A DNA stretch of 64,000 nucleotides from a virus. The notes beneath the pieces are model-generated. The model was given only the letters and a program-made list of their open reading frames with translations, did no database searches and was not told the DNA's origin. Shown here piece after piece: positions 1 to 64,000 of this stretch. The first letter of the stretch is position 1, and every line of letters begins with the position of its first letter. The translations under genes were made by a program, and so were the position numbers. The DNA lies in the IMG/VR virus record IMGVR_UViG_3300010885_057925, positions 107,518 to 171,517 of that record; one strand, 5' to 3'.

Positions 1-767
1 CCCTCTCTCTTCTCTTCCTCAAAGCGAAGAGATCGATACTCTAGATCACCGAACTTGTAATCGAAAAACTCATCAATCTTTCCAGTGTACACAACTCTCT
101 TCGCCATCGAATTCCACTTCTCGCGATTGCTGAAGTAGTTTTCTCCCAGCGCGATTTCGCAACCATTCAACATATTGTTGAAGATGTTTGTGTATCCTTC
201 TTTTGGAATTCCCTGGTACGTATCGTTGAAGTAGTTATCATCGAATGTCATCCTGATGGGAAGACGTTTGATAATTGAAGCCGGCAAGTCTTTTGGATCA
301 CGCATCCACTGCTTGGTAGTGTATCCACGAATGAAAATATCGTAGATTTCAGGCCCGACTTGAGAAAGAATCCAGTCTTCTAGATTACTTGGATTCTCGC
401 GTGGAACTCGAACAGTCTCGAGCTTTCTCATAGCTTCGTCAGGAGTATTGACTCCCCATACCTGATGAAGCGTCATCAAATTAATTGGGAATGAGTACAT
501 CCTGTTTCTATGCTTGACCTTGGGTCGAAGCACAAAATTGTTGAACTCGGTGAATTGATTCATAAACTTCCAAATTCTTTCATCGGAAGTATGAAAGATG
601 TGCGGGCCGTACTTATGAACGTCGATTCCATCACGACGCTCGCTATAGCAGTTTCCACCGATGTGCTCTCTTCTGTCGATTAGAAGAACGCTCTTACCCT
701 TGCTTCGAGCTTCATGAGCAAATACACTGCCGAAAAGACCAGCACCAATAATGAGGTAGTCGTACAT
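1..767 (-). CDS. glf: UDP-galactopyranose mutase, N-terminal part (gene runs off the window)
   Basis: Interconverts UDP-galactopyranose and UDP-galactofuranose, supplying galactofuranose for surface glycans. Translating the minus strand from the ATG at 767 gives a Rossmann FAD-binding start (GAGLFG at residues 8-13), an IGGNCY motif and GPHIFHTS, all hallmarks of the Glf family. About 255 residues are seen; the family is about 370-390 long, so the C-terminal third lies outside the window. It is the last visible gene of the glycan operon that starts at 16399. No break is seen. Confidence 0.93.
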   Translation of the reverse strand, partial: MYDYLIIGAGLFGSVFAHEARSKGKSVLLIDRREHIGGNCYSERRDGIDVHKYGPHIFHTSDERIWKFMNQFTEFNNFVLRPKVKHRNRMYSFPINLMTLHQVWGVNTPDEAMRKLETVRVPRENPSNLEDWILSQVGPEIYDIFIRGYTTKQWMRDPKDLPASIIKRLPIRMTFDDNYFNDTYQGIPKEGYTNIFNNMLNGCEIALGENYFSNREKWNSMAKRVVYTGKIDEFFDYKFGDLEYRSLRFEEEKRE

Positions 768-809
768 GGCTTATATTAAACCACGTACGACTACTTTTCA
801 ATCTTAATT

Positions 810-1691
810 CTACTTGAAGCTGTTTAGATAATCCTCAAGCTTTACCTTCGGCTCCCAACCAAGCTCATTGAAAGCTCGATTATTGTTTGCTAGAGTCTCT
901 CTTGTCTCACCGACTCGCTCAGAAACGTAGAGGCGATCTCCACCGATCATAGCTGCAAGATCATTTATCGAGTAATTTTTACCAGTTCCGATGTTGACCG
1001 GTCCGACCACCCACGGCTTTTCAGCTGCGATTAAATTGGCCTTGACAGCATCACTTATATGTGTGAAATCTCTTCGCTGATTTCCGTCACCCACAATTGT
1101 CATGGTATCTCCAGCAGCTTTCTGTCTCATGAAAAGACCCATAACAGGAGCGTACTCACCCTTTAGCGGCTCGCGTGGACCGTAAACATTGAAGTAGCGA
1201 AGAGAGATGGTCGAAAGCCCGTACAGCTTCGTGTAGAGCTCACAAACTTCCTCACCCTGCCACTTAGAGAGCGAATAAGGAGTTGCGCAACCCTTCGGAG
1301 CACTTTCGATAAACGGAGGCTTGGACGCGTGACCGTAGTAAGAAGACGAAGCTGAGTAGACAACGCGCTTCACACCCGCTAGACGACTGCAATCAAGAAC
1401 TCTCTGCGTCCCTAGCACGTTGACAGAGAAGCACTCTGATGGGTTGTTAACCGTTGGCTGGATTCTGGACCTAGCAGCGAGATGGAAAACAACGTCAACA
1501 CCATCGTACAAGTCCTGGTGAAGGTTGCGAATATCAGCGTCTATGTTTGTTGCAGCATCGTTCCAGTAGAACTGGTCATTTTGTGGCGCCGACTTATCAT
1601 CAACGCAGATGACTTCATCACCACGAGCAATCAGAGCATCAACAACATGGGAGCCGATGAACCCAGCACCGCCAGTCACAAGATAACGCAT
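810..1691 (-). CDS. NAD-dependent nucleotide-sugar epimerase/dehydratase
   Basis: Extended short-chain dehydrogenase acting on a nucleotide sugar, most like UDP-glucose/UDP-GlcNAc 4-epimerases. The N-terminal GGAGFIG gives the NAD site, and the YSLSK segment supplies the catalytic Tyr-x3-Lys. About 293 residues, slightly shorter than GalE. I chose the ATG at 1691 (AGGAG just upstream) over a TTG one codon earlier. The start overlaps the stop of the upstream dehydrogenase (TGATG), so the two are translationally coupled. Substrate cannot be fixed from sequence. Confidence 0.88.
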   Translation of the reverse strand: MRYLVTGGAGFIGSHVVDALIARGDEVICVDDKSAPQNDQFYWNDAATNIDADIRNLHQDLYDGVDVVFHLAARSRIQPTVNNPSECFSVNVLGTQRVLDCSRLAGVKRVVYSASSSYYGHASKPPFIESAPKGCATPYSLSKWQGEEVCELYTKLYGLSTISLRYFNVYGPREPLKGEYAPVMGLFMRQKAAGDTMTIVGDGNQRRDFTHISDAVKANLIAAEKPWVVGPVNIGTGKNYSINDLAAMIGGDRLYVSERVGETRETLANNNRAFNELGWEPKVKLEDYLNSFK

Positions 1692-2662
1692 CAAGAGCTC
1701 CTCTTGCTGACAGCGCGACCGATCTGCTTCTCCCAGTCTCTGTCGTTCGGGCTTCGAATCTCAAGATTCTTCGACCAAGCTGCTTGCATCACAGTCGGCT
1801 TGACGTCGTAATAACGAGCAACGCTCATGAGAGCGTTGATATCCTTAGGGAAGCAATGACCGCCGAAGCCACGCACATAACGACCATCATGAGTTGGGAC
1901 AGGACCTGGAACGGACCAGTGAGACTCACCCAAACGACGATCAAACTTAGCGTACTCAACAACCTTGTCGTAATCGATGTTGAGACCATCTGCGTCAAGA
2001 GCTTCACAAATCTGTGAGATCTCATTAGCAAACGATACCTTGACTGCCAGCATACAATTGGTCACGTACTTGACCATCTCGGCAGTTGTAGAGCTCGTCT
2101 TAACGATTGTAACTTTCGGGAAAGCTCGCTGGAATACGTTCTTGACAGTGTTGATATAGGGCCGTGGGCCACCCAGAACGATGCGATTCTGCTCTCGCAT
2201 GTCATTCACAGCATTCGCTTCGGTCAGAAACTCTGGGTTGAAGACGACGTGGAGGCCTTTGTCGTTGAACTTCTTATTCCAGTTTTCTGTCGATCCGGGC
2301 GGAACAGTGGACTTCACCACAGCGACTCTCTCAGGAGAGTCAGAGGTGTAAGAAGAGTTAGCAATCTCTGCCAAAACCCCCTCAACAATCGAAGTATCTG
2401 CCGCTCCGTCCTCATACATCGGAGTTGGTACGCAAACAAAGAACACGCCAGAGAAACCAGAAGTTCCCTCACATTCTGTCACGAACTCTGCTACAGAGCC
2501 CGGGTAGATAACTTCGTCAGAGTTATTCCTTCGGAAGCCATTCATTCCACCGTTAGCCAGCTTTCCCGCCTTGTCATACACGAAGACTCTCTCGCCGCGT
2601 TCGGAAAATACCGTCGTGAGGCTGCCACCGACGAAACCTTGACCGATAACACCAATGCTCAT
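1691..2662 (-). CDS. UDP-glucose/GDP-mannose dehydrogenase family protein
   Basis: NAD-dependent four-electron oxidation of a nucleotide sugar to the uronic acid. The N-terminal GQGFVGGSL is the NAD site, STVPPGST lies in the middle, and the catalytic Cys sits in GGHCFPKD toward the C-terminus. About 323 residues, shorter than the usual 390-450, so the C-terminal UDP-binding domain is reduced. The start at 2662 follows AAGGAGAG; an ATG-like start eight codons earlier lacks such a site. Ugd-like or mannuronate type cannot be decided. Confidence 0.88.
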   Translation of the reverse strand: MSIGVIGQGFVGGSLTTVFSERGERVFVYDKAGKLANGGMNGFRRNNSDEVIYPGSVAEFVTECEGTSGFSGVFFVCVPTPMYEDGAADTSIVEGVLAEIANSSYTSDSPERVAVVKSTVPPGSTENWNKKFNDKGLHVVFNPEFLTEANAVNDMREQNRIVLGGPRPYINTVKNVFQRAFPKVTIVKTSSTTAEMVKYVTNCMLAVKVSFANEISQICEALDADGLNIDYDKVVEYAKFDRRLGESHWSVPGPVPTHDGRYVRGFGGHCFPKDINALMSVARYYDVKPTVMQAAWSKNLEIRSPNDRDWEKQIGRAVSKRSS

Positions 2663-2695
2663 TTTCTCTCCTTGATTGATTATCACATAAGAGAG

Positions 2696-3112
2696 TTACA
2701 TTTTCAAATCTAAAATTGAACTGGCTATCTTTTTCTTTAGATCGGTGAGGTTGTAGTCGTGATTTCTGCTGCAGAAATAGACGGGTTTTCCGAGTTCATC
2801 GCCTGTGAATCTCTTATTGACATAATCGGAGCCAAGTATTCTGACATCGAAACTTACTCTCGCAAGCAATCTGCGAAGATCTTCTTCAGTGTTGTAATAG
2901 ACGACTTCGTCAACATGCTTCAAGGCTCGAAGTATCTCGGCTCTTTCTTCCCAAGACTGAACTGGCTTACACTTACTTGGTCTATCGATAGTTGGGTCAT
3001 CCTGCAATGCTACGATCAGACTTTCGCAGATTGCTTTTGACTCCCGAAACATTCGAATGTATCCAGGGTGGATTAGGTCGAATGACCCAGCGATTAGTCC
3101 CGATTTATACAA
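2696..3112 (-). CDS. Cytidylyltransferase-like protein (TagD/RfaE-C type)
   Basis: Nucleotidyltransferase fold that activates a phosphorylated sugar or polyol. The N-terminus carries [10 protein letters not shown], the HxGH-type motif in which the second His is replaced by Tyr, and the protein has the usual small size (138 residues). A TTG start at 3112 with GGAG six bases upstream fits and overlaps the end of the upstream gmd. The HPGY variant weakens the certainty of catalysis. A second member of this superfamily lies at 34521-35006. Confidence 0.75.
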
Positions 3113-4077
3113 GACGACTCCAGCTGTCTGTAATCCTCTTCATACATAAGCCGGGCCAATTCTTTGAACGTAGTTCTTGGTGACCATCCCAATTTTTCTC
3201 TTGCTTTAGAGAAATCTCCTTCGAGCCATGGAACTTCATGAGGACGCTTAAGACGATCATCTATCAAAAGATGCTTATCGACGTCAAGGCTGGCAATCTG
3301 GAAGACCTCGTCTAAGAATTCTCTGACCGTGTGAGTCTCACCTGTCGCAATGACGTAATCATCGGGCTTGTCCTGTTGAAGCATCAACCACATCGCCTCA
3401 ACGTAGTCTTTCGCGTAACCCCAGTCGCGGAGCGCGTCAAGATTGCCGAGAGCGATCTTGTCTTGGAGACCGAGCTTGATTCGTGCAGCTGCAAGCGTGA
3501 TCTTGCGAGTGACAAATGTTTCACCACGACGAGGGCTCTCATGATTGAAAAGAATGCCTGAAGATGCGTGAATGCCGTAGCCCTCGCGGTAGTTGCGAGT
3601 GAGACCGTGAGCGAAGACCTTGGCGCAGGCGTACGGAGACGCTGGCATTAGACGTGTCTCCTCATTCTGAGGGTGCTCGGGATTATCACCGTACATCTCA
3701 GACGAAGATGCTTGATAGAACCTGCAATCAGGTTGCATGGTCCTGATGCACTCAAGAAGTCGAAGAGGTCCCATCGCTACCGAGTCCACAGTTTCCTCAG
3801 GCACTTCAAACGAGACTCTAACATGCGACTGCGCCGCGAGGTTGTAGACCTCATCAAACTTCTGGTTTGCGAAGAGACGGTAGAATGCTCCAGCATCGTT
3901 CATAGAGCCGTAAACAAGCTGAAAGTTTTTGTGAGCAAGAAGATGATCGATTCTGTCAGTTGCGAGAAGAGAGGTTCTCCGCTTCATGCCAACGACTTTG
4001 TATCCCTTTTCTAGCAAAAGCTCGATGAGGTACGACCCGTCTTGGCCTGTGCATCCAGTCACAAGAGCTGTTTTCAT
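3094..4077 (-). CDS. gmd: GDP-mannose 4,6-dehydratase
   Basis: Converts GDP-mannose to GDP-4-keto-6-deoxymannose, the entry to GDP-fucose, colitose and perosamine. It shows [10 protein letters not shown] at the N-terminus, the Gmd-specific KRRTS segment, [14 protein letters not shown] (catalytic Tyr/Lys) and GRG-like [14 protein letters not shown]. 327 residues, normal length. Its start codon overlaps the stop of the adjacent fucose synthase gene (ATGA), consistent with successive enzymes of one pathway. Confidence 0.95.
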
Positions 4078-5015
4078 ATCTTAATCTTAACCCCTCGAAC
4101 GTCAGGGTATCTATCTACGAATGATTTTATTGTCTCTCTAAGGCCATCACGAAGCGGAGTGTACTCATCCGTCCAACCAAGAGATCTAAGCTTCTTGTTG
4201 GATGATGGCTTCTCATACTGACCGTCAGGCTTTGAAGAGTCAAACTTCACATGTCCCTCAAATCCGATTTCCTCTCCGATCATCAGAGAAAGATGTTCGA
4301 TAGAGACCCAATCAGGATTTCCAATGTTGACGGGCTCATCACTGTCATAGTTTTCTGCTAGCCACAGGATGATCTTTGCTGCATCTCTAGCAAAAGTGAA
4401 CTCTCGAATTGGACGTCCAGATCCCCAAACAATGACCTCATTCCTGCCTTCAAGCATCGCCTCGTGGAACTTGCGAATGAGAGCTGGTATGACATGACCA
4501 CTGTTGAGATCGTAGTTGTCATTGATGCCATAGAGATTGTTCGGAATGACTGAGATGAAGTTGCATCCGAACTGTTGACGGTAAGCTCTGCTCTGAACCT
4601 CAAGCATCCTCTTTGCGTATGCATACCCAAAATTCGAATGATGCGGTGGGCCCATGTGAAGCTGATCCTCGGTGAGCGGGTACTTCACATAAGGGGCATC
4701 TGGGTAGATGCAAGTCGAAAGCACGGAGACAAGCTTCAGGTTATTCTCTCTGCAAGCGTCCAGCACATTCATGTTCATCTTGACGTTGTCGTCAAAAAAG
4801 TCTGCGACATAGTCTGTGTTTGCCTTCACACCGCCGACCTTTGCCGCGCAGTGAATGACTGTGTCTACACGACCATCTTCAAGAGTGAGAATAGCGTGGT
4901 TTGACTCAGTCAGATCGCAATCCCTTGAATTGAGACCAATTGATCCTGTTGACAGAGCAAGAATCTCACTGCCCAAGAGCCCTGACACTCCAGTTATGAG
5001 ATTCACGGGCTCCAT
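4074..5015 (-). CDS. fcl: GDP-L-fucose synthase
   Basis: Epimerase-reductase that turns GDP-4-keto-6-deoxymannose into GDP-L-fucose. The N-terminus has [11 protein letters not shown], then [15 protein letters not shown] (catalytic Tyr/Lys) and a C-terminal [13 protein letters not shown] segment typical of Fcl/WcaG. 313 residues, usual length. It lies between gmd and the aminotransferase gene and overlaps both, so it is co-translated with gmd. Confidence 0.93.
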
Positions 5016-5824
5016 AGATGAAACTCATTCTTAGAAATTAGATCTGCAACCTCTTCGGAAATCGGGCAGTTTCCAGTTATCCCACGCTCAATGTAGGCCG
5101 GCTGCTTGTAGACAACCTTGGGATAATGCCCCTTCTCTGGACCTCTGATTCCAAGCTCTGCTTTTATTCCCACCATGTGTAGCTTCATCTGTTCAAGAGC
5201 CATGAGGCACAAAGGCTCAGCCAGCCTGAAATTAAACCCGACGTGGACGTGATTGTACTTTCCGTCTTGACCCTGCTCGCAGATAGATCGTATCTTCTTA
5301 GCGTCAAGTTTGGAGTTTTTTGGAGTGCAGATCATTCCACCTTCAAACGTTGAGATGTTCTTCGTCTTATAGAAAGAGAACGTTCCAACGTCCGACATCA
5401 TTCCAGCGAATCTTCCGTGGTGATCTTGCGATGCAAATCCCTGAGCAGTGTCTTCTATAACAATGAGATCGTGCTTTCTAGCTATCTCATTGATCTCATC
5501 CATCTGGCAGATTCTGCCGTAAAGATGCACTGGGATAATTGCGCGAGTCCTGGGAGTGATTGCTGCTTCAATCTTCTTCGGATCAATTAAGAGCGTTTTC
5601 GGATCTATATCAACAAATACCGGAGTTCCACCTGCGATCAAGATTGCGTTGCTTGTCGCGATGAACGTGAACGGAGTGGTGATGATCTCATCGCCAGGCT
5701 TCAAGTCAAGAGACCATGTACATGCGATCAATGCGCTTGTGCCGTTGTTGACCGCAACGCAATCCTGCAGATCAAATTCATTTCTAACGTAGTTCTCAAA
5801 AGCTTCTCTTACAAATGCAGGCAA
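5003..5824 (-). CDS. Compact DegT/DnrJ/EryC1 family PLP aminotransferase
   Basis: Transfers an amino group from glutamate to a keto nucleotide sugar. Recognisable blocks are NNGTSALI, the PFTFIATSNAI segment, the EDTAQGFAS segment, SFYKTKNIS with the PLP-binding Lys, and NFRLAEPLCLMALEQM. The C-terminal GNCPISEEVADLI is also typical. At 273 residues it is about 90-100 shorter than normal: the first about 40 residues are absent and the segment after the LEQM helix is cut short. The best start is a TTG at 5824. It could make perosamine or a 4-amino sugar for the acyltransferase encoded next to it. Confidence 0.85.
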   Translation of the reverse strand: MPAFVREAFENYVRNEFDLQDCVAVNNGTSALIACTWSLDLKPGDEIITTPFTFIATSNAILIAGGTPVFVDIDPKTLLIDPKKIEAAITPRTRAIIPVHLYGRICQMDEINEIARKHDLIVIEDTAQGFASQDHHGRFAGMMSDVGTFSFYKTKNISTFEGGMICTPKNSKLDAKKIRSICEQGQDGKYNHVHVGFNFRLAEPLCLMALEQMKLHMVGIKAELGIRGPEKGHYPKVVYKQPAYIERGITGNCPISEEVADLISKNEFHLWSP

Positions 5825-5838
5825 GTTCTCTCTCTTTT

Positions 5839-6570
5839 TTAGATTTTAGAAGAACTCGCGCTATTGTACAAAAACTTTTCGTAAATCTCTCTCAACCCCT
5901 GAGGGCATTCATCGATCGACGCGTTGCCGTTCTGACACTTTCTAAAAAAATCTAACACGATGCTTGAGCTGACGTTTATGAGATCTTTGTTTCTCGAGAA
6001 CCCTATCATATTAAATCCCGACTTGTCATCTTTTATGACGGTGAAAGGAAGAACGTCAGATCTGACGCTTGTACCCATTCCTATCATAGAAAATCCGCCA
6101 ATTTTGACGTTCTGATGAACGCAACTATTCATGCCAATATTTGCGAGCTTTCCAATGTAGCAATGACCTCCGATCTGAGCTCCATTAGAGATGATGACAA
6201 AATCATCGAGAATGACGTCATGACCAACGTTTATGTGATTCATGATGTAGCAACCGTTTCCTATCTTAGTCTCTAGTCCAGTTGGCGAGTGGACGGTGCA
6301 ATATTCTCTCAACGTGTTTTGCGAACCAATGATTACTTTTCCGTCTTTGTTTCGGCGAGATCTTGCATGCTGCGGCTCTTGACCGATACAGACGCCATGA
6401 GAAATCACGTTGCCGTCTCCAATTACAACGTCATTCTCTATGATAACGTTTCTTCCGATTCTGTTGTTGGAACCGATTGTTATGTTACCTTCAATGTAGC
6501 AATTTCCCTCTATGATACAATTTTCGCCCAACACTACGTTTTTTCCCACAAACGAAGTAGGGTGCGTCAT
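5839..6570 (-). CDS. LpxA-like left-handed beta-helix acyltransferase
   Basis: Acyl-ACP-dependent O- or N-acyltransferase of the UDP-GlcNAc acyltransferase type. It contains many hexapeptide repeats over residues 10-165 and NHINVGHD at 111-118, where His117 aligns with the LpxA catalytic His. The C-terminal helical region (about 190-243) fits LpxA. Neighbours include ACP, an AMP-ligase-like gene, a dehydratase and an aminotransferase, which favours an N-acyl amino sugar product over lipid A. Overlaps the next gene upstream by 4 nt. Confidence 0.85.
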   Translation of the reverse strand: MTHPTSFVGKNVVLGENCIIEGNCYIEGNITIGSNNRIGRNVIIENDVVIGDGNVISHGVCIGQEPQHARSRRNKDGKVIIGSQNTLREYCTVHSPTGLETKIGNGCYIMNHINVGHDVILDDFVIISNGAQIGGHCYIGKLANIGMNSCVHQNVKIGGFSMIGMGTSVRSDVLPFTVIKDDKSGFNMIGFSRNKDLINVSSSIVLDFFRKCQNGNASIDECPQGLREIYEKFLYNSASSSKI

Positions 6571-7241
6571 ACTGTGAAACCGCCGTCAATCACGATGTCA
6601 GAGCCATTCATAAAATCAGACTTGTCAACCAAGAACTGAACAGCATCAACAACTTCATTGATCTCAGCGAGCCTCTTCATTGGAGTTCTTTCTGAAATCT
6701 TTGACTTCTGAACTTGAGACAGATCTTTTGACATTTCAGTCTCCATGTATCCGGGAGACACAACGTTCGCCCTTATCCCTCTTGATCCCATCTCGACAGC
6801 GATAGTTTTAGCAAAAGAATTTATGGATGACTTGCTCATAGAGTAAGCCGCCAATCCCTTAAAGTGCTTTTTTGCACAAATGGAAGATACAAAGATGACA
6901 TGTCCTTTCTTCTTCTGGCGAAGTCTGTGTTGCATCCACAGTTTGGTCATCATTGCAGGAGCCAAAACGTTAACTTTGTGAATTCTTAAATACGAATCGA
7001 GAGTCTCAACAATCGCTAGATTGCTGTTTGTTATGGCTGCGTTGTGTACCAGAACGTCAACATCAGAAAGCAGATCTCCCAATTTGTCTATCGAACCGAG
7101 GTCTTCTAGGTCAAATGAAACATGTTCCCATGAAAATTCAGAAGAGCTTCTAGAAAGACCAACTACTTCGTGATCGATTTTAAGACGCTCGCAGATGCTA
7201 TAGCCGAGACCCTTTGAGTCTCCAGTAATCAAAACTTTCAT
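6567..7241 (-). CDS. Short-chain dehydrogenase/reductase (FabG-like)
   Basis: NAD(P)-dependent classical SDR of 224 residues. GDSKGLGYSI is the cofactor motif, NAAI follows, the catalytic Ser is in VSSICAK, Tyr/Lys lie in YSMSK, and VSPGYMETEM is typical of FabG-like enzymes. The neighbouring acyl carrier protein and AMP-ligase suggest reduction of a ketoacyl or keto-sugar intermediate in acyl-sugar synthesis. Exact substrate unknown. Its start overlaps the stop of the ligase gene. Confidence 0.88.
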   Translation of the reverse strand: MKVLITGDSKGLGYSICERLKIDHEVVGLSRSSSEFSWEHVSFDLEDLGSIDKLGDLLSDVDVLVHNAAITNSNLAIVETLDSYLRIHKVNVLAPAMMTKLWMQHRLRQKKKGHVIFVSSICAKKHFKGLAAYSMSKSSINSFAKTIAVEMGSRGIRANVVSPGYMETEMSKDLSQVQKSKISERTPMKRLAEINEVVDAVQFLVDKSDFMNGSDIVIDGGFTV

Positions 7242-8137
7242 TATGACCTCTTTTTCTTTCCAGAATCAGACAATTTAATTTGTGTGACTTTCTCTATCAA
7301 GATTGGTCTCTGGTGCTTTGGAAAAGTATTTGCTATTATCTCTGAGAGGCGGACTTTCTCTATCGATCCCACATACTCAAGCTTGATAGAGTTTCCAATG
7401 ACTGGGGCTTTTATAGAAATACAAGCGCAATCTTCGATGCCATCAATTTCGAGAATTTTTGCCTCTACTTCTTCTAGAGACACAAGAGCGCCAGCAATGT
7501 TTAATTTTGCGTCGACTCTTCCCACGAACTTGTATCTGTCTCCATCAATCTTCCATGAATCTTTTAGAACAATTCCATTAGCTACGAGAGAACCATCTTC
7601 TAAAAAAGAAAAATTTTTGAACTTTTCCCTTGGATATCCCTCGATACCGTCTGATGAGCTACAGATATCACCAGTTTCAGTAGAAGCGTAGACGTGAGTG
7701 ATTCTAGCAGAAGAGAATAGCTTCTTACAGCAATCAAGAGAATACTGCGTCGCGTACTCTCCTCCTAAAGTTACTTGATTCACACCGTTAAATGATCTTC
7801 CAGACCTTAGAAGCTTTTGAGCCTGTGATGGAGTCATGCAAATATCGGTGCATTTCTCAACTTCGTCAAGATTTTCAAAACTTAAATGCTTTACTCTTAC
7901 ATTGCTTTTAATCGCATGAAGAATCACGCTAAGTGAAGCCCACGTTCCCAGAGAGTAAAAAAAACCTATTTGAGAGTTTGGGTGATAGTCTCTTTTCGTT
8001 TTCTTTTCGAGCTCGACAGTGACATCTTTCAGAACTGTTTTTCTTTCTCCGGTAGTTCCGGATGTCTGAATCGCAATCGATTTATTTTCTTTTATGGATC
8101 TCTCTATGCTCTCATAGTACGATTCAAAATCATTCAT
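7241..8137 (-). CDS. Compact ANL-superfamily AMP-ligase-like protein
   Basis: Adenylate-forming enzyme that probably activates a carboxylic acid for loading onto the adjacent ACP. The phosphate loop TSGTTGERKT occurs near residues 25-34, the YASTETG motif near the middle, and an IDGDRYKFVGRVDAKLNIAG block resembles the A8 hinge. 298 residues against about 500 in typical members, so the first half of the N-terminal domain is missing. It overlaps the ACP gene by 8 nt. Confidence 0.78.
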   Translation of the reverse strand: MNDFESYYESIERSIKENKSIAIQTSGTTGERKTVLKDVTVELEKKTKRDYHPNSQIGFFYSLGTWASLSVILHAIKSNVRVKHLSFENLDEVEKCTDICMTPSQAQKLLRSGRSFNGVNQVTLGGEYATQYSLDCCKKLFSSARITHVYASTETGDICSSSDGIEGYPREKFKNFSFLEDGSLVANGIVLKDSWKIDGDRYKFVGRVDAKLNIAGALVSLEEVEAKILEIDGIEDCACISIKAPVIGNSIKLEYVGSIEKVRLSEIIANTFPKHQRPILIEKVTQIKLSDSGKKKRS

Positions 8138-8375
8138 TTGGCAACATCACGCCAACAAAGATATCCAGCAGATGCTGGACTGTCTTTATCTGATGCCACT
8201 GGATCGGTAAATCCAGAACGTTGATAGAGAACTTATGATCAACATCGATCACAATTTGCGCGTAATCGATGCTGTCAATTCCAACTTCATCAAAAACTGT
8301 GTCAAGCTCAACTTGAATGCTCGGATTGACTCTTCGGATTGCCTCTACAATAGAATCAAAAACTTCTTCTTTCAT
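8130..8375 (-). CDS. Acyl carrier protein
   Basis: 81-residue carrier protein. GIDSIDY carries Ser35 as the likely phosphopantetheine attachment site, in the usual context after an acidic DEVG helix. The ATG at 8375 has AAAGG upstream and avoids overlapping the preceding gene; a longer frame starting at 8423 is less likely. A phosphopantetheinyl transferase is not seen in the window, so activation would depend on the host. It sits directly before the ligase and close to the LpxA-like acyltransferase. Confidence 0.88.
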   Translation of the reverse strand: MKEEVFDSIVEAIRRVNPSIQVELDTVFDEVGIDSIDYAQIVIDVDHKFSINVLDLPIQWHQIKTVQHLLDIFVGVMLPNE

Positions 8376-8394
8376 GAGCTTAACCTTTTCAGCA

Positions 8395-9246
8395 TTATAA
8401 ATCGTGAATGCTCGAAAGTTCAATGATGCTGTCGTTCAAATGATACTGCTTGACTCTCTCGCTTGTTGACATGAATCTTTCAGTCAAACGATCTCCACGG
8501 CGAGGAGCGATAATCTCTTTTGCTCTGTCTGGATACAGATCATTTGCAACGTCTTCCATCAGACGAAGATGACCGCTGTTTACTATGAATCGACCTGGCT
8601 CAGATCTAAGCATCGCAAAAATGATAAGTCCAGCCGACTCTTCGACCGAGATGAAGTGACGCTCGCAAGTCGGAGCAACTTTGATAGGCTCGCTCTCTAG
8701 GACTTTGTCCCAGATCTCAAATACGTTGCCCTGCGTCTCGACGACATTAAAGAATCTTGCCACGGAACCACCGCTGTTCATGGTCATTCTCTCTGCGATC
8801 AGCTTGCTAGCTCCGTAAACGATCTCTGGGTTTGCAGACTTGCAAGTAGAAGTCAGAATCATCCTACAGCCATCCGGCTTATTGTCCAGTAAGTTCTTAG
8901 TTCCGATTGTGTTGATCGAAAGTGTCATCCAAGTCTCGTGTTCTCCGACAGGAGCATGCTTCGCTCCCGCGATATTCACGATGATGGTTGGCTTGTAGTC
9001 GTTCAGAACTTGCTTCACTCTGTCAAAATCAGTTATGTCCATCTTGGTGTGATCACCCTCGATGTCAGTCGACAGAAAATTGACATTATGGCGCTTGAAC
9101 TTTTCTACCAGCACAGTGCCGATGCTGCCATTAGCTCCCGTGATCAGAACTCTCTCGTTCAAATTTTCTAATCTGTTCTCAACGCTTACGAGCTGCTGAA
9201 GCTCTTTCCTGCCCAGAACTTTCTCGAGTGAATACTTGTCCATCAT
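8395..9246 (-). CDS. Nucleotide-sugar 4,6-dehydratase-like SDR (PseB/CapD type)
   Basis: Extended SDR with GANGSIGTVL for NAD and YGASKLIAERM as the catalytic Tyr/Lys, preceded by STCKSANPE, resembling soluble UDP-GlcNAc 4,6-dehydratases (PglF/FlaA1/CapD C-terminal domain). 283 residues, no membrane segments. Such an enzyme would create the 4-keto-6-deoxy substrate for the aminotransferase at 5003-5824. RBS AAAGGAGAG precedes the ATG pair at 9246. Confidence 0.8.
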   Translation of the reverse strand: MMDKYSLEKVLGRKELQQLVSVENRLENLNERVLITGANGSIGTVLVEKFKRHNVNFLSTDIEGDHTKMDITDFDRVKQVLNDYKPTIIVNIAGAKHAPVGEHETWMTLSINTIGTKNLLDNKPDGCRMILTSTCKSANPEIVYGASKLIAERMTMNSGGSVARFFNVVETQGNVFEIWDKVLESEPIKVAPTCERHFISVEESAGLIIFAMLRSEPGRFIVNSGHLRLMEDVANDLYPDRAKEIIAPRRGDRLTERFMSTSERVKQYHLNDSIIELSSIHDL

Positions 9247-9302
9247 TTCTAGAACTCTCCTTTAATTTTTCTATCGAAAGTTTTCGTTCAAAAACCGTGA
9301 TC

Positions 9303-9770
9303 TCAAGTTCGATCAAACGCTCTTTTCACCATGACAATATTATCATGACAGATTCCGTGAAAATTAGTTTTTTCGTACAACTTTTTCGACCAGAAAGCTG
9401 ATGTATCTGAAGGCTGGTTCACTACGCCTCCTGAGACAAAAACTTCCGGGAAAGTCCAGGGAATAGACTTGGATGTCATAGTCAACTTATCGTTCTCATG
9501 CCAGAACCAGTTTAAACCAGATTGATTCAAAAAAGAGATGCACTCTAGATTCTTTGCATGAACCCACAGCTTGCTTGACCTCTCAAGGAGAAATCTCTCA
9601 TCTATTCTATTCTCAGGAAAATCATGACCTAGCTTGAGAGATCCATCGCTTAACCAAAGATCTATCTCAACGTCGAAATCAAGAGACAGAGCTAGATCTA
9701 TTTGATCAGGAAGGTTCTCACGTTCTTTCAGCTTGCCTTCTAAATTTCCTCTGTGAGATATGAATATCAC
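9303..9770 (-). CDS. GDPD/PI-PLC-like phosphodiesterase domain protein
   Basis: 155-residue protein beginning IFISHRGN and followed by DVEIDLWLSDGSLKLGHD, which match the catalytic HRG and metal-binding E-x-D plus His of glycerophosphodiester phosphodiesterase-like TIM barrels. It is short for the family (about 240), so it is a compact version. Similar small proteins accompany nucleotidyltransferases in capsule clusters, as here, where it overlaps the nucleotidyltransferase gene by 4 nt. Substrate unknown. Confidence 0.68.
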   Translation of the reverse strand: MIFISHRGNLEGKLKERENLPDQIDLALSLDFDVEIDLWLSDGSLKLGHDFPENRIDERFLLERSSKLWVHAKNLECISFLNQSGLNWFWHENDKLTMTSKSIPWTFPEVFVSGGVVNQPSDTSAFWSKKLYEKTNFHGICHDNIVMVKRAFDRT

Positions 9771-10480
9771 TTTGCGATCCTGAGGTATCGCTGCAGATCT
9801 TCTGGGGTCCCTATCCCATGCATTTTATGAACGTAGAAAGGAATGACGCTCTTGCTGTCTCCTATCATTTCATTGTAGACGGGAGCAATGTAGAACTCGT
9901 TATTAGTTCTGATATTCTTTTCTATCATGTCTTTTGCAGATCTAACGAAATCGGATCCCTTTCTGTACCAGTAAATTCCGCAAGTAGCTACATCAGATAT
10001 TGGATTTTTTTCAGCAACCTCTGACACAAAACCGTCATCCACTTTAACAAAAGACCACTTCGGATGAACCGCGTTAAACGTAAAAACGATTCCATCGACC
10101 GACGTCATCTTTTTTACTGTCATGAAATTTTCCCTGCTAAACTCGATTATTTGATCTGAGTTTGCGATCAAGAGGTCATCGTCGTTGTTAATAAACTCTT
10201 CTGCTAGAAGCGCCGTGCAGGCTGCACCCTCTGTAAGAGAATCTACCTGAACTATTCTGCAGTTGCCGTTAGTCACTCTCTTTAAGAGAGAATGAATTCC
10301 ATCGAACTTAGCAAGATGCTCTTTTCTAACCAGAAATATGTACTCAGCGTCAAAACCTAGATTTTCAATGACAGCCTGTATCATGGGTCTACCATCTACG
10401 TCTATCAGGGGCTTCGGAAACGTGTACCCTTCAATCGAAAACCTTGAACCCTCACCCGCCATCGGAATTAGAACTTTCAT
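9767..10480 (-). CDS. Sugar-phosphate nucleotidyltransferase
   Basis: NTP transferase domain enzyme that makes an NDP-sugar. The N-terminal MAGEGSRF motif, then FPKPLIDVDGRPMI, and the metal-binding Asp in NSDQI are visible. 237 residues, typical of the single-domain group found in capsule loci. It overlaps the HAD phosphatase gene upstream, consistent with a sugar-phosphate handling pair. Confidence 0.88.
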   Translation of the reverse strand: MKVLIPMAGEGSRFSIEGYTFPKPLIDVDGRPMIQAVIENLGFDAEYIFLVRKEHLAKFDGIHSLLKRVTNGNCRIVQVDSLTEGAACTALLAEEFINNDDDLLIANSDQIIEFSRENFMTVKKMTSVDGIVFTFNAVHPKWSFVKVDDGFVSEVAEKNPISDVATCGIYWYRKGSDFVRSAKDMIEKNIRTNNEFYIAPVYNEMIGDSKSVIPFYVHKMHGIGTPEDLQRYLRIAK

Positions 10481-11105
10481 CTATAAACTCCAAGTAATTT
10501 CTAAGATTCACATCTTCGAACCCCTTAACTGCCCAGAGGTATCTGGCAAGAGATTTCTTTGCAGATTCTATTCCCTTGTCAGAATCTTCTACACAAAGCG
10601 TCTGCTCTGGATCTGAGTTGAGCTCTTTGATTGCGTAATCATAACAATCCGGGAACGGCTTGTTTCTTTTGACGTCTTCGTTGGTAACGATTCTGTCAAA
10701 ATACTCGATTTGACCAGTCGAGTTAAGCATCTTCTCTGCAGTTTGTCTGATCGAGTTGGTCACGCAAGCAATTTTTACTTTATTTTCTTTTAGAAATTGA
10801 AGAAGTTCAATTTTCTTTGGGTCAATCTCTGCGTTTCTTTCGATTATGTCGATCGTGTAATCTTGCTTCAGCTTCCAAATCATTTCTGATTTTTCTCGAT
10901 CTACTCCAAGAATCTCAAGCTTAACTTTGGTAGGGAGTCCGTTGAATTTTGATTCGTGATCCTCTCTTGATATCGTTACTCCAGCAACTTCGTAGAGAGC
11001 TTGATTCAGTGATTTGTAATGCCACTCACACGCATCGACCAAAACTCCATCAAGATCAAATAAAACGCAAGACACGTGCTTGCCGCTTTTTCCAAAATTT
11101 CTCAA
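10452..11105 (-). CDS. HAD-superfamily sugar phosphatase/phosphomutase
   Basis: HAD hydrolase with FDLDGVLVD near residue 16, CVTNS as motif II, and KPFPD and EDSDKGIESA as motifs III/IV: the beta-phosphoglucomutase-like layout with a helical cap. 217 residues, normal size. A TTG start at 11105 with GAGGGG upstream is the best candidate. Presumably dephosphorylates or isomerises a sugar phosphate feeding the neighbouring nucleotidyltransferase. Confidence 0.83.
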   Translation of the reverse strand: MRNFGKSGKHVSCVLFDLDGVLVDACEWHYKSLNQALYEVAGVTISREDHESKFNGLPTKVKLEILGVDREKSEMIWKLKQDYTIDIIERNAEIDPKKIELLQFLKENKVKIACVTNSIRQTAEKMLNSTGQIEYFDRIVTNEDVKRNKPFPDCYDYAIKELNSDPEQTLCVEDSDKGIESAKKSLARYLWAVKGFEDVNLRNYLEFIDESSNSDGG

Positions 11106-11146
11106 ACTTACCCCTCTTTTATCGTTAGAAGATTAGACTGTCGTTG

Positions 11147-11794
11147 CTATCTCAAAGTAAACACTTTGTCCTCGACCCATGGTTTATCAAACGTTCTTCT
11201 CAAAAGAACAGTGTAGTCGAATCTACTAACTTTTGATCTGAAACTTGACATATGGTATCGTAGCATCGTCTCAGGATGACAAGGAACTCCCGCCGCTGAG
11301 TACTCGTTTATCTTATCATAAAGAGCGCAGTAGTGATTCATATTCTCATATGACGAGAAACAAAGCATGTCAAAAAGACCGCCTCTCCAGTCTCCTCCCT
11401 GAGGTATCCAGAGAGAACTCGGATCGAATTCGTTGATCTTCAGCGGACTGCAATACTTCACGTCGAACCTAGTCTTTAGGACAACATCGTAATCTCCTTC
11501 GATTATGTCAAAAGACTTTTTGATGTTCTTCCACATCGCAAACACTGCAGCGGGATCAGTCTCAGGCGGCTTATTGTAGAAGCAAGAGTCTGATATCTTG
11601 CTCACGTTCTGATCTTTTGAATCTATGATTGTCTTTTTTGGATTGAAAAGCTTCACTGCTTCAGCGACTCTCTCTTCTTCATAAGCATGAAAGAATATGT
11701 CGCAGTCGTTGTAATTTAGTATGTTGCTTTCTAGAGACGGATAGCATTCATCAAAATTTCTAACGTCCCCGCTCAGTATTATCGCAACTTTCAT
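11147..11794 (-). CDS. Glycosyltransferase-like protein, capsule type
   Basis: 215-residue protein starting with IILSGDVRNFD and containing VVLKTRFDVKY, a DxD-like block found in a poorly characterised glycosyltransferase-like group of capsule clusters. It overlaps the next gene by 4 nt in the operon. The acceptor and donor are unknown; assignment rests on the motif and the context of six consecutive transferase-like genes. Confidence 0.55.
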   Translation of the reverse strand: MKVAIILSGDVRNFDECYPSLESNILNYNDCDIFFHAYEEERVAEAVKLFNPKKTIIDSKDQNVSKISDSCFYNKPPETDPAAVFAMWKNIKKSFDIIEGDYDVVLKTRFDVKYCSPLKINEFDPSSLWIPQGGDWRGGLFDMLCFSSYENMNHYCALYDKINEYSAAGVPCHPETMLRYHMSSFRSKVSRFDYTVLLRRTFDKPWVEDKVFTLR

Positions 11795-12615
11795 AGCTTG
11801 TTCTCGAACTTAGGCATAAGATCAAAGAAAAGCTCCATGTTTTCATTAGCTTCAAACGGTCTAATGGAGTGATATTCGCTCAGCTCTCCAGATCTAACAG
11901 CTTGCATCAACTCATCGCACACTCTGATTCTGCCGATCGATCTGTCGATTCTTCTAGAACCCCATTCGTTGTGAAAGTTAGTGACAAGTTCTATCTTAGC
12001 TCCGGGTTCATCTCTTAACTTTTTTCTAATCAAAGAGCTAGAATAAGCTTCGTCGATGCCCCAGAGACTCATACCTTCTCTAAAGTTTGGAAGATTGACT
12101 CTCCAATCGTAGATCTTATGAAGCTCATCAGACCAGTTTTCGTTGATTTCGTGAATTGACTTGAATTGAGAACCAAAACCCACGTGATGTGAGGATGGAA
12201 AATCAGCCCCAGGATGATTATATCCGTCGGAGAAACCTACAACGTATTTTCCATCTCTCAAAAACGCCTTGATCATTTTAAAGAATCTATCACCCAAAGG
12301 TATCTGATCTATTCCCGAGATCATACATCTGTCATTTTCAAATCTAGAAGCACCGTAGTACGCGCCCCAAGTGCACGTCCAATCTCTCTGCTCAATCAAT
12401 ATGTCTGGAGATCTTTCTAAAAGAAAGATTTCTCCATGGTCGTCCGATAGCTTCTTTAGTTTTCTGAGCTCGTCGAACTCTTCTTGATTACCAGAGAAAA
12501 ATAGCGTTGGGACAGTGTTAAACTTCTCATGATATACTTTCGATACAAAATTCCAGAAGCCTAAGTAATCAGAATTGTTTGTCAACGAAAAGATGACTCT
12601 ATCAACTATTCTCAT
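11791..12615 (-). CDS. Putative glycosyltransferase, family not recognised
   Basis: 274 residues with no confident family match by eye. It shares the operon and the 4-nt and 14-nt overlaps with recognised transferases. An internal DRCMISGIDQIPLGDRFF stretch resembles GT-A type donor-binding regions, with an acidic pair in a beta-strand context. No signal peptide or membrane segment. Function is inferred from context only. Confidence 0.45.
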   Translation of the reverse strand: MRIVDRVIFSLTNNSDYLGFWNFVSKVYHEKFNTVPTLFFSGNQEEFDELRKLKKLSDDHGEIFLLERSPDILIEQRDWTCTWGAYYGASRFENDRCMISGIDQIPLGDRFFKMIKAFLRDGKYVVGFSDGYNHPGADFPSSHHVGFGSQFKSIHEINENWSDELHKIYDWRVNLPNFREGMSLWGIDEAYSSSLIRKKLRDEPGAKIELVTNFHNEWGSRRIDRSIGRIRVCDELMQAVRSGELSEYHSIRPFEANENMELFFDLMPKFENKL

Positions 12616-13297
12616 TTTTATCTCGCAAAGAATGGATTCTTCTCATCATCTCTGGATTCATATAATGAAAAGTTATCTTTTCGTCGGTTCCGAATGAATC
12701 GATATTTCCAGTGCAAAACTTTTCTGTGTGAATGAACCTGCACTCTCCTGAGTTTCTGAACCAGAATCCTATCGATATGTCGCTGTTATAAGCTGTTGGG
12801 AAATCTTTGGTATCTAGAAGGTATTTCTTGATGGCAGTAAAACACTCTCTAGTCATCACAAACCCTGCTCCTCCGCTGGGATATGTCACCGGTAAGCTGC
12901 AGTCTCTACCTCTCAAACTTTGAAGGGGCATTCCTTGCTCAAGAGCATGATTCTCAGAGTAGTCATAGAAAACGTGGCCAAGACAAGCTTTTTCATTGGG
13001 AGAAATTTTAAGCGACTTGATCTCTGCTTTTAACGAGCTAATATCAACGTAGGTGTCATCATCGCTGATCATAATGAAATCAAAGTCATCAAAATTCTCT
13101 AGAGACATCACGAAATAAGCTAACTTAAAAGGAACATACACGTAACCGGTAGGAAGAGTAGAGAAAGAAACCATATCGTTTCCTTCGCTGTCACCCACGA
13201 AGATGTATGCATCAGAATTTTTAGCGTAAGTTTCTCTAATCGCATCTTGAAGTGATCTGTTCTTATCACATGTTATGATTGCATTTAGAATCTTCAA
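12602..13297 (-). CDS. Fringe/GT31-like glycosyltransferase
   Basis: 231 residues. It has an ISDDDTYVD segment (DDD at 79-81, metal and nucleotide-sugar binding), then PSGGAGFVMTRE and SDISIGFWF, matching in order the signature blocks of Fringe and core-1 beta-1,3-galactosyltransferases. Fringe-like enzymes are mostly eukaryotic, so this is an unusual gene in a phage operon. No membrane anchor is present, unlike the Golgi enzymes. It likely adds a hexose in beta-1,3 linkage; the acceptor is unknown. Confidence 0.78.
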   Translation of the reverse strand: MKILNAIITCDKNRSLQDAIRETYAKNSDAYIFVGDSEGNDMVSFSTLPTGYVYVPFKLAYFVMSLENFDDFDFIMISDDDTYVDISSLKAEIKSLKISPNEKACLGHVFYDYSENHALEQGMPLQSLRGRDCSLPVTYPSGGAGFVMTRECFTAIKKYLLDTKDFPTAYNSDISIGFWFRNSGECRFIHTEKFCTGNIDSFGTDEKITFHYMNPEMMRRIHSLRDKNENS

Positions 13298-14166
13298 ATT
13301 GCACGTCCTTCCGTCAAGATGTATAAGAGATGCTTAGATCTTACATCATAGCTATGATAATTTTCAGACCTTGCGCGACCAAGATGAGCTATTTTCTCTC
13401 TTTCAGCATCGTTTCTGGTGAAATGATCTATTAGAGCCATGAGCTCGTCTGCGTTATGATAGACGACAATCTCCTCATTAATCTTGAAGAGTCTTTCGAT
13501 ATTAGGCGTGTAATTTGTGAGCAGCATCGCTCCAGAACCTGTAGCCTCAAAAGTTCTGAAGTTCACGTCGTCAGCGATGTTTATGTTGAAAGCTATCTTG
13601 TAGCTTGACAGAGCTCGCACCATATCGTTTCCAATCACGAATATGTCGCGCTTCAAATTAAACTTTGACGATATCAGATTAAGCCAATTCTCTCTGTTGC
13701 CGATGAGAGAGCCGCAAAACCCAACGTCAACGTTTCTTTCAACGCTAGAGTCAGGCTTTATCAAATCAGAAGGATACCCATTCGGAAACCAGACAGCTGA
13801 GCTGACCAAACCTCTGAAGTGATCGATGTGCTGTATGTTGGACATCAAGAGAATGTCGAACTTGTGCTTGAGGCAATGAGCTTGATGATTCTGAAGAGAG
13901 CAATGAGAATCGATGCTCCAGAACAATTTCTTTCCCTTGAACTTTGAGATGTCTGGATGCCACCCAGAGTCATAATTCTCAAGGCTTAGCAGGGCATCAC
14001 AATCTCTGGATATCTCGTCGAAAGGGACGGAAAAATTATTGTAATTCAACCCCCAAACGACAGCTTCATGACCGGCTCGCTCAATTCCTCGCTTAAGGCA
14101 CAGAGCCTCTCTGAACTCTCTATTTCCTTCGTTTCTTCCGCGTTCCTGTATCAGTAAGATCTTCAT
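13294..14166 (-). CDS. GT-B glycosyltransferase, CgeB-like
   Basis: 290 residues. The C-terminal part has NINIADDVNFRTFEATGSGA followed by LLTNYTPNIERLF, the donor-binding E-x7-E-like block of the CgeB/GT1-type family, and a FPNGYP segment in the middle. It is compact because the N-terminal Rossmann domain is short. Overlaps both neighbours by 4 nt. Confidence 0.75.
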   Translation of the reverse strand: MKILLIQERGRNEGNREFREALCLKRGIERAGHEAVVWGLNYNNFSVPFDEISRDCDALLSLENYDSGWHPDISKFKGKKLFWSIDSHCSLQNHQAHCLKHKFDILLMSNIQHIDHFRGLVSSAVWFPNGYPSDLIKPDSSVERNVDVGFCGSLIGNRENWLNLISSKFNLKRDIFVIGNDMVRALSSYKIAFNINIADDVNFRTFEATGSGAMLLTNYTPNIERLFKINEEIVVYHNADELMALIDHFTRNDAEREKIAHLGRARSENYHSYDVRSKHLLYILTEGRAI

Positions 14167-14813
14167 ATGACTGCTCTCAACGCTGCTTTTTGCTCTTCAA
14201 CAGCCACATCATTTTCATCGAATGCTAGACCCACAAACTCATCGCTGACGCGTTTGGTCGGAAATTGAATCTTTTGAAAGAACTCATCATGAACAATCGA
14301 GAACTGAGCGACCTTTGGATAGATAATTTCGCGCAAGAAATTTTGATCAACTTGCCAAAAATCTCCCTTCACGTACTCACGAATTAGATCGCTCATGTTA
14401 CTGAGAAGCGGAGCTCTAGCTCCCCACATTCCTCCTAAAATCTCTGTAGCGTGGTGAGGGTGATCACGCATGATATGAAACATCGCGCTGCTTCCGAGCC
14501 ACTGCTTCACTGCAGCTACTTCACGAGCAGTTATCCTGCTATCGCAGTCTCGACTGATCATCACGTCAACGTCAGGGTCTGAGGCTGCCTCGAATCTCCA
14601 GAACATGCCCGTCCAGTCGCCGGGCTTCTTCATATCGATTACGTGTGCTCCACGATCATGAAGACCGCTGATCGTTTCAGAAGGAGTATTAGTACCTACA
14701 TAAAAGCGGGCCTGCCATCCAGGATATAGTTCACTCACAAGCTCAGCGTTCCTAAGAGCTCCGATGTTATACTTTGGGTTATCACCCCATAAAGAGTAAG
14801 AAACTACTCTCAT
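14163..14813 (-). CDS. Glycosyltransferase-like protein with DCD motif
   Basis: 216 residues with a start (SYSLWGDNPKYNIGAL) and an internal SRDCDSRIT block that resemble an uncharacterised family common in capsule and LPS loci. The DCD would be the metal-binding motif of a GT-A fold. It overlaps flanking transferase genes by 4 nt. Precise activity unknown. Confidence 0.6.
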   Translation of the reverse strand: MRVVSYSLWGDNPKYNIGALRNAELVSELYPGWQARFYVGTNTPSETISGLHDRGAHVIDMKKPGDWTGMFWRFEAASDPDVDVMISRDCDSRITAREVAAVKQWLGSSAMFHIMRDHPHHATEILGGMWGARAPLLSNMSDLIREYVKGDFWQVDQNFLREIIYPKVAQFSIVHDEFFQKIQFPTKRVSDEFVGLAFDENDVAVEEQKAALRAVI

Positions 14814-16399
14814 CGATTCAACCCGAACATGTGCTGAGCTCTTTGAGCGAACATCATGTGATCTCTCATCACGTGCTGATTGTTGACTGCGTACGTCATG
14901 TCGATACCCTCCTTCGTATTATCAGGGTGCTCATGGCGGATGATTACATCGTCCACATATGTTTGCTTTCCAAAAGCGAAAGCCACCTGCATAAACTCGT
15001 TATCACAGTAGAACGAGACGTAATCGGGGTGGTAGAGATAGCCGAAACGATCGTAGTATCTCTTTCCTAAAACGATCAGAGTGTTGAGCTTCTGCTTCTG
15101 ATAACCATCGGAGAACCAGATGACACCATCTAGATCAGGGTAGTTCACCTTCATCTGCCGAATTATCTCGAGATCGTAACCCTCTCTTTCTGGAATCATA
15201 TCGTCAGATGCTAGCAGGCAGATATCAAAATCTCGACCAGACATGTCAGCGTTGACAGCTTGAATCTTTGTCTTACTGTTGCCGTAGCAGACCTCAACGT
15301 TTTCGTACGACTCGAATCTTTTTCTGACTTCCTCGTTGTTCATCGTAGAATCGTCAAGATCACATGATACTAAGAACTTGACATTCTTAGATCTGCTAAG
15401 ATTTCTGTAGCTCTCAAGAACTGAGAAAAATTTCTCTGGACGACCGCGGGTTGGAAACTTCACCAGAAGATTGGGCTCTAAGTTTTCACGACCCGATATG
15501 ATATCCAGAGTCCTCTGCCAGAAAACTGCTCTTCTATTGTGGAGCCACCTGAGAATGTTGAGAGGTTCGTACTCAAGCCACGTCTCTCCAACGTGCTGAA
15601 CATTCTCGTTAGATATCACCTGACATCCCAATAACTTAGACTCAGTTACCATTCTATTAGAAACATCAGCTCCGCGTGGTAGACAGACATAACCTTCAGA
15701 GTTAGACATAGCTTCTAAAACTTGATCTGGGCTCATGCTCTTGATCAAGCTGAAGATCTTGTCATTTTCCAGTAACCACTTCTTAGCGTCATCAGTTCCC
15801 TTTATCCACGAGTCGGAGTCAAGAGTCAGCCACCCAGACTTTTTTCTATTTGGAAGAGACTGGATAAGAGGAATAATCTTTTTGAAGAACTCGTCTCCAA
15901 ATACCGCTGAGAGAACAGAGCAGTTTGCATTTTTCAAGCTTGGGAATCTATCGAAGTACCTTTGCATATGCTTCTGAGAGCAAAACCAAACTTGCCGAGC
16001 ATTGAGATAGAACTGCTCAATTAGCTTGCCCCAGGGCTCAGCCTCGCAGCGGCACTCCTCACCGCCCTCTGCCAGATGTCTCTCAACCGATCTCCATCTA
16101 CAGAACTTATAGTCATGCTCAAACACGGAGTAGCTAATTTTAGATAACGAAAAAGCGCTTATAAGAGTTGGATTCAATTGAGAAAAATTACCAAAGACCC
16201 AGTGACAGTTTGGTTGACTCTCTACCATCTCTCTAGTCAGATGAGCTGAGTGAACAGTGGCGAACGGAACAGGAGCTGAGCTATGCAGAGCGTCCATTGA
16301 CAGCTCAGCCCCTCCGACCAGATCTGACAGAAAAAAATCTTGAACAAAGATGATCTTAAACTCAGGCTTCTTTTGCTCTGAAAATGGACTGTTGAACAT
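14810..16399 (-). CDS. Two-domain glycosyltransferase, first gene of the glycan operon
   Basis: 529 residues. The N-terminal half (about 1-300) looks like a GT-B type protein with FVQDFFLSDLVGGAELS. The C-terminal half (about 310-529) has KFPTRGRPEKFFSVLESYRN and LLASDDMIPER, typical of a GT-A glycosyltransferase with a DD metal-binding motif. A fusion of two transferases is the simplest reading. It heads the operon; TATAAT lies about 8 nt upstream of its ATG and is the likely -10 box. Confidence 0.72.
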   Translation of the reverse strand: MFNSPFSEQKKPEFKIIFVQDFFLSDLVGGAELSMDALHSSAPVPFATVHSAHLTREMVESQPNCHWVFGNFSQLNPTLISAFSLSKISYSVFEHDYKFCRWRSVERHLAEGGEECRCEAEPWGKLIEQFYLNARQVWFCSQKHMQRYFDRFPSLKNANCSVLSAVFGDEFFKKIIPLIQSLPNRKKSGWLTLDSDSWIKGTDDAKKWLLENDKIFSLIKSMSPDQVLEAMSNSEGYVCLPRGADVSNRMVTESKLLGCQVISNENVQHVGETWLEYEPLNILRWLHNRRAVFWQRTLDIISGRENLEPNLLVKFPTRGRPEKFFSVLESYRNLSRSKNVKFLVSCDLDDSTMNNEEVRKRFESYENVEVCYGNSKTKIQAVNADMSGRDFDICLLASDDMIPEREGYDLEIIRQMKVNYPDLDGVIWFSDGYQKQKLNTLIVLGKRYYDRFGYLYHPDYVSFYCDNEFMQVAFAFGKQTYVDDVIIRHEHPDNTKEGIDMTYAVNNQHVMRDHMMFAQRAQHMFGLNR

Positions 16400-16415
16400 A
16401 GTACATTATAAGACC
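16400..16415 (-). promoter_or_regulatory. Probable promoter of the glycan operon
   Basis: On the minus strand a perfect TATAAT at 16408-16413 lies just ahead of the ATG at 16399, in the only gap before about 16 kb of overlapping glycan genes. No convincing -35 hexamer is seen 17 bp upstream. It could also be a distant member of the TATANTTA class (TATAATGTA). Confidence 0.45.
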
Positions 16416-16442
16416 CATGAACAAAACGAAAATGCAGATACA

Positions 16443-16472
16443 AAAATGGTCGGCCCGAAGACCGACCATTTT
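16443..16472 (-). terminator. Intrinsic terminator of the fibre operon
   Basis: Inverted repeat AAAATGGTCGG / CCGACCATTTT with an eight-base loop, followed on the minus strand by TTTTTG. It lies 15 nt after the stop of the last fibre gene and 44 nt before the glycan operon start, separating the two operons. Confidence 0.85.
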
Positions 16473-16486
16473 CTCAACTCAGCTGA

Positions 16487-19054
16487 TCACTTTTCGTCGA
16501 GCTCAGGAACTCTCTCGAGGAGGAACTTGTAACGCTTTCCGTTCTTGTTGAAGCGGATAGACAGGAAGTCAGATTCCTCGATCAAGGTGTAGCTACCGCG
16601 CTCGTTTCGGAGGTGTAAGTCTCCAGTGTAGATGTTAGCCCATCTGATTGAAGGTCCGCCGAGATCGAATTGGCTGTCCGCGCCTGGAAAGAATCCTTGA
16701 CGTCCACCAGAGGCTGTAACATGCGAAATCAGCGCTCCATCAAGGTTGAACCTGTGAGCGATTGTGGCCTGGTTATTGACCGTGCTACCGCTGAGGGTGA
16801 GAGTAGTTACGCCAGTTCCTGCAGCGAGAATAACGTTCTGGTCGGCAGATCCAGAAATTGTTGTTGTATTAGTTACAGCATTGATGAGAAGCTCTGCAAC
16901 CCCATCTCTCTGGAAGACGAATCCGCCTGTTCCAACGTTCGCAGTAACCGTGCTACCGCTTACCGTCATCCCACCAGAGCCGACTGCTCCGATATTGACC
17001 TGCTGGTTGCTTGCTCCCTGGAAGTTAGCACTGTTTCCAGCCGTTGTCAGAGTAAGAACTGTCTGGGTCGCATTGTTGAACTTGATATCGTTACCGTCAG
17101 CACGGAGAACAAGGTCCGCAGCAGCTCTGAGCCTTGCATCGCTTCCATCACCCTCAACAACAAGATACGCCGGAGCTCCGGTGTCTTTGACAAACGTTGC
17201 ACCGCTAGCTCCGTGCGTCAGGGTAATACCGTTCGTACCGCTGAGAGCTAGAGCCACACCCGTGAGTGTTCCGACCTGCAGAGTGTTAGAAGCGTAGCTG
17301 ATCGTTCCTCTTCCAGTATCGTTAAACTTTAGATTGACACCCAGCGTATTCGCGCTGAGATCGATGCTTGAGCCTGTCAGGACCAGGCTGGTCGCTCCGC
17401 CTGCGGCGTCCATCGCAGCAATCTTGAACTCGGTTCCCGAGGTGCCGATAAGCTGACCGACTCTTGAACCGCTCCTCGTGAAGTTTGTAGCATTGCTGGT
17501 GTCTAGAGTGACAGTCGTACCGCTGACAACAAGAGCCTTTCCAGCAGCCGCTCCGAACTGCACATTTGTGCTTGAATCCTTGAGTTCTGCGAACTGAACG
17601 CCTGCTATCTCGAACGAAGTTCCCTTGCCCGTCGCTCCGTTGAGGGTGACGCTACCGTTGTTGGACTGGACTGTTGCTGCATCGGTAGCAAAGACCGTAA
17701 GGGCTGTTCCATTCGAAGACGTAACGTAGGCACTGGTTCCGTTGACCTCGAGCTTGCTTGCTCTGATGGGCTGCAGCGCTGAGACCGTGATAGTCACATC
17801 TTCCGGAGTTGACGTTGTTCTTGTCGCTACGAAAGCTGAGTTGGAATTTGACCAACCGAAAGCAACGTTGTTACCAGCTCCCGTGATTCCGCCAATGAAG
17901 CCTCGATCTCCTGCGCTAGTAGCGACTGAGCCTGACAGGAAGCCGAATCCGACAAGCGGATCCTCGATCACGAGGTTACTGGCCGATACGGTCATTGTCG
18001 TGCCCTGAACTTCAAGGTCACCAGCGACTACAACTTTCGAAGCAGCTCCACCGAGCGTTAACGTGGTGGTTGATGCGCCACCGACGTTGAGGGATGTTGC
18101 GGCTGTAGCGATATTACCTGCAGCTGCAGCAAAGACGATATCGTTACCAGAAACTGTGAGATCACCCGCAACCGTTGTGTCATTTCCAGCGAACGTCGTT
18201 CCCTCGACGACCACGCTGCCACCAGTTGAGGAGATCGTTAGATTACCGGTACCGCTGTGCGTGACTGTCTGAGCGTTCCCAGAGAGTGTGATATTACCCG
18301 CGATATCAGCTGTCGAGTCAACGTCGAGCGCGCCTCTGACGTTTAATGTGTTACCAGTTCCGCTCTGTCCAACGTTGACGGTCGCTGCAGTGTTTCCGAG
18401 GTTGATAGTTGTAGGAGCAGTCGCGGTGATTGTGGTACCACCAACCGTCAATGAGCCTGCAACGGTTGTCGTGTCAGAGGTGGAATCACCGAGGAAAGTG
18501 CTTCCGCTGACAATCGCGTTGCCTTGAACCGTGAGGTTTCCAAGTGCCTGAAGAGCAGAGCCGCTGATGACGCCAAGACCACTGATGCTTGCGACAGTGT
18601 TTCCGTTCGCAAGATCTTTCACAGCGAATGAACCAGAAGTTACGATCGGCCCTGAGAAGAGAGCTGTGTTAGAAGACGTGTTGCTGCCTGACACAGCGAA
18701 GAATACGTCGGAGCCCTTGGTCGAAGCGGCAGCGCCGAATCCGATCGCAATTGACGATGTGGTGAATGCTGCGGTCGCGCCTGACTCGGTGAACACACCA
18801 GCGCCACCACCACCAGTTGAAGCTGTGATCTCCCACTGACCGAGCGAGTTGTAGTTCGCAGTGATGTTCGGCCCACCAACGACAAAGTTATCTCCAGCCC
18901 CAGTCTTCTGGAGCGAGCCGGTGATGTTACTGGCATAAACGTTACGCCACTTGCTTGAAGTTGATCCAAGATCGAACGTTGCCGACCCTGGAATAAGAGA
19001 TCCAGTTACTGCGATGGTTCCAATAGAACCAGAGAGACTACCTACCAAAGCCAT
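16487..19054 (-). CDS. Tail fibre/appendage protein with conserved C-terminal module
   Basis: 855 residues, very rich in Gly, Ser, Thr and Ala, made of short beta-strand repeats (SGSTV-, LTVSG-like) typical of trimeric phage fibres. A central block around EDPLVGFGF to GGITGAGNN is shared with the 1063-residue fibre upstream. The C-terminus has RWANIYTGDLHLRNERG followed by a basic KRYKF tail, nearly identical to the end of the 303-residue fibre next to it; it probably acts as a trimerisation or attachment module. RBS GGAG lies before the ATG, with an AATAGTTA element 23-30 nt upstream. Confidence 0.85.
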   Translation of the reverse strand: MALVGSLSGSIGTIAVTGSLIPGSATFDLGSTSSKWRNVYASNITGSLQKTGAGDNFVVGGPNITANYNSLGQWEITASTGGGGAGVFTESGATAAFTTSSIAIGFGAAASTKGSDVFFAVSGSNTSSNTALFSGPIVTSGSFAVKDLANGNTVASISGLGVISGSALQALGNLTVQGNAIVSGSTFLGDSTSDTTTVAGSLTVGGTTITATAPTTINLGNTAATVNVGQSGTGNTLNVRGALDVDSTADIAGNITLSGNAQTVTHSGTGNLTISSTGGSVVVEGTTFAGNDTTVAGDLTVSGNDIVFAAAAGNIATAATSLNVGGASTTTLTLGGAASKVVVAGDLEVQGTTMTVSASNLVIEDPLVGFGFLSGSVATSAGDRGFIGGITGAGNNVAFGWSNSNSAFVATRTTSTPEDVTITVSALQPIRASKLEVNGTSAYVTSSNGTALTVFATDAATVQSNNGSVTLNGATGKGTSFEIAGVQFAELKDSSTNVQFGAAAGKALVVSGTTVTLDTSNATNFTRSGSRVGQLIGTSGTEFKIAAMDAAGGATSLVLTGSSIDLSANTLGVNLKFNDTGRGTISYASNTLQVGTLTGVALALSGTNGITLTHGASGATFVKDTGAPAYLVVEGDGSDARLRAAADLVLRADGNDIKFNNATQTVLTLTTAGNSANFQGASNQQVNIGAVGSGGMTVSGSTVTANVGTGGFVFQRDGVAELLINAVTNTTTISGSADQNVILAAGTGVTTLTLSGSTVNNQATIAHRFNLDGALISHVTASGGRQGFFPGADSQFDLGGPSIRWANIYTGDLHLRNERGSYTLIEESDFLSIRFNKNGKRYKFLLERVPELDEK

Positions 19055-19076
19055 GTTATTTCTCCAGAGTCAGCTT

Positions 19077-19084
19077 TAACTATT
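19077..19084 (-). promoter_or_regulatory. TATANTTA-class element upstream of fibre gene
   Basis: AATAGTTA on the minus strand, 22 nt ahead of the ATG at 19054. Same octamer family as those before tagged genes and lipoproteins elsewhere in the window. Confidence 0.5.
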
Positions 19085-19095
19085 AACAACGAAAG

Positions 19096-20007
19096 TTAAT
19101 CCTCGATCAACTGCATCATCATCTTGTAATTTTTACCTGTCTTGTTGTTTACGATCCTGAGGAAATCGTTCTCCTCAATCACAGTCCAGTCACCACGCTC
19201 GTTGCGAAGGTGAAGGTCACCAGTGTAGATGTGGGCCCAGCGGATGTCTGCAGTGCCGAGAGTGTAGGTGTTGTGAGCGTCAGGAATGATCGAACCTTTC
19301 ATTCCAACGGAGCCGGTGATGTAAATCGATCCAGACATGAATATGTTGGAAGCTCCGGCAGTGTCCGTTGTTCCAATCTTAATATTCGTGGTTGATCCTG
19401 GATCTCCGCCCTGACCTATGTTAATATTCTTTGTGAGACCAGAAAGAGTCGCTCCCGTTGCGAGATTAAGACTGATAGATCCCGTTCTGCTTGCTGCAAC
19501 GTTGAGAGTGAAACCGTTCGCGTTGCTTGAATTTCCGAGAGATATTGTGGAAGCTGCTCCACCTATTGCGACGGAGCTGACGCCGGTTCCGAATATTGTT
19601 GTTGAAGATTCAGTGCTGGTGATATCGCCACCGTTAACAGCAATATCTCCTGAGATCGTTAGGCTGTTTGACCCTGTAGCAAAGACAAGACCTGATGAAG
19701 CTCCGAGAAAACCGTTGTTGTTAAACTGTATCTGAGTGTTTGAACCAGCAGGAGGAGAAGAAAACTCGATTAGATCAGAATCACCGACTCCATCACGATA
19801 CCAGTATTTTTTTGATGATCCACTTACGATTAGTCGAACTTCCATCGACTTGAATCTAAGAGCTGATGGAATACCAGAGTTTGCTGCTGCAATAGAAGAC
19901 GAGACGGTATCGAAAGAACCAGTGAAGGGTCCCGAATACGAGTCGACTGGAACCGCGTTGACAGGCTGAATTCCGTATGGTAGCTGAAGTCCGGGAGTTA
20001 CTGGCAT
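19096..20007 (-). CDS. Short tail fibre protein
   Basis: 303 residues. The N-terminal part (1-80) has a distinct PGLQLPYGIQPVN start and may attach to the baseplate or another fibre. The middle is repetitive Gly/Ser/Thr beta structure including IQFNNNGFLGASSGLVF. The C-terminal RWAHIYTGDLHLRNERG with KNYKMM matches the C-terminus of the 855-residue fibre. It lies in the fibre operon between two larger fibres, which suggests the proteins assemble together or are alternative tips. Confidence 0.82.
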   Translation of the reverse strand: MPVTPGLQLPYGIQPVNAVPVDSYSGPFTGSFDTVSSSIAAANSGIPSALRFKSMEVRLIVSGSSKKYWYRDGVGDSDLIEFSSPPAGSNTQIQFNNNGFLGASSGLVFATGSNSLTISGDIAVNGGDITSTESSTTIFGTGVSSVAIGGAASTISLGNSSNANGFTLNVAASRTGSISLNLATGATLSGLTKNINIGQGGDPGSTTNIKIGTTDTAGASNIFMSGSIYITGSVGMKGSIIPDAHNTYTLGTADIRWAHIYTGDLHLRNERGDWTVIEENDFLRIVNNKTGKNYKMMMQLIED

Positions 20008-20016
20008 GCTGCTCTC

Positions 20017-20024
20017 TAATTATG
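20017..20024 (-). promoter_or_regulatory. TATANTTA-class element before short fibre gene
   Basis: CATAATTA on the minus strand, inside the last codons and stop region of the upstream fibre gene, 9 nt before the ATG at 20007. A GAGAG ribosome-binding stretch lies between. Confidence 0.45.
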
Positions 20025-23000
20025 CCCTTACGATCGAGTGGCGGTGACTCGAAGCGTACGGGGAAGCGATTGTCATGGTGTAGACCTTGTACGAGACTGC
20101 AGTCCCACCACCATCATTCACGTTGAACGTGGAGAGCACGTAGCTCGACGTGATGTCGGCGTTCAGGGCGTCCAAATCGATTACGGAGGAGATGGTGTCT
20201 GATGCCGCCACTGTGGTAGGCAGCGCCATGGTGAAGTTGATCTGTGTATTTCCAGTATCCAGCACCGTAGTTCCACCAGCACTCACCAGTGTCTTTGTTC
20301 CAAGAGATCTGACATCTGCCGAAGTTGTCGGAGCTGTTGCCGACGGTCCGTAGAAAATTCCGTACTGGAATGTGATTGTTGTGCTACTTGACGTTGAGGT
20401 TTGGTAAGCATCGACAACTTGAATTCTGTATAACAACGACGTAGATGTGTTGAGAGCAGCATTGTTGTGGCTTGTAGAAGGAATTGAGATCGATGAAGGG
20501 TTACCAGTGACTGGCACTGCGCTTAATCCCGGAACGTCGGTCCATCCACCTGAGCCGTTGACTTGATACTGAACTGAGTAGCTCGAAATAGGAGCGTTGA
20601 TCCTGTTCCTGGTGATTGTACCAGAGATTGTTGAACCAACGTTTCCACGCTCGCGAAGAGAATTTGTCTCGTTTGTGAATCCACCACCAGTTGTGGTAGC
20701 TACGGTGAGAGACATTGTCGGAGCTGAGTACGCTTGCGGAGTGAGGTTAGCTGATCCCGTAGTAACAGCACCCGCGCTATCCGTTATGATATACTGGTAG
20801 TTGAGGACGGTCGTAAAGAATGAACCGACCGTGAACGTATGGTCGTAGTACAGCGGATTTGTTGTTGCGCTCGAAAGAGTTGTCCACGGACCAGTTGAGC
20901 CGCTTCTGAACTGAAGGTCTGCTGTCGCGACCGTGGCCCCCAGCGTGTTGATCGTGTAACTTCCAGTGACAGAAGTCGTTATCGATCCCGAGATTCCGAA
21001 CGTAGAGGTGATTGGATTGGTGGGGGTGAGATTGACCGTCGGATTGATAGGCTCTGCAATAGCAAGGAGTATGACCTCGGCCGGCGTTTTACCAGTTGCT
21101 GGAATCGTAGCTCCCGTGGCGTACCTTCCGAAAGTCCTGCCTCCCGTTAGAGAGACAGTGAGATCGCTTGGGAAGACGTATGAATTGACAGTAACGCGAC
21201 CATTTGCTGAGCCAGAAGTGATCGATATACTTCCGGTTTGAGCCATATCGCTTGACGAGCTAGCGATAAGGTACGGAGTCCCATCGGCTAGATTTGTAAG
21301 AGATCCGCTGAGACCACCGGTAGCTTTTATCGTGACGCCGGTCAGAGTATCAGTGTTTTTATTGTAAGTTAGCCCGCTGTCACCACCGAAAGTTGATCCG
21401 CCATCGTTGAATTGAACATAGGTGTCAGATCCACCGGGAGTGCCTCCTCCGCCAGAAGACGTAAGCTCCCACTGCCCAGAAGAGTTGTAGTTGACAGTTA
21501 CACCACTGCCCGTGATGAAGTCTAGGTTTCCGACCGTCTTTCTTAGAGACCCCGTTATGCTTTGGGCAATAAGAGATCCAGTTACCTGAACGTTCGACCC
21601 GCTCAGTCTTGTGACTGAATCACTTGATAGTGTGAGGCTCTTGCCGGAAGCTGCGCTGAGAGATGCAATGTCACCTGATCCGCTGCTAAACGCTGCGAAC
21701 GTGGCACCATGACGTTGAAAATTAATCTGAGCAGCGCCATGGTTAATGTTAACTGTCGAGCCGCTGAGCTGCGTTGATGAAGTTCCACCGAAGCTGATGT
21801 TACCAGTAGTTCCAGCAACTACAACGTCAGTAGATCCGTTATAAGCGACGTCAAGAAACTCAGTAGTGTTTCTCTTGAAAGTTGTGGTTCCGTTGTTGGA
21901 CCCTATTGTTACTTTGGAGCCAGAAACGATGAGAGGCCACGCAGCTCCGGACGGAAGCTTTGCTCTCAATGCTGGATTCGCAGAATCTGACACATCGATA
22001 ACAACTCTTTCGACGGTGTTCGAACCGAACCACGTCTGACCATCATAAGCATCAAAATGAACGTTCGAGCCCGAAACGTAGATACCCGGGTAGAACTGCT
22101 CTATTGATCTTATCTGGGCTGAGTAACCCCCACTTTTTGAAAACTCAATGTAACTCGAGCCGTCTTCTTTGAATGTCACGGGTGCTAAAGCACTTGAATC
22201 AAGCACCACGGAGGTGCCACTCATAGTCAGCGTGGTTCCGTTAGAAGAAGTAACTACTGCCGTTGAGCCGTTAACTTGAAAAGAGGAAGCCCTGACCGGT
22301 TGGAGACCGCTGACAACGACAGAAGTCGCGCCGGCTGTCGATGTTGTCTTTGTCGCGACAAATGAACCGCTGTTGTTTGACCAAGCAAAAGCAACGTTAT
22401 TTCCAGCACCTGTGATCCCGCCGATGAAACCACGATCTCCAGCTGAACCTGCGACTGAGCCGGTCGTAAACCCAAGACCGATGAGCGGATCTTCAATTGT
22501 GATATTCGAAACGTCAACTGTGACAGCTGTTCCCAGAACTTCAAAATCACCGGGAATAACAACTTTGCCCGTGCTTGAACCAAGATTTAGGGTTGTAGCT
22601 GAAGCGGCGAGGTTAAACGTTGAGGCTGTGGTGGTGATGTCTCCACCGTTGACAGCAACATCTCCTGTGAACGCAGCGTTAGATCCAGTTACATTGCCAA
22701 CAATGAACTGTGAACCAGATACTACAATATCGCCACCGAAAACTGACTTTCTCGCAGACGCTCCCGTGACCCCTGACGTTCCGCTTACAAAGAAAAACAC
22801 GTCAGCGCCGGCGCTTTGAGCTGCGTAGCTCGATCCCAACGCTCCGGCGATTGCTACTGATGCGGTCGAGTTAAGTCGAGGAGAGGGAGAAAGTTCATTC
22901 CAGTTGCTTGCTCCACCGCCGCCGCCTCCACCAGCTGAGTAAGCGGTGCCAGCAGAGTCGTAGATTGTTCCTGAAACAACGACATCACCCTTGAAAGTGA

Positions 23001-23211
23001 CGACGCCCCTTGAGAGTGAATTTTTAGAACCAGCTGTTCCTGAAATGAAAAGCCAAGTGTCGGAACCAGTCGTGAAGTGAGAGGCTGTGAATCCGCCTGA
23101 ATCATCTGTCACCGACCCCATACCGTAGATCAGGAGCGGAGAGGCAGCAGAGCTTCCAGAGTTTATGATCTGGTTAACTCTTAGCTGCCTTGTTCTAAAG
23201 TCTACCGACAT
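20020..23211 (-). CDS. Large tail fibre protein
   Basis: 1063 residues. The start MSVDFRTRQLRVNQII is the likely attachment end. Residues about 80-600 are Gly/Ser/Thr-rich fibre repeats including the EDPLIGLGF to GGITGAGNN block shared with the 855-residue fibre, and YVQFNDGGSTFGGDSGLTYN, typical of phage fibres. From about 680 the protein has longer beta-rich domains (Ig-like style, for example NPTVNLTPTNP and SYSVQYQVNGSGGW) that may be the receptor-binding end. It lacks the C-terminal DLHLRNERG module of its two neighbours. Start overlaps the upstream stop as TAATG. Confidence 0.85.
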   Translation of the reverse strand: MSVDFRTRQLRVNQIINSGSSAASPLLIYGMGSVTDDSGGFTASHFTTGSDTWLFISGTAGSKNSLSRGVVTFKGDVVVSGTIYDSAGTAYSAGGGGGGGASNWNELSPSPRLNSTASVAIAGALGSSYAAQSAGADVFFFVSGTSGVTGASARKSVFGGDIVVSGSQFIVGNVTGSNAAFTGDVAVNGGDITTTASTFNLAASATTLNLGSSTGKVVIPGDFEVLGTAVTVDVSNITIEDPLIGLGFTTGSVAGSAGDRGFIGGITGAGNNVAFAWSNNSGSFVATKTTSTAGATSVVVSGLQPVRASSFQVNGSTAVVTSSNGTTLTMSGTSVVLDSSALAPVTFKEDGSSYIEFSKSGGYSAQIRSIEQFYPGIYVSGSNVHFDAYDGQTWFGSNTVERVVIDVSDSANPALRAKLPSGAAWPLIVSGSKVTIGSNNGTTTFKRNTTEFLDVAYNGSTDVVVAGTTGNISFGGTSSTQLSGSTVNINHGAAQINFQRHGATFAAFSSGSGDIASLSAASGKSLTLSSDSVTRLSGSNVQVTGSLIAQSITGSLRKTVGNLDFITGSGVTVNYNSSGQWELTSSGGGGTPGGSDTYVQFNDGGSTFGGDSGLTYNKNTDTLTGVTIKATGGLSGSLTNLADGTPYLIASSSSDMAQTGSISITSGSANGRVTVNSYVFPSDLTVSLTGGRTFGRYATGATIPATGKTPAEVILLAIAEPINPTVNLTPTNPITSTFGISGSITTSVTGSYTINTLGATVATADLQFRSGSTGPWTTLSSATTNPLYYDHTFTVGSFFTTVLNYQYIITDSAGAVTTGSANLTPQAYSAPTMSLTVATTTGGGFTNETNSLRERGNVGSTISGTITRNRINAPISSYSVQYQVNGSGGWTDVPGLSAVPVTGNPSSISIPSTSHNNAALNTSTSLLYRIQVVDAYQTSTSSSTTITFQYGIFYGPSATAPTTSADVRSLGTKTLVSAGGTTVLDTGNTQINFTMALPTTVAASDTISSVIDLDALNADITSSYVLSTFNVNDGGGTAVSYKVYTMTIASPYASSHRHSIVRA

Positions 23212-23537
23212 TACGCTGTGACCTCAATCGCGTGAATATGAACACTGTCAGAGTTTGGAACAGAGGCTTTTATGATAAGCTGTGAGACACTGACGGAAAC
23301 TATGAACACGTTAAAATTCGCAATTGAACCGATGGGAGTGAGTGTCACTTTCGGAGCGCTTGAGAATGTTTTCGTGAAATTGTAAGTTATCTGATCAGAA
23401 CCGCCGAATGACGCAGTCGCTGCCTCTATAGTTGCTGACAAGGTTGGCTCCGATGTCGAAGTGAACAGTAGTCTGGGTTCGCGACGCAGGAATGGGTACG
23501 TCTTTTTATATCGCTGTAGATCGATCTTTGTCGGCAC
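23211..23537 (-). CDS. Small beta-rich structural protein of the fibre operon
   Basis: 108 residues beginning with a basic segment (PTKIDLQRYKKTYPFLRREP) followed by a predicted all-beta domain with ITYNFTKTFSSAPKVTLTP, a pattern seen in H-type-lectin-like and fibre-accessory domains. It precedes and is translationally coupled to the large fibre. Role inferred: fibre connector or assembly factor. Confidence 0.6.
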   Translation of the reverse strand: MPTKIDLQRYKKTYPFLRREPRLLFTSTSEPTLSATIEAATASFGGSDQITYNFTKTFSSAPKVTLTPIGSIANFNVFIVSVSVSQLIIKASVPNSDSVHIHAIEVTA

Positions 23538-23553
23538 GAGACGCCTCCACCCC

Positions 23554-23561
23554 TAAGTATT
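23554..23561 (-). promoter_or_regulatory. TATANTTA-class element heading the fibre operon
   Basis: AATACTTA followed by GGGGTGGAG on the minus strand, 16 nt ahead of the start at 23537. It is the natural start point of the fibre operon between the PhoH stop (23567) and the first structural gene. Confidence 0.6.
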
Positions 23562-23566
23562 AAGAG

Positions 23567-24892
23567 CTAGAGCATCTGGCCTGCAAGAGTAGCAAGCTCT
23601 GAGCGCTCTCCGCGCTCCAAGGTTACATGACAAGTCAGATCGGAAGTCTTTAACTTCTCAACAGCGATGGTGAGACCGTTAGAGTAGCTATCAATGTAGG
23701 GAGTGTCGATCTGATCGATGTCTCCAAGCAGAACAATCTTGCTATTCTTACCAGTTCTCGTGATTATGGTCTTGAGCTCATGAATAGTGGTGTTCTGTGC
23801 TTCGTCAACTATGATGAAAGCCTCGCTGAATGTTCTGCCTCTGATAAAAGCTAGCGGAGCAACGTCGATGTCTCCGCGAGTCCTCATCATCTCAAAATAA
23901 GTCGATTCACCGAAAGCCTGTCTAAAGTTGTCAACAATGGGAGAGAGCCAGGGCGCCATCTTGTCGTTGATATCTCCAGGCAAGAATCCAAGTTCCTTAC
24001 CGACTGGTTCAATCGAGCGAGTGATGATGATTCTCTTGTAATTTTTTTCACTAAATCCCTGCATAGCAGCCGCTAGAGTGAGAAAAGTCTTACCACTTCC
24101 GGCTAGACCAGACAGAGATACAAGAGGAATCTCAGGGTCAAGCAACGCATGAAGCGCAAACTTCTGCTCTTTGCTTCTAGCACTCACACTGTTACACTTG
24201 TAGTTGAGGGGCTTAAGCTTCCCGCTCTTGTGAATCGCTAGAAAAGACTTCTTGGGATCTAGGTCTGATGTCCCATACACGAATTGGTTTGGCTGAAGCT
24301 CTGGCATCCAATCAGAAACTTCAAGTTCTTTTTGAGAATAGAAAGTGTCAACGTCACGATCAGAAAACTCAATCGCTTCCTGACCCGAGAACATCTGACC
24401 GCCTTCCTTCACGCTCTTGACATGATCGCGGTAATAATCCTCCGCTACCAGTCCCAGAGCGTCGCACTTGACTCGAAGGTTGATGTCCTTCGTCACGACC
24501 TTCACTGTGGCCCCTGGGTGACCTGTCTTGAGGCCCAGAGCCACAGCGATGAGTTGGTTATCGCCCTTCTTAAAATCGAGCCCTGAGGGAAGCTGGATGC
24601 CCAACGGACTCAACTCGTTTTCTATACGAACCGTCTGTTCGTTCCCAACATCAACGCCGTTGTGCAGATTACCGGTTGACCTTAATTGATCCAAGTATCG
24701 ATTGACGTACCTAGCTGACGACCCAAGAAGATCTTGACGCTCTTTAAACCTGTCCAGCTCTTCTAGAACGACAAGAGGGAGAACAACGTCATTACCAGGA
24801 AACGAGTGAATGCTCTGCATGTCATGTAAAAGAACCGATGTGTCTATTACAAGAATCTTTCTATTTCCGCGTTTGTCTTGACGAGGCTGCAA
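23567..24892 (-). CDS. phoH: PhoH-family protein with N-terminal PIN domain
   Basis: 441 residues. N-terminal PIN nuclease domain (about 12-150) begins KILVIDTSVLLHD with acidic residues in LEELDRF and TKDINLR. The C-terminal PhoH ATPase has the P-loop GLAGSGKTFLTL, Walker B FIIVDEAQN and GDIDQID. This is the PhoH2 architecture common in bacteria and in large phages; proposed as an RNA helicase-nuclease, role in infection unknown. A TTG start at 24892 has AAAGGAGA upstream. Confidence 0.92.
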   Translation of the reverse strand: MQPRQDKRGNRKILVIDTSVLLHDMQSIHSFPGNDVVLPLVVLEELDRFKERQDLLGSSARYVNRYLDQLRSTGNLHNGVDVGNEQTVRIENELSPLGIQLPSGLDFKKGDNQLIAVALGLKTGHPGATVKVVTKDINLRVKCDALGLVAEDYYRDHVKSVKEGGQMFSGQEAIEFSDRDVDTFYSQKELEVSDWMPELQPNQFVYGTSDLDPKKSFLAIHKSGKLKPLNYKCNSVSARSKEQKFALHALLDPEIPLVSLSGLAGSGKTFLTLAAAMQGFSEKNYKRIIITRSIEPVGKELGFLPGDINDKMAPWLSPIVDNFRQAFGESTYFEMMRTRGDIDVAPLAFIRGRTFSEAFIIVDEAQNTTIHELKTIITRTGKNSKIVLLGDIDQIDTPYIDSYSNGLTIAVEKLKTSDLTCHVTLERGERSELATLAGQML

Positions 24893-24944
24893 AATGTCTC
24901 CTTTAGAGTAAAGATATCAACTAAGAGAAGAGAGTAATCTGAAT

Positions 24945-25205
24945 ATGCCGCAACAAGCAAACGAAAATGTAGCTATCAATACGACATGTTTTTCTGAGCA
25001 CGAAAAGCGAGGATTAACATGTGAAAAGAAATCCTGCCGCCTCTGGATGACGGCAGGAGAGTATTTAAATTGCGCGGCTGTAGCTGCGAACAAAAACGAT
25101 GAAGGAATGACTCTCCAACAGATCGGTGATATATTCGGCGTCACTAGGATGAGAATATGCCAATTAGAGAAATCATCTCTTCAAAAAGCTCAATCGTCAG
25201 TTTGA
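24945..25205 (+). CDS. Small protein with sigma-70 region 4-like helix-turn-helix
   Basis: 86 residues on the plus strand, against the direction of its neighbours. The last third (55-83), GMTLQQIGDIFGVTRMRICQ and what follows, matches the region 4.2 helix-turn-helix of sigma-70 family proteins (T-L-x-x-I-G-x-x-F-x-V-T-R-x-R-I-x-Q-L-E). The N-terminal half has five Cys (15, 26, 31, 43 and nearby) and may bind zinc. No region 2 is visible, so it is not a complete sigma factor. Likely a transcription regulator that acts on host RNA polymerase or on a phage promoter class. Confidence 0.75.
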   Translation: MPQQANENVAINTTCFSEHEKRGLTCEKKSCRLWMTAGEYLNCAAVAANKNDEGMTLQQIGDIFGVTRMRICQLEKSSLQKAQSSV

Positions 25206-25206
25206 G

Positions 25207-25560
25207 TTACCGAGCTTTGGTGGCTGCAGTAAGAGCGTTGACAATCTCAGTCTTTGTGCTGACAGATGTAACTGAAAGATTCATAGACTGAGCAACTGCT
25301 AGAAGCTGAGTTTTCGACCAGGACACGTCCCAATTTGGGAAATTGACCTCGACAGTTTCCTCGACCGCCTGCTCTTCCTGGGCGTCTACCTCATCAGCTT
25401 CAACGGTTGCAGGCTCAACTACAACTACCGGTGCTTCAACAACCTGAGCGTCGTTCTGATTCTGCAACTCGGAAACTGGAGCTTCTACGGCTACAGTCTC
25501 GATATCAGAGGCGTCGGAATGATGCTTACGATTAACAAGATTGTATAGGCTGGCAGGCAT
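25207..25560 (-). CDS. Acidic linker protein with C-terminal SAP/HeH-like motif
   Basis: 117 residues. Residues about 20-75 are a low-complexity Glu/Val/Ala/Pro acidic stretch. The C-terminal 40 residues (WSKTQLLAVAQSMNLSV then TKTEIVNAL) look like a helix-extended-helix or SAP-type nucleic-acid-binding motif. It is the last gene of the minus-strand run from 28476. Function unknown. Confidence 0.65.
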   Translation of the reverse strand: MPASLYNLVNRKHHSDASDIETVAVEAPVSELQNQNDAQVVEAPVVVVEPATVEADEVDAQEEQAVEETVEVNFPNWDVSWSKTQLLAVAQSMNLSVTSVSTKTEIVNALTAATKAR

Positions 25561-25561
25561 A

Positions 25562-25774
25562 TTAAGCCTCGCCGTCAGACGTCTTGCGCTGCTTCTCGAT
25601 ATCGACCATCAGCTTCGTAAGAGTTGCGGACTCTTTCTTGAGAAGCCTGAGACCCCTGCGTGCTCTCACACCCGCCGAGACGTTCCCGCGCGCGTTCTTC
25701 TGAACGTCAAGCTCCGTTGACTCGACAAGAGCTTTGATCCTATTCCAGCACTCGTTAATTGCATCGTTAGACAT
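25562..25774 (-). CDS. Small basic helical protein
   Basis: 70 residues, two-helix prediction, with a basic centre KNARGNVSAGVRARRGLRLL that resembles short histone H1-like or nucleoid proteins. Not recognised with certainty. ATG at 25774; followed closely by the SAP-like gene. A DNA- or RNA-binding role is a guess from charge only. Confidence 0.6.
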   Translation of the reverse strand: MSNDAINECWNRIKALVESTELDVQKNARGNVSAGVRARRGLRLLKKESATLTKLMVDIEKQRKTSDGEA

Positions 25775-25785
25775 TTTCTACTCCA

Positions 25786-26025
25786 TTAACCTGTTATGAT
25801 GTTACTAGTTGGAAGTTGCGCTTCATCAAGCGCTTCTTTTGCGGCGTTAGAGATACGAACCAATGCAGCACGATCCTCTAACTCAAGTGACAAAAGACTT
25901 ATGATTTGAAGCATCTGCTTTTGTTTAACGCCAAACTTAAGTATCTCATCGACAATTTGTCTGCTCTTGAGTGACTCAGCAGCCCAAATCTCTGTTTCAG
26001 TTTGTCCGAATTTCTTAGCTTCCAT
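25786..26025 (-). CDS. Hypothetical protein, 79 aa
   Basis: Helical 79-residue protein (EAKKFGQTETEIWAAE start) with no family I recognise. Its start overlaps the stop of the 150-residue protein upstream (TAATG), so it is co-translated. Soluble, no signal. Confidence 0.6.
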   Translation of the reverse strand: MEAKKFGQTETEIWAAESLKSRQIVDEILKFGVKQKQMLQIISLLSLELEDRAALVRISNAAKEALDEAQLPTSNIITG

Positions 26026-26477
26026 TAGAATGCCTCAATTTTAAACCTTTCTTCACCAAGAAAAATAAGTCTTTTTCCATGAAGATCGCCGTCATCGTCC
26101 TCTTCTCTTGTCAAGATAATCCAAGAATCCCACGCTTTACTCAGATAGATCCATTCAGCATGTTCCCAGGTCGAGATGTCGCTTTGGTAAGAGTCTAAAA
26201 CTTCTGAAAGAGATTTCGGGAGAGACAATCTGATGTCAGATATGCTAGGAAGAGTCTTTGACTCTTCCTTTGTCGTAAGCTCAGATCTGCAGACATCTAC
26301 TACTTTGTGAATGATCCCACAGTTATTGCATTGCGCAAATTTCGGCTGAACAGTGTCAGACTCTTCTTCTAAAATTGAAAACACTGCGAATTTATGAAAA
26401 ACGGGATCACGACTCTCTTTGAATTGCGGAAGTATGCAATGACATTGAATCAGATGTTTTATTCCGCTTAGTGGCAT
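26025..26477 (-). CDS. Hypothetical protein with CxC and CxxC, possible zinc site
   Basis: 150 residues. CHC near residue 12-14 and CNNCGIIHKV near residue 51 could form a zinc ribbon. The rest (ISTWEHAEWIYLSKAWDSW) is aromatic-rich. No family recognised. Located in a run of small replication- or regulation-like phage genes. Confidence 0.6.
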   Translation of the reverse strand: MPLSGIKHLIQCHCILPQFKESRDPVFHKFAVFSILEEESDTVQPKFAQCNNCGIIHKVVDVCRSELTTKEESKTLPSISDIRLSLPKSLSEVLDSYQSDISTWEHAEWIYLSKAWDSWIILTREEDDDGDLHGKRLIFLGEERFKIEAF

Positions 26478-26762
26478 CTATCGTCCGAACAGACTCGTCT
26501 TCTTCACTGTCGCGTCAACTTCAATAGTTCCATGATTGCGATTAGCATTTACATGCTTGTTCGCGACAGACACGTATTGGTTAACACCGTTGTACGCCAC
26601 ACCCTCTACAGTCATCGAAGCAACCGCAATGACTCTTCTGATCTGATCATCAGTCAGCTTTAGCTCGCTTCTAAGAACTGAAGTTAACGCAACTGCAAGA
26701 TTGTCATTGATTGCGCCGACAACGTCGTTCGTAACTCTTCCCATGTCACTTTCTAAGCTCAA
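26478..26762 (-). CDS. Hypothetical protein, 94 aa
   Basis: 94 residues with a helical first half and a beta-prone second half; no recognised domain. A TTG start at 26762 is chosen because AAGGAGG lies five bases upstream, one of the strongest ribosome-binding sites in the window; the next ATG is inside the first helix. Confidence 0.6.
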   Translation of the reverse strand: MSLESDMGRVTNDVVGAINDNLAVALTSVLRSELKLTDDQIRRVIAVASMTVEGVAYNGVNQYVSVANKHVNANRNHGTIEVDATVKKTSLFGR

Positions 26763-26809
26763 AATAACCTCCTTTTGAGATTTTCATTTTTACCATCAAA
26801 AAGTAAAAA

Positions 26810-27253
26810 TCAACGTGTGAATTTATCAGCTATTGTCGTAGACGCCCAGGCGTCAGGTTTGATAGTAGGCTCGTATCCCATTCCGCTGATGTATGATTTC
26901 GCTGCTTTGGCGAGTCTAGCAGATCTACTGTCAGGATCAGATGCAATGTCAGCGTGAATATTAACGTGGATATTCGGTCGTTGAGATTTGATTAGCTCTG
27001 CAGTCATAACAGATTCGTAAACTTCATGCATCAGTCTATCTTCTAAAGATTTGAAAGAAGAGCGGTTAAATTTATTCTTCTTGTAGAAGAACTTTCCCCC
27101 TCGACCCTCCCAATAAACGCAGATAGCTGTGGCCAGTTGCCACTGTCCAGCCACAAGCTGTGAATCTGTTCCAACAAAAACTTTTGATTCAACACTTATT
27201 TCGGAAATAACGTCATCTATGCTGTGATGTTTGCCGTCTGGGCTTATCCACAT
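26810..27253 (-). CDS. YkuK/DUF458-like RNase H-fold protein
   Basis: 147 residues. VFVGTDSQLVAGQW in the first third matches the first catalytic strand of the YkuK-type RNase H-like family (Asp followed by Ser-Gln), and NIHADIASDPDS later could supply further metal ligands. Nuclease activity is inferred, not established. RBS AGAGGATAA precedes the ATG, which overlaps the chaperonin-like gene. Confidence 0.65.
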   Translation of the reverse strand: MWISPDGKHHSIDDVISEISVESKVFVGTDSQLVAGQWQLATAICVYWEGRGGKFFYKKNKFNRSSFKSLEDRLMHEVYESVMTAELIKSQRPNIHVNIHADIASDPDSRSARLAKAAKSYISGMGYEPTIKPDAWASTTIADKFTR

Positions 27254-28476
27254 AGTTTATCCTCTGTTAAGATAGCGCCGTTTTTAGATAGCACCTGCAA
27301 GAATGAATCACTAGCTTTTTTTCCAGCCTCAATAGATGAAAACGGATACACACCGTTGTGAAAGTTGCAAACTCCACTTTTCAAAGAAGCGACGCTGTAC
27401 CTAATGCAATAGTCGATTCTGTCTCTTGACGTTCCGGCAAACGACTTGTTGTCTTTTCCTACTCTGATTGTAAGAGCGCCGGCTCCTAGAGAAGAAATTC
27501 TTTTTCTTAAGATTTCTTCCTCAGCAGAAGATGAGCTCTTTATTCTCTCAGAAAGATAAGAAACAACCTTGGACATATTGTTTTTCAAGCTTTCAAGTTC
27601 AACAAAGTTGACAAATGCTGTTGCTTTTTCAATCTTTGGACACTGCGACAAGTCTACGCTTGAAATCAGCTCTCCCTTTAAAGATGAAACAACATCTGTC
27701 CCAAATCCAGTAGCAAGATCTACCAAAGCGTTGCAGCCAACTTCGTCGTACGGTACCTCAATAGGAATAACCTGAGCTGTGTTTCTTTGAAAATTAACTG
27801 CAGATGTTGTGACAACGTCGTTAGAGAATCCACGAGCAAAAATAAGATACGGAGTCAAATTTTCATTTGAATCTTGAAAAATTTTGTGACACTCAGAAAC
27901 GCTCTCTATGATTCCGTCTATAAAAACTAGCTTGGGATAATTAACCGAGGCTTTACTCGACTTGAGAGATGAAAAAAAGTCAATTGAAGGGTGCCATGAG
28001 CACTGCTGAGAACCAAAAACAATCTCAGTTTTTGTTGAGTCAGATTTGTCAAGAACGATTTTTCCGTCTCGGCCTGCTCGCTTGAGACTCTCTATTACAA
28101 CTTTTGCCGATTTCTCGTCAGAAGCAGATGACATAGATTTTTCAAGCTCTAATAAAGAAAACCTTCTGTTTTTAATAGATTCTATGAAAGAGTTCTTGTC
28201 TTTTAAGCTTAAAAATTTAAGCATGACAAACGAACCACCCGCAGACGTAGACTCGGCGTCCACCATACACCTCAGAAGCATATTCTTAAGAGGCCCAGTA
28301 CTTAAAACTTGCGATGCAATTCTAAGGCAGTCCGACTTCGAAGCAACGTAAGAAGAGTCATTCAGGTTAACAAACAACTTACCATTCTCAAGATCGCTGA
28401 CTAGCGTCGAGATTTCAGAAAAAAGCTGCGCGGCTTCACGTCGCGCAGCTTCTGATGTTTTAAGAGTTACCTTCAC
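27244..28476 (-). CDS. Degenerate GroEL-like (chaperonin) protein
   Basis: 410 residues. Segments align in order with GroEL: LKNMLLRC to GGSFVML where GroEL has the GDGTT ATPase helix; SLKRAGRDGKIVLDKS where GroEL has the helix leading into the apical domain; KLVFIDGIIESVSECHKIF and PYLIFARGFSNDVV as in the apical domain; and LRKRISSLGAGALTIRVG plus RIDYCIRYSVASLKSGV as in the C-terminal equatorial region. The nucleotide-binding motifs (GPKGRNV and GDGTT) are not conserved, and it is about 130 residues shorter. A GTG start at 28476 lacks a clear ribosome-binding site. Probably non-ATPase; adapter or structural role unknown. Confidence 0.6.
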   Translation of the reverse strand: MKVTLKTSEAARREAAQLFSEISTLVSDLENGKLFVNLNDSSYVASKSDCLRIASQVLSTGPLKNMLLRCMVDAESTSAGGSFVMLKFLSLKDKNSFIESIKNRRFSLLELEKSMSSASDEKSAKVVIESLKRAGRDGKIVLDKSDSTKTEIVFGSQQCSWHPSIDFFSSLKSSKASVNYPKLVFIDGIIESVSECHKIFQDSNENLTPYLIFARGFSNDVVTTSAVNFQRNTAQVIPIEVPYDEVGCNALVDLATGFGTDVVSSLKGELISSVDLSQCPKIEKATAFVNFVELESLKNNMSKVVSYLSERIKSSSSAEEEILRKRISSLGAGALTIRVGKDNKSFAGTSRDRIDYCIRYSVASLKSGVCNFHNGVYPFSSIEAGKKASDSFLQVLSKNGAILTEDKLCG

Positions 28477-28511
28477 GTTGAATTTTTGTTATTTCTAACG
28501 AGAAGATAAAC

Positions 28512-28766
28512 TCAATTCTCAACAACTTCTTTCTTAATCCAATAAAGGCTGACGCCAGAATCAACCGGAGACCCGAGCACTTTAGAATTCTCTATGAGAA
28601 CCGCCTGTAATGACTCTACTTTTCCACCGCCAAGATACGGAATAGGATCTAGCTCCGTCCCTTTAGCGACCATGTATCCAGTAGCGTCGAAGTCAGGATA
28701 TAAAAATCCTTTTGCTCCAATCACAGATGGTTTCACGAGCGTAGAAATTCTAGACTTGGATTTCAA
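28512..28766 (-). CDS. Hypothetical protein, 84 aa
   Basis: 84 residues, beta-rich, with PDFDATGYMVAKGTELDP; no family recognised. TTG start at 28766 with GGAGAG five bases upstream. It sits between the PrkA gene and the chaperonin-like gene. Confidence 0.55.
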   Translation of the reverse strand: MKSKSRISTLVKPSVIGAKGFLYPDFDATGYMVAKGTELDPIPYLGGGKVESLQAVLIENSKVLGSPVDSGVSLYWIKKEVVEN

Positions 28767-28825
28767 GAGTCTCTCCAGAGATTATTAGAGGCAAACGTGA
28801 TGATTTCCTCTGATGAATCTGGGGT

Positions 28826-30688
28826 TTAACCGTATTCTTTGACCATTGTTTCGACCATGTCTGAGTACTTCTTCTGCTGCTCATTGTCACGGCTCTTAGA
28901 TTTAGTGACAATACGCGCCATGTCCTTGACTGAAGCGATGAGATAACCCTCAATAGCTTCCTTGAGTGGCTCGTAAGACTTGTAGTCAACTTTCTGGCCG
29001 CGACGCATCTTGGCAAACATGAAAGCTGTCACATCAGCCCTGAAACCGTCACGCGCAGAGCCTGTGATTCCGATCTGCTCTTCGATAGACTGCAGGAACC
29101 TCTCGTCTGGGGCGCGATCTTCTGAGGTAACACGATCCTTCAACTTCTGCTTTGTCGTGTAAGCCTCAGCGTTGTCCATGTAGTTATCGAACAGTGACTG
29201 CGCTTGCTCTGAGTACGCCGTGACGAATGCCTTGGCAATCTCACCTTCGAGGATCTTGAGGTACTCCTCACGGATTGTCTTCTGGAGGATCTCGAGGTAG
29301 ACTTTCTTCTTGTCTTCGTCAACAATCTGCTCTTTCACTTGCTTGATAAGAGCTTCAACAACTCGCATGGGCGTGATGAAGCTCTTATCAGAATCGGTTA
29401 GAGCTGAGTCGATCGCCTTGGTAATGAAACGAGTCGAGATGCCGTCCATCCCCTCATGACGTGCTTCCTCACGAAGGTCCTTAATGTCAACTTTCTTAGT
29501 ACGACCCTTCTCAACAACTTCTTGACCGTCGTAGATCTTCATCTTGGTAAGAAGGTCACACTTTTGAGACTGACGAAGGCGGCTCATGACAGAGAACATT
29601 GCTGCAACCTTGATGGTGTGGGGAGCAATGTGGGCCCTGAAGTCAGAGCGACGAAGCATCTTGTCATAGATCTTCATCTCCTGGGTGAGCTCAAGGACGT
29701 AAGGGACCTCAATCTTCACAACACGGTCAAGGATAGCCTCGTTGGTGTGCTCTGACTTGAAACGATTCCACTCGGACTCATTGCAGTGCGAGATGATAAC
29801 ACCATCGAAGTAGAGCATTGAGTTCTTGCCAGGCGTCGGGACCTGCTTCTCCTGTGTCGCTGTGAGGATCGTGTGTAGGAACTCGATCTCGTTCTTAAAG
29901 ATCTCAACAAATTCCACCACGCCACGATTACCGACGTTAAAGGCACCGTTGAGATTGAGGACACGAGGGTCATCCTCGGAGAACTTGTCGAGCTTCGAGA
30001 TATCTTCAGAGCCAACGAGGGCGGAGACATCCTGAGAGTTTGCGTCCATCGGAGGAACAACGGCGATACCACGCCGGGCACGCTGAGAGAAGGAGGAGCG
30101 AACAACCGGGAATTTCTCATATTCACCGTTGAAGTCATTCATCAGCCTGAATCGACAGACTGGGCAAAGATCGCCCTCGATATGAACCCCTAGAACTTCC
30201 TCAAACTGACCACGCAGAGACCTCGGCAGGAGGTGCAAAGGCTCCTCCCTGACCGGACACCCATCTAAATGATAGATGGGCTCTGCGGCCTTCTCAAGTG
30301 CCTTCTTGACACCGTCTGCGAGAGCACTCTTTCCAGATCCGACTGGTCCCATGAGAAGGAGAACCTGACGGCTCTCCTCTCCCTTCAAAGACGCAGACTT
30401 CAGGAATCGCATGAGCTTAGCGATAACTCTTTCGTGACCGTAGAAGTCATCTTTAAAGTAGTTGTAGGTACGAAGCTTATCACTGTCGAAAAGCTTTCTG
30501 CAACGCGGGTCGTTGTCTTCGAGTGATTCAACACCGTATGATTCGATAGCGTCGACAAGACGACGAGCTGCAAGCTTGGTGACCGCCGGGTTTGTCTCAA
30601 CCAACTTCAGGTAATCGATAAACGTACCAGTCCAAGATTCTTTTGCCGACTCTTTACGCTGGTTCTTGATAATCTTAAGGAAATCCAT
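28826..30688 (-). CDS. prkA: PrkA/YeaG serine protein kinase
   Basis: 620 residues, normal for PrkA/YeaG. The N-terminal AAA domain carries Walker A GPVGSGKS at 114-121, the PrkA-specific HLDGCPVREEPLHLLP and CPVCRFRL segments, and SMLYFDGVIISHCNESEW. The C-terminal PrkA domain extends past 400. In bacteria PrkA works with YeaH and SpoVR-family proteins in stress and nutrient-limitation responses. Here it is the last of a three-gene set (YeaH, SpoVR, PrkA) on one transcript. RBS CAGGAGAG precedes the ATG. Confidence 0.95.
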   Translation of the reverse strand: MDFLKIIKNQRKESAKESWTGTFIDYLKLVETNPAVTKLAARRLVDAIESYGVESLEDNDPRCRKLFDSDKLRTYNYFKDDFYGHERVIAKLMRFLKSASLKGEESRQVLLLMGPVGSGKSALADGVKKALEKAAEPIYHLDGCPVREEPLHLLPRSLRGQFEEVLGVHIEGDLCPVCRFRLMNDFNGEYEKFPVVRSSFSQRARRGIAVVPPMDANSQDVSALVGSEDISKLDKFSEDDPRVLNLNGAFNVGNRGVVEFVEIFKNEIEFLHTILTATQEKQVPTPGKNSMLYFDGVIISHCNESEWNRFKSEHTNEAILDRVVKIEVPYVLELTQEMKIYDKMLRRSDFRAHIAPHTIKVAAMFSVMSRLRQSQKCDLLTKMKIYDGQEVVEKGRTKKVDIKDLREEARHEGMDGISTRFITKAIDSALTDSDKSFITPMRVVEALIKQVKEQIVDEDKKKVYLEILQKTIREEYLKILEGEIAKAFVTAYSEQAQSLFDNYMDNAEAYTTKQKLKDRVTSEDRAPDERFLQSIEEQIGITGSARDGFRADVTAFMFAKMRRGQKVDYKSYEPLKEAIEGYLIASVKDMARIVTKSKSRDNEQQKKYSDMVETMVKEYG

Positions 30689-30709
30689 CAGAAACTCTCC
30701 TGTATTAAA

Positions 30710-32023
30710 TTATGAGACTTCAAAGGGTTCGTCTTCGAGAATTGTGAACAATTGCACAGGACCCTTCCACAGTTCTTTTATTTTCTTGACGCAATTGTCA
30801 GCGTAATCAAGTTCAAGGTCACGTCCATCATGCTCATGACGTAGAATGAGCGTGTCTTTTTTGACTTCATCAACGTAGATCACGGGTATTGAATTACCTC
30901 CGACACCGTTAATCAGAGTTCTCTTTACATTATCCCAACCGTCTTCGTCAGATATATCTCTGATTGTCCAGTCAGGATTTTTTCCTTTTTCGGGAGCGTA
31001 TGTGAAAAGATTAAGCTCTTCGCCAAGCTCACGATCAAGATACTGCCATAGGAAATTTTCATCAGAGCATGCTTCTCTTGCGATAAAGCACTCATCAATT
31101 CCCTTCTCTCTCTCTATCTTCTTGAAGACCTCAAACCCAAGGTGGTACGGGTTGATGCGACCGGGCCATGGTCTAAGAACAAGGTTGTGACTCTTAAGGA
31201 AGGGAATATGCATCGAGTCTGGAAGCTGGAGGTCATGAACTATCCTGTAGTGCCAGAATGATGCCCACCCCTCGTTCATCACTTTCGTCTTGATTTGAGG
31301 CCAGAAGTACTTCGCTTCATCTCTAATGACAGAGATGATATCGCGCTCCCAAGGCTCTAGATCTCTACAATTCTCAGCTATGAAGCCCAGAACATCGTAT
31401 TCTATCTGCAAAGGTCTCTTGTCAGGATTCAGATTCGCGTACTTTTTAGGATCTTTCTTCTTGAGATCTAGAATTTCATTTCTAATTTCAAAGTCATCAC
31501 GCTTGAATCTAGGCTTTCTATCAACCTGATACTGAAGAACGTGACAAGCGTCTATGACTCTTTCAACGTTTTCTACTCCGATAGAAGGGTCTTCAACGTA
31601 TGACTGGAATCGCTTCTTGGCGTTTCTCAATCTCTGTATGATGTGATCGGGGTCAGTGTCTTTGAAAGTTATATTGTTCTTAAAGAAATCGCTGTGTCCA
31701 ACACAGTGAGCCATGATGAGAACCTGCAGGTACAGCTGATTCTCCTGCATTAGATAAGCAATCGATGGGTTTGAGTTGATGATCAGCTCGTACGGGAGCC
31801 CCTCAGCTCCAGCGTTATACATGAAATGAGTTCTCTCGAACGTCTTTCCGTACGACCAGTGACCGTAATGGCTCGGCATGCCGTGATAAGACATGTGTCC
31901 GATCATCTCTCGATAATCGCATGTCTCATACGAGATTGGGTACCAATCGAGACCGTGACCGCGAGCGATCTCGCAGATCTTTTCGTCCCACTGCTCTAGA
32001 TCTTTGACGCTCCAATCGCTCAT
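30710..32023 (-). CDS. SpoVR/YcgB family protein
   Basis: 437 residues. It contains the family landmarks YPISYETCDYREMIG, YGHWSYGK near residue 55, NSNPSIAYLMQEN, VMNEGWASFWHYR and NPYHLGFEVFKKIE. In E. coli (YcgB) and spore formers the family acts with PrkA and YeaH; biochemical activity unknown. ATG overlaps the YeaH stop by 4 nt; GGAGGTAAGAC supplies the ribosome-binding site. Confidence 0.95.
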   Translation of the reverse strand: MSDWSVKDLEQWDEKICEIARGHGLDWYPISYETCDYREMIGHMSYHGMPSHYGHWSYGKTFERTHFMYNAGAEGLPYELIINSNPSIAYLMQENQLYLQVLIMAHCVGHSDFFKNNITFKDTDPDHIIQRLRNAKKRFQSYVEDPSIGVENVERVIDACHVLQYQVDRKPRFKRDDFEIRNEILDLKKKDPKKYANLNPDKRPLQIEYDVLGFIAENCRDLEPWERDIISVIRDEAKYFWPQIKTKVMNEGWASFWHYRIVHDLQLPDSMHIPFLKSHNLVLRPWPGRINPYHLGFEVFKKIEREKGIDECFIAREACSDENFLWQYLDRELGEELNLFTYAPEKGKNPDWTIRDISDEDGWDNVKRTLINGVGGNSIPVIYVDEVKKDTLILRHEHDGRDLELDYADNCVKKIKELWKGPVQLFTILEDEPFEVS

Positions 32024-33207
32024 GTCTTACCTCCAAATAGCCTGTTGAATGTTGGCCAGATGTCCTGCGCCGACTTGAGCATAGCGACTCTGAATTTCTT
32101 TCCATCATCAATTTTAGAAACTGAGTTCCAAAATGACATAGAGCGATCAGCTTCCCACGCCATACGCTCAGAATCAGGACAAACTTCGCAGTAGCATGTC
32201 ATTTGAGAAATATCAGATAGCTCTCTGAACGCGTCGATCGCAGCGCTGTTGTCCTCCGACCAGTTGTCTCCGTCTGTGCAATGGAACGCGTAGATATTCC
32301 ACGACGAAGGGTGGAAGCGCTTGTTGATGATTTCAAGAGCTAACTTCGGAGCTGAAGAAATATGAGTTCCGCCAGAAGCTCCGCGCTTGAAGAATGAATC
32401 CTCGTCAGTTTCAAAAGCTTCCGTTGTATGACCGATGAAGATTATTTGAATCGATTCGTACTTGTGACGAAGGAACTGGTACAAAAGGAAAAAGAAAGAT
32501 CTAGCGATGAACTTGATGTTAGTCGTCATCGATCCCGAGACGTCCATCATGAAGAATATGACGGCGCTCGTTGCCTCTTTCGGCTTTTCTTTGATGTGAT
32601 GAAAAGAAAGATCATCATCGTGAAATGGAAATACTTCCTCTCCCGTAATCGGATCAATCTCAATATCACCCGATCTCTTCGCTGCTGCCTTACGCTTTAG
32701 ACGATTGATCGTCGATTCACGTTTGTCTAAGCGTGGCATGATTCCATGAGGACGATTACCATGTCTCTTTGTTTTGAACTCTTTGATCTCACGAAGCTTC
32801 TTTTTCTCAAGCTCCGGAAGACCCAAAGAGTCGAACAAGTATGACGCTAGCTCGTCAAGGCTAATCTCAACTTCGTAGAATTCTTCGCCCTTGTCTTTTC
32901 CGGCTTTATTTCCCTGACCCTGCTCTTGTTTTTGTCCTTTTTTCACGACCTGGCCATTCTGAATGTCAGTTCCAGGCGCTGATCCCGCCTGTTTGTTATC
33001 AGCGTTAGGCCCATAGACAAACTGCCATTCTTTGATTCCGCGGACCGGAATCTTTACTTTCTTCTTTCCGTCCTGCCCGATGATTGACTCTTCCGCGACA
33101 ATGTTATGTACACCCTCACGAATTGCCTTTTCAATCTTCTGCTTATGACGAGAACGGTCAGACGCCGAACGATCTGCTGAAGCTTCGTGTTGTTTGAAAG
33201 TAGACAT
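32020..33207 (-). CDS. YeaH/DUF444 family protein with vWA-like domain
   Basis: 395 residues. Starts with the basic DRSASDRSRHKQKIEKAI segment and PVRGIKEWQF, typical of DUF444, followed by a Gln/Gly/Lys-rich linker. Then comes a von Willebrand A-type domain with the MIDAS motif DVSGSM in FFMMDVSGSMTTNIKF and FIGHTTEAFETDEDSFF. In bacteria yeaH is the partner gene of prkA. First of the three-gene set, preceded by the NUDIX gene. Confidence 0.95.
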   Translation of the reverse strand: MSTFKQHEASADRSASDRSRHKQKIEKAIREGVHNIVAEESIIGQDGKKKVKIPVRGIKEWQFVYGPNADNKQAGSAPGTDIQNGQVVKKGQKQEQGQGNKAGKDKGEEFYEVEISLDELASYLFDSLGLPELEKKKLREIKEFKTKRHGNRPHGIMPRLDKRESTINRLKRKAAAKRSGDIEIDPITGEEVFPFHDDDLSFHHIKEKPKEATSAVIFFMMDVSGSMTTNIKFIARSFFFLLYQFLRHKYESIQIIFIGHTTEAFETDEDSFFKRGASGGTHISSAPKLALEIINKRFHPSSWNIYAFHCTDGDNWSEDNSAAIDAFRELSDISQMTCYCEVCPDSERMAWEADRSMSFWNSVSKIDDGKKFRVAMLKSAQDIWPTFNRLFGGKT

Positions 33208-33213
33208 CTGTTA

Positions 33214-33639
33214 CTAACTAGCACCTTCGACGCGGTCTTGCGCCCACTGAATAGCAGGTACGAGATACGGATAACAGCGTTGTTTCATGACGTCCCAAGT
33301 GAGCCAGTGAAAACCATCGTGTTCATATCGATTTGTTTCTGGATTGGGAAGTATAACAGGATCCTGGTCGGTAGAAGCCAGAAAGACTATCACATCTTTA
33401 TGAGATCTTTCGAGAATCTTCGGAGCCTGGCCCCATTTCATGTCAGACGTAGCCACAGAGATTCCAGCTTCCTCTTTGCATTCTCTGAAAGCTCCGTCCA
33501 GGTCACTCTCACCAGGTTCAACATGACCCTTCGGTATGTCTATTTTCCCGTAGACTCTAAGCCCAAGAACTCTCCAACCATCCGCTTCTTTACGAACTAT
33601 GATAAACCCGGCCGATCTTTCTTTCTTTTTCTTAGACAT
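33214..33639 (-). CDS. NUDIX hydrolase (diadenosine tetraphosphatase-like)
   Basis: 141 residues with a full Nudix box, GHVEPGESDLDG then REC-x-EEAG, preceded by IDIPKG as in bis(5'-nucleosyl)-tetraphosphatases. Hydrolyses a nucleoside diphosphate-linked substrate, possibly alarmone dinucleotides. It is directly upstream of the yeaH-spoVR-prkA set and probably on the same transcript. Confidence 0.88.
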   Translation of the reverse strand: MSKKKKERSAGFIIVRKEADGWRVLGLRVYGKIDIPKGHVEPGESDLDGAFRECKEEAGISVATSDMKWGQAPKILERSHKDVIVFLASTDQDPVILPNPETNRYEHDGFHWLTWDVMKQRCYPYLVPAIQWAQDRVEGAS

Positions 33640-33673
33640 ACGACTACTCTCTTTCTGTAATCGTAACTAAAAA

Positions 33674-34012
33674 TCAGCGGGAGTAATCGTCGGAAATTCT
33701 CACAACATCATCTAATTCTGGGGTTGAGACCTCGACGAGAATCACGTCATTTCCAGCGGCAGAGAACCTGTGAATGGTCTTGGGGGTGACATGATATACC
33801 TCTCCTGGGTCGAGATACATTTCAACTAAATCAGTCCCTGTTCCAAGCTCAAGAAGCAATCTACCGCTAAGAACTCTGATTGTCTCTTCTTTAATTTCGT
33901 GGTACTGCCTCGAAAGCCTGTGACCTTCAGTAATATACAGGTACTTACCCACGTATTTCGGGGTCTCTGCCCAGATCTCTTCTTTGCCCCAAGGCTTTTG
34001 AACTGTTCTCAT
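33674..34012 (-). CDS. Cupin, mannose-6-phosphate isomerase type II-like
   Basis: 112 residues. RTVQKPWGKEEIWA followed by the cupin motifs SRQYHEIKEET and LDPGEVYHVTPKTIHRFSA, as in the isomerase domain of type II phosphomannose isomerases. It may supply mannose 6-phosphate for the GDP-mannose branch of the glycan operon. ATG at 34012 chosen; two codons earlier a TTG also opens the frame. Confidence 0.75.
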   Translation of the reverse strand: MRTVQKPWGKEEIWAETPKYVGKYLYITEGHRLSRQYHEIKEETIRVLSGRLLLELGTGTDLVEMYLDPGEVYHVTPKTIHRFSAAGNDVILVEVSTPELDDVVRISDDYSR

Positions 34013-34034
34013 GTTCAAATTTTAAACTTCTGGG

Positions 34035-34517
34035 TCAACGATAAATCTCGTCTCTACCTTTTTTAGAAGCGTACAGGCTCAACATTGATCCGCCGAAAAT
34101 GTTTGCGTCAAATTCGATCGGATTGAGATGATGCGGGGGCATTTTTCTTGGAATTAAGTCAACTTCGTGTTGCTTTAGATGAAAAGCTTCATGAGCAATT
34201 GATCTAAGAATGTCGGCCAGAGATCTTGAGGCGCAGTATATCCTGATATTTTTCTGAGGATACGAGCAAATCGCTGTCGTCATGATTTTGGATTTTTTAC
34301 GATCCAAAGCAAGATAACAGCGATATGTTTCATTTAGCTGCAAGACTTTCGCGCACTGGTCTAGAAAGTCTTTGACTATTTTAATATCTCTCCGATTCAT
34401 TTCACAGTCTCTGCTGATCATGAGCTTAAAAGAGCTTGAATCTAACTCTGACATTTCTTCATTGTCAAAGAGAGTCAGATTTTTCAAAACGTCATTAAGC
34501 AGCTCGGAGGATTTCAT
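34035..34517 (-). CDS. Putative zinc metallopeptidase (HExxH)
   Basis: 160 residues. SIAHEAFHLKQHE carries an HExxH zincin motif, and EFDANIFGG about 25 residues later could give the third zinc ligand. No signal peptide, so it would be cytoplasmic or packaged. Family not identified. Confidence 0.6.
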   Translation of the reverse strand: MKSSELLNDVLKNLTLFDNEEMSELDSSSFKLMISRDCEMNRRDIKIVKDFLDQCAKVLQLNETYRCYLALDRKKSKIMTTAICSYPQKNIRIYCASRSLADILRSIAHEAFHLKQHEVDLIPRKMPPHHLNPIEFDANIFGGSMLSLYASKKGRDEIYR

Positions 34518-34520
34518 CTT

Positions 34521-35006
34521 TCACTTCTTTATTGCTTTAACTAGGTCGGACGAAGACTGAATCTTTCCTCCTCCAACACCAAAAATCACCTGAGTTCCCA
34601 TAGATTCGCAAAGATCAAATTCGGGAACATTGCCGGCAGCATCTCGATCGCCGCCCTTCGTAAACGCGAACGGCTTTAGAATTTTTAACGCTTCTGTCAC
34701 AGTCTGGCTTCCATCATCCCAAGGAACTACGTAATCGACCCCACGGACGCCAGCTATGATCTCCATTCTCTCAATTTCAGGCATGAAAGCGTATCCCTTC
34801 TTGCGAAGCAAAAACCCGTCACCGTTCACAATCACGGCGAGACGGGTCTTTCCTCCGACTTTCTGGGTAAGATCGGCAGATTCAATTAAGCAACGAAGGT
34901 GTCCAACGTGCATCGGGTCAAAACCACCAGATGTGACAATCAAACGCTCGTTGTAGATGTCTGCATGAGCTCTAAGATCTTCAACTGATTCAAAAATTTC
35001 TGCCAT
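34521..35006 (-). CDS. Nucleotidyltransferase (HxGH, cytidylyl/adenylyl type)
   Basis: 161 residues with GGFDPMHVGHLRCL near residue 27, the intact HxGH active site of the nucleotidyltransferase superfamily, and a later KGGDRD. Similar to the RfaE C-terminal domain or to NMN/pantetheine-phosphate adenylyltransferases. Neighbours do not fix the substrate. Confidence 0.8.
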   Translation of the reverse strand: MAEIFESVEDLRAHADIYNERLIVTSGGFDPMHVGHLRCLIESADLTQKVGGKTRLAVIVNGDGFLLRKKGYAFMPEIERMEIIAGVRGVDYVVPWDDGSQTVTEALKILKPFAFTKGGDRDAAGNVPEFDLCESMGTQVIFGVGGGKIQSSSDLVKAIKK

Positions 35007-35014
35007 TTTAACTC

Positions 35015-36643
35015 CTACGTCTTGTGAATCGAATCGCGGAACGACTCTGGGAACATGTCCCGCTGCTGTCCGTAAAATCTATCCCAGTCGGAGTCCAAGA
35101 TATAGGAAACGGCATGATCGTCTGCAGAGCGAATAGAGCGCCCGAGTGACTGGATGATGGTCTTTGCCGTCTGAAGTGGGTACCACCAGCTCCACTTACG
35201 CATCCGCTTTTGAACCAGCTTGTCACCGAGATAAGGATACGGAACCTTACAGATGATCTGGAATCGGCTGAGGTTGCCCTTGAGGTCAACTCCCTCTGTC
35301 ATTGACGGAGTCACTAGAACAGTGGGCTCTTTGCTGCTGATGTGCTGATTGAGAACGTCCTCGCGATCCTCAGATTTATGAGTGAGAAGTCTCTTGCTTC
35401 TGATGTTCTTCATAATGTAACTCGAGACCTTGTACGAGTGACAGTGAATGATCCCCTTCTCGTTTGGGTGCGCCGCGAGAATTTGACGAACAGCTTCCGC
35501 AAGCTTAGGAAGAGTGTTGTCAATTTCGGCGGCGCTCATCTTACCGATGGAGCTCACAAGAACTGGTCTATTTTCAACAGGGAACGGAGAGGGCAAACTG
35601 ATGAATGCTGCATCACCAAGCGGGATTCCGAGGCTCTCACAAAACGCTCTCTGGTTGAGAATAGTCGCCGAGAGCATCAAAACTTTTTGACCAAACCTGA
35701 AAAGAGATTGTTCAGAATAAGGAGAGATGTCGATCGGCTTGAACTCGATCCTTCGAGTCTTCTTGTCCTCAGCCTCTGCGACGTTTAGCACCCAATTGTC
35801 TTCATCGAAAAGATCGATGAATCGATTTACCTTGCACATGTGCTTGTCAAGCATTTCAATCTGACGAGAGAGAGCATCAAACTCTTTCACTTTTTCGCGT
35901 AGACCGGCATGCTGCTCGAACATCGACTCAATATGTTTCAAGTGAGACGTGAGCTTCACAACGTAGACGTTCTTGATCCAGTCAAATGCTGCTCTCTCGC
36001 TGTTGAGAGTTTTGGGCATCTGAAGGTTAAGAACAGTCTGCGCAAACTTTTCAGAAACTGATACTTCGATGAACTTGCTGAGTTCAGAGTCAGAGTTGTG
36101 AGCTTCATCGATGACAAGAACATCTCGAGGTAGGAGCTTACCGGCGTATGTCGTTTCAGCCATGAAGTAGGAGAAGTTAGTAATGGATTCCGGAGACTCC
36201 ATGAACTTTCCCTTTGCTTCCTTGTAGTTGCAGCTGAAAGAGCACGTGCGGAAGAATTTGGAAGTCTTATCCTGCTCCAGCTTCAATAGTCGTTGAGATT
36301 CACCGCAAGATTGCTTCTTGTGATACTTACACTGGTAATTTGAGCTCGACTTGATCGACGTCATCGGACCCTTACACCCGCCGAAGTCGTCAAGGTACTG
36401 CTCCTGCAGAATCTTCTGCGTTGTGAGAAAATAAGAGCCTCGCTTGTAATCTTCGGTAGGGCTAAGCCAGCTCGATAGAGCTCGTGAAATGCAAACTCCG
36501 ATTGCCGACTTTCCAACTCCAGTTCCAGCCTCGATGATAACAAATCTCTTTCCACTCTCAAACTCATTGAGAGCAAACTCGATCGCTTCGCGTTGTTGAT
36601 CTCGAATTTGACCGAACGGAAAATGACTTTCGTACTTGATCAT
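35015..36643 (-). CDS. DinG/XPD-type superfamily 2 helicase
   Basis: About 542 residues. Walker A EAGTGVGKSA near residue 40, DEAHN Walker B in the middle, motif VI with QSLGRSIRSADD near the C-terminus. Four Cys in the 105-155 region are placed for the Fe-S cluster of DinG/XPD helicases. ATG at 36643 preferred over a GTG three codons earlier. Probably acts in phage DNA repair or recombination. Confidence 0.88.
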   Translation of the reverse strand: MIKYESHFPFGQIRDQQREAIEFALNEFESGKRFVIIEAGTGVGKSAIGVCISRALSSWLSPTEDYKRGSYFLTTQKILQEQYLDDFGGCKGPMTSIKSSSNYQCKYHKKQSCGESQRLLKLEQDKTSKFFRTCSFSCNYKEAKGKFMESPESITNFSYFMAETTYAGKLLPRDVLVIDEAHNSDSELSKFIEVSVSEKFAQTVLNLQMPKTLNSERAAFDWIKNVYVVKLTSHLKHIESMFEQHAGLREKVKEFDALSRQIEMLDKHMCKVNRFIDLFDEDNWVLNVAEAEDKKTRRIEFKPIDISPYSEQSLFRFGQKVLMLSATILNQRAFCESLGIPLGDAAFISLPSPFPVENRPVLVSSIGKMSAAEIDNTLPKLAEAVRQILAAHPNEKGIIHCHSYKVSSYIMKNIRSKRLLTHKSEDREDVLNQHISSKEPTVLVTPSMTEGVDLKGNLSRFQIICKVPYPYLGDKLVQKRMRKWSWWYPLQTAKTIIQSLGRSIRSADDHAVSYILDSDWDRFYGQQRDMFPESFRDSIHKT

Positions 36644-36757
36644 TGGGCTCACTTTTAGTTTGAAGTTTGAGTTAAACTACCTTCTACATTTTAAGCTTCA
36701 CGCTCAAGAAGAATAGATATAAATGGAATAATAATAACATAGAGAATGGAGGGCGCG

Positions 36758-37432
36758 ATGAAGATACTAGCTGTATTACTGATGATGGTCGGATGCAATG
36801 AAGCGAGGCTCATCCCAAATCAGCAAAGCTTTGTCTACATACGAACTCAGTCGATTGAGGATGAAAAAGACTGCGAAGGTGAGGATTGCTCTCTTAAGAT
36901 CATAACGAGCAGCGGATCCGGATCAGTGATTCGTCATCACAATCATAACACCTACGTCCTCACTGCTGGTCATGTATGTGAGACCCCAGACCCGAGCGTA
37001 ACGATCGCAATAGCCGTCGATAGCGCTGGAAACGCTCACGACATCGAAAGGTCAAGATACTCTAAAGATCCGGACCTGTGCATCATGAAGTCTCTCGGTC
37101 TGTGGGGGATTCCATTGAAATTTTCAAACTCTTCAACGGGACTAAAGTACGGAGACAAAGTCGTCTCTATGTCAGCACCGAACGGGATATTCTCAAAGAA
37201 TATGGTCCCGTTATTCAGCGGAATGTACTCTGGTAACCTGCAAAATGGAGATAACGTGTACACACTCCCAGCGATGGCTGGAGCCAGCGGGTCGGCTGTA
37301 CTGAATGATAAGCTTGAGATCATTTCGGTGATTCATTCTGCAGCGAAGGGATTTCAGCACATCGCTATCGGAACAAGCCCCCAACGCCTCGATCAATTTA
37401 TGAATAGCACAAGAGATTTCATCGAAGAATAG
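36758..37432 (+). CDS. Lipoprotein trypsin-like serine protease
   Basis: 224 residues on the plus strand. The signal ends in a lipobox VGC (Cys13). The catalytic triad of a chymotrypsin-fold protease is visible: His72 in LTAGH, Asp106 in DPDLCIMK, Ser177 in GASGSA. The start at 36758 follows GGAGGG, whereas an ATG four codons earlier overlaps that site. Expected to be membrane-anchored and face the periplasm or outside. Its own AT-rich upstream region (36700-36745) likely holds the promoter. Confidence 0.85.
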   Translation: MKILAVLLMMVGCNEARLIPNQQSFVYIRTQSIEDEKDCEGEDCSLKIITSSGSGSVIRHHNHNTYVLTAGHVCETPDPSVTIAIAVDSAGNAHDIERSRYSKDPDLCIMKSLGLWGIPLKFSNSSTGLKYGDKVVSMSAPNGIFSKNMVPLFSGMYSGNLQNGDNVYTLPAMAGASGSAVLNDKLEIISVIHSAAKGFQHIAIGTSPQRLDQFMNSTRDFIEE

Positions 37433-37438
37433 ATTCGA

Positions 37439-37726
37439 TTACTGTTGAGACTCGTCGTTCGCTAAAAGAGAACGATACGCTCTTTCAGCACGATCTCTAG
37501 CCCAGAAAGATGCATCACTCTCTGTCTTGAAACGTCTGCTAGGAGTGCTGAGGTCATCTCTGTCTTTCACTGTTACACTCGCGAAATAACAATCATTGAC
37601 CGGGTCGGCAGTGACAACAACATGAACTCCCGGAAAGTCGCGCCAGTTCATGGTGTCAGGTCTGGGAGATTTTAGATCTCTACCGATCTCTTCTCTAATT
37701 AGATTTCTCAGCAACGAGATCGTCAT
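37439..37726 (-). CDS. Small tagged protein (N-terminal LIREE)
   Basis: 95 residues. Begins MTISLLRNLIREEIGRDL, a member of the tagged set (consensus L-R-x-I-I/V-R-E-E-L). The remainder (GVHVVVTADPVNDCYFASVT) looks like one small alpha/beta domain, not recognised. Its start overlaps the stop of the 53-residue protein upstream (ATGA). Confidence 0.75.
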   Translation of the reverse strand: MTISLLRNLIREEIGRDLKSPRPDTMNWRDFPGVHVVVTADPVNDCYFASVTVKDRDDLSTPSRRFKTESDASFWARDRAERAYRSLLANDESQQ

Positions 37727-37884
37727 AGCGATCTCTCAATCTCTTTGATATCTTTTATGCTGGACAGTATAATCCGCGCCGCTTCCGGATCGGTCTTGGC
37801 GAGCTTCCTGACTATCAATTCTAGATCTTTTATTGCTCTTCTAGAGAGATATCTCGATCGTGCTGACTGGTTCTCGGATTGCAA
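37723..37884 (-). CDS. Small helical protein, 53 aa, TTG start
   Basis: A frame of 53 residues from TTG at 37884 to TGA at 37723. GGAG lies six bases before the TTG. Helical and charged (for example RRAIKDLELIVRKLAK), ending EIERSL. It overlaps the end of the upstream gene by 44 nt and the start of the tagged gene by 4 nt, so coupling is likely. Unknown function. Confidence 0.55.
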   Translation of the reverse strand: MQSENQSARSRYLSRRAIKDLELIVRKLAKTDPEAARIILSSIKDIKEIERSL

Positions 37885-38077
37885 TCAAATCTCCAGATTG
37901 ATTTCTTCTTATAACTATCAAGCTCTCATGAGTCATCGGGCACTTTTCGAATTGAAGATCGAGCTCACCATCTAACGGAACTTTGTAGATGAAATCTTCA
38001 TTTTCGTAGTTTAGAACTGGATCGTAAAAATCCACGTCAGACGTGAGCAGAAGAGTCGTGAAGAGAGCGATAAACAT
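37841..38077 (-). CDS. Small protein with signal peptide-like N-terminus
   Basis: 78 residues from the ATG at 38077, starting MFIALFTTLLLTSDVDF, a short secretion or membrane signal without a lipobox Cys. The rest is acidic. A GATATTTA element ends 25 nt upstream and CACGGAG precedes the ATG. Longer frames from TTG at 38101 are possible. Not recognised. Confidence 0.6.
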   Translation of the reverse strand: MFIALFTTLLLTSDVDFYDPVLNYENEDFIYKVPLDGELDLQFEKCPMTHESLIVIRRNQSGDLIAIREPVSTIEISL

Positions 38078-38102
38078 AACTAAAAATCTCCGTGAACGCA
38101 AA

Positions 38103-38142
38103 TAAATATCGCAGCTTAGAGTCTAAATCTCTAAGCTGCGAT
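38103..38142 (-). terminator. Terminator of the lysozyme operon with overlapping promoter octamer
   Basis: A perfect 14-bp inverted repeat (ATCGCAGCTTAGAG at 38108, its partner ending at 38142, seven-base loop) follows the lysozyme-like gene. On the minus strand it runs into ATATTTATTT. The same bases (GATATTTA, 38103-38110) match the TATANTTA promoter class for the next gene. Confidence 0.75.
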
Positions 38143-38168
38143 TAAATTTACATGCTACGTGTCATCTC

Positions 38169-38723
38169 TTAAGAATTTTTTTTCATAATTTCTTTCATGA
38201 TTTTAACACGTTGCTTCGCTTTACGAAGCTTGTCTTTCGGTCGCTCGATCTCGGTGCAAAAAGCGATAGTGTGTTCAGCTGCTGACGCTTCCCGCTTCTC
38301 AAGAGACATTATCTTCTTACTCTTCTTTAAAGCGCCTATGATTCTGTCTATCGACTTCTTAGTATCTTTCATTTCGTGAGGCTTCATTTTTTTTCCAAGG
38401 CCTCGTGGGTTGATTTGAAAAATGCCAAGCTCTCCCGCGGATCCGACAGCGTCGGGATTTAATTTGCTTTCAGCGTAAGCATTAACAATAGCACCCATAA
38501 TCAAGTTGTCAGAAAATCCATGAGACCGTAGCTTACGCTCGATTCCACGAGCGATATCAACCTGATCATCGTTCAAAACTAGATTGTTCGCGACTGTGAA
38601 CTCGTAGGGTTCGGGTTCGGCTCTCGAAATTTCACTTGGGTATAGGGCGATTGCGCTAATTGAAATAAAGCACAACCCATGTGCCAAGTGCGAGAGATGA
38701 TGCATTAACGATTGCAAGCTCAA
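38169..38723 (-). CDS. Secreted lysozyme/transglycosylase-like protein
   Basis: About 184 residues from a TTG at 38723 (AAGGAG seven bases upstream, inside the upstream gene). A hydrophobic signal-like segment (GLCFISISAIALYP) is followed by a domain with NAYAESKLNPDAVGSAG and GIFQINPRG, matching phage tail-lysozyme and SLT-like domains with a catalytic Glu in AES. The basic C-terminus (KAKQRVKIMKEIMKK) may bind peptidoglycan or DNA. Overlaps the upstream membrane gene, a lysis-cassette-like arrangement. Confidence 0.75.
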   Translation of the reverse strand: MSLQSLMHHLSHLAHGLCFISISAIALYPSEISRAEPEPYEFTVANNLVLNDDQVDIARGIERKLRSHGFSDNLIMGAIVNAYAESKLNPDAVGSAGELGIFQINPRGLGKKMKPHEMKDTKKSIDRIIGALKKSKKIMSLEKREASAAEHTIAFCTEIERPKDKLRKAKQRVKIMKEIMKKNS

Positions 38724-38940
38724 GTCTTTCTCCTTTTGACTTTGCGTCCAGGTAAAAAAACATGTTGAACGCATTGATGAGTGGCAGAACAAATCCGAGT
38801 GAGACCGCAATCAAGACTTCTTCGTGGGCTAGTGCTATTGAGAATCTCGTTGCAAAGACGTTTGTGCACATCGAAAGTGCAAACGCAGCTAGGAGACGAA
38901 CGATCCTCTGCTTTAGTATGCTCCGTGGGTCTTTTTCCAT
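38656..38940 (-). CDS. Small membrane protein, possible holin-like
   Basis: About 94 residues, three likely membrane helices (LLAAFALSMCTNVFATRF, ALAHEEVLIAVSLGFVLPLI, SSLALGTWVVLYF) with a cytoplasmic KSKGERLE loop. It overlaps the lysozyme-like gene, which suits a holin or membrane partner; family not recognised. Start at the ATG at 38940, or a GTG at 38952 that overlaps the preceding stop. Confidence 0.6.
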   Translation of the reverse strand: MEKDPRSILKQRIVRLLAAFALSMCTNVFATRFSIALAHEEVLIAVSLGFVLPLINAFNMFFYLDAKSKGERLELAIVNASSLALGTWVVLYFN

Positions 38941-38948
38941 GCGATGTC

Positions 38949-39269
38949 TCACTCGTCGTTGTCTGCCAATTCGTAATTATGCTTCTTGCTGACTAGCTCC
39001 CAAGCACGCTGACGTACTTCCATCATTACGTGACCTCTCTTTGATCTATTCGACAGACGGTCAATCCTCTTTTTGCTGAGAATACCCCTAAGAATCTTTC
39101 GAAACTTCCTGCGACACCGAAGAGATTCATCTTTTGTCATCGATGCTAGAGCTTCATCGATGCTTCTCGGTCTCTCATCACGAAAGGCGCTAGCGATCGT
39201 AGGGTGAATAACCCCAAGATCAAGGGCGATCATATCACTGAAAATATCGATCTGCTTGTAAGCGCTCAT
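38949..39269 (-). CDS. Hypothetical basic protein, 106 aa
   Basis: 106 residues with a basic middle (CRRKFRKILRGILSKKRIDR) and acidic C-terminus. CTAGGAGACAAC precedes the ATG. First gene of the small-protein, membrane, lysozyme run after a strong terminator. Not recognised. Confidence 0.6.
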   Translation of the reverse strand: MSAYKQIDIFSDMIALDLGVIHPTIASAFRDERPRSIDEALASMTKDESLRCRRKFRKILRGILSKKRIDRLSNRSKRGHVMMEVRQRAWELVSKKHNYELADNDE

Positions 39270-39281
39270 GTTGTCTCCTAG

Positions 39282-39322
39282 AAAAAATGCCGGAGCATCA
39301 ATAGGTTGATAGCTCCGGCATT
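39282..39322 (-). terminator. Strong terminator after tRNA cluster trailer
   Basis: Inverted repeat AATGCCGGAGC / GCTCCGGCATT with an inner TCAA/TTGA extension, followed on the minus strand by six T. It closes the transcript from the Lys-Gln-Glu tRNA cluster and separates it from the gene at 39269. Confidence 0.9.
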
Positions 39323-39535
39323 GAGTTTACTGACCACTAGCATCGTGTGGAATTTCAACTGGACACAAGCTTATCTGATCGCTGAAATCGATCGATGCGA
39401 TACTCCATTTTTAGAACCGGAGAGGACGCGGTCCCAACGCTGGACATCTCAGACCCTACGTTGAATAATGATATTCCTCTCGGACGCAAGACAACAAAGG
39501 AAGTGCGTCTACGCTATCACTAGAATGATAGCATC
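39323..39535 (-). other. 213-nt trailer between tRNA-Glu and terminator, no assigned gene
   Basis: Transcribed (minus strand) between tRNA-Glu and the terminator. Starts with a small hairpin (GCTATCA / TGATAGC). A short frame from ATG at 39447 to 39355 (30 codons) exists but continues into a more protein-like frame only after a +1 shift at a run of five A. A plus-strand frame of about 48 codons is also open. Could be a small RNA, a decayed gene or a short peptide; I cannot decide. Confidence 0.35.
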
Positions 39536-39610
39536 TGGTGATCCCACTGGGAGTTGAACCCAGCTTACGAGATTGAAAGTCTCGAGTCCTAACCGATAGA
39601 CGATGGGATC
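39536..39610 (-). tRNA. tRNA-Glu (anticodon TTC)
   Basis: Acceptor GATCCCA pairs with TGGGATC, T-loop TTCAACT, anticodon loop CTTTCAA, CCA encoded. Reads GAA and GAG. Last tRNA of the Lys-Gln-Glu cluster. Confidence 0.95.
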
Positions 39611-39614
39611 AATG

Positions 39615-39688
39615 TGGTTGGGGCGTAAGGATTCGAACCTTCATTCGCGGGGTCAAAGCCCGCTGTCCTACCGTTGAACGACGCCCCA
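39615..39688 (-). tRNA. tRNA-Gln (anticodon TTG)
   Basis: Acceptor TGGGGCG/CGCCCCA, anticodon loop CTTTGAC, T-loop TTCGAAT, CCA encoded. The U1-A72 first pair is typical of tRNA-Gln. Confidence 0.95.
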
Positions 39689-39730
39689 TCATGGGTCCGT
39701 TTTTGCGGAACGGTTTCCTGAAACCTCAGG

Positions 39731-39806
39731 TGGTGGGCCCTGTGGGGGACGATCCCACAACCTTGTGATTAAAAGTCACTTGCTCTGCCAGTTGAGCTAA
39801 AGGCCC
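39731..39806 (-). tRNA. tRNA-Lys (anticodon TTT)
   Basis: Acceptor GGGCCTT/AGGGCCC region, anticodon loop CTTTTAA, D-arm AGCTCAACTGG, CCA encoded. First tRNA after the promoter at 39851-39879. Confidence 0.95.
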
Positions 39807-39850
39807 GCTTGATTTTGTTTGCGCGGTTTGTTTCCGCTCCTCACATATTG

Positions 39851-39879
39851 ATAATAACATGAGTGCGGTAGCTTTGCAC
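39851..39879 (-). promoter_or_regulatory. GTGCAA-N17-TATTAT promoter for the Lys-Gln-Glu tRNAs
   Basis: On the minus strand GTGCAA, exactly 17 bp, then TATTAT, about 45 nt upstream of tRNA-Lys. The -35 lies next to the aldolase stop codon. One of seven identical-geometry promoters in the window. Confidence 0.8.
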
Positions 39880-39882
39880 GAT

Positions 39883-40479
39883 TTATTTCGGCTTAACGCC
39901 ACTTTTTAGCACAATCTCACAGATGTGTTCGAGACGCTCGATATGCTCAAAAGCTGACCACGGGTCCCCCGCGACGGCACAAACTCCGTGATTTGCCTGC
40001 CCTACGACGTCGTGCTGGATCGAGCCGTCACCAGATACCCCCAGGTGGGCCCCAGTTGCGTCACCCAATTCACGTGATGTTGCCGGCAGGCAAGGTACAT
40101 TAGGCCCAACACGGGTGTACCGGTTCACTTCTGGAAACTGTCTGGCAATCTCCTGCAGGTCCCAACCCGCGTACATGGCTGCAACTATATGCGTCGCGTG
40201 AACATGCACAACGGCTCGGGTCTTTGAAGCACTCTTTTGGACTAACCAGTGCATGTGAAGCTCGCCAGAGGCGCTCTGCCCGCCGGGAACGATGACACCA
40301 TCATCCGTGAGCTTACATTTCACGATATGCTCTGGGTGAATGATCGTCTTTCTCCAGCCAGAGGGCGTGATGTAGAGAGTCTTTGAATTTGTTCTACGAA
40401 GTGAGATGTTACCGTCTCGGGTGGTGATCCACCCACGCTCGTGGCACTCACGCATGATATCGCCAATTGCTGTCAGCAT
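39883..40479 (-). CDS. Class II aldolase/adducin family protein
   Basis: 198 residues. The zinc-binding HVHATH motif in AVVHVHATHIVAA and a later ANHGVCAVAGDPWSAFEHIE match class II aldolases such as L-fuculose-phosphate aldolase or methylthioribulose dehydratase. Might link to the fucose pathway encoded at 3094-5015, but lies in the tRNA region. Ends two bases before the stop overlaps the promoter -35. Confidence 0.85.
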   Translation of the reverse strand: MLTAIGDIMRECHERGWITTRDGNISLRRTNSKTLYITPSGWRKTIIHPEHIVKCKLTDDGVIVPGGQSASGELHMHWLVQKSASKTRAVVHVHATHIVAAMYAGWDLQEIARQFPEVNRYTRVGPNVPCLPATSRELGDATGAHLGVSGDGSIQHDVVGQANHGVCAVAGDPWSAFEHIERLEHICEIVLKSGVKPK

Positions 40480-40480
40480 G

Positions 40481-40858
40481 TCAATCCTTTAGAAGTTCTT
40501 GATGCTTGGTTCCACCGTCATACGTGACTGCGAACCCTAGTTTAACAAGTTCATCGTTGCAGCACAGACCGTCTTTAGTGTGTATCTTTCCGAGCCATCG
40601 ACCGTACTTGTCCAGACCACCAGACTCAAGGTAGACGTCCTGGTCAAGGATTTTTGATCTAAGCCAATCACGAGCAGCGAGACCCCTTTCCTTCAGCTGC
40701 TTGTCTTTGCTCTTAAGCTCAGCGGTATCGATTCCTGCTAGTCTAACCTTAAGACCCTTGAGAGTCATAGAAAACCCAAGATCAATGTCGACGGTGATCG
40801 TGTCACCATCGTACACTTTCTTGACGTTAGCGCGGTAGAAAAAGCAACGTGAGTCCAT
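40481..40858 (-). CDS. Staphylococcal nuclease-like protein (SNase/TNase)
   Basis: 125 residues from ATG at 40858. KVYDGDTITVDIDLG, VRLAGIDTAELK and GRWLGKI are the conserved blocks of the thermonuclease fold, with catalytic Arg, Asp and Glu positions preserved (R in VRLAGID, E in TAELK, R in KYGRWLG). No signal peptide. ATG is six nt after an AATACTTA element and has no ribosome-binding site. Confidence 0.88.
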   Translation of the reverse strand: MDSRCFFYRANVKKVYDGDTITVDIDLGFSMTLKGLKVRLAGIDTAELKSKDKQLKERGLAARDWLRSKILDQDVYLESGGLDKYGRWLGKIHTKDGLCCNDELVKLGFAVTYDGGTKHQELLKD

Positions 40859-40864
40859 GAGCTT

Positions 40865-40872
40865 TAAGTATT
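40865..40872 (-). promoter_or_regulatory. TATANTTA-class element six nt before ATG
   Basis: AATACTTA, then AAGCTC, then the ATG at 40858. If it is a -10 element, the transcript would start at or very near the start codon. Confidence 0.5.
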
Positions 40873-40905
40873 TCAAAAACAGAAACGGCAGCCCGAAGGC
40901 TGCCG
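40871..40905 (-). terminator. Terminator with TTCG tetraloop
   Basis: CGGCAGCC / GGCTGCCG stem closed by TTCG on the minus strand (40886-40905), followed by the T-rich TTTCTGTTTTTG. Ends the transcript of the small lipoprotein gene. Confidence 0.88.
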
Positions 40906-40925
40906 CTTGCTGCTATTTTAGAAGA

Positions 40926-41033
40926 TTACTTCGCTGCAGTGTCAGCAGAAGTATCAGCGGAGCTGTCATTCTTGTCGCCGGTGCAACCACCGAGGAAGAT
41001 AGAGCTAAGAGCCGCGAGAATCATGAACTTCAT
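40926..41033 (-). CDS. Very small Asp/Thr-rich lipoprotein (35 aa)
   Basis: 35 residues: a hydrophobic signal (MKFMILAALSSIFLGGC) ending in a lipobox LGGC, then a short tail with SADTSADT. AAGGAGA lies before the ATG and a TATAATTA element 22 nt further upstream; a terminator follows. Complete transcription unit of its own. Mature part is only 19 residues, resembling lysis-type or host lipoprotein mimics. Confidence 0.75.
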   Translation of the reverse strand: MKFMILAALSSIFLGGCTGDKNDSSADTSADTAAK

Positions 41034-41054
41034 TACTTTCTCCTTGAGAGATTT

Positions 41055-41062
41055 TAATTATA
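41055..41062 (-). promoter_or_regulatory. TATAATTA element before small lipoprotein
   Basis: TATAATTA on the minus strand, 21 nt ahead of the ATG at 41033. Confidence 0.55.
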
Positions 41063-41086
41063 TGATACTTGGAAATCTTGTAACAA

Positions 41087-41162
41087 TGGTGCCCCGAGCG
41101 GGATTCGAACCCGCCCTACAGAGATTTTAAGTCTCCTGACTCTGCCGCTGGTCTATCGGGGC
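41087..41162 (-). tRNA. tRNA with anticodon TAA but a class I (short variable arm) fold
   Basis: Acceptor GCCCCGA/TCGGGGC, D-stem GAC/GTC, anticodon stem GGAGA/TCTCT with loop CTTAAAA, variable region of five bases, T-stem GCGGG/CCCGC, CCA encoded. Anticodon TAA predicts Leu (UUA), yet leucine tRNAs normally have a long variable arm, as the tRNA-Leu(CAA) at 48502 does. Confidence 0.85.
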
Positions 41163-41172
41163 TAGTGAATGA

Positions 41173-41201
41173 AATATAGCGATGAGTTGATCTATTTACA
41201 A
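41173..41201 (-). promoter_or_regulatory. TTGTAA-N17-TATATT promoter for the TAA tRNA
   Basis: Minus-strand TTGTAA, 17 bp, TATATT, about 12 nt upstream of the tRNA. Variant of the GTGCAA class with the same spacing. Confidence 0.6.
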
Positions 41202-41202
41202 G

Positions 41203-41210
41203 AATATTTA
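41203..41210 (+). promoter_or_regulatory. AATATTTA element five nt before ATG
   Basis: Plus-strand AATATTTA then GCGTC then ATG at 41216. It adjoins the divergent TTGTAA of the tRNA promoter, so two divergent promoters share about 40 bp. Confidence 0.55.
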
Positions 41211-41215
41211 GCGTC

Positions 41216-42250
41216 ATGGGCACTGACCTTAGAAAATTAATACGCCTAATGCTGGAGTCGGATGAGACAGTTCCGACCTCGAGAGATTTCGTTTCTTATG
41301 ATCCGTTCTCTCATAGGCAGGCAACGATAGAGAGCGTTGCGAAAGACGTCGCAGAAGAGCTCGAACTTTCTAACTTGAGATACCTTTCAAGATCGAAACG
41401 GCTTTACGGAGCTTACACGTTCGCAGCGATCGATGAAAGAAACGAGAACGTGGTGCTGAAAATTCAGCCCGTGAATGAGATCGAAGGTTACAAACGCGCG
41501 CAGCAGATGATCTCTCGTCTTCCCAATCATGTGTCACGCCATATGCCAGTCATCTATAAGATAAGGACCTTAGACGAGCTTGGCGTTCCTCTTCCAAGTG
41601 ACGATTTTGGAAACTCTGAGAATCTCGGAATAATCGTCATGGAGCGTCTCGAGCAACTTCCCGGCAACATGTTCGATCTAATCACCGAACCAGCGACAAG
41701 CTCGATGCAATCTCTGAGATCTCTTATCAGCGATCATCAAGCTTTCGGAGATATGGTCGACAATGTGATCGAAAAGAATGAGAGGACGATTTCGTCCGTT
41801 ATTTCAAAATCTGATCGCAAAGTTGATAAGCTGCAAGAGCTCGAGAGATTGAGAAAGATGTTGAAATCGATTGCGTTCAGTCCTGAATCGGTTGTTGGCG
41901 ACGAAAGCACGATGATAAGCGTAACAGACGGACTGAACGACACAGTTCAAGAGAAAGTAAGACTTTGGTGCCGCGCGCTAGGAATTACAAAACCGGGTGC
42001 CATACAGACATTGACGAAAATGCTGATGAGCACAGTGTCAACGGTTCTGGGTAGACGAGCAGTACCCAAAGAGCCCACTCGCACCAGCCCGGGAGCTCTC
42101 GGTCGTGTGAAGGGAATTCGAGAGTTGGTGAGAGCTCTAGAGGATCTTAAAAGATTGAATATCAATCCATCCGACGTTCATGGAAACAACATCATGCTAC
42201 GTCCAGAAACTGGTGAGCTTGTCCTGGCTGACCTAGGTCACTTCAAGTAA
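41216..42250 (+). CDS. Tagged protein with protein-kinase-like catalytic motifs
   Basis: 344 residues. N-terminal tag-like TDLRKLIRLMLESD. Kinase-like elements: VVLKI (Lys for ATP, about residue 80), a hinge MERLEQL (about 150), catalytic loop DVHGNN (Asp320, Asn325) and ADLG (Asp339) in the position of DFG. The protein ends five residues after DLG, so there is no C-lobe beyond the metal-binding loop; a coiled middle (about 170-300) replaces the usual order. Likely an atypical phosphotransferase, perhaps packaged in the virion. Confidence 0.6.
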   Translation: MGTDLRKLIRLMLESDETVPTSRDFVSYDPFSHRQATIESVAKDVAEELELSNLRYLSRSKRLYGAYTFAAIDERNENVVLKIQPVNEIEGYKRAQQMISRLPNHVSRHMPVIYKIRTLDELGVPLPSDDFGNSENLGIIVMERLEQLPGNMFDLITEPATSSMQSLRSLISDHQAFGDMVDNVIEKNERTISSVISKSDRKVDKLQELERLRKMLKSIAFSPESVVGDESTMISVTDGLNDTVQEKVRLWCRALGITKPGAIQTLTKMLMSTVSTVLGRRAVPKEPTRTSPGALGRVKGIRELVRALEDLKRLNINPSDVHGNNIMLRPETGELVLADLGHFK

Positions 42251-42471
42251 TCGATCTCGTCAAGTATTTCTTCGATCATTTCTCGAAGCTTCATCTGCTT
42301 GAAGTATTTCGCTATCTTTCGACGGACGTCTGGCTCGACCATGAGCCCTGGCTGGTCGAGCATGTCGGGCTCACTTCCATATGTCGGGTCATGAGGGGCT
42401 CTTGTTTTTGCTCGAGGCTCTGATAGTTTGTGTTTACCAGCGGGTGGATCGCCAGAAGTTCGCCAGCTCAT
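42238..42471 (-). CDS. Hypothetical protein, 77 aa
   Basis: 77 residues. Pro/Lys-rich first half and a helical C-terminus KLREMIEEILDEIDYL that resembles the tag but at the C-end. Its 3' end overlaps the convergent kinase-like gene by 13 nt. ATG lies five nt after GATATTTA. Confidence 0.55.
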   Translation of the reverse strand: MSWRTSGDPPAGKHKLSEPRAKTRAPHDPTYGSEPDMLDQPGLMVEPDVRRKIAKYFKQMKLREMIEEILDEIDYLK

Positions 42472-42475
42472 GTGT

Positions 42476-42628
42476 CTAAATATCCTTCCGAAATTTCCAG
42501 ATAAGCCACGCGCTGAGAATCAGAAACGCTGCTGTGCCCCACCTGAATACCTCGCGACCGACAGGGTCGATAAGAGTCCACATTAGAATGGAGAAAGCTC
42601 CGTCAAGAATCCACGAAATTACCTGCAT
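42476..42628 (-). CDS. Small membrane protein, 50 aa
   Basis: 50 residues with two hydrophobic helices (VISWILDGAFSILMWTLI and TAAFLILSAWLIW) and a basic end (KFRKD). The ATG at 42628 is inside the end of the upstream lipoprotein gene (overlap about 10 nt). Could be a holin-like or lipoprotein partner; no recognised family. Too short to be found by length filters. Confidence 0.55.
   Translation of the reverse strand: MQVISWILDGAFSILMWTLIDPVGREVFRWGTAAFLILSAWLIWKFRKDI
42477..42484 (-). promoter_or_regulatory. GATATTTA element five nt before ATG
   Basis: GATATTTA, then GACAC, then ATG at 42471, overlapping the last codons of the 50-residue membrane protein. Confidence 0.5.
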
Positions 42629-43800
42629 GATCCGACCAAGCTGGTGGTCATCCCGCTGGGGACTTCAACTTCGACAAACGGCTCGTAGCAACCCTCAGAG
42701 TTAATGTTACGTGTGTCTGTCCAAATCAGACGAGAGGATAGATAGACGTTGACCGTAACGTCATTGGTTCCGCTGTAGACCGATCCCGGATAGTCGTGTA
42801 CATAGACTGTGTATGATCCACGTGCTGGAGAATCGATGTTGATGTTTTCAGGTCCTGTCCCCGGAATATCATCAAGGTCGAGGATAGGGTCGTCAACAGT
42901 GCTCGCGCCACCCCAGTTGAGACCGCCCCACGTGCAGTTCGCAAAGTAGCAGTCGGAGCTGGTTGTCAGGATACCACCGTTGTCAAGGAGGTGAAGATCC
43001 ATGTCATCCCCGGAATGGGCCCAGAACATCTCAACCCAGAGACCGTCGCCTGCTGTAGCGTTGAGAGTTGCGTAGCATGGCTCGGAAACCAATCCGTCGT
43101 CGTCTGTGACAATAAGCTCGCCGATGTACTCACCTGCGATGTCAGGGACGAAGCCACGTCGGTTCGCAGTTCCGCCGGGCATTGTCGAAGTTGCACCAGC
43201 TGGTGTGGAGTAGAGCGACCATGAGTAATCAGTGATAGAGCCGTCCGGATCGTAGGACGAATTACCGATCCAGTCAGCCGATTCATGGATTGCGAGCACC
43301 TCACCGGGATCAACGGAGCACACAGCTACGGGCTGCGACAAAGGTGGATCCGTATCAGCTGAATCGCCGGTGTCTACAACGATCTCAGCACCTGCTAGCA
43401 GAGGCACACTAAGATAAGGGTTGCTAGGATCATTAGAAAGAATTTGAAGTTCACCTGTTGTCTCGCTTCCGTCAGAGGTGTAGGTTACTGTGATTTCTGC
43501 AAAAGAGTTAGGTTCGAAAGATCCAATGATCGGCTCAAGAAGAGTGAACGTCTCACGGCCACTACCGATCTGCATCGCGGTGATGTTGAGCGTAGCATCT
43601 CCCAAAGATGAAAGAGTTGCAATCTGCGCCGATCTTTCTCCCGACGCGACAATACCAAAATCGATCGGAGACGGATCAACTTGGATTCGAGGAGTTCCCT
43701 CGGCGGGAGGATCCTTGATCGAGTGAATCTCGGTATCCATGCACCCACTCTCGAGCGGCAGTAGAAGAGTAAAAAGTAATAAGTACGGGACTCTGTTCAT
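42619..43800 (-). CDS. Large surface lipoprotein with ASH-like, PKD-like and C-terminal beta domains
   Basis: 393 residues. Signal with lipobox SGC near residue 20. Then: an abnormal-spindle/choice-of-anchor D-like domain (about 35-135, IDFGIVASGE, LSNDPSNPYLSVPL); a VDTGDSADTD linker; a PKD-like domain with SSYDPDGSITDYSWSL; and a C-terminal beta domain with GDDMDLHLLDNGG, CYFANCTWGG and GSYTVYVHDYPG. This architecture is typical of outer-surface lipoproteins of Myxococcota-like bacteria. In a phage it may alter the host surface. GGAG precedes the ATG; TATAGTTA lies 15 nt upstream. Confidence 0.8.
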   Translation of the reverse strand: MNRVPYLLLFTLLLPLESGCMDTEIHSIKDPPAEGTPRIQVDPSPIDFGIVASGERSAQIATLSSLGDATLNITAMQIGSGRETFTLLEPIIGSFEPNSFAEITVTYTSDGSETTGELQILSNDPSNPYLSVPLLAGAEIVVDTGDSADTDPPLSQPVAVCSVDPGEVLAIHESADWIGNSSYDPDGSITDYSWSLYSTPAGATSTMPGGTANRRGFVPDIAGEYIGELIVTDDDGLVSEPCYATLNATAGDGLWVEMFWAHSGDDMDLHLLDNGGILTTSSDCYFANCTWGGLNWGGASTVDDPILDLDDIPGTGPENINIDSPARGSYTVYVHDYPGSVYSGTNDVTVNVYLSSRLIWTDTRNINSEGCYEPFVEVEVPSGMTTSLVGSCR

Positions 43801-43814
43801 TGTCGCTCCATTCC

Positions 43815-43822
43815 TAACTATA
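43815..43822 (-). promoter_or_regulatory. TATAGTTA element before surface lipoprotein
   Basis: TATAGTTA followed by GGAATGGAG on the minus strand, 14 nt before the ATG at 43800. It lies inside a small inverted repeat (CCTAACT/AGTTAGG). Confidence 0.55.
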
Positions 43823-43829
43823 GGAGGAG

Positions 43830-44402
43830 TTAGGGGCGATTTAATGTCTCCGAAGGATCAACGATAATAATATCATCGAACCCTTCCTCGCGTGTCGGCA
43901 TCTCGAATCGTGCCAGTGTATCCTCGATGATCTTTCTGCTCAGATGCTTGTCATCCAGCTCCGCAGCTCGTTTTTCGACAGACTGCTGGACAAGTTCCTC
44001 CATCCCACGGTAGTCAAAGAACACTGCGATCTTTTCGTAATCGTCCTCACGACCCTGGATCGCTGCGAGAGCTCGACGTCTTGCTTTGGATCCCATGTTT
44101 GTCATATCAACAACGATGTCCTTACTGGAGGCGGAAGCCCCCTTGATATTGTCCTTGTGAAGCCTCTCTATCTCCTTACGATGAGCACCCGCTCTTGGAC
44201 CAGCGATCTCATCGTATTTTAGTCCAAGAGGTTTCCTGACGATGTCGACCACTTTGTCGTAGCTGATGATGTAAGGGTCGGAAACATTCTGCTCAACCCA
44301 ATAGGATTTTCCGACTCCCTGCGGCCCAACAAGCACATAGATCTTGGGACGAGAGAGACTCTCGCGGATAATCTGGCGTAGAAGAGAGATAGACAAGCTC
44401 AT
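43830..44402 (-). CDS. Tagged P-loop nucleotide kinase (polynucleotide kinase-like)
   Basis: About 190 residues from ATG at 44402. N-terminal tag SLLRQIIRESLSRPK, then Walker A VGPQGVGKSYW, then DIVVDMTNM in the place of the PNK lid/base region, and EKIAVFFDYRG. Looks like an AAA_33-type 5'-polynucleotide or small-molecule kinase. Presence of the tag suggests co-packaging with virion proteins. Confidence 0.72.
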   Translation of the reverse strand: MSLSISLLRQIIRESLSRPKIYVLVGPQGVGKSYWVEQNVSDPYIISYDKVVDIVRKPLGLKYDEIAGPRAGAHRKEIERLHKDNIKGASASSKDIVVDMTNMGSKARRRALAAIQGREDDYEKIAVFFDYRGMEELVQQSVEKRAAELDDKHLSRKIIEDTLARFEMPTREEGFDDIIIVDPSETLNRP

Positions 44403-44419
44403 GCCCAATACATATGTTG

Positions 44420-44455
44420 AATCCCAGAGAGGATTCAATCTTCCTCTCTGGGATT
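44420..44455 (-). terminator. Terminator after the acyl-CoA dehydrogenase gene
   Basis: Perfect 14-bp inverted repeat AATCCCAGAGAGGA / TCCTCTCTGGGATT with an eight-base loop, 12 nt downstream of the dehydrogenase stop. No long T-run follows, but its stability and position support termination. Confidence 0.75.
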
Positions 44456-44467
44456 GTTTACGCAGAC

Positions 44468-46357
44468 TCAGCTTTTGGCCGTGTAATCACTGCAGAACTT
44501 CCGCTCTAGTGCTGGAAGCTCCAAGTCGCCCAGCTGCGGGAGACTCTCGGCCCTCGCCATCACGGCATTTGCAGCCTCGGTTGCCTCGAGGTCAGCATTG
44601 TTCCAAACTTCAGAGAAGAGGCGATCCACCACTGCTCGACGCGACTTGAAGAAGTGCTCCATGACCGTCATGTTATGCGTGAAATTCGCGTCCTTCCGAT
44701 CCTTCTCGGTCTGGAGACGAGAGGCCACCAGGGCCATCACAGCGAGCTCAGCGCCGATGTCCACAAGTCGTGCAAGGATGAGCTGCCTCATCTCAAGCTT
44801 TGGTCCCCGGAGCAGCATCTGGTGGAAGAGAGTGAGAGCCAGTCGACGAGTGTTGCTCTCTGCCCAGCGAAGCTGTCGGGCGATCTGATCGTCAAACTTG
44901 AAGAACTTGTCAAAAATAGAGCCCACAAAGTTCTTCAAGTACCACTTCGGGTAGATGAGAGAGCACTTTCCGACCGTCTTCACCTTGTCCCACAGGGTAG
45001 CGCCCTTCTTGAAGAGTCCGCCGGCATTCCGGAGGTGACCGTCTAGAGCCTCACGAGCGATGAAGAGATGCATGACGTCGGTGGTTCCCTCAACGATCCG
45101 ATTGATCCGAGTGTCACGGAGCACGCGCTCCATCGGGAATCCGACCTCACCACGGTCCGCCACCGACTTCTCGGTCTCGAAGCCGCGTCCACCGCGGAGC
45201 TGGAACGCGGTGTCAGCGACTTCCCAAGAACGCTCAGAGTTCCACATCTTGGCGGTTGCAGCCTCCATTCGAATGTCGACACTGTGACGGTCGCTGAGAG
45301 CTGCACCGTAGAGAGCCAGGGTCTCCATGGCGTAGGTCTGGCCTGCGATCTCAGCCAGCTTCTGCGCACCGGCCTCGTGATTGCCGACGGCCTTACCCCA
45401 CTGGACGCGGCTCTTGGCCCACGAAGCGGAGAAGTCAAGGACATCTTTAGAGACAAATGCCGCCACCGCGGGAATTCCGAGTCGACCGTCATTGAGAGTG
45501 GTGAGCGCAAGCTTGAGACCCTTTCCCTCACCGAGGATGACGTTCTCAGCAGGAACCTTCACATTCCGGAATCTGATGAGACCGTTCTCGATTGCTCGAA
45601 TTCCGAGGAAACGACAGCGATGGACAACCTCGAGACCTTCCGATCGACCCTCCACCACGAATGCGGTGATTCCCTTTCGACCGTCCTCCGAGGTTGTCCG
45701 AGCCATGACGACGTAGAGATCAGCCAGAGTTCCGTTGGTGCACCAGAGCTTCTCACCATTGATGACCCAGGAGCCATCGGCCTGCTTCACGGCCTCGGTG
45801 ACCATGCTCGCCGGGTCGGAGCCTGCACCGGGCTCGGTGAGAGCGAAAGCTGAGAGCTCACCCTTTGCGATACGCGGAAGCCACTTCTTCTTCTGCTCTT
45901 CGGTACCAAAAAGCTTCAGGGGTTGGGGGACACCGATCGACTGGTGAGCCGAGAGAGTGGCAGCAGTAGATCCGCAGTACTTCGCAACCGCTCCGAGGAT
46001 CCGGACGTAGTTGGTCTGGGAGAGACCGAGACCGCCGTACTCCTTGGGAATCTTGATACCGAAGAGACCGAGCTCAGCGATACCCTTCCAAACGTGAGGC
46101 GGGATCTCCTGGTTCTTGTCGATAGCGTCACCATCGAGGTTGCCCTTTGCCCAAGACTCGAATCTCGCGATTAGCTCATCTCCTGCCTCACGATCGACCA
46201 CGCTCTGCTCAGGAAACGGGTAAGAGAGTTCGACATCCAGGTCGCCCATGAACATCGACCCCATAAAAGACTTGGACTTCCAGTCCAGCTCCCGGCTCTC
46301 CTCGGCGACCTGGATGGACTTTGCTTCTTCAGACGTACGATTCTTATTCTCGATCAT
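44468..46357 (-). CDS. Acyl-CoA dehydrogenase (VLCAD-like)
   Basis: 629 residues. Flavoenzyme for the first step of fatty-acid beta-oxidation. Residues about 70-460 carry the ACAD core: AFALTEPGAGSDPASM (FAD contact), WVINGEKLWCTNG, RGGRGFETE and IVEGTTDVMHLFIAREAL, where the Glu of VEGTTD aligns with the catalytic base region. An extra C-terminal domain of about 170 residues matches very-long-chain/ACAD9-type enzymes. More GC-rich than the neighbouring genes. Own promoter (46375) and terminator (44420). Unusual cargo for a phage; recent transfer from a host is likely. Confidence 0.93.
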   Translation of the reverse strand: MIENKNRTSEEAKSIQVAEESRELDWKSKSFMGSMFMGDLDVELSYPFPEQSVVDREAGDELIARFESWAKGNLDGDAIDKNQEIPPHVWKGIAELGLFGIKIPKEYGGLGLSQTNYVRILGAVAKYCGSTAATLSAHQSIGVPQPLKLFGTEEQKKKWLPRIAKGELSAFALTEPGAGSDPASMVTEAVKQADGSWVINGEKLWCTNGTLADLYVVMARTTSEDGRKGITAFVVEGRSEGLEVVHRCRFLGIRAIENGLIRFRNVKVPAENVILGEGKGLKLALTTLNDGRLGIPAVAAFVSKDVLDFSASWAKSRVQWGKAVGNHEAGAQKLAEIAGQTYAMETLALYGAALSDRHSVDIRMEAATAKMWNSERSWEVADTAFQLRGGRGFETEKSVADRGEVGFPMERVLRDTRINRIVEGTTDVMHLFIAREALDGHLRNAGGLFKKGATLWDKVKTVGKCSLIYPKWYLKNFVGSIFDKFFKFDDQIARQLRWAESNTRRLALTLFHQMLLRGPKLEMRQLILARLVDIGAELAVMALVASRLQTEKDRKDANFTHNMTVMEHFFKSRRAVVDRLFSEVWNNADLEATEAANAVMARAESLPQLGDLELPALERKFCSDYTAKS

Positions 46358-46374
46358 CTTTTCTCCTTTCGTGA

Positions 46375-46403
46375 AGTATAAAGCGAAATGAATGACTGTT
46401 CAA
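46375..46403 (-). promoter_or_regulatory. Sigma-70-like promoter TTGAAC-N17-TATACT of the acyl-CoA dehydrogenase
   Basis: TTGAAC, 17 bp, TATACT on the minus strand, 18 nt ahead of the ATG at 46357, with AAAGGAGA between. Closer to the host-type -35 than the GTGCAA class. Confidence 0.75.
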
Positions 46404-46420
46404 CTTAAGTTGCAGACAAA

Positions 46421-46456
46421 AGAAAAGCGGCTTTTGGAAATGCCTCCAGAGCCGCG
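46421..46456 (-). terminator. Terminator after the cytochrome c peroxidase gene
   Basis: GCGGCT / AGCCGC stem with an inner TGGA/TCCA, followed on the minus strand by TTTTCTTTTG. Lies between the peroxidase stop and the dehydrogenase promoter. Confidence 0.85.
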
Positions 46457-46529
46457 AACTGTGCCAACCTACGATTTGGACGGGATTGCTATCAGGATAC
46501 CCGTGCTTTCGATCCCTGATCAGGGGATT

Positions 46530-47519
46530 TCAGAAGTTCTTCGGATTTCCCTTGGTCGAACCGAGGAACAACACGATATCGTTCACTTGCTCCGGTGTGA
46601 GCGCCTTCCCAAGCTGGTGCTTGCCCATCATGTAGACCGCCGCTCCCAAGCTCTCGGAGGATGCATCATGAAAGTACGGAGCAGTTTCAGTCGAGTTACG
46701 AAGCGAAGGAACCTTGAACACCATTCGATCGCTCTCCTGACCAGTCACTGCGAAGCGCCCCTGGTCGGCCTGGTTCGGCCACGGCTCCACAACTCCGAGC
46801 TTCATGAATGAGCCGCCACCGAGAAGCGTACCATTATGGCAGGCTGCGCAACCAGCTTCCATGAAGGTGTTGAGACCGCGCTTCTGATTATCATCAAGCG
46901 CAGAATCGTCGCCCTTCAAAAAATCATCCCACCTGGAATGGGCGACCAGAGTTCGCTCGTAAGCTCCGATCGCGACTCCGACATTCTCGAAGCTGAGCGG
47001 ATCCTTGACACCGGGGAAAGCCTGGGAGAACGCAACAACGTAGGTCGGATCATTCTTTAGGACCTCCACGACAGTCTCAGCGTCCGGCATCGCCATCTCA
47101 CCTGCCGCGAGGATGGGACCAAGCGCCTGCTCCTCCACCGTCTTCGCTCGGCCATCCCAGAACTGGGCAACCTGACCTGCAGCGTTGAAGACAGTCGGAG
47201 AGTTACGACTTACAGGGACCATCTTGTGTCCGGGCGAGAAGCTGTGCTCATCCGCCCCATCCTTCGCCACGTTATGACAGGTAGAGCATGACATGTTGGC
47301 GTCAGCAGAGAGCTGGGTCTCGAAGAAGAGTCGACGTCCGAGCGCGATACGCTCTGCGGATGGCTCATTACCTGCGACAAAGAAATTTTCCAGGAGAGGC
47401 TGGAAAGCCCCAAGCTTCGTGCGATCGACCGTCACCGCGTCTGTGGTCTGTGGGTTGACGATCTCCTTGACCGGCTGATCGTTGTTGCATGCGATGAGAA
47501 AGGAGAGTAGGGCGATCAT
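46530..47519 (-). CDS. Diheme cytochrome c peroxidase, lipoprotein form
   Basis: 329 residues. Lipobox LIAC with Cys11, then two heme c motifs, CSTCH at 78-82 and CAACH at 224-228. GDGRAKTVEEQ-like WDGRAKTVEEQA, AYERTLVAHSRWDDFL and PYFHDASSE match bacterial CcpA/MauG-type peroxidases. Reduces hydrogen peroxide in the periplasm using cytochrome electrons. Needs host heme-lyase maturation. GC-rich compared with the phage genes around it; RBS AGAGGACA. Unusual in a phage. Confidence 0.93.
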   Translation of the reverse strand: MIALLSFLIACNNDQPVKEIVNPQTTDAVTVDRTKLGAFQPLLENFFVAGNEPSAERIALGRRLFFETQLSADANMSCSTCHNVAKDGADEHSFSPGHKMVPVSRNSPTVFNAAGQVAQFWDGRAKTVEEQALGPILAAGEMAMPDAETVVEVLKNDPTYVVAFSQAFPGVKDPLSFENVGVAIGAYERTLVAHSRWDDFLKGDDSALDDNQKRGLNTFMEAGCAACHNGTLLGGGSFMKLGVVEPWPNQADQGRFAVTGQESDRMVFKVPSLRNSTETAPYFHDASSESLGAAVYMMGKHQLGKALTPEQVNDIVLFLGSTKGNPKNF

Positions 47520-47556
47520 TTCGTGTCCTCTTTTGCTGTTGTTGATTGGCTTAAAA

Positions 47557-47586
47557 AGCCGGCATCTAAATTAATAGATGCCGGCT
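47557..47586 (-). terminator. Terminator after tRNA-Ser/tRNA-Thr
   Basis: Perfect 12-bp inverted repeat AGCCGGCATCTA / TAGATGCCGGCT, loop AATTAA, followed on the minus strand by TTTTTAAG. Separates the tRNA transcript from the peroxidase gene. Confidence 0.9.
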
Positions 47587-47589
47587 CCG

Positions 47590-47663
47590 TGGTGCCCCCT
47601 GTCGGAATCGAACCAACAAAGCCTGATTACAAAACAGGTATTTTGCCATTAAATTAAGGGGGC
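47590..47663 (-). tRNA. tRNA-Thr (anticodon TGT)
   Basis: Acceptor GCCCCCT/AGGGGGC, anticodon loop TTTGTAA, T-loop TTCGATT, CCA encoded. The last anticodon-stem pair is a T-T mismatch. Confidence 0.88.
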
Positions 47664-47667
47664 AAGA

Positions 47668-47759
47668 TGGCGGCGGGTGAGGGACTCGAACCCCCGGACC
47701 CCTTTCGAGGCTCATCCGCTTTCAAGGCGGCGCCGTTATGACCACTTCGGTAACCCGCC
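47668..47759 (-). tRNA. tRNA-Ser (anticodon TGA)
   Basis: Class II tRNA with long variable arm (GCCTCGAAAGGGGTCC region), acceptor GGCGGGT/ACCCGCC, anticodon TGA, CCA encoded. Its 5' 24 bases overlap the end of the homing endonuclease gene at 47736. Confidence 0.93.
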
Positions 47760-48446
47760 AGTTTCTAGATTGATTATATCAGATTCGCGTAAGATTACAA
47801 GTTTATGTGGAAAGTTTTTCCATTTTGATTTGTCACGCTCAGTGACGTATCCCTTAACTTCAATAAACATGTTATTGATTTTGAAGTCTGGAATATAGTA
47901 ATGAAATTCTCCGTGATGTTCATAAAGAAATTTATCTTTATTTCGTTCCCATTGAATGTTCATCGAATCCATGCAGCTAGCAAACCTAAACTCAAGTGTT
48001 GAGTCAAGATACACTTTACCTGCGATGGGAGAATCATACCATCCTCCCTTTCCAACCCCAGAACCTCTGCGATACCCACCAGCTTGTGGGTTCTTTTTCA
48101 TTTTCTCTGATATTTTACGACGTCTCTCATTTTCAATTTCTGAAGAATTCGCTTTCCACTTTCTTCCCTTGAGAGATTCGGACAATTTTGCTTTTGTTTC
48201 TTCGCTTGATTTTTTTCCTTTATTCCACCCGCCTCTTCCACGTCCCGTAAACGTAGCTCTCTTGTGAGCCCCTGCTCCCATTCCGTCACATATTTCTACG
48301 TGACGCTCTCTTTGAGAATGAATGTGATGTCCGCATTTTGGACATGCCCAACGAGGCGGTGGGGTCGTTCCATCACAAGATTTTCTGTGATTTCCGTGAC
48401 CAGCATTATTGACAAACTCACGATTACATTTACCGCATGTTACCAT
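47736..48446 (-). CDS. Homing endonuclease, NUMOD3 plus EDxHD/Vsr-like nuclease domain
   Basis: 236 residues. Two N-terminal zinc-finger-like blocks (CGKCNREF and CPKCGHH). A NUMOD3 DNA-binding motif follows in GWNKGKKSSEETKAKLS. The C-terminal nuclease domain has YLDSTLEFRFA and IPDFKINNMFIEVKGY, matching PD-(D/E)XK-related homing endonucleases of the EDxHD type. It lies between tRNA-Leu and tRNA-Ser and its last codons are the first 24 bases of tRNA-Ser. ATG at 48446 six nt after a CATACTTA element. Confidence 0.8.
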   Translation of the reverse strand: MVTCGKCNREFVNNAGHGNHRKSCDGTTPPPRWACPKCGHHIHSQRERHVEICDGMGAGAHKRATFTGRGRGGWNKGKKSSEETKAKLSESLKGRKWKANSSEIENERRRKISEKMKKNPQAGGYRRGSGVGKGGWYDSPIAGKVYLDSTLEFRFASCMDSMNIQWERNKDKFLYEHHGEFHYYIPDFKINNMFIEVKGYVTERDKSKWKNFPHKLVILRESDIINLETGGLPKWS

Positions 48447-48452
48447 GCTAGC

Positions 48453-48460
48453 TAAGTATG
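48453..48460 (-). promoter_or_regulatory. CATACTTA element six nt before ATG
   Basis: CATACTTA, GCTAGC, then ATG at 48446 on the minus strand. Confidence 0.5.
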
Positions 48461-48501
48461 CGCCCAGCGGTTAATCGCGCTTGTCTTATTTATCTTAAAA
48501 T

Positions 48502-48588
48502 TGGTACCGGAAGCGGGACTCGAACCCGCACGTTCTCTATGAACGGAAGATTTTGAGTCTTCTGCGTCTACCGTTCCGCCATTCCGGT
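48502..48588 (-). tRNA. tRNA-Leu (anticodon CAA)
   Basis: Class II tRNA, acceptor ACCGGAA/TTCCGGT, anticodon loop CTCAAAA, long variable arm, CCA encoded. Reads UUG. Confidence 0.92.
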
Positions 48589-48595
48589 AATTGTA

Positions 48596-48949
48596 TCAGA
48601 GCTTCATGGTCTCCCAATCACCGTCCCAGTTTGTGTATCGGACTGCTTTCACGCCCTTGATTCTCAGGAAGTTCTGGCAGTGAACGCACGGTTTTGCCAT
48701 TGTGAGTGTTCCATCTTTGAAGCACCTCATAACGTGAATACGCTCTGGAATATCCTGAAGCTTAAGAATCAGGTCAACTTCGGCGTGGATACCGTAGTGT
48801 GTATCGGGACTGTTGGCGTAGCGCTTGCGAAACTTTGCAGTCTTACGCCGCTCAGAATTAACTCCGATGGTGCCTTTCTTGTTGACGTAGGCAGCAACGT
48901 GGAAGATCTCGTTGTTGTTAAGCGCCCTGTTCTTCGCTTCGTAGTACAC
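48596..48949 (-). CDS. Cytidine/deoxycytidylate deaminase-like protein
   Basis: 117 residues from GTG at 48949. Zinc-site motifs are HAE in GIHAEVDLIL and PCVHCQNFL (PCxxC), the pattern of the CMP/dCMP deaminase fold. Smaller than T4-type dCMP deaminase, so substrate (nucleotide, or base in RNA) is uncertain. Longer frames start upstream of the promoter at 48983 and include tRNA sequence, so the GTG is preferred; GGAGGG lies 15 nt upstream. Confidence 0.75.
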   Translation of the reverse strand: MYYEAKNRALNNNEIFHVAAYVNKKGTIGVNSERRKTAKFRKRYANSPDTHYGIHAEVDLILKLQDIPERIHVMRCFKDGTLTMAKPCVHCQNFLRIKGVKAVRYTNWDGDWETMKL

Positions 48950-48982
48950 TAGACATAACGTCCATACCCTCCATACATCATG

Positions 48983-49011
48983 ATAATACCACATCACGGG
49001 TGGGTTTGCAC
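48983..49011 (-). promoter_or_regulatory. GTGCAA-N17-TATTAT promoter for the deaminase
   Basis: GTGCAA, 17 bp, TATTAT on the minus strand, in the gap between tRNA-Gln and the deaminase gene. Confidence 0.8.
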
Positions 49012-49023
49012 AATTCAAGTGGG

Positions 49024-49099
49024 TGGTTGGGGAGGAAGGACTCGAACCTTCAACATACGGAGTCAGAGTCCGTTGTTCTACCAATTGAACTACTCCCCA
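49024..49099 (-). tRNA. tRNA-Gln (anticodon CTG)
   Basis: Acceptor TGGGGAG/CTCCCCA, anticodon loop CTCTGAC, CCA encoded. Second Gln isoacceptor in the window. Confidence 0.95.
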
Positions 49100-49188
49100 G
49101 CGGAGCACGTGCTCTCCGTGCGGTCACACCACTGGCTATGATCACTTGCCCCGCAGGTGGCGCGGATTCCATTGCGTGGAAGAAAGTA
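49100..49188. other. Inter-tRNA spacer with perfect palindrome
   Basis: 89 nt between tRNA-Ser(GGA) and tRNA-Gln(CTG). Contains the 12-nt palindrome GAGCACGTGCTC (49103-49114). No gene seen; probably a processed spacer. Confidence 0.4.
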
Positions 49189-49275
49189 CGGAGACGGAGA
49201 GATTCGAACTCTCGGTTCCCTTTCGGAAACACACGCTTTCCAAGCGTGCACCATCGGCCACTCGGTCACGTCTCC
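49189..49275 (-). tRNA. tRNA-Ser (anticodon GGA)
   Basis: Class II tRNA, acceptor GGAGACG/CGTCTCC, anticodon GGA, long variable arm. The only tRNA here whose CCA is not encoded (GTAC follows instead). Confidence 0.92.
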
Positions 49276-49288
49276 CTTTACTTTTTAA

Positions 49289-49364
49289 TGGTGGAGGATA
49301 TCGGGTTCGAACCGATGACCCTCGGCTTGCAAAGCCGATGCTCTCCCAACTGAGCTAATCCCCC
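49289..49364 (-). tRNA. tRNA-Ala (anticodon TGC)
   Basis: Acceptor GGGGGAT/ATCCTCC with one G-T pair, anticodon loop TTTGCAA, CCA encoded. Preceded by a CATATTTA element (49375-49382). Confidence 0.94.
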
Positions 49365-49387
49365 GTTGTGATCTTAAATATGCAACT

Positions 49388-49465
49388 CTATCTTCTTCGA
49401 TTAGCGAATCGAAAAATATTGTGAATGACTCTGATAATTTGATAAACCAGCGTGATCAGCCTCAT
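49388..49465 (-). CDS. Possible 25-residue cationic microprotein
   Basis: Frame from ATG at 49465 to TAG at 49388: a hydrophobic stretch (LITLVYQIIRVIHNIFRF) ending in three Arg. It lies immediately downstream of the promoter at 49472-49500, whose predicted start site falls at about the ATG, so the message would be leaderless. No ribosome-binding site. Could be coincidence. Confidence 0.4.
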   Translation of the reverse strand: MRLITLVYQIIRVIHNIFRFANRRR

Positions 49466-49471
49466 GTACTT

Positions 49472-49500
49472 ATGTTAATCTACCGCTAGCAATTTTGCAT
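49472..49500 (-). promoter_or_regulatory. ATGCAA-N17-TAACAT promoter
   Basis: ATGCAA, 17 bp, TAACAT on the minus strand, just after the stop of the 733-residue protein and upstream of the Ala-Ser-Gln tRNAs. Confidence 0.65.
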
Positions 49501-49502
49501 GA

Positions 49503-51704
49503 TTATTTCAATTTTAGTAGCTTGATCAGCAGCGCCTCGTAGAGTGATGACTGCTCAACGCTCCTGTCATCGATGCTCGTGAGGTAGGCTGACATCTCTG
49601 ACTGAAATTCTGAGACGGCAGCGCTTAGCTTCATGATCTGCGATTTTGCGAACTCGTACTTGATCCGCTTGGACTCGCGCGTACGAGTCTCGTTAGAAGC
49701 ATCCGACCTCTTAATTTCTCCAAGCTTATCATACAGCTCGCTCAACCCGACCTCAGAAGCATTAGAGATCGCTTTTTTGTATTTCCTGTTGATCGCTTCC
49801 ATCTGCTGACGCTGCTCAGCTGGCACCGATGTCAACCATCCAGGAACGAAATCACTCTGAAAGAACGAGTCGAAATCGACGTCTAGATATCCATCGTTCT
49901 GCCTGAACACCTCAGGACTGTCACCGACCAAGTCCCTGTAGAGACCGATCTTTGACATCGCTCCGGACACGATATCTTGCAGCTGTTCGGAAAGATCTTC
50001 GACACCGCCGAGCTTTGCTTTTAGATCTTTGACGCGTGGCCGGTTTAGGTTCTTCTTGTCAAGGACCTTCAGCCGTTCAGCCCCAGCGCTCTCCCTCTCC
50101 TTCCTCTTTTCGACCGCGTATCTGAGACGTAGGACGTCGATCAGCCGCTTCTCACCGTGCTCAGGGTCTAGTATCGTGTAATCGCTGCCGAGCTCCTTTA
50201 TCACAGGCACGACGAGCTGTGTGAAGCGTTCAAGCGGCACCGAGCTGTGAAGGAACGCTGAACCCGATAGCATCACGAGAAATTTTGCTGCCTCGATGTC
50301 CTGCGACACGATGCTGCCCTTCACGCTGGCGAAGAATGATTCGCAGAGCTTGATCGCAAACTTTGCTGCGATCGGATCCGGACCTGTGACGTAGAGCCTC
50401 CCGAGGAATCTCTCCATCCAGCTGAACTTACCACCTGAACTATTAACGAGAGCATCGATGATGGATTCATTGCCAGCGAGATCGTAGGTGACAGCGATCT
50501 TGTACGGAAGGACAGCGTCAATTTTACCGGAGCTGCTCACGAACCAGGACACAATCTCGGAGATATCATCACGCAACCCGAGCTTATCAATCGTACCCCT
50601 CAGTTTGCTTCCGAATATCCTGTGGTTACGACCGGCAATCTCTATGAGATCGAACGCCGTAGTCCTTTTATCCGGCGTCGTCTTGAATTTGCGGATCTTG
50701 ATCCTGATGTCATCGACGGTGTCATTGATCTTGCTCTCAAGCTGTTGCTTGCTGTAAGTTGAATAGTTGGGTTGCTTCTGAAAGGCATTGTTGAACTGGC
50801 GCATCTCATCTATGATGGATGTGTCCATGACAGCGATCTGCTGGGGTTCATTACTGTGGACAAGACCCTCGCCCGCATCGTCAACAAGCGCTTTGATTCC
50901 GACCATGATGAGGAGCCTTCTCCAAACAGAGATATCAGAGCTCTTCACTCGCGAGTCTGTGTCCGCTGCAGTGTCGAAATCTGCAGCAACTTTCATGCTT
51001 GAGAGCGCCCGTGAGAGCGTCCAGATGATCTGCAGTCTTCCGAGGTTAGATATCGAGCTTGAGTTCTTCGGTGACGTGTCATTGACACCGAAGACTTTAT
51101 TGTGCCGTCCGGCCTGAACCAGCATCGACATGAATGATCTTTCTGGATTAACGTCCTTGCTGTTCTGCTTGAACCACCCAAGAAGCTTGTCGATGGCTGC
51201 CCTGTAGGTGGCGTCGTCCATTCCTGTCGATGTCTGGAACACGCCTGACATATCGTTGAAGCTGAAGAAGTTGATGTAAGGAGCTTCGGCAACGAACGGA
51301 AGCTGGTAAGTTACCTCGGCGTACGGGCTCAGTTGGTCCGCAATCTCAGGCATCTCGAGTCCCATCTGCATGTAGCGCCCTCTCGTGAGATGCATGATCA
51401 TCTCCGGAGTGACAGGATACGCGTACAGGGCGAGCGGAGTATCGAACGGCGACGCTGGATTGATCCCGACCTTCTGGATCGAGGTCATGGTGAAGCCGTA
51501 CCTCACCCGATCGCCGGCGCTCCTGCGAGCGAGATCGAGTCCGAACTGTGCGATCTGCTTCTCGGTGTCCTGCCGTCCTGATTTCGTGACGGGAGCGTCA
51601 GGTTCATCAGCAGCGCTGAGAGCAGCTCGCGTGGAAGCGCGGCGGGCACGGGACGACTCCTCGAGCTCTTGATGCACGATCTGCCTGATAAGTCTTCGAT
51701 TCAT
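49503..51704 (-). CDS. Large tagged phage protein of unknown function
   Basis: 733 residues. N-terminal tag RRLIRQIVHQELEESSRARR. A first domain (about 60-170) with beta segments (LALYAYPVTPEM) is followed by WRRLLIMVGIKALVDDAGEG then LVHSNEPQQIAV, a recurring signature I associate with an uncharacterised marine phage protein family. The remainder is helical. No catalytic motif recognised. ATG is five nt after TATAATTA and has no ribosome-binding site. Confidence 0.7.
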   Translation of the reverse strand: MNRRLIRQIVHQELEESSRARRASTRAALSAADEPDAPVTKSGRQDTEKQIAQFGLDLARRSAGDRVRYGFTMTSIQKVGINPASPFDTPLALYAYPVTPEMIMHLTRGRYMQMGLEMPEIADQLSPYAEVTYQLPFVAEAPYINFFSFNDMSGVFQTSTGMDDATYRAAIDKLLGWFKQNSKDVNPERSFMSMLVQAGRHNKVFGVNDTSPKNSSSISNLGRLQIIWTLSRALSSMKVAADFDTAADTDSRVKSSDISVWRRLLIMVGIKALVDDAGEGLVHSNEPQQIAVMDTSIIDEMRQFNNAFQKQPNYSTYSKQQLESKINDTVDDIRIKIRKFKTTPDKRTTAFDLIEIAGRNHRIFGSKLRGTIDKLGLRDDISEIVSWFVSSSGKIDAVLPYKIAVTYDLAGNESIIDALVNSSGGKFSWMERFLGRLYVTGPDPIAAKFAIKLCESFFASVKGSIVSQDIEAAKFLVMLSGSAFLHSSVPLERFTQLVVPVIKELGSDYTILDPEHGEKRLIDVLRLRYAVEKRKERESAGAERLKVLDKKNLNRPRVKDLKAKLGGVEDLSEQLQDIVSGAMSKIGLYRDLVGDSPEVFRQNDGYLDVDFDSFFQSDFVPGWLTSVPAEQRQQMEAINRKYKKAISNASEVGLSELYDKLGEIKRSDASNETRTRESKRIKYEFAKSQIMKLSAAVSEFQSEMSAYLTSIDDRSVEQSSLYEALLIKLLKLK

Positions 51705-51709
51705 GATGG

Positions 51710-51717
51710 TAATTATA
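51710..51717 (-). promoter_or_regulatory. TATAATTA element five nt before ATG
   Basis: TATAATTA, CCATC, then ATG at 51704 on the minus strand; the upstream tRNA transcript is stopped by the terminator at 51724. Confidence 0.55.
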
Positions 51718-51723
51718 CGAGAA

Positions 51724-51753
51724 AACGCCGTTAGGCGATTACCTAACGGCGTT
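51724..51753 (-). terminator. Terminator of the Arg-to-Lys tRNA cluster
   Basis: Perfect 12-bp repeat AACGCCGTTAGG / CCTAACGGCGTT, loop of six, followed on the minus strand by TTTTC, 13 nt after tRNA-Lys(CTT). Confidence 0.9.
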
Positions 51754-51766
51754 CTTGTCTATCATC

Positions 51767-51842
51767 TGGTGGACCGGGTGGGGGACGATCCCACGACCTG
51801 CGGATTAAGAGTCCGACGCTCTACCAGCTGAGCTACCGGTCC
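51767..51842 (-). tRNA. tRNA-Lys (anticodon CTT)
   Basis: Acceptor GGACCGG/CCGGTCC, anticodon loop CTCTTAA, CCA encoded. Last tRNA of the cluster started at 52832. Confidence 0.95.
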
Positions 51843-51846
51843 AAGA

Positions 51847-51922
51847 TGGTGGCACTAACTTGATTCGAACAAGTGACCGAGCGTGTATGAAACGCTTGCT
51901 CTACCGACTGAGCTATAGTGCC
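51847..51922 (-). tRNA. tRNA with anticodon CAT, probably elongator Met
   Basis: Acceptor GGCACTA/TAGTGCC, anticodon loop TTCATAC, CCA encoded. G1-C72 pairing argues against an initiator; a lysidine-modified Ile tRNA cannot be excluded, but tRNA-Ile(TAT) is present nearby. Confidence 0.9.
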
Positions 51923-51926
51923 GAAA

Positions 51927-52003
51927 TGGTAGGCTCGGTCGGAGTCGAACCGACGACCTCCTCCGTATCAGAGAGGCGCTCTAACCAACTGAGCTACGAG
52001 CCT
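51927..52003 (-). tRNA. tRNA-Ile (anticodon GAT)
   Basis: Acceptor AGGCTCG/CGAGCCT, anticodon loop CTGATAC, CCA encoded. Confidence 0.95.
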
Positions 52004-52016
52004 GTGCATTTATATA

Positions 52017-52092
52017 TGGTGGCTTCGGGCGGGATTGAACCGCCGACACACGGATTTTCAATCCGTTGCTCTACCAGCTGAGCTACAAAGCC
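52017..52092 (-). tRNA. tRNA-Phe (anticodon GAA)
   Basis: Acceptor GGCTTTG/CGAAGCC, anticodon loop TTGAAAA, CCA encoded; T-loop TTCAATC. Confidence 0.94.
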
Positions 52093-52113
52093 GAAGTTCT
52101 TCTCAAGTAACTA

Positions 52114-52437
52114 TCAACCGGCTGAAGTGTCACCACTTCCGGTGTCGCCAGAAGTACCAGTGTCGGTTGCGCCCGTGTCGGTACCGGTATCCACGGGAGT
52201 CGAGGTATCAGCACCGGTGTCAGACCCCGTATCCGTGCCAGTGTCCACAGGGAGAGAAGTGTCCGCGGTATCGCCGCCACTCGTATCGGCAGTGTCCGCA
52301 GGGTCGGTGCCGCCGGTATCAGCAGCCGTGTCCTGGGTCGAGGTGTCACCAGGGCACTCGGTGACCTTGTCATCCTTATCGTCGTCACCGCATGCTGCAA
52401 GAAAGAGGAGCGGAAGGGCGAGAAGTACGTTACGCAT
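52114..52437 (-). CDS. Asp/Thr/Gly-repeat lipoprotein inside tRNA cluster
   Basis: 107 residues from ATG at 52437. Signal MRNVLLALPLLFLAAC with a lipobox AAC, a short charged segment (GDDDKDDKV), then about 80 residues made almost wholly of DT, ADT and DTGT units. The repeats are visible as GTGTCnGTACC-type DNA repeats. This kind of low-complexity linker usually tethers lipoproteins of Myxococcota-like bacteria, but here there is no downstream domain. It is transcribed between tRNA-Arg(TCT) and tRNA-Phe. RBS AAAGGAAA. Confidence 0.75.
   Translation of the reverse strand: MRNVLLALPLLFLAACGDDDKDDKVTECPGDTSTQDTAADTGGTDPADTADTSGGDTADTSLPVDTGTDTGSDTGADTSTPVDTGTDTGATDTGTSGDTGSGDTSAG
52140..52345. 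repeat. Degenerate short tandem repeats coding DT-rich linker
   Basis: Repeated GTATC/GTGTC-(A/C)-G-type units on the plus strand encode DT, DTGT and ADT on the minus strand. Coding repeats of the 107-residue lipoprotein, not a CRISPR array. Confidence 0.6.
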
Positions 52438-52481
52438 TGATTTTCCTTTGTTGAAATGCCCCGTGTGGGCGTTGTTGGGAA

Positions 52482-52557
52482 TGGCGGGGCGTGAGGGAAT
52501 CGAACCCCCACAAGGCAGGGTAGAAACCTGCTGCACTATCCGTTATGCTAACGCCCC
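52482..52557 (-). tRNA. tRNA-Arg (anticodon TCT), copy 1
   Basis: Acceptor GGGGCGT/ACGCCCC, anticodon loop TTTCTAC, CCA encoded. Reads AGA and AGG. Confidence 0.93.
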
Positions 52558-52610
52558 AAGATTCTCTGTCTTTCCAGAGTGTCAGATTGATTGTCTCACA
52601 ATCATTGAAA

Positions 52611-52686
52611 TGGTTGGGGTGGTGGGGATTGAACCCACGACCTCGGCTTTATAAGAACCGCACTCTGACCACTGAGTTACACCCCA
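52611..52686 (-). tRNA. tRNA-Ile (anticodon TAT)
   Basis: Acceptor TGGGGTG/CACCCCA, anticodon loop CTTATAA, CCA encoded. Reads AUA directly, unlike most bacteria, which use a lysidine-modified CAT tRNA. Confidence 0.9.
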
Positions 52687-52755
52687 GTAAGATTCCAGGT
52701 GTCATTTTTCGAGTGACTTATGTTCGTCAAGCCGCGGCCTAACTAAATTTTAAAG

Positions 52756-52832
52756 TGGCGACCGATGAGAGACTCGAACTCCCAACCTAGAGGGTAGAAA
52801 CCTCTTGCTCTATCCGATTGAGCTAACCGGCC
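52756..52832 (-). tRNA. tRNA-Arg (anticodon TCT), copy 2
   Basis: Acceptor GGCCGGT/ATCGGTC with two G-T pairs, anticodon loop TTTCTAC, CCA encoded. Same anticodon as copy 1 but a different body sequence, so not a recent duplicate. Confidence 0.92.
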
Positions 52833-52842
52833 TTACATTTAT

Positions 52843-52871
52843 ACTATACACTGGTTGTCAGGAGTTTGCAC
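52843..52871 (-). promoter_or_regulatory. GTGCAA-N17-TATAGT promoter for the large tRNA cluster
   Basis: GTGCAA, 17 bp, TATAGT on the minus strand, 11 nt upstream of tRNA-Arg; the -35 overlaps the thioredoxin stop region. Drives Arg-Ile-Arg-lipoprotein-Phe-Ile-Met-Lys. Confidence 0.82.
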
Positions 52872-53178
52872 GATTCCTGATTTTTTCCACCAGCTCTTTT
52901 ACCGCGCTCTCACTGTTTCCAACGACTCGATCGATTTCGATGCTGTCGTGGTATCCAATCACGGTAGGAAGCGACATCACGTCGGCTTCGGTTGCGTAGT
53001 CTCGCGCTTCATCAATATCAACGTAAGCGAAGATCATGTCAGAATTGTCAAGAGATATCTTTTCAATCTTGGGCTTCAGATGCTTACATGGCATGCACCA
53101 AGAAGCTCCGATCTGGACAACAACGAGCTTGTTGCTATCGATGAGATCTCGAATGTCGTCTTCGTTGCGAGTGATCAT
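52858..53178 (-). CDS. Thioredoxin
   Basis: 106 residues. Disulfide reductase with active site WCMPC (Cys28, Cys31) in GASWCMPCKHLKP and the cis-Pro in VMSLPTVIGY. Typical length. May provide reducing power for phage nucleotide metabolism, though no ribonucleotide reductase is seen in the window. A hairpin (GTTC-TAGAAT / ATTCTA-GGAAC) lies upstream. Confidence 0.93.
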   Translation of the reverse strand: MITRNEDDIRDLIDSNKLVVVQIGASWCMPCKHLKPKIEKISLDNSDMIFAYVDIDEARDYATEADVMSLPTVIGYHDSIEIDRVVGNSESAVKELVEKIRNRANS

Positions 53179-53218
53179 GTGCGTTGTTCCTTAGAATGCT
53201 CTATTCTAGAACGTGAAA

Positions 53219-53869
53219 TCACTCTTTGAAATCATCTCTCAAACATTCTAGATACAAACTTTTGTCGTTGTTCCATCTCGTACCATCCCACCATTCAAAC
53301 CCGCTGAAATTGGATTTGTAAGCTGCAGCTGACCCGTATCCTTCATAGACGTACAGGTGGCTTACACCTCTATCTTTTGAAGTCTGGCAAGCTCGAGTCC
53401 AGCAAGCTTTGCCCGGCGAAGTTTTAGTTCCTGATTTCTCAAATGCGCAGATTGGATAGAGCGCCGATGATCCGAAATGTACGGTCGTGTACCAACAGTT
53501 TCCGAGCTCTGAGAGACCTTTCTCTAGTTTGAGAGTTCCACAGCTGTTGAAGGTATCATGCGGGTAATTGATTATTCCACGCTCCCGCCGATAAGAACTC
53601 AGCATCTCAAGATCACTGTCTTCCAGCTTAGAAATTTCCTTCCACACATAGTGAGCGGTCGAATCAACCTCCGAGTTGCTGGCTGACCATTTCGAGAGAT
53701 CGATCCTGACAGACCTCGACATGTACCAGTCTAGGGTGATAGGATCAAAAAGCCACCCACCGGCTAGCAGCTCATCAGGAGTCTCACCATCAGGAGCGCA
53801 AGAGACCGTCAGCAAGCACTCCCAATTCTTTGTATCAACACCTGATGTGGTGTCAAACCTTATCTTCAT
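53219..53869 (-). CDS. Hypothetical protein, 216 aa
   Basis: 216 residues from ATG at 53869, which overlaps the end of the upstream gene. Contains LLTVSCAPDGETPDELLAGG then WLFDPITLDWYMSRSVRIDL, and FSGFEWWDGTRW near the C-end; aromatic- and Cys-rich. No family recognised. Forms a two-gene unit with the 238-residue protein. Confidence 0.6.
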   Translation of the reverse strand: MKIRFDTTSGVDTKNWECLLTVSCAPDGETPDELLAGGWLFDPITLDWYMSRSVRIDLSKWSASNSEVDSTAHYVWKEISKLEDSDLEMLSSYRRERGIINYPHDTFNSCGTLKLEKGLSELGNCWYTTVHFGSSALYPICAFEKSGTKTSPGKACWTRACQTSKDRGVSHLYVYEGYGSAAAYKSNFSGFEWWDGTRWNNDKSLYLECLRDDFKE

Positions 53870-54569
53870 CTGGCACCAGCGGAGAGTCCGAAGCGTTGTA
53901 CATCTCACTTCTATCCTCGTTACTCTCACCCTTCTCGAGGTCGGTGTGATCGTATTCCATGATGTCGGTATCAGGAGTGACCCATCGCCAGTTGCGCTCA
54001 GCAGACCACTGCGTGGAGCTGTACTTGCGGTGGATCACCAGCTGATCGGGCTTCGTGCAGAAGGACGGATCATGAACGGTGAGGCGATTGTTGGGCTGGA
54101 TGGCGAAGTTGCCGTTGTCCATCCTGATGAAGTGACCGCACTTGTGGTGGGACGGGTACTCCGATAGACCGAGATTCGGCATCGTCTCATCCTCATGAGC
54201 CCAGTCCAGCGTGAACATGTAGGTGCCGCGATACTTCTCCCGGCGACGACTGATAAACTGGATCTTCTTGTTCTTCAGCATCGCGAACTGCGTCACTGAC
54301 ACATGGTAGGAGAACGAATCCCAGAGCACGAGCTCATCGAGCTCCTGGTCAGGTGCGTCATCCTTCCAGCAGAAAGCGTGGATAGGCATGCGCCACCACA
54401 TGCCACCGTCCTCCATCATGAAGTGGAAGCACGGTGCGTTGCCGGGTATCGATGACATGCCGAAGACCATGCACGGGAGCTTGACCCCGTGGCTGTCCTC
54501 ACCGTTGCGCAGGAACTCTGCGCGGATGTAAGCTTCAAACGGTGGAACGCTGATGTTTAGGAAAGACAT
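53853..54569 (-). CDS. Hypothetical protein, 238 aa
   Basis: 238 residues. MSFLNISVPPFEAYIRAEFL start, aromatic beta-rich middle (MEDGGMWWRMPIHAF), acidic C-terminus. Not recognised. Start follows the region downstream of tRNA-Asn. Confidence 0.6.
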   Translation of the reverse strand: MSFLNISVPPFEAYIRAEFLRNGEDSHGVKLPCMVFGMSSIPGNAPCFHFMMEDGGMWWRMPIHAFCWKDDAPDQELDELVLWDSFSYHVSVTQFAMLKNKKIQFISRRREKYRGTYMFTLDWAHEDETMPNLGLSEYPSHHKCGHFIRMDNGNFAIQPNNRLTVHDPSFCTKPDQLVIHRKYSSTQWSAERNWRWVTPDTDIMEYDHTDLEKGESNEDRSEMYNASDSPLVPDEDKV

Positions 54570-54587
54570 ACATGTCCTGTTTTGAAA

Positions 54588-54662
54588 TGGCGCCCGAGGC
54601 TGGGAATGATCCAGCGACCTAGCGGTTAACAGCCGCTTGCTCTACCACTGAGCTACTCGGGC
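54588..54662 (-). tRNA. tRNA-Asn (anticodon GTT)
   Basis: Acceptor GCCCGAG/CTCGGGC, anticodon loop CTGTTAA, CCA encoded. Its first ten bases contain the stop codon of the GIY-YIG endonuclease gene. Confidence 0.94.
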
Positions 54663-55393
54663 AGAGTTGTATTATCCTGAATCGGGTAGAGTTGTTTAGC
54701 TTCTTTGCGCTGCCTGTGCCACTCTTTCATTCTTTGCGAATGGGCTTCTTTCTCTTCAAGAGTCATCGGCTTGCGATGCGCTCTTGCCTCTTTCATTCTT
54801 TGACGCTTGATTTCCAAGCGCTCAGCAGCATCTGCATTTTCAAGTTGACGTTGATGAGCTAAACGAACGCTCTCAGCAATTTTAGCCCTCTGCTCAGGAG
54901 TCTTCTTTTTACCCCTCAAAGCTGCGGCCATTCTATCACCAAAAGCCTGCTTCTCAGCATCAGGTTTGGAAGCCCATGCTTTCTTGCATGCCTCACTGAT
55001 GTCTGGTCTTTCCTTTCCTTTGAGGTGCTCAGAAAGAACCTTCTTAGTTTCGTCAGAGTGAGATTTTCCCTTGAACTTTGAGATACCAGATGCGTTGATC
55101 CAATCGAAGCCACCCGTGCCTCCTCTTCGAAGATTGTAGGTGTCGTCTCTTGCAAGAAACTCTTCGTTGATTACTTCTGACTCTCTTTGGAACATCGTTT
55201 CGACATCAGGAAAGAACTCAAGAATTGTCTTTTCAAAGTTCTCTACGCCTTGCTTCTCGATAGCCTGTAGGATGATCTTACCTGATCCCATGTAGCCATC
55301 TTCAAGATTGTCTGTCTTGTGAACTCCGACGTAGATTTTCCCGTTCAACTTGTTCTTCACTTCGTAGAGATAGTAGTGCATCTTTGCTCCCAC
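54653..55393 (-). CDS. GIY-YIG homing endonuclease with NUMOD3-like repeats
   Basis: 246 residues (an in-frame ATG three codons in, MHYYLYEV, is an alternative start). The GIY-YIG domain shows YYLYEVKNKLNGKIYVGVHK with GYMGSGKI, a catalytic Arg/Glu region and NLRRGGTGG. NUMOD3-like motifs follow (KFKGKSHSDETKKVLSEH). The C-terminus is a charged helix. Free-standing between tRNA-Gly and tRNA-Asn, ending ten bases inside tRNA-Asn. Preceded by a CATAGTTA element. Confidence 0.88.
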   Translation of the reverse strand: MGAKMHYYLYEVKNKLNGKIYVGVHKTDNLEDGYMGSGKIILQAIEKQGVENFEKTILEFFPDVETMFQRESEVINEEFLARDDTYNLRRGGTGGFDWINASGISKFKGKSHSDETKKVLSEHLKGKERPDISEACKKAWASKPDAEKQAFGDRMAAALRGKKKTPEQRAKIAESVRLAHQRQLENADAAERLEIKRQRMKEARAHRKPMTLEEKEAHSQRMKEWHRQRKEAKQLYPIQDNTTLPE

Positions 55394-55396
55394 TAA

Positions 55397-55404
55397 TAAC
55401 TATG
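55397..55404 (-). promoter_or_regulatory. CATAGTTA element before the GIY-YIG gene
   Basis: CATAGTTA followed by TTAGTGGGAG and the start region at 55393/55384 on the minus strand. Confidence 0.45.
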
Positions 55405-55433
55405 CACAATGTGTAGACTAGTTCTCAACTTAT

Positions 55434-55508
55434 TGGAGCAGATGTCGGGATTTGAACCCGATTCTCCAGCTTGGAAGGCTGGGGCAACAACCCATATACC
55501 ACATCTGC
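55434..55508 (-). tRNA. tRNA-Gly (anticodon TCC)
   Basis: Acceptor GCAGATG/CATCTGC, anticodon loop CTTCCAA, T discriminator base, CCA encoded. Confidence 0.94.
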
Positions 55509-55649
55509 ATTGAAAGAATGAACATGGAGACCCGGAGCCCGTACAGCGTCATCAGTCCCGGTTCAGCTGTGCTCCCCATTTGCATGGGATACTGTACACC
55601 CGCTGTCCACGTTCTATTTAATCTTATTCTAGTATTTCTTCGTGTTTAA
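55509..55649 (-). ncRNA. Structured spacer between tRNA-Arg and tRNA-Gly, possible small RNA
   Basis: 141 nt without a convincing gene. On the minus strand: hairpin CCCAT-GCAA-ATGGG (GNRA-type loop), then a longer interrupted stem GGAGCACAGC / GCTGTACGGGCTCC. Could be a processed spacer or an RNA element co-transcribed with the tRNAs. Confidence 0.3.
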
Positions 55650-55725
55650 TGGCCGGACCACCCCGACTCGAACGGGGAACCGGGCTTTAGGAGAGCCCTG
55701 CGATATCCTGTTTCACCATGGTCCG
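55650..55725 (-). tRNA. tRNA-Arg (anticodon CCT)
   Basis: Acceptor CGGACCA/TGGTCCG, anticodon loop CTCCTAA, CCA encoded. Reads AGG. First tRNA after the promoter at 55760. Confidence 0.92.
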
Positions 55726-55759
55726 ATTTGGTGCCGCCGTTTCCGCCAGCCACACTCAT

Positions 55760-55788
55760 ATACTACCACAATCTTCTGGCATTTGCAT
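55760..55788 (-). promoter_or_regulatory. ATGCAA-N17-TAGTAT promoter for Arg and Gly tRNAs
   Basis: ATGCAA, 17 bp ending GTGG, then TAGTAT on the minus strand, about 35 nt upstream of tRNA-Arg(CCT). Confidence 0.75.
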
Positions 55789-55836
55789 GCTTACTGCAAA
55801 TTTTCTAGCTGGGGCTCGGCGGGGGCTCATGACGTG

Positions 55837-55844
55837 AATACTTA
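55837..55844 (+). promoter_or_regulatory. AATACTTA element of the plus-strand pair
   Basis: Plus-strand AATACTTA followed by GAGTGAAAGAGGTG and ATG at 55863. Confidence 0.55.
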
Positions 55845-55862
55845 GAGTGAAAGAGGTGCTCT

Positions 55863-56237
55863 ATGCCAGTCAACGTCAAGAGAATAATCCGTGAAGAGCT
55901 CGCCCGCATTCTCGAGGGTGACGTCGTCCACGTCAAGTTCGGTGGTGCACAGAAGACGAAGGAGCGCGAGAAGTCAAATTACCAGAGAGCTCTCGGAAAG
56001 GTAGTCTCAATGCTGGAAGAGATCATCAACGGCGAGGGCGCTGACATGGAGGACGATCAGATCGTCGAGCTCACGAAGCTCCTTGACCATGTGACCGGTA
56101 TGCAGGACGACGCGGCGGGCGAACCAGACGAGGAGGACGAAATGCCCTTTGGCGGACGTGCCTCGGGCCGCGAGCGCGATGAGCTATCTAATTTCAAGAA
56201 GTACATGAGTGACCGTGATCGCGATCGCGATTACTAA
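55863..56237 (+). CDS. Small tagged acidic protein
   Basis: 124 residues. Begins PVNVKRIIREELARILEGD, one of the clearest tag copies. The rest is acidic and helical (QIVELTKLLDHVTG) with a DE-rich stretch and a charged end SDRDRDRDY. No catalytic motif. First of two plus-strand genes. Confidence 0.72.
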   Translation: MPVNVKRIIREELARILEGDVVHVKFGGAQKTKEREKSNYQRALGKVVSMLEEIINGEGADMEDDQIVELTKLLDHVTGMQDDAAGEPDEEDEMPFGGRASGRERDELSNFKKYMSDRDRDRDY

Positions 56238-56251
56238 TCAGGGACTCGATC

Positions 56252-56959
56252 ATGCCATCCGCGAAAGAATTCATACGAGCGTTCGAGCGAGCCACGGAAA
56301 CTTCATCGAAGTACGATGAATTTCGCAGCATGCTGCAATCTCTCGACGGATCGTTGGGTCAAGATTCACGGTCAGCCTCGATCAAGCTCAACACCAACAA
56401 AAAGGGATCCGACAGCAGGGTCGTTGAAGACGCTGTTCGTGAGAAATTTAAAGATAACCTAGGGAGAAGCAGGTACCCGGACGCTTTATTCGGCGCGATA
56501 CCAGTTGAAGTAAAGCATACTACCTCTGGGTTCGGAAAGCTGCCGACTGATTCATACGGTCTGACGAGAACTGACAAAAAATGGTACTTATTCGTCAAGG
56601 GTTCTGTCGACAGGGTGGAGAATGAAAACTTCACAGCGTGGTTGATGAGATCCGACTCGCTGTATCAGGAAATGACGCTGCTGCTTCGTGGCACGAGCCA
56701 GGGATCTTTATTTCCACACCAGGATCTCAATTCGATCGATCCAATGTCTGACGACGCGCTGGTGAATATCGAGAAGGAAATAAAAGATATCGCGAGCTCT
56801 CTGTCTACCTCCATCCTCAGGAAAGCGAGAGGAGAGGCCGAAAAGAGCGAGTCTGAGACCATGAGTCTCAGTAAGAGAGTGGGCATCAACAGGATCAGAT
56901 TCGACGTTAAGTTCGAGTCTAAGCTGCGTAAGATAATCTCTGATATAATCAACGATTAG
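56252..56959 (+). CDS. PD-(D/E)XK-like nuclease
   Basis: 235 residues. VVEDAVREKF, RYPDALFGAIPVEVKHTTS and GLTRTDKKWYLFVKG follow the order of a restriction-endonuclease-like core: Glu, then PD, then EVK. A helical C-terminal extension follows. Not tagged, but directly downstream of a tagged gene. Could be a homing, packaging or host-DNA nuclease. Its end overlaps the convergent gene by 11 nt. Confidence 0.65.
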   Translation: MPSAKEFIRAFERATETSSKYDEFRSMLQSLDGSLGQDSRSASIKLNTNKKGSDSRVVEDAVREKFKDNLGRSRYPDALFGAIPVEVKHTTSGFGKLPTDSYGLTRTDKKWYLFVKGSVDRVENENFTAWLMRSDSLYQEMTLLLRGTSQGSLFPHQDLNSIDPMSDDALVNIEKEIKDIASSLSTSILRKARGEAEKSESETMSLSKRVGINRIRFDVKFESKLRKIISDIIND

Positions 56960-58619
56960 TCTTGAGAGCGTCGTTTTCTTCTTCGTCCGGCTCCGCGAGC
57001 GCGAATTCTGGATTTCCCATAGCTGCAAGACGGTCTATGATCTTCCTGTACAGTTCACTGCTCTCCGGAATGTTCGAGAGCGGCGCTGCGACGGGCAACC
57101 TTGATTTTCTGCGACCTGTGTAGTTCTTTTCGTGAGTGTGCTCGCGACCTTCCTGTGCCCTGATCATAAGCAGGGGCGCACCGTAGATCGCAAGAGGCGG
57201 ATTGCTCTGGCTCCTGATACGGTCAAACACCCTTCGCATTTCGCGAAGCGTGATACCTGATTCCATGTTATCATCCGCTATGATAGCTATGTGCAAGAAG
57301 GACGGGAGCGTCTCCACGTCAGCCTCGATAAAATCAGCGACGTGGCGCCGGTTTTGAGAAGGAACTACGCTGATCGAAAAATCAGACTTGTTCGCAGCAA
57401 GCATCCGCTTCCGCCAGTCTGGAATATCTCCTCGACGTTCATCCTCAAAATCTTTTATCAGATCGCCAACGGTCAAGCGACTCGGAACCGCCTGCTTCCC
57501 CCAGGCGTCCCACCTCTTTTTTATGAACGGGCTCAAGTTTGCGAGTTGCTGCTTCTGGACCTTCGAGAGATCGATTTCACCTGCGATGCCCTCCGCACCA
57601 GGGTTTGTTTCCTTAGCGAGGTCTCCGATCTGCTTAGCGAATTGCCTCGAGATGGTTTGATCAGCTTGAATTCCAGGATCCTGTGATACAGGGATTTTTC
57701 TGAACGATCTGTTGACGTCCACATCGGTCGACGTGAGGTAACCGTCAGGAAGCTGAAAATCTTTTATCGATTTCTCGAATCTTCTGATCTTCATGACGAT
57801 GTTCCTAACGAATTTCTGCGTAACCTCCGGGAATGAGTCTGGGTTTGCCTGAACTCTCTCGTACATCTTTCCGAATTTCTCTTTAGCGAGTCCAACGGCT
57901 TCCTCGTACTTTTTCTTTGCGAACTTTTCAAAGAAATAATCGTATGTCCCAAGTCTGTCGACGCCTTTGTTAAAAATGTCGATCGACTTTTTGATTTCTT
58001 CGGCGCATTCCTTGTAGGCGTTTTTGGAAAAATCTGACTTAGCTGTTTTTTTCTTGACCGAGACCCGTGACCCGATGTAGCGTGCCAAGCTGCTCCGAAG
58101 ACCTTCAACGTAATCGTTGACATGATTGGACGATGATGGGGTCACATAGATCGAGATTCTGGCTTCCTTCACTTCCTCTGGGAGATCTCCTCTCTGAACG
58201 CGTTCGTCAAGGTCGTCGACAATCGAACGGGCGATTATGCGGGTTCCGTCAGAGATATACTGCTGCATATCTTTTTCGGGTATCGTGTAGACAGTGTCAC
58301 GCTTACCCTTCAGGGCTTCAAGCACATCTTCGAGGTGGGAAGGGTAGGCCTTACTGTTACGTGCAGGCGCATTTTGCTGGAACGCGAACGCGGAACGGAT
58401 GGCGAAAACGTCTCCCGGAGACTTCTCCTGGAACTCCTTGAACTTATCGTCGGACGTGTAAGCTTCTCCGCTCTCACTCTTTCTCACAAAATGAATGTCG
58501 TTGAGATCCCAGGAGAGCGGAATCTGGTCACCAGGTTTAACGCCTGAGAGGTCGCCAACTTTGAAACCTTCGTTGACGAGGTAAGATCTGACGATATTTC
58601 TAAGAGTTCTTTCGTTCAT
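56949..58619 (-). CDS. Tagged protein, 556 aa, unknown
   Basis: About 556 residues from ATG at 58619. N-terminal tag variant NERTLRNIVRSYLVNEGF. The following segments (for example KPGDQIPLSWDLND and YVTPSSSNHVNDYVEGLR) suggest several small domains and a helical middle (about 200-330). SFLHIAIIADDNMESG looks Rossmann-like but I cannot name it. ATG lies eight nt after AATAATTA. Confidence 0.65.
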   Translation of the reverse strand: MNERTLRNIVRSYLVNEGFKVGDLSGVKPGDQIPLSWDLNDIHFVRKSESGEAYTSDDKFKEFQEKSPGDVFAIRSAFAFQQNAPARNSKAYPSHLEDVLEALKGKRDTVYTIPEKDMQQYISDGTRIIARSIVDDLDERVQRGDLPEEVKEARISIYVTPSSSNHVNDYVEGLRSSLARYIGSRVSVKKKTAKSDFSKNAYKECAEEIKKSIDIFNKGVDRLGTYDYFFEKFAKKKYEEAVGLAKEKFGKMYERVQANPDSFPEVTQKFVRNIVMKIRRFEKSIKDFQLPDGYLTSTDVDVNRSFRKIPVSQDPGIQADQTISRQFAKQIGDLAKETNPGAEGIAGEIDLSKVQKQQLANLSPFIKKRWDAWGKQAVPSRLTVGDLIKDFEDERRGDIPDWRKRMLAANKSDFSISVVPSQNRRHVADFIEADVETLPSFLHIAIIADDNMESGITLREMRRVFDRIRSQSNPPLAIYGAPLLMIRAQEGREHTHEKNYTGRRKSRLPVAAPLSNIPESSELYRKIIDRLAAMGNPEFALAEPDEEENDALKTNR

Positions 58620-58627
58620 CACACGAT

Positions 58628-58635
58628 TAATTATT
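58628..58635 (-). promoter_or_regulatory. AATAATTA element before tagged 556-aa protein
   Basis: AATAATTA, ATCGTGTG, ATG at 58619 on the minus strand. It lies at the stop region of the upstream gene. Confidence 0.45.
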
Positions 58636-58639
58636 CGAA

Positions 58640-59455
58640 TCAATCGTCTTTAGCGTCTTTGCCAAGCTCGTTAAGGGCCCAATCGACCTCGTAGGTGAAA
58701 GATCCACCGTAGCGACGCTCCTGAATGATCTCCTTCCATTTTCCGATGAAGAAGATCAGCTCCTCCTTTCGCACCAGACCACGCTCTCGCAGCTTCTTAA
58801 CGCTGCTTTGAACGCCCAGAAGATGTTGCGTTGTCCACTTTCCTTCTCCGAAGTTGTTTCCTGCGTAAGCCAACCACCCAGTCAGGGATTCGTAAGAGTC
58901 GTCGGTGAGCCCCTCAAGGCCACGATGCTTCAAATACTTCAGAATGCGGCTTCCGAGAAAGGGAGTGTTGTTACGACCGACACGAAGCAGCCTCCTGCTC
59001 TCGATCTCGAACCAGTCTTGCGGGATGACAACATGCTGATGGTTGATCGCGACCCGACAGTTGACGATATCGAAGCTTGAGAGCGTCTCCTCGATCGTGG
59101 GCTGGATAAGCTCAGGATCATCGACAAATTGTACCTTCACTGTCTGATTCAGCTCCTTCGCGAAGCCGGCTTGGCTGCGACGGGCGTGCTTTGGAATCAG
59201 AGAAGCCGCATCTTCAGAGCTGTTGAAGAAGATGTCGATATCTCCTTGAGGCACGTAATCAGTCTCTTTGTATCCAGGGTGGAAGTACTGCTCCACAGGT
59301 CGATTGAGCATGAGATGTCGCGCGAAACCGCCACAGATCCAGCCACGATTGGCGAGCGCCTCGTCGACAACCGCAACTTTCTCGAGCGTGCGCCTGAGCT
59401 CGACATGCGCCCGGGAAGTAAGGGCGGACTCGAGTGGGATGAAATTGTAGCTCAT
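58640..59455 (-). CDS. Nucleotidyltransferase-fold protein (poly(A) polymerase head-like)
   Basis: 271 residues from ATG at 59455 (GGGAG upstream). WICGGFARHLML and then GDIDIFFNS give the GG and D-x-D motifs of polymerase-beta-type nucleotidyltransferases such as CCA-adding enzymes. The C-terminal half is helical. Located beside the tRNA region, so tRNA end repair is one possibility; antibiotic or protein nucleotidylation others. Confidence 0.65.
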   Translation of the reverse strand: MSYNFIPLESALTSRAHVELRRTLEKVAVVDEALANRGWICGGFARHLMLNRPVEQYFHPGYKETDYVPQGDIDIFFNSSEDAASLIPKHARRSQAGFAKELNQTVKVQFVDDPELIQPTIEETLSSFDIVNCRVAINHQHVVIPQDWFEIESRRLLRVGRNNTPFLGSRILKYLKHRGLEGLTDDSYESLTGWLAYAGNNFGEGKWTTQHLLGVQSSVKKLRERGLVRKEELIFFIGKWKEIIQERRYGGSFTYEVDWALNELGKDAKDD

Positions 59456-59457
59456 GA

Positions 59458-59535
59458 TCACTCCCGACCACGAAGGATGGTTACGATGAGACCCACAACG
59501 GCGGCGATGAGGGCGAAGATCCAGAAGTTCCGCAT
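59458..59535 (-). CDS. 25-residue membrane microprotein
   Basis: Frame from ATG at 59535 to TGA at 59458. One hydrophobic helix (FWIFALIAAVVGLIVTIL) and a charged end RGRE. AAGGAGG precedes the ATG and the promoter at 59556 lies directly upstream. Its stop overlaps the start region of the nucleotidyltransferase-like gene, so it is translated as the first gene of that transcript. Confidence 0.65.
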   Translation of the reverse strand: MRNFWIFALIAAVVGLIVTILRGRE

Positions 59536-59555
59536 GATTGCCTCCTTATGATACT

Positions 59556-59584
59556 AGTATACCACGGACGGCGCGCCGTTGCAC
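59556..59584 (-). promoter_or_regulatory. GTGCAA-N17-TATACT promoter
   Basis: GTGCAA, 17 bp ending GTGG, TATACT on the minus strand, upstream of the 25-residue membrane protein. The spacer contains the palindrome GGCGCGCC. Confidence 0.82.
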
Positions 59585-59586
59585 GC

Positions 59587-60312
59587 TTACTTGGGGGCGC
59601 GAACCAGAAGCGTTTTTACCCGAACGTTTGCGACCCCTGTTTTTGCCAGAACTTTGATCACGACGTCGCCCTGGTCGTTGAACAAAGGCTCTTCCATGAT
59701 CGTGGCTGGGGCTCCGTTTCGATTCCAGCGAAGCGAGCCGATCGGATGCTTACCGCCCTCAAACTCGGCGATAGGACCCTTGAAGTTCTCCCGCGTGAAT
59801 TCCCAATCGTCAGGAGAGATCTTGCTTTCCGCGCGCCAGCGCCTGAAAATACCATCGAGCCGCGCGGAGATCACAGGTCTGGCTGACCAGTAGCTGTATG
59901 ATGAGAATCGCTTGCGCGCTGCAAGTCCCGCCAGCAGATGTCGAGACCTTTCACCCAGCTCAAGATCGGGCAGCGCATCGTTCACCTGCTTCCGGAGACG
60001 CTCGAGCTCAGACTGCGTGTGCTCGGTGAGCTTCCATCCTGCTTTTACTTTGTTGAGGACGCTCATGAGAGCGTTGACGGTATCTGGTCGACCAGAACGA
60101 GCTACGAGATTCTCAATCTCTGAGACAAGCGGAGCTACGGACTGGGGGCTACCTTTCGAGACAAGGTCATTGAGCCACCCCACGCCACCGCCCCGAGGCA
60201 TCTGATTCGTTTGAACAACACTGCGGAGAAAACGACCAGAGCTTGTCTCACCCAACCCGCACTGATCGTAGCGATCAGCCAGCTCTCGGACTTGATCCAT
60301 CGTGATTTCCAT
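59587..60312 (-). CDS. Hypothetical protein, 241 aa
   Basis: 241 residues, mostly helical in the first 130, with a C-terminal beta part (VVIKVLAKTGVANVRVKTLLV). No recognised family. AAGGAGACAGC precedes the ATG and a GTGCAA-class promoter lies upstream. Confidence 0.6.
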   Translation of the reverse strand: MEITMDQVRELADRYDQCGLGETSSGRFLRSVVQTNQMPRGGGVGWLNDLVSKGSPQSVAPLVSEIENLVARSGRPDTVNALMSVLNKVKAGWKLTEHTQSELERLRKQVNDALPDLELGERSRHLLAGLAARKRFSSYSYWSARPVISARLDGIFRRWRAESKISPDDWEFTRENFKGPIAEFEGGKHPIGSLRWNRNGAPATIMEEPLFNDQGDVVIKVLAKTGVANVRVKTLLVRAPK

Positions 60313-60331
60313 GCTGTCTCCTTATACAGCC

Positions 60332-60360
60332 ATATTACCATAGCTGCACGTGGGTTGCAC
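60332..60360 (-). promoter_or_regulatory. GTGCAA-N17-TAATAT promoter
   Basis: GTGCAA, 17 bp, TAATAT on the minus strand, 20 nt ahead of the ATG at 60312. Confidence 0.8.
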
Positions 60361-60365
60361 GATTT

Positions 60366-60602
60366 CTAGCTTAGGTGCATCCTTATGTCTGAGATCCTGG
60401 AGCGCGAGGCGTCCGTCGGCGTCCCGGCTGCGTCGGTCTCTAGGACAGCAAGTGCCCACAGCTTGCCATGATTCGGTCGAATCTTCATGATGTCGGACCT
60501 AATTCGCATCAGAAGCTCCTCATCCTCATGCGGTATGGAGGCCGAAATTGTCGAGTAGTATGACGTGCTGGTGATGGTGAAAAGGCAGTAGACTGGATTC
60601 AT
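60366..60602 (-). CDS. Hypothetical protein, 78 aa
   Basis: 78 residues, single small alpha/beta domain (VYCLFTITSTSYYSTISAS, then EELLMRIRSDIMKIR). Start overlaps the stop of the tagged gene upstream by 4 nt. Not recognised. Confidence 0.5.
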   Translation of the reverse strand: MNPVYCLFTITSTSYYSTISASIPHEDEELLMRIRSDIMKIRPNHGKLWALAVLETDAAGTPTDASRSRISDIRMHLS

Positions 60603-61354
60603 CCGGTGATATTAATCACGCGCTGCCGCGATTTTAGTGATTCTGAAATTTCAATGAAATTTTCTTCCTCTTCCTCTTCCTGCATGCTTGGAACATGCGA
60701 GATGTAGGTTCCCTGCGCTGACATCTCGTATTTCGATCCGGGCGATCCCTGAAAATGATCCTTGACGTCGCTTTCACGGACGATTGTGACTCTTCTCTCT
60801 GCTAATCCCGAGCTTTTTGCGATCTTTCCGATCTGCTTCCAGACTTGTACCGGGTTCTTCTCAACGTCTAAGTTCGGATTATCGATCTTCGCCTTCTCCT
60901 CGGCGGCGCGGTCGATCCCGCTCATGTCAGGGACGCTCTGAACCGTTCGAAGGTTCGGGTTGTCCTTCATCATCTTGTTGAGGTCATTACCAGATGCGGG
61001 GTCAGATGCTGCGATGTTGAGGATGGCGGCGGCAGCTTTTGCACGCTCCTTCGGATCTTTGGCTCCCTTCGTGCTGGGGTCGGTCCCGAATCCCTTGAGG
61101 TAAGTTTTTTTATCCTCAGGAGAGAGCTTGGAGATCTCTTTCCTCGCGTTGAAGACGCTGCTGCTTGTCTTCGAAGCAGCATCCTTCGCGTGCCTGTTTG
61201 CCAGCTCAACGCTCTTCGCGCGGGTCGCACTTTTCACGTCGGCTGGCATGCTGGTAGGATTTCCGGCGCCTGCTTCACCACCGAGGACGCCCTCGTTCAT
61301 CATCGAAAGCTCCTCACGTATGATTTTTCTAAGAGCTGATTCATCAAGCGACAT
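60599..61354 (-). CDS. Tagged protein, 251 aa
   Basis: 251 residues from ATG at 61354. Tag SLDESALRKIIREELSMMNEG, then a Gly/Ala-rich, mostly helical, low-complexity body with many Lys/Ala and DPASGNDLNKMM, and a Glu-rich QEEEEEENF before the end. CATACTTA element and TGGAGAA precede the ATG. Function unknown. Confidence 0.68.
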   Translation of the reverse strand: MSLDESALRKIIREELSMMNEGVLGGEAGAGNPTSMPADVKSATRAKSVELANRHAKDAASKTSSSVFNARKEISKLSPEDKKTYLKGFGTDPSTKGAKDPKERAKAAAAILNIAASDPASGNDLNKMMKDNPNLRTVQSVPDMSGIDRAAEEKAKIDNPNLDVEKNPVQVWKQIGKIAKSSGLAERRVTIVRESDVKDHFQGSPGSKYEMSAQGTYISHVPSMQEEEEEENFIEISESLKSRQRVINITG

Positions 61355-61376
61355 CGGGTTCTCCACTCGGCTAACC

Positions 61377-61384
61377 TAAGTATG
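61377..61384 (-). promoter_or_regulatory. CATACTTA element before tagged 251-aa gene
   Basis: CATACTTA followed by GGTTAGCCGAGTGGAG on the minus strand, 22 nt before the ATG at 61354. Confidence 0.55.
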
Positions 61385-61398
61385 CCTGATGAGTCAGT

Positions 61399-61995
61399 TT
61401 AAACGGAGAAGTAAGCGCCTCGGGTGTGTGCAACTCTATCGAGGTATTCTTCGCTGATTTCGGTCAGCGAGAATCTCATGTCTAGGGCGTCGAGAAGCGA
61501 GACGCGCCTCATCATGACCGGGCTACGAAATTTTCCAATCTCAACTTTTGAACCGCCACGGGCTTCTTCAGCGAAGATCCTGACGTGTGCTTGGACTTTC
61601 TCGGCTAGCCTAGGATCGAAATCGTTGATCGGACCCTCTTCGGAAATCTTGGCGATGCTCACCTGCATCTGTCCGTTTCGGTACCCGAAGTCGTGGAGGC
61701 TCATCCCCTCGTAGCCGACGTCCTTCACTGGAAATGGAACATGCCATGTGTTGCTCGCGCGGTTGCCCTCACGAAGCACATTCTTCCAGATCCACTCGGC
61801 CGTGCCTGGGCGATCTGGGTTCATGATGACGCTTGCCACGTCGGATTGACCACCGATGCGGAGGAGCTCGACGACCATTCGACCGTTGAGATCCTTGAGC
61901 TCAATCTTAGATTTAAGAGGAGGTTCCGATACCTCACGGAGACGTCGAAGCTCCTCACGGATGATCTGCCTCAGCTGTCTCTCATTGATCTTCAT
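61399..61995 (-). CDS. Tagged protein, 198 aa
   Basis: 198 residues from ATG at 61995. Tag KINERQLRQIIREELRRLREV, then a compact alpha/beta domain (VVELLRIGGQSDVASVIM and YEGMSLHDFGYRNGQM). No known family. GGAG and TATATTTA upstream. Part of a run of similar tagged genes. Confidence 0.7.
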   Translation of the reverse strand: MKINERQLRQIIREELRRLREVSEPPLKSKIELKDLNGRMVVELLRIGGQSDVASVIMNPDRPGTAEWIWKNVLREGNRASNTWHVPFPVKDVGYEGMSLHDFGYRNGQMQVSIAKISEEGPINDFDPRLAEKVQAHVRIFAEEARGGSKVEIGKFRSPVMMRRVSLLDALDMRFSLTEISEEYLDRVAHTRGAYFSV

Positions 61996-62017
61996 GAAAC
62001 TACTCTCCAACGGATGA

Positions 62018-62025
62018 TAAATATA
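62018..62025 (-). promoter_or_regulatory. TATATTTA element before tagged 198-aa gene
   Basis: TATATTTA, then ATCATCCGTTGGAGAG, then the ATG at 61995 on the minus strand. Confidence 0.6.
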
Positions 62026-62070
62026 CGTCCTGTCTTTAAAATCAGCCAAAACGCTGGAACATGAGAAGCC

Positions 62071-62880
62071 TCAACGACGCCTTGGAAGTCCCAGTGAGTC
62101 CCGGACCTCGTCGTCGGACATCCTCTGCGGCTTCCTGGGAGGTGGCGGGGCAGCCACACCACCAACGCGTCGTATGGCGCCAGGTGATGGTGCACGTGGG
62201 GGTTCGGGAGCGGCGGGTGGTGGGGGTGGATTGCGCTCAGCCCGAGCCGCTCGACGCTCCTCACGCTCAGCCGCCCGCTCATCCTTCTCGCGTTGGGCCC
62301 CGATACCATCACGATGACGCTTCAGAGCGTAGTTTGCGGCTGACCAAGGATCCCTCATATTGGGACCGCCCAGGTGCACCATGAACGCGAACCCAACGTT
62401 ATGAAGCCACCGTGGGGGACTGTCCTTTGTGGCAGGGAACATGATATCGACAAGAGGTATCGTGTCTCCGGGTCGCACGCCGGGCACCCCCAGGGCAGAC
62501 GGATCCTTGTGGTGGACGGACGCGATAGTTCCCGGGTTCGTGTACGCCTCATCGTAGCCGTGCAGCGTCGGAATGATAACGTGATCGCCCTTGTTGAAGT
62601 AGATGTCGTTCTTGCCGAATATGGACTTGACATCGCCCGTCTTGCTCTCGAAATCCCGCTTCCACGGCCGCGTCATGTCGCCGTCGTTGTACCAGCTGTT
62701 GAAAGCGGGTGAGCTACCGATGAAAGGGTTACTCTCGAAAGGGATGTGACGCTTGTTGGGTGTCCACTCGACGTCCTCCTTCGTCCTCACGCTGTAGCCG
62801 TGCCTGTTCCTGATAGCCTCATCGAGCTGCTCGAGCTCCTCACGGATGATCTGCCTCAGCTGCCCCTCGTTGATCCTCAT
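62071..62880 (-). CDS. Tagged proline-rich protein, 269 aa
   Basis: 269 residues from ATG at 62880. Tag RINEGQLRQIIREELEQLDEA. A central domain with HIPFESNPFIGSS and DHVIIPTLHGYDEAYTNP that may be a small beta barrel, then a charged ERAAEREERRAARAER helix and a C-terminal Pro-rich tail. GGAG and TATATTTA upstream. Function unknown. Confidence 0.7.
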   Translation of the reverse strand: MRINEGQLRQIIREELEQLDEAIRNRHGYSVRTKEDVEWTPNKRHIPFESNPFIGSSPAFNSWYNDGDMTRPWKRDFESKTGDVKSIFGKNDIYFNKGDHVIIPTLHGYDEAYTNPGTIASVHHKDPSALGVPGVRPGDTIPLVDIMFPATKDSPPRWLHNVGFAFMVHLGGPNMRDPWSAANYALKRHRDGIGAQREKDERAAEREERRAARAERNPPPPPAAPEPPRAPSPGAIRRVGGVAAPPPPRKPQRMSDDEVRDSLGLPRRR

Positions 62881-62901
62881 GAAAACCGCTCCAACGGATC
62901 C

Positions 62902-62909
62902 TAAATATA
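62902..62909 (-). promoter_or_regulatory. TATATTTA element before tagged proline-rich gene
   Basis: TATATTTA, GGATCCGTTGGAGCGG, ATG on the minus strand. The element directly abuts the inverted repeat at 62909-62951. Confidence 0.6.
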
Positions 62910-62955
62910 GTGCCCCGGGGGGAACTTGGGAAGTCTCCGGCCCGGGGCACTTTTT
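62909..62955. terminator. Inverted repeat between tagged genes
   Basis: AGTGCCCCGGG / CCCGGGGCACT (11 bp) with a 21-base loop. On the plus strand it is followed by TTTTC, on the minus strand by the TATATTTA promoter element. Could end the transcript of the upstream tagged gene or insulate the promoter. Confidence 0.5.
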
Positions 62956-62979
62956 CACGCAGCGTGTGCCAGCGTGGAA

Positions 62980-63288
62980 TCAGCGGTTCATGATGTAGTC
63001 GCCCATCATCATGTTGACAGCGTAGAGCTCGCCCTTGCCGTCCTCCTGCGGGAACTCCTCCATACCGGAGTCCATCGTCGCGCCGAGGAGACGGTCGGTG
63101 CAGGACACCCACTCCTCCCACAGGCCGTCGACCTCGCTATCGCCGCTGTCGAGCATGGGCTCATCGCCCTGACTGCCACCGCCGTACCAGCCGCGGGCCT
63201 CACGCAGGGGCTTACGTGCGCCCCTCACCATCCTTGCCGCTTCCTGACGCACGATCCGGCGCAGGTCACCCTCTGTCAGTCTTGCCAT
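62980..63288 (-). CDS. Tagged small protein, 102 aa
   Basis: 102 residues. Tag ARLTEGDLRRIVRQEAARMVRG, then Gly-rich GWYGGGSQGDEP and an acidic helical end. No known domain. GGGAGA precedes the ATG; TATACTTA further upstream (63320). Confidence 0.68.
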   Translation of the reverse strand: MARLTEGDLRRIVRQEAARMVRGARKPLREARGWYGGGSQGDEPMLDSGDSEVDGLWEEWVSCTDRLLGATMDSGMEEFPQEDGKGELYAVNMMMGDYIMNR

Positions 63289-63319
63289 GATAAAATCTCC
63301 CTCGACGTAACGTCGAAAT

Positions 63320-63327
63320 TAAGTATA
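63320..63327 (-). promoter_or_regulatory. TATACTTA element before tagged 102-aa gene
   Basis: TATACTTA on the minus strand, 31 nt before the ATG at 63288. Confidence 0.55.
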
Positions 63328-63356
63328 TCGGTCAGGTCAAAAACCTCCTGGTGCGA

Positions 63357-63824
63357 CTAATCCCCACCCGGACCCGGGAAGTTCGACCAGTCCTTGCGAC
63401 CCGTTGAGATGCCCTGCAGGATCTTCTGCCTGTACTTCTCACGGACATCATCGTCATCATCGTCATCATCGTTGTCGGGCGCGGACTTGGTGGGCGCTGC
63501 CTTGGCCACGGTGGCCTGTGGTGCCGCGGGCTTCGCGGCGATCCCGAGCTCCCTGTGGAACATCTCCTTGTTCCTCATGATCGACGAGGAGACGAGAGAC
63601 ATCAGCGCGTTATCGTTTCCGGCGTTCGCCAGAATCAGCCGGAGCGTGACGAGCTCGGGACCGTTGAGTCCCAACGATTCCAGCTTGCCCATGAGGCGTC
63701 TGATGACCACAACAACCGAATCGGGATCGTCCGGCAGGCCGCTCTGTGTGTCGAAACCCTCGCGGAGCGTCCGTCGTGCCTCCTCCCGGACGATCTTTCT
63801 CAACTGTGATTCTGTGATTCTCAT
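63357..63824 (-). CDS. Tagged protein, 155 aa
   Basis: 155 residues. Tag RITESQLRKIVREEARRTLREG. A helical domain (VVVVIRRLMGKLESLGLNGP, LRLILANAGND) followed by an acidic run of nine Asp around residue 125. GGAG and TATATTTA upstream. Unknown function. Confidence 0.7.
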   Translation of the reverse strand: MRITESQLRKIVREEARRTLREGFDTQSGLPDDPDSVVVVIRRLMGKLESLGLNGPELVTLRLILANAGNDNALMSLVSSSIMRNKEMFHRELGIAAKPAAPQATVAKAAPTKSAPDNDDDDDDDDVREKYRQKILQGISTGRKDWSNFPGPGGD

Positions 63825-63847
63825 GTTAAATCCTCTCCAGCGATCCT

Positions 63848-63855
63848 TAAATATA
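63848..63855 (-). promoter_or_regulatory. TATATTTA element before tagged 155-aa gene
   Basis: TATATTTA, then AGGATCGCTGGAGAGG, then ATG at 63824 on the minus strand. Confidence 0.6.
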
Positions 63856-63942
63856 CGTAACGCGCGAAATTATGAAGCGGGGGATGGGCTTCCGGCCCGG
63901 AGCACTTTTGGCTGCTCTGTGCGCCAGCAGGGATCCGACCCC

Positions 63943-64000
63943 TCAGTTAACGCCAACGATGATGAGCTTGCCCCGCATGTTCCGGCGGAAAGCATTCGCC
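63943..64000 (-). CDS. C-terminal end of a gene entering the window
   Basis: The minus-strand frame ending at TGA 63943 reads NAFRRNMRGKLIIVGVN, a plausible protein end. Start lies outside the window. The spacing to the next gene and the shared TCCGGCCCGG-GCACTTTT motif match those of the tagged genes. Confidence 0.45.
   Translation of the reverse strand, partial: ANAFRRNMRGKLIIVGVN

Follow-up and report, generated by a model that had tools for sequence, protein, structure and literature searches.

The hallmark of chaperonins is a ring driven by ATP, and a phage gene that resembles groEL without its ATPase motifs raises the question of what the protein is for. We followed up such a gene, pseudo-GroEL, at positions 27244..28476 on the minus strand of the window (the whole 64,000-nucleotide stretch analyzed here). 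It starts with GTG and encodes 410 aa, matching the size of about 410 residues given in an earlier note. The source record is a 171.5-kb virus with a T4-type prohead protease, and its T4-like terminase has its nearest reference relatives in Microcystis phage Mel-JY01 and Flavobacterium immuto phages, at 40–43% identity. The original observation held and proved larger than first described, as the gene belongs to a big family with a fixed genomic address that the earlier note had missed.

Homology to GroEL and predicted fold

In single-sequence searches, pseudo-GroEL matched PHROG 5725 ("chaperonin groEL") over aa 114–369 with an E-value of 6.6e-20, and the top PDB chaperonin chain was found at 3e-13. 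NCBIfam GroEL models matched down to 6e-17, with scores at about one fifth of the cut-off or lower (54 bits for TIGR02348, where the cut-off is 582), and Pfam PF00118 gave no match. Significant similarity at this level was confined to aa 114–370, corresponding to the intermediate-apical-intermediate part of GroEL. A profile of the family extended the phage GroEL match to aa 1–371 (E = 1e-30), and hhalign aligned the family with phage GroEL at 99.9% and E = 2e-32, covering aa 3–371 of the window protein. Together, the PHROG, PDB, NCBIfam and family-profile matches establish that the proposed GroEL homology at this locus is real.

We then compared a predicted structure with GroEL. The AlphaFold2 (AF2) model was built from a family-only alignment of 90 rows with zero canonical GroELs; with a pLDDT of 91.9 and a pTM of 0.77, it superseded an earlier model whose alignment included canonical GroELs (pLDDT 65). 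Its best 50 PDB matches were GroEL/Hsp60 without exception, with E-values down to 4e-21, and no unrelated fold appeared among the top matches. Ten viral structures matched significantly and were chaperonins where named, with AR9 GroEL on top. Against single GroEL structures, TM-scores were near 0.5 with a large rmsd, indicating that the three domains are placed unlike those of any one GroEL state. Chaperonin domains are hinged, and a differing arrangement is to be expected. From the profile alignments and the model, pseudo-GroEL is distantly homologous to GroEL and retains each of the three chaperonin domains.

The profile alignment and the model agree on the order equatorial-intermediate-apical-intermediate-equatorial. 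On the minus strand, a residual N-terminal equatorial domain (aa 1–100, 28177..28476), from which the GPKGRNV P-loop is absent, is followed by a first intermediate segment (aa 101–151, 28024..28176), the apical domain (aa 152–335, 27472..28023), a second intermediate segment (aa 336–368, 27373..27471) and a C-terminal helix and strand (aa 378–410, 27247..27345) matching GroEL ~496–523 (hhalign P = 1.6e-4). The earlier note was therefore right that the segments follow GroEL order, and wrong in placing IRVG-RID in the C-terminal helix: this stretch (aa 337–355) aligns to GroEL ~377–408, in the second intermediate segment, and it is aa 378–408 that align to the last GroEL helix and the C-terminal strand.

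The AF2 monomer model also contains an N-terminal strand, a stem-loop hairpin within aa 1–100 (strands 35–38 and 41–44) and the C-terminal helix and strand. In GroEL, these elements build the inter-subunit sheet. The ring-building strands thus appear, in the model, to be retained, making a pseudo-GroEL ring plausible.

Loss of the ATP site and a rebuilt apical face

To examine the ATP site, we compared 53 aligned family members with 71 canonical phage GroELs. Positions follow E. coli GroEL numbering, which was verified at D52, D87, D398 and D495. The Mg-binding aspartate D87 was Asp in 0 of 53 members and in all 71 canonical phage GroELs; the window protein has G81. The catalytic D398 was likewise Asp in none of the members, most of which have Tyr (Y356 in the window protein, 27409–27411 by alignment to GroEL), and in 71/71 canonical sequences. 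The P-loop (LGPKGRNV) is gapped or substituted in family members, GroEL 479–481 are absent, and the ribose/adenine pocket is gone. D495 is retained in 71/71 canonical phage GroELs, bearing out, together with D87 and D398, the earlier statement that known phage chaperonins keep their ATPase residues.

A further change is an internal deletion of about 80 residues, equivalent to GroEL ~413–495, from the nucleotide-binding equatorial half. Because the C-terminal 31 residues match GroEL ~496–523, this loss is internal rather than a truncation. At the GDGTT site (aa 75–82, 28231..28254, minus strand), the family carries the motif E-x(3,4)-[S]PG[S/G] instead. GDGTT occurred in 0 of 95 distinct members; as this motif also served as the filter splitting the family from the canonical set, it is D398, the P-loop and the deletion that count as evidence independent of the filter. 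The family thus lacks the residue set of an ATP-driven group I chaperonin (P-loop, D87, D398 and the D495/N479 pocket). The two motifs originally reported as lost are indeed gone, GPKGRNV by deletion or replacement and GDGTT by replacement (D87 to G81), and a chaperonin fold without nucleotide hydrolysis is supported by sequence, predicted structure and family evidence.

A nucleotide-driven chaperonin with a rebuilt site, formed by the E75-PGSG loop and D49, would be compatible with the conservation of E75 in 90% of 96 sequences, with a D52 equivalent in 42 of 53 members (D49 in the window protein) and with the glycine-rich loop that replaces GDGTT. With D87, D398 and the entire 413–495 segment absent, we regard it as highly improbable.

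The apical domain is the best conserved part within the family, at 1.69 bits against 1.13 bits for the equatorial parts. In phage GroELs, the relation is reversed (equatorial-N 2.75 bits, apical 2.44 bits). Among the 53 members, the hydrophobic apical binding residues Y199, Y203, L234, L259, V263 and V264 were lost and only F204 and L237 kept; the equivalents of Y199 and Y203 are mostly polar, and that of L234 is H in 30, D in 11, N in 8 and E in 4 (H197 in the window protein). Beside the altered L234 site, the motif IDG-xIE-xVSExxH (aa 186–197, 27886..27921, minus strand) is strongly conserved across the family. In GroEL, the matching region binds substrate and GroES. Judging from the alignment, the substrate/GroES face has been remodeled into a polar surface, which the family conserves.

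These features bear on whether pseudo-GroEL is a natural minichaperone, a holdase that works without ATP as the apical domain of GroEL does on its own. GroEL apical fragments bind substrates in isolation, and such fragments were among our matches; like the minichaperone (GroEL 191–345), pseudo-GroEL has no ATPase and has the apical domain as its best kept part. In contrast to the minichaperone, it has kept equatorial remnants and lost the six hydrophobic substrate residues listed above, with the L234 equivalent H, D, N or E in 53/53 members. This makes holdase activity of the minichaperone type very unlikely.

Canonical group I GroEL/Hsp60 proteins, including those of phages EL, OBP, AR9, the immuto phages and Vibrio phages (PHROG 5725), share the three-domain fold and segment order with pseudo-GroEL. 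They are ~540 aa long, compared with 372–487 aa in the family, which differs further by the missing P-loop, D87, D398 and ~413–495 and by the polar apical face. In the phage EL chaperonin, high conservation is confined to the nucleotide pocket (PMC7185714), precisely the part that the pseudo-GroEL family has lost.

A family in uncultured large phages and its gene block

The family was assembled from two sets of phage loci, 80 anchored on PrkA and 78 newly fetched ones anchored on a neighboring 150-aa gene, with contigs partly shared between the sets. It comprises 95 distinct members with a median pairwise identity of 20%. In a maximum-likelihood tree, 30 members formed one clade against 33 canonical GroELs (SH-aLRT 100); the tree has long branches, and this single split is all that we claim from it. 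Isolated phages in the reference set had canonical GroELs and no family member. A pattern scan of bacterial genomes returned zero relatives, which, for a pattern scan alone, is not proof of absence from bacteria. The family is nameless in Pfam and hidden within the PHROGs entry "chaperonin groEL". A review of 224 jumbo phages places HSP60 and HSP10 in different phage sets and, in the relevant passages, makes no mention of an inactive HSP60 paralogue (PMC7824862), although a mention elsewhere in the literature is possible. We conclude that this is a previously undescribed family of at least 95 proteins from uncultured large phages, ancient and widespread in viruses.

The gene is under strong purifying selection. 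Relative to a sister that is 83% identical (L001), dN/dS was 0.064 overall and below 0.09 in every segment, equatorial remnants and C-terminus included, which identifies pseudo-GroEL as a working gene. On a terminase-related contig (G033), a 27%-identical gene occupies the same slot between prkA and the RNase H-like gene. A decaying groEL pseudogene could account for the lost ATP motifs and reduced length; the low dN/dS, the 95 intact divergent members and the fixed synteny refute this reading, leaving it a negligible chance.

The neighbors of pseudo-GroEL lie on the same strand. An RNase H-like DUF458 gene (26810..27253; PF04308, 5e-27), which overlaps pseudo-GroEL by 10 bases, is followed by genes for a 94-aa protein (26478..26762), a 150-aa zinc-ribbon-like protein with CHC/CNNC cysteines (26025..26477), a 79-aa protein (25786..26025), a 70-aa Hc1 histone H1-like protein (25562..25774; PF07432, 3.5e-7) and, at the block end, a PhoH-PIN protein (23567..24892). 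On the other side lie genes for the AAA+ protein PrkA/YeaG (28826..30688), SpoVR/YcgB (30710..32023; PF04293, 3e-119) and the VWA-domain protein DUF444/YeaH (32020..33207; PF04285, 2e-105).

Pseudo-GroEL stood just upstream of the 150-aa gene, and hence of the 150-aa/79-aa/Hc1 block, in 78 of the 78 loci anchored on the 150-aa gene. The order pseudo-GroEL-150aa-79aa-Hc1-like is invariant; the Hc1-like gene is a near-constant and the 79-aa gene a constant member, and PhoH is usually added. The RNase H-like and 94-aa genes are often inserted between pseudo-GroEL and the 150-aa gene, the former being a frequent rather than constant neighbor. Relatives of the 150-aa and 79-aa proteins were not found in the isolated phages of the reference set. 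The 79-aa protein was also considered as a T4 gp33-type coactivator, for which no support was found.

The DUF444-SpoVR-PrkA genes precede the block in most, but not all, family loci, and pseudo-GroEL is directly downstream of prkA in 60 of the 80 PrkA-anchored phage loci. This arrangement could suggest a role within the PrkA-SpoVR-DUF444 (YeaG-YcgB-YeaH) stress system, for example as an adaptor of the AAA+ protein PrkA. However, PrkA was missing from the entire contig in 19 of the 78 loci anchored on the 150-aa gene, contigs of 324 kb and 369 kb included, and in three phages (G063, G084 and G087) the PrkA and pseudo-GroEL modules occupy separate loci. Among fetched loci, the PrkA module of Thermus phages and of huge reference phages comes without a family member. 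PrkA is thus often a neighbor but not a required partner; the functional link suggested by the 60 loci was rejected, an obligate role in this system is largely refuted, and any such role appears quite improbable.

The block itself offers the best alternative to a GroEL partnership: a free-standing chaperonin-fold scaffold or adaptor, independent of GroEL, that would serve the 150-aa/79-aa/Hc1/PhoH block through its apical surface, in tasks such as nucleoid, transcription or nucleic-acid handling. The linkage in all 78 loci, its persistence in phages whose PrkA is elsewhere, the concentration of conservation in the apical domain and the polar rather than hydrophobic apical face are consistent with this proposal. 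On the other hand, the fixed order may be inherited core synteny and not function, and we consider the scaffold somewhat unlikely, though worth serious attention.

Several further features of these genomes are recorded here. The DUF444(YeaH)-SpoVR(YcgB)-PrkA(YeaG) arrangement (window 28826–33207 and loci L177–L256) is a common phage module: a PrkA relative is encoded in 231 IMG/VR stretches, and the module also occurs in Thermus phages phiYS40, phiLo and Lalka27b and in ~600-kb phages. The window prkA (28826) stops 21 codons early at an in-frame TAA relative to L001 and L171, in which the last 21 PrkA residues are conserved, indicating a truncation or a sequencing error. By eye, about 10 proteins of the window, and several from other parts of the genome, have a similar N-terminal helix, "LRxIIREEL", after which their sequences are unrelated, resembling a common tag for targeting or packaging (window 37439–37726, 43830–44438, 55863–56237, 60599–63824 and others; L089, L092). 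Positions 810–16399 hold, also by eye, ~15 kb of apparent nucleotide-sugar epimerase, glycosyltransferase and related surface-sugar genes.

Co-occurrence with canonical GroEL and possible roles

In all 12 contigs of 230 kb or more from the two anchored sets (G054, G065, G081, G084, G087, G093, G104, G109, G111, G112, G114 and G117), canonical GroEL and pseudo-GroEL occurred together, and both were also present in G049 (176 kb) and G063 (205 kb). The canonical gene of G047 is interrupted by the contig end, and G061 (211 kb) had canonical GroEL only. Several PrkA phages had at first seemed to be canonical-GroEL-only, which was rejected when a profile search located pseudo-GroEL elsewhere in three of them. 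Canonical GroEL was not detected in the window's own 171.5-kb record, possibly a fragment, or in the pseudo-GroEL contigs G033 (132 kb), G056 (123 kb) and G095 (142 kb), which may be fragments as well; most contigs in the analysis are incomplete. The two genes do not adjoin each other. The co-occurring phages are related and not independent samples, and the pattern may reflect shared ancestry. In one 237-kb contig, the pseudo-GroEL match (G065:C1:217454-218659) crosses one TAG, for which stop-codon reassignment or a late stop is possible.

With PF00166 (E ≤ 0.001), no GroES was found in contigs carrying both GroELs, although gp31-type lids might escape this model. GroES was present in four canonical-GroEL phages without pseudo-GroEL, so that the comparison was 0 of 11 with pseudo-GroEL against 4 of 7 without (Fisher 0.011, phylogeny uncorrected).

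The earlier note suggested that the protein might be a poison, a subunit that would join host GroEL assemblies and stall their cycle. A chaperonin fold that has lost its ATP site but apparently kept the ring-building elements would suit such a role. Nevertheless, family members are only ~20% identical to one another, against conserved interfaces in host GroEL; T4-like phages as a rule depend on GroEL, and the large carrier genomes encode a GroEL of their own that a poison would risk hitting. We found no specific support for it, as the gene travels with a fixed phage block and the phage's canonical GroEL, and we consider it unlikely. The other roles named in the note, an adapter or a structural ring, may still apply.

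The reading that we favor, tentatively and at somewhat less than even confidence, is that pseudo-GroEL is an ATPase-dead, internally shortened GroEL paralogue that acts, without hydrolyzing ATP, together with the canonical GroEL of its phage. Its place would be within or on the ring of that GroEL, and its apical face would recruit a particular phage client or assembly intermediate; alternatively, it may stand in for GroES, which these phages do not recognizably encode. Conservation is lowest in the equatorial parts, contrary to what a ring interface adapted to canonical GroEL would lead one to expect. The more specific proposal of a two-component phage chaperonin, with a catalytic GroEL and an ATPase-dead, client-specialized pseudo-GroEL in mixed rings, or with pseudo-GroEL as the alternative to a GroES lid, is a possibility to which we give rather less weight.

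Known systems offer partial parallels. BBS6 and BBS12 are chaperonin-like proteins with a degenerate ATP motif that connect a client to canonical CCT (PMC5534436). They combine fold and motif loss in the same way as pseudo-GroEL, and a GroEL partner would work alike, making them perhaps the closest working parallel for a non-catalytic subunit or adaptor. They differ in being eukaryotic, derived from group II CCT and equipped with insertions, and the parallel does not place pseudo-GroEL in their group by sequence. Chlamydial GroEL2 and GroEL3 (NF038370 and NF038369) are likewise divergent extra GroELs beside a canonical one; these are bacterial and longer, with profiles of 506 and 533 positions. 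With the GroEL3 model, the window protein gave a match of 1.7e-15, which falls short of the family cut-off and does not surpass the match to ordinary GroEL.

The presence of canonical GroEL without recognizable GroES in these phages makes lid-less phage chaperonin action directly testable. If the two-component proposal is true, phage GroEL and pseudo-GroEL would form a viral group I chaperonin that is hetero-oligomeric, a functional counterpart of BBS6/12 with CCT. More broadly, a viral family that has kept the fold, dropped the engine and, as the alignments suggest, rebuilt the client-binding face indicates that the chaperonin scaffold may be reusable as a non-catalytic part.
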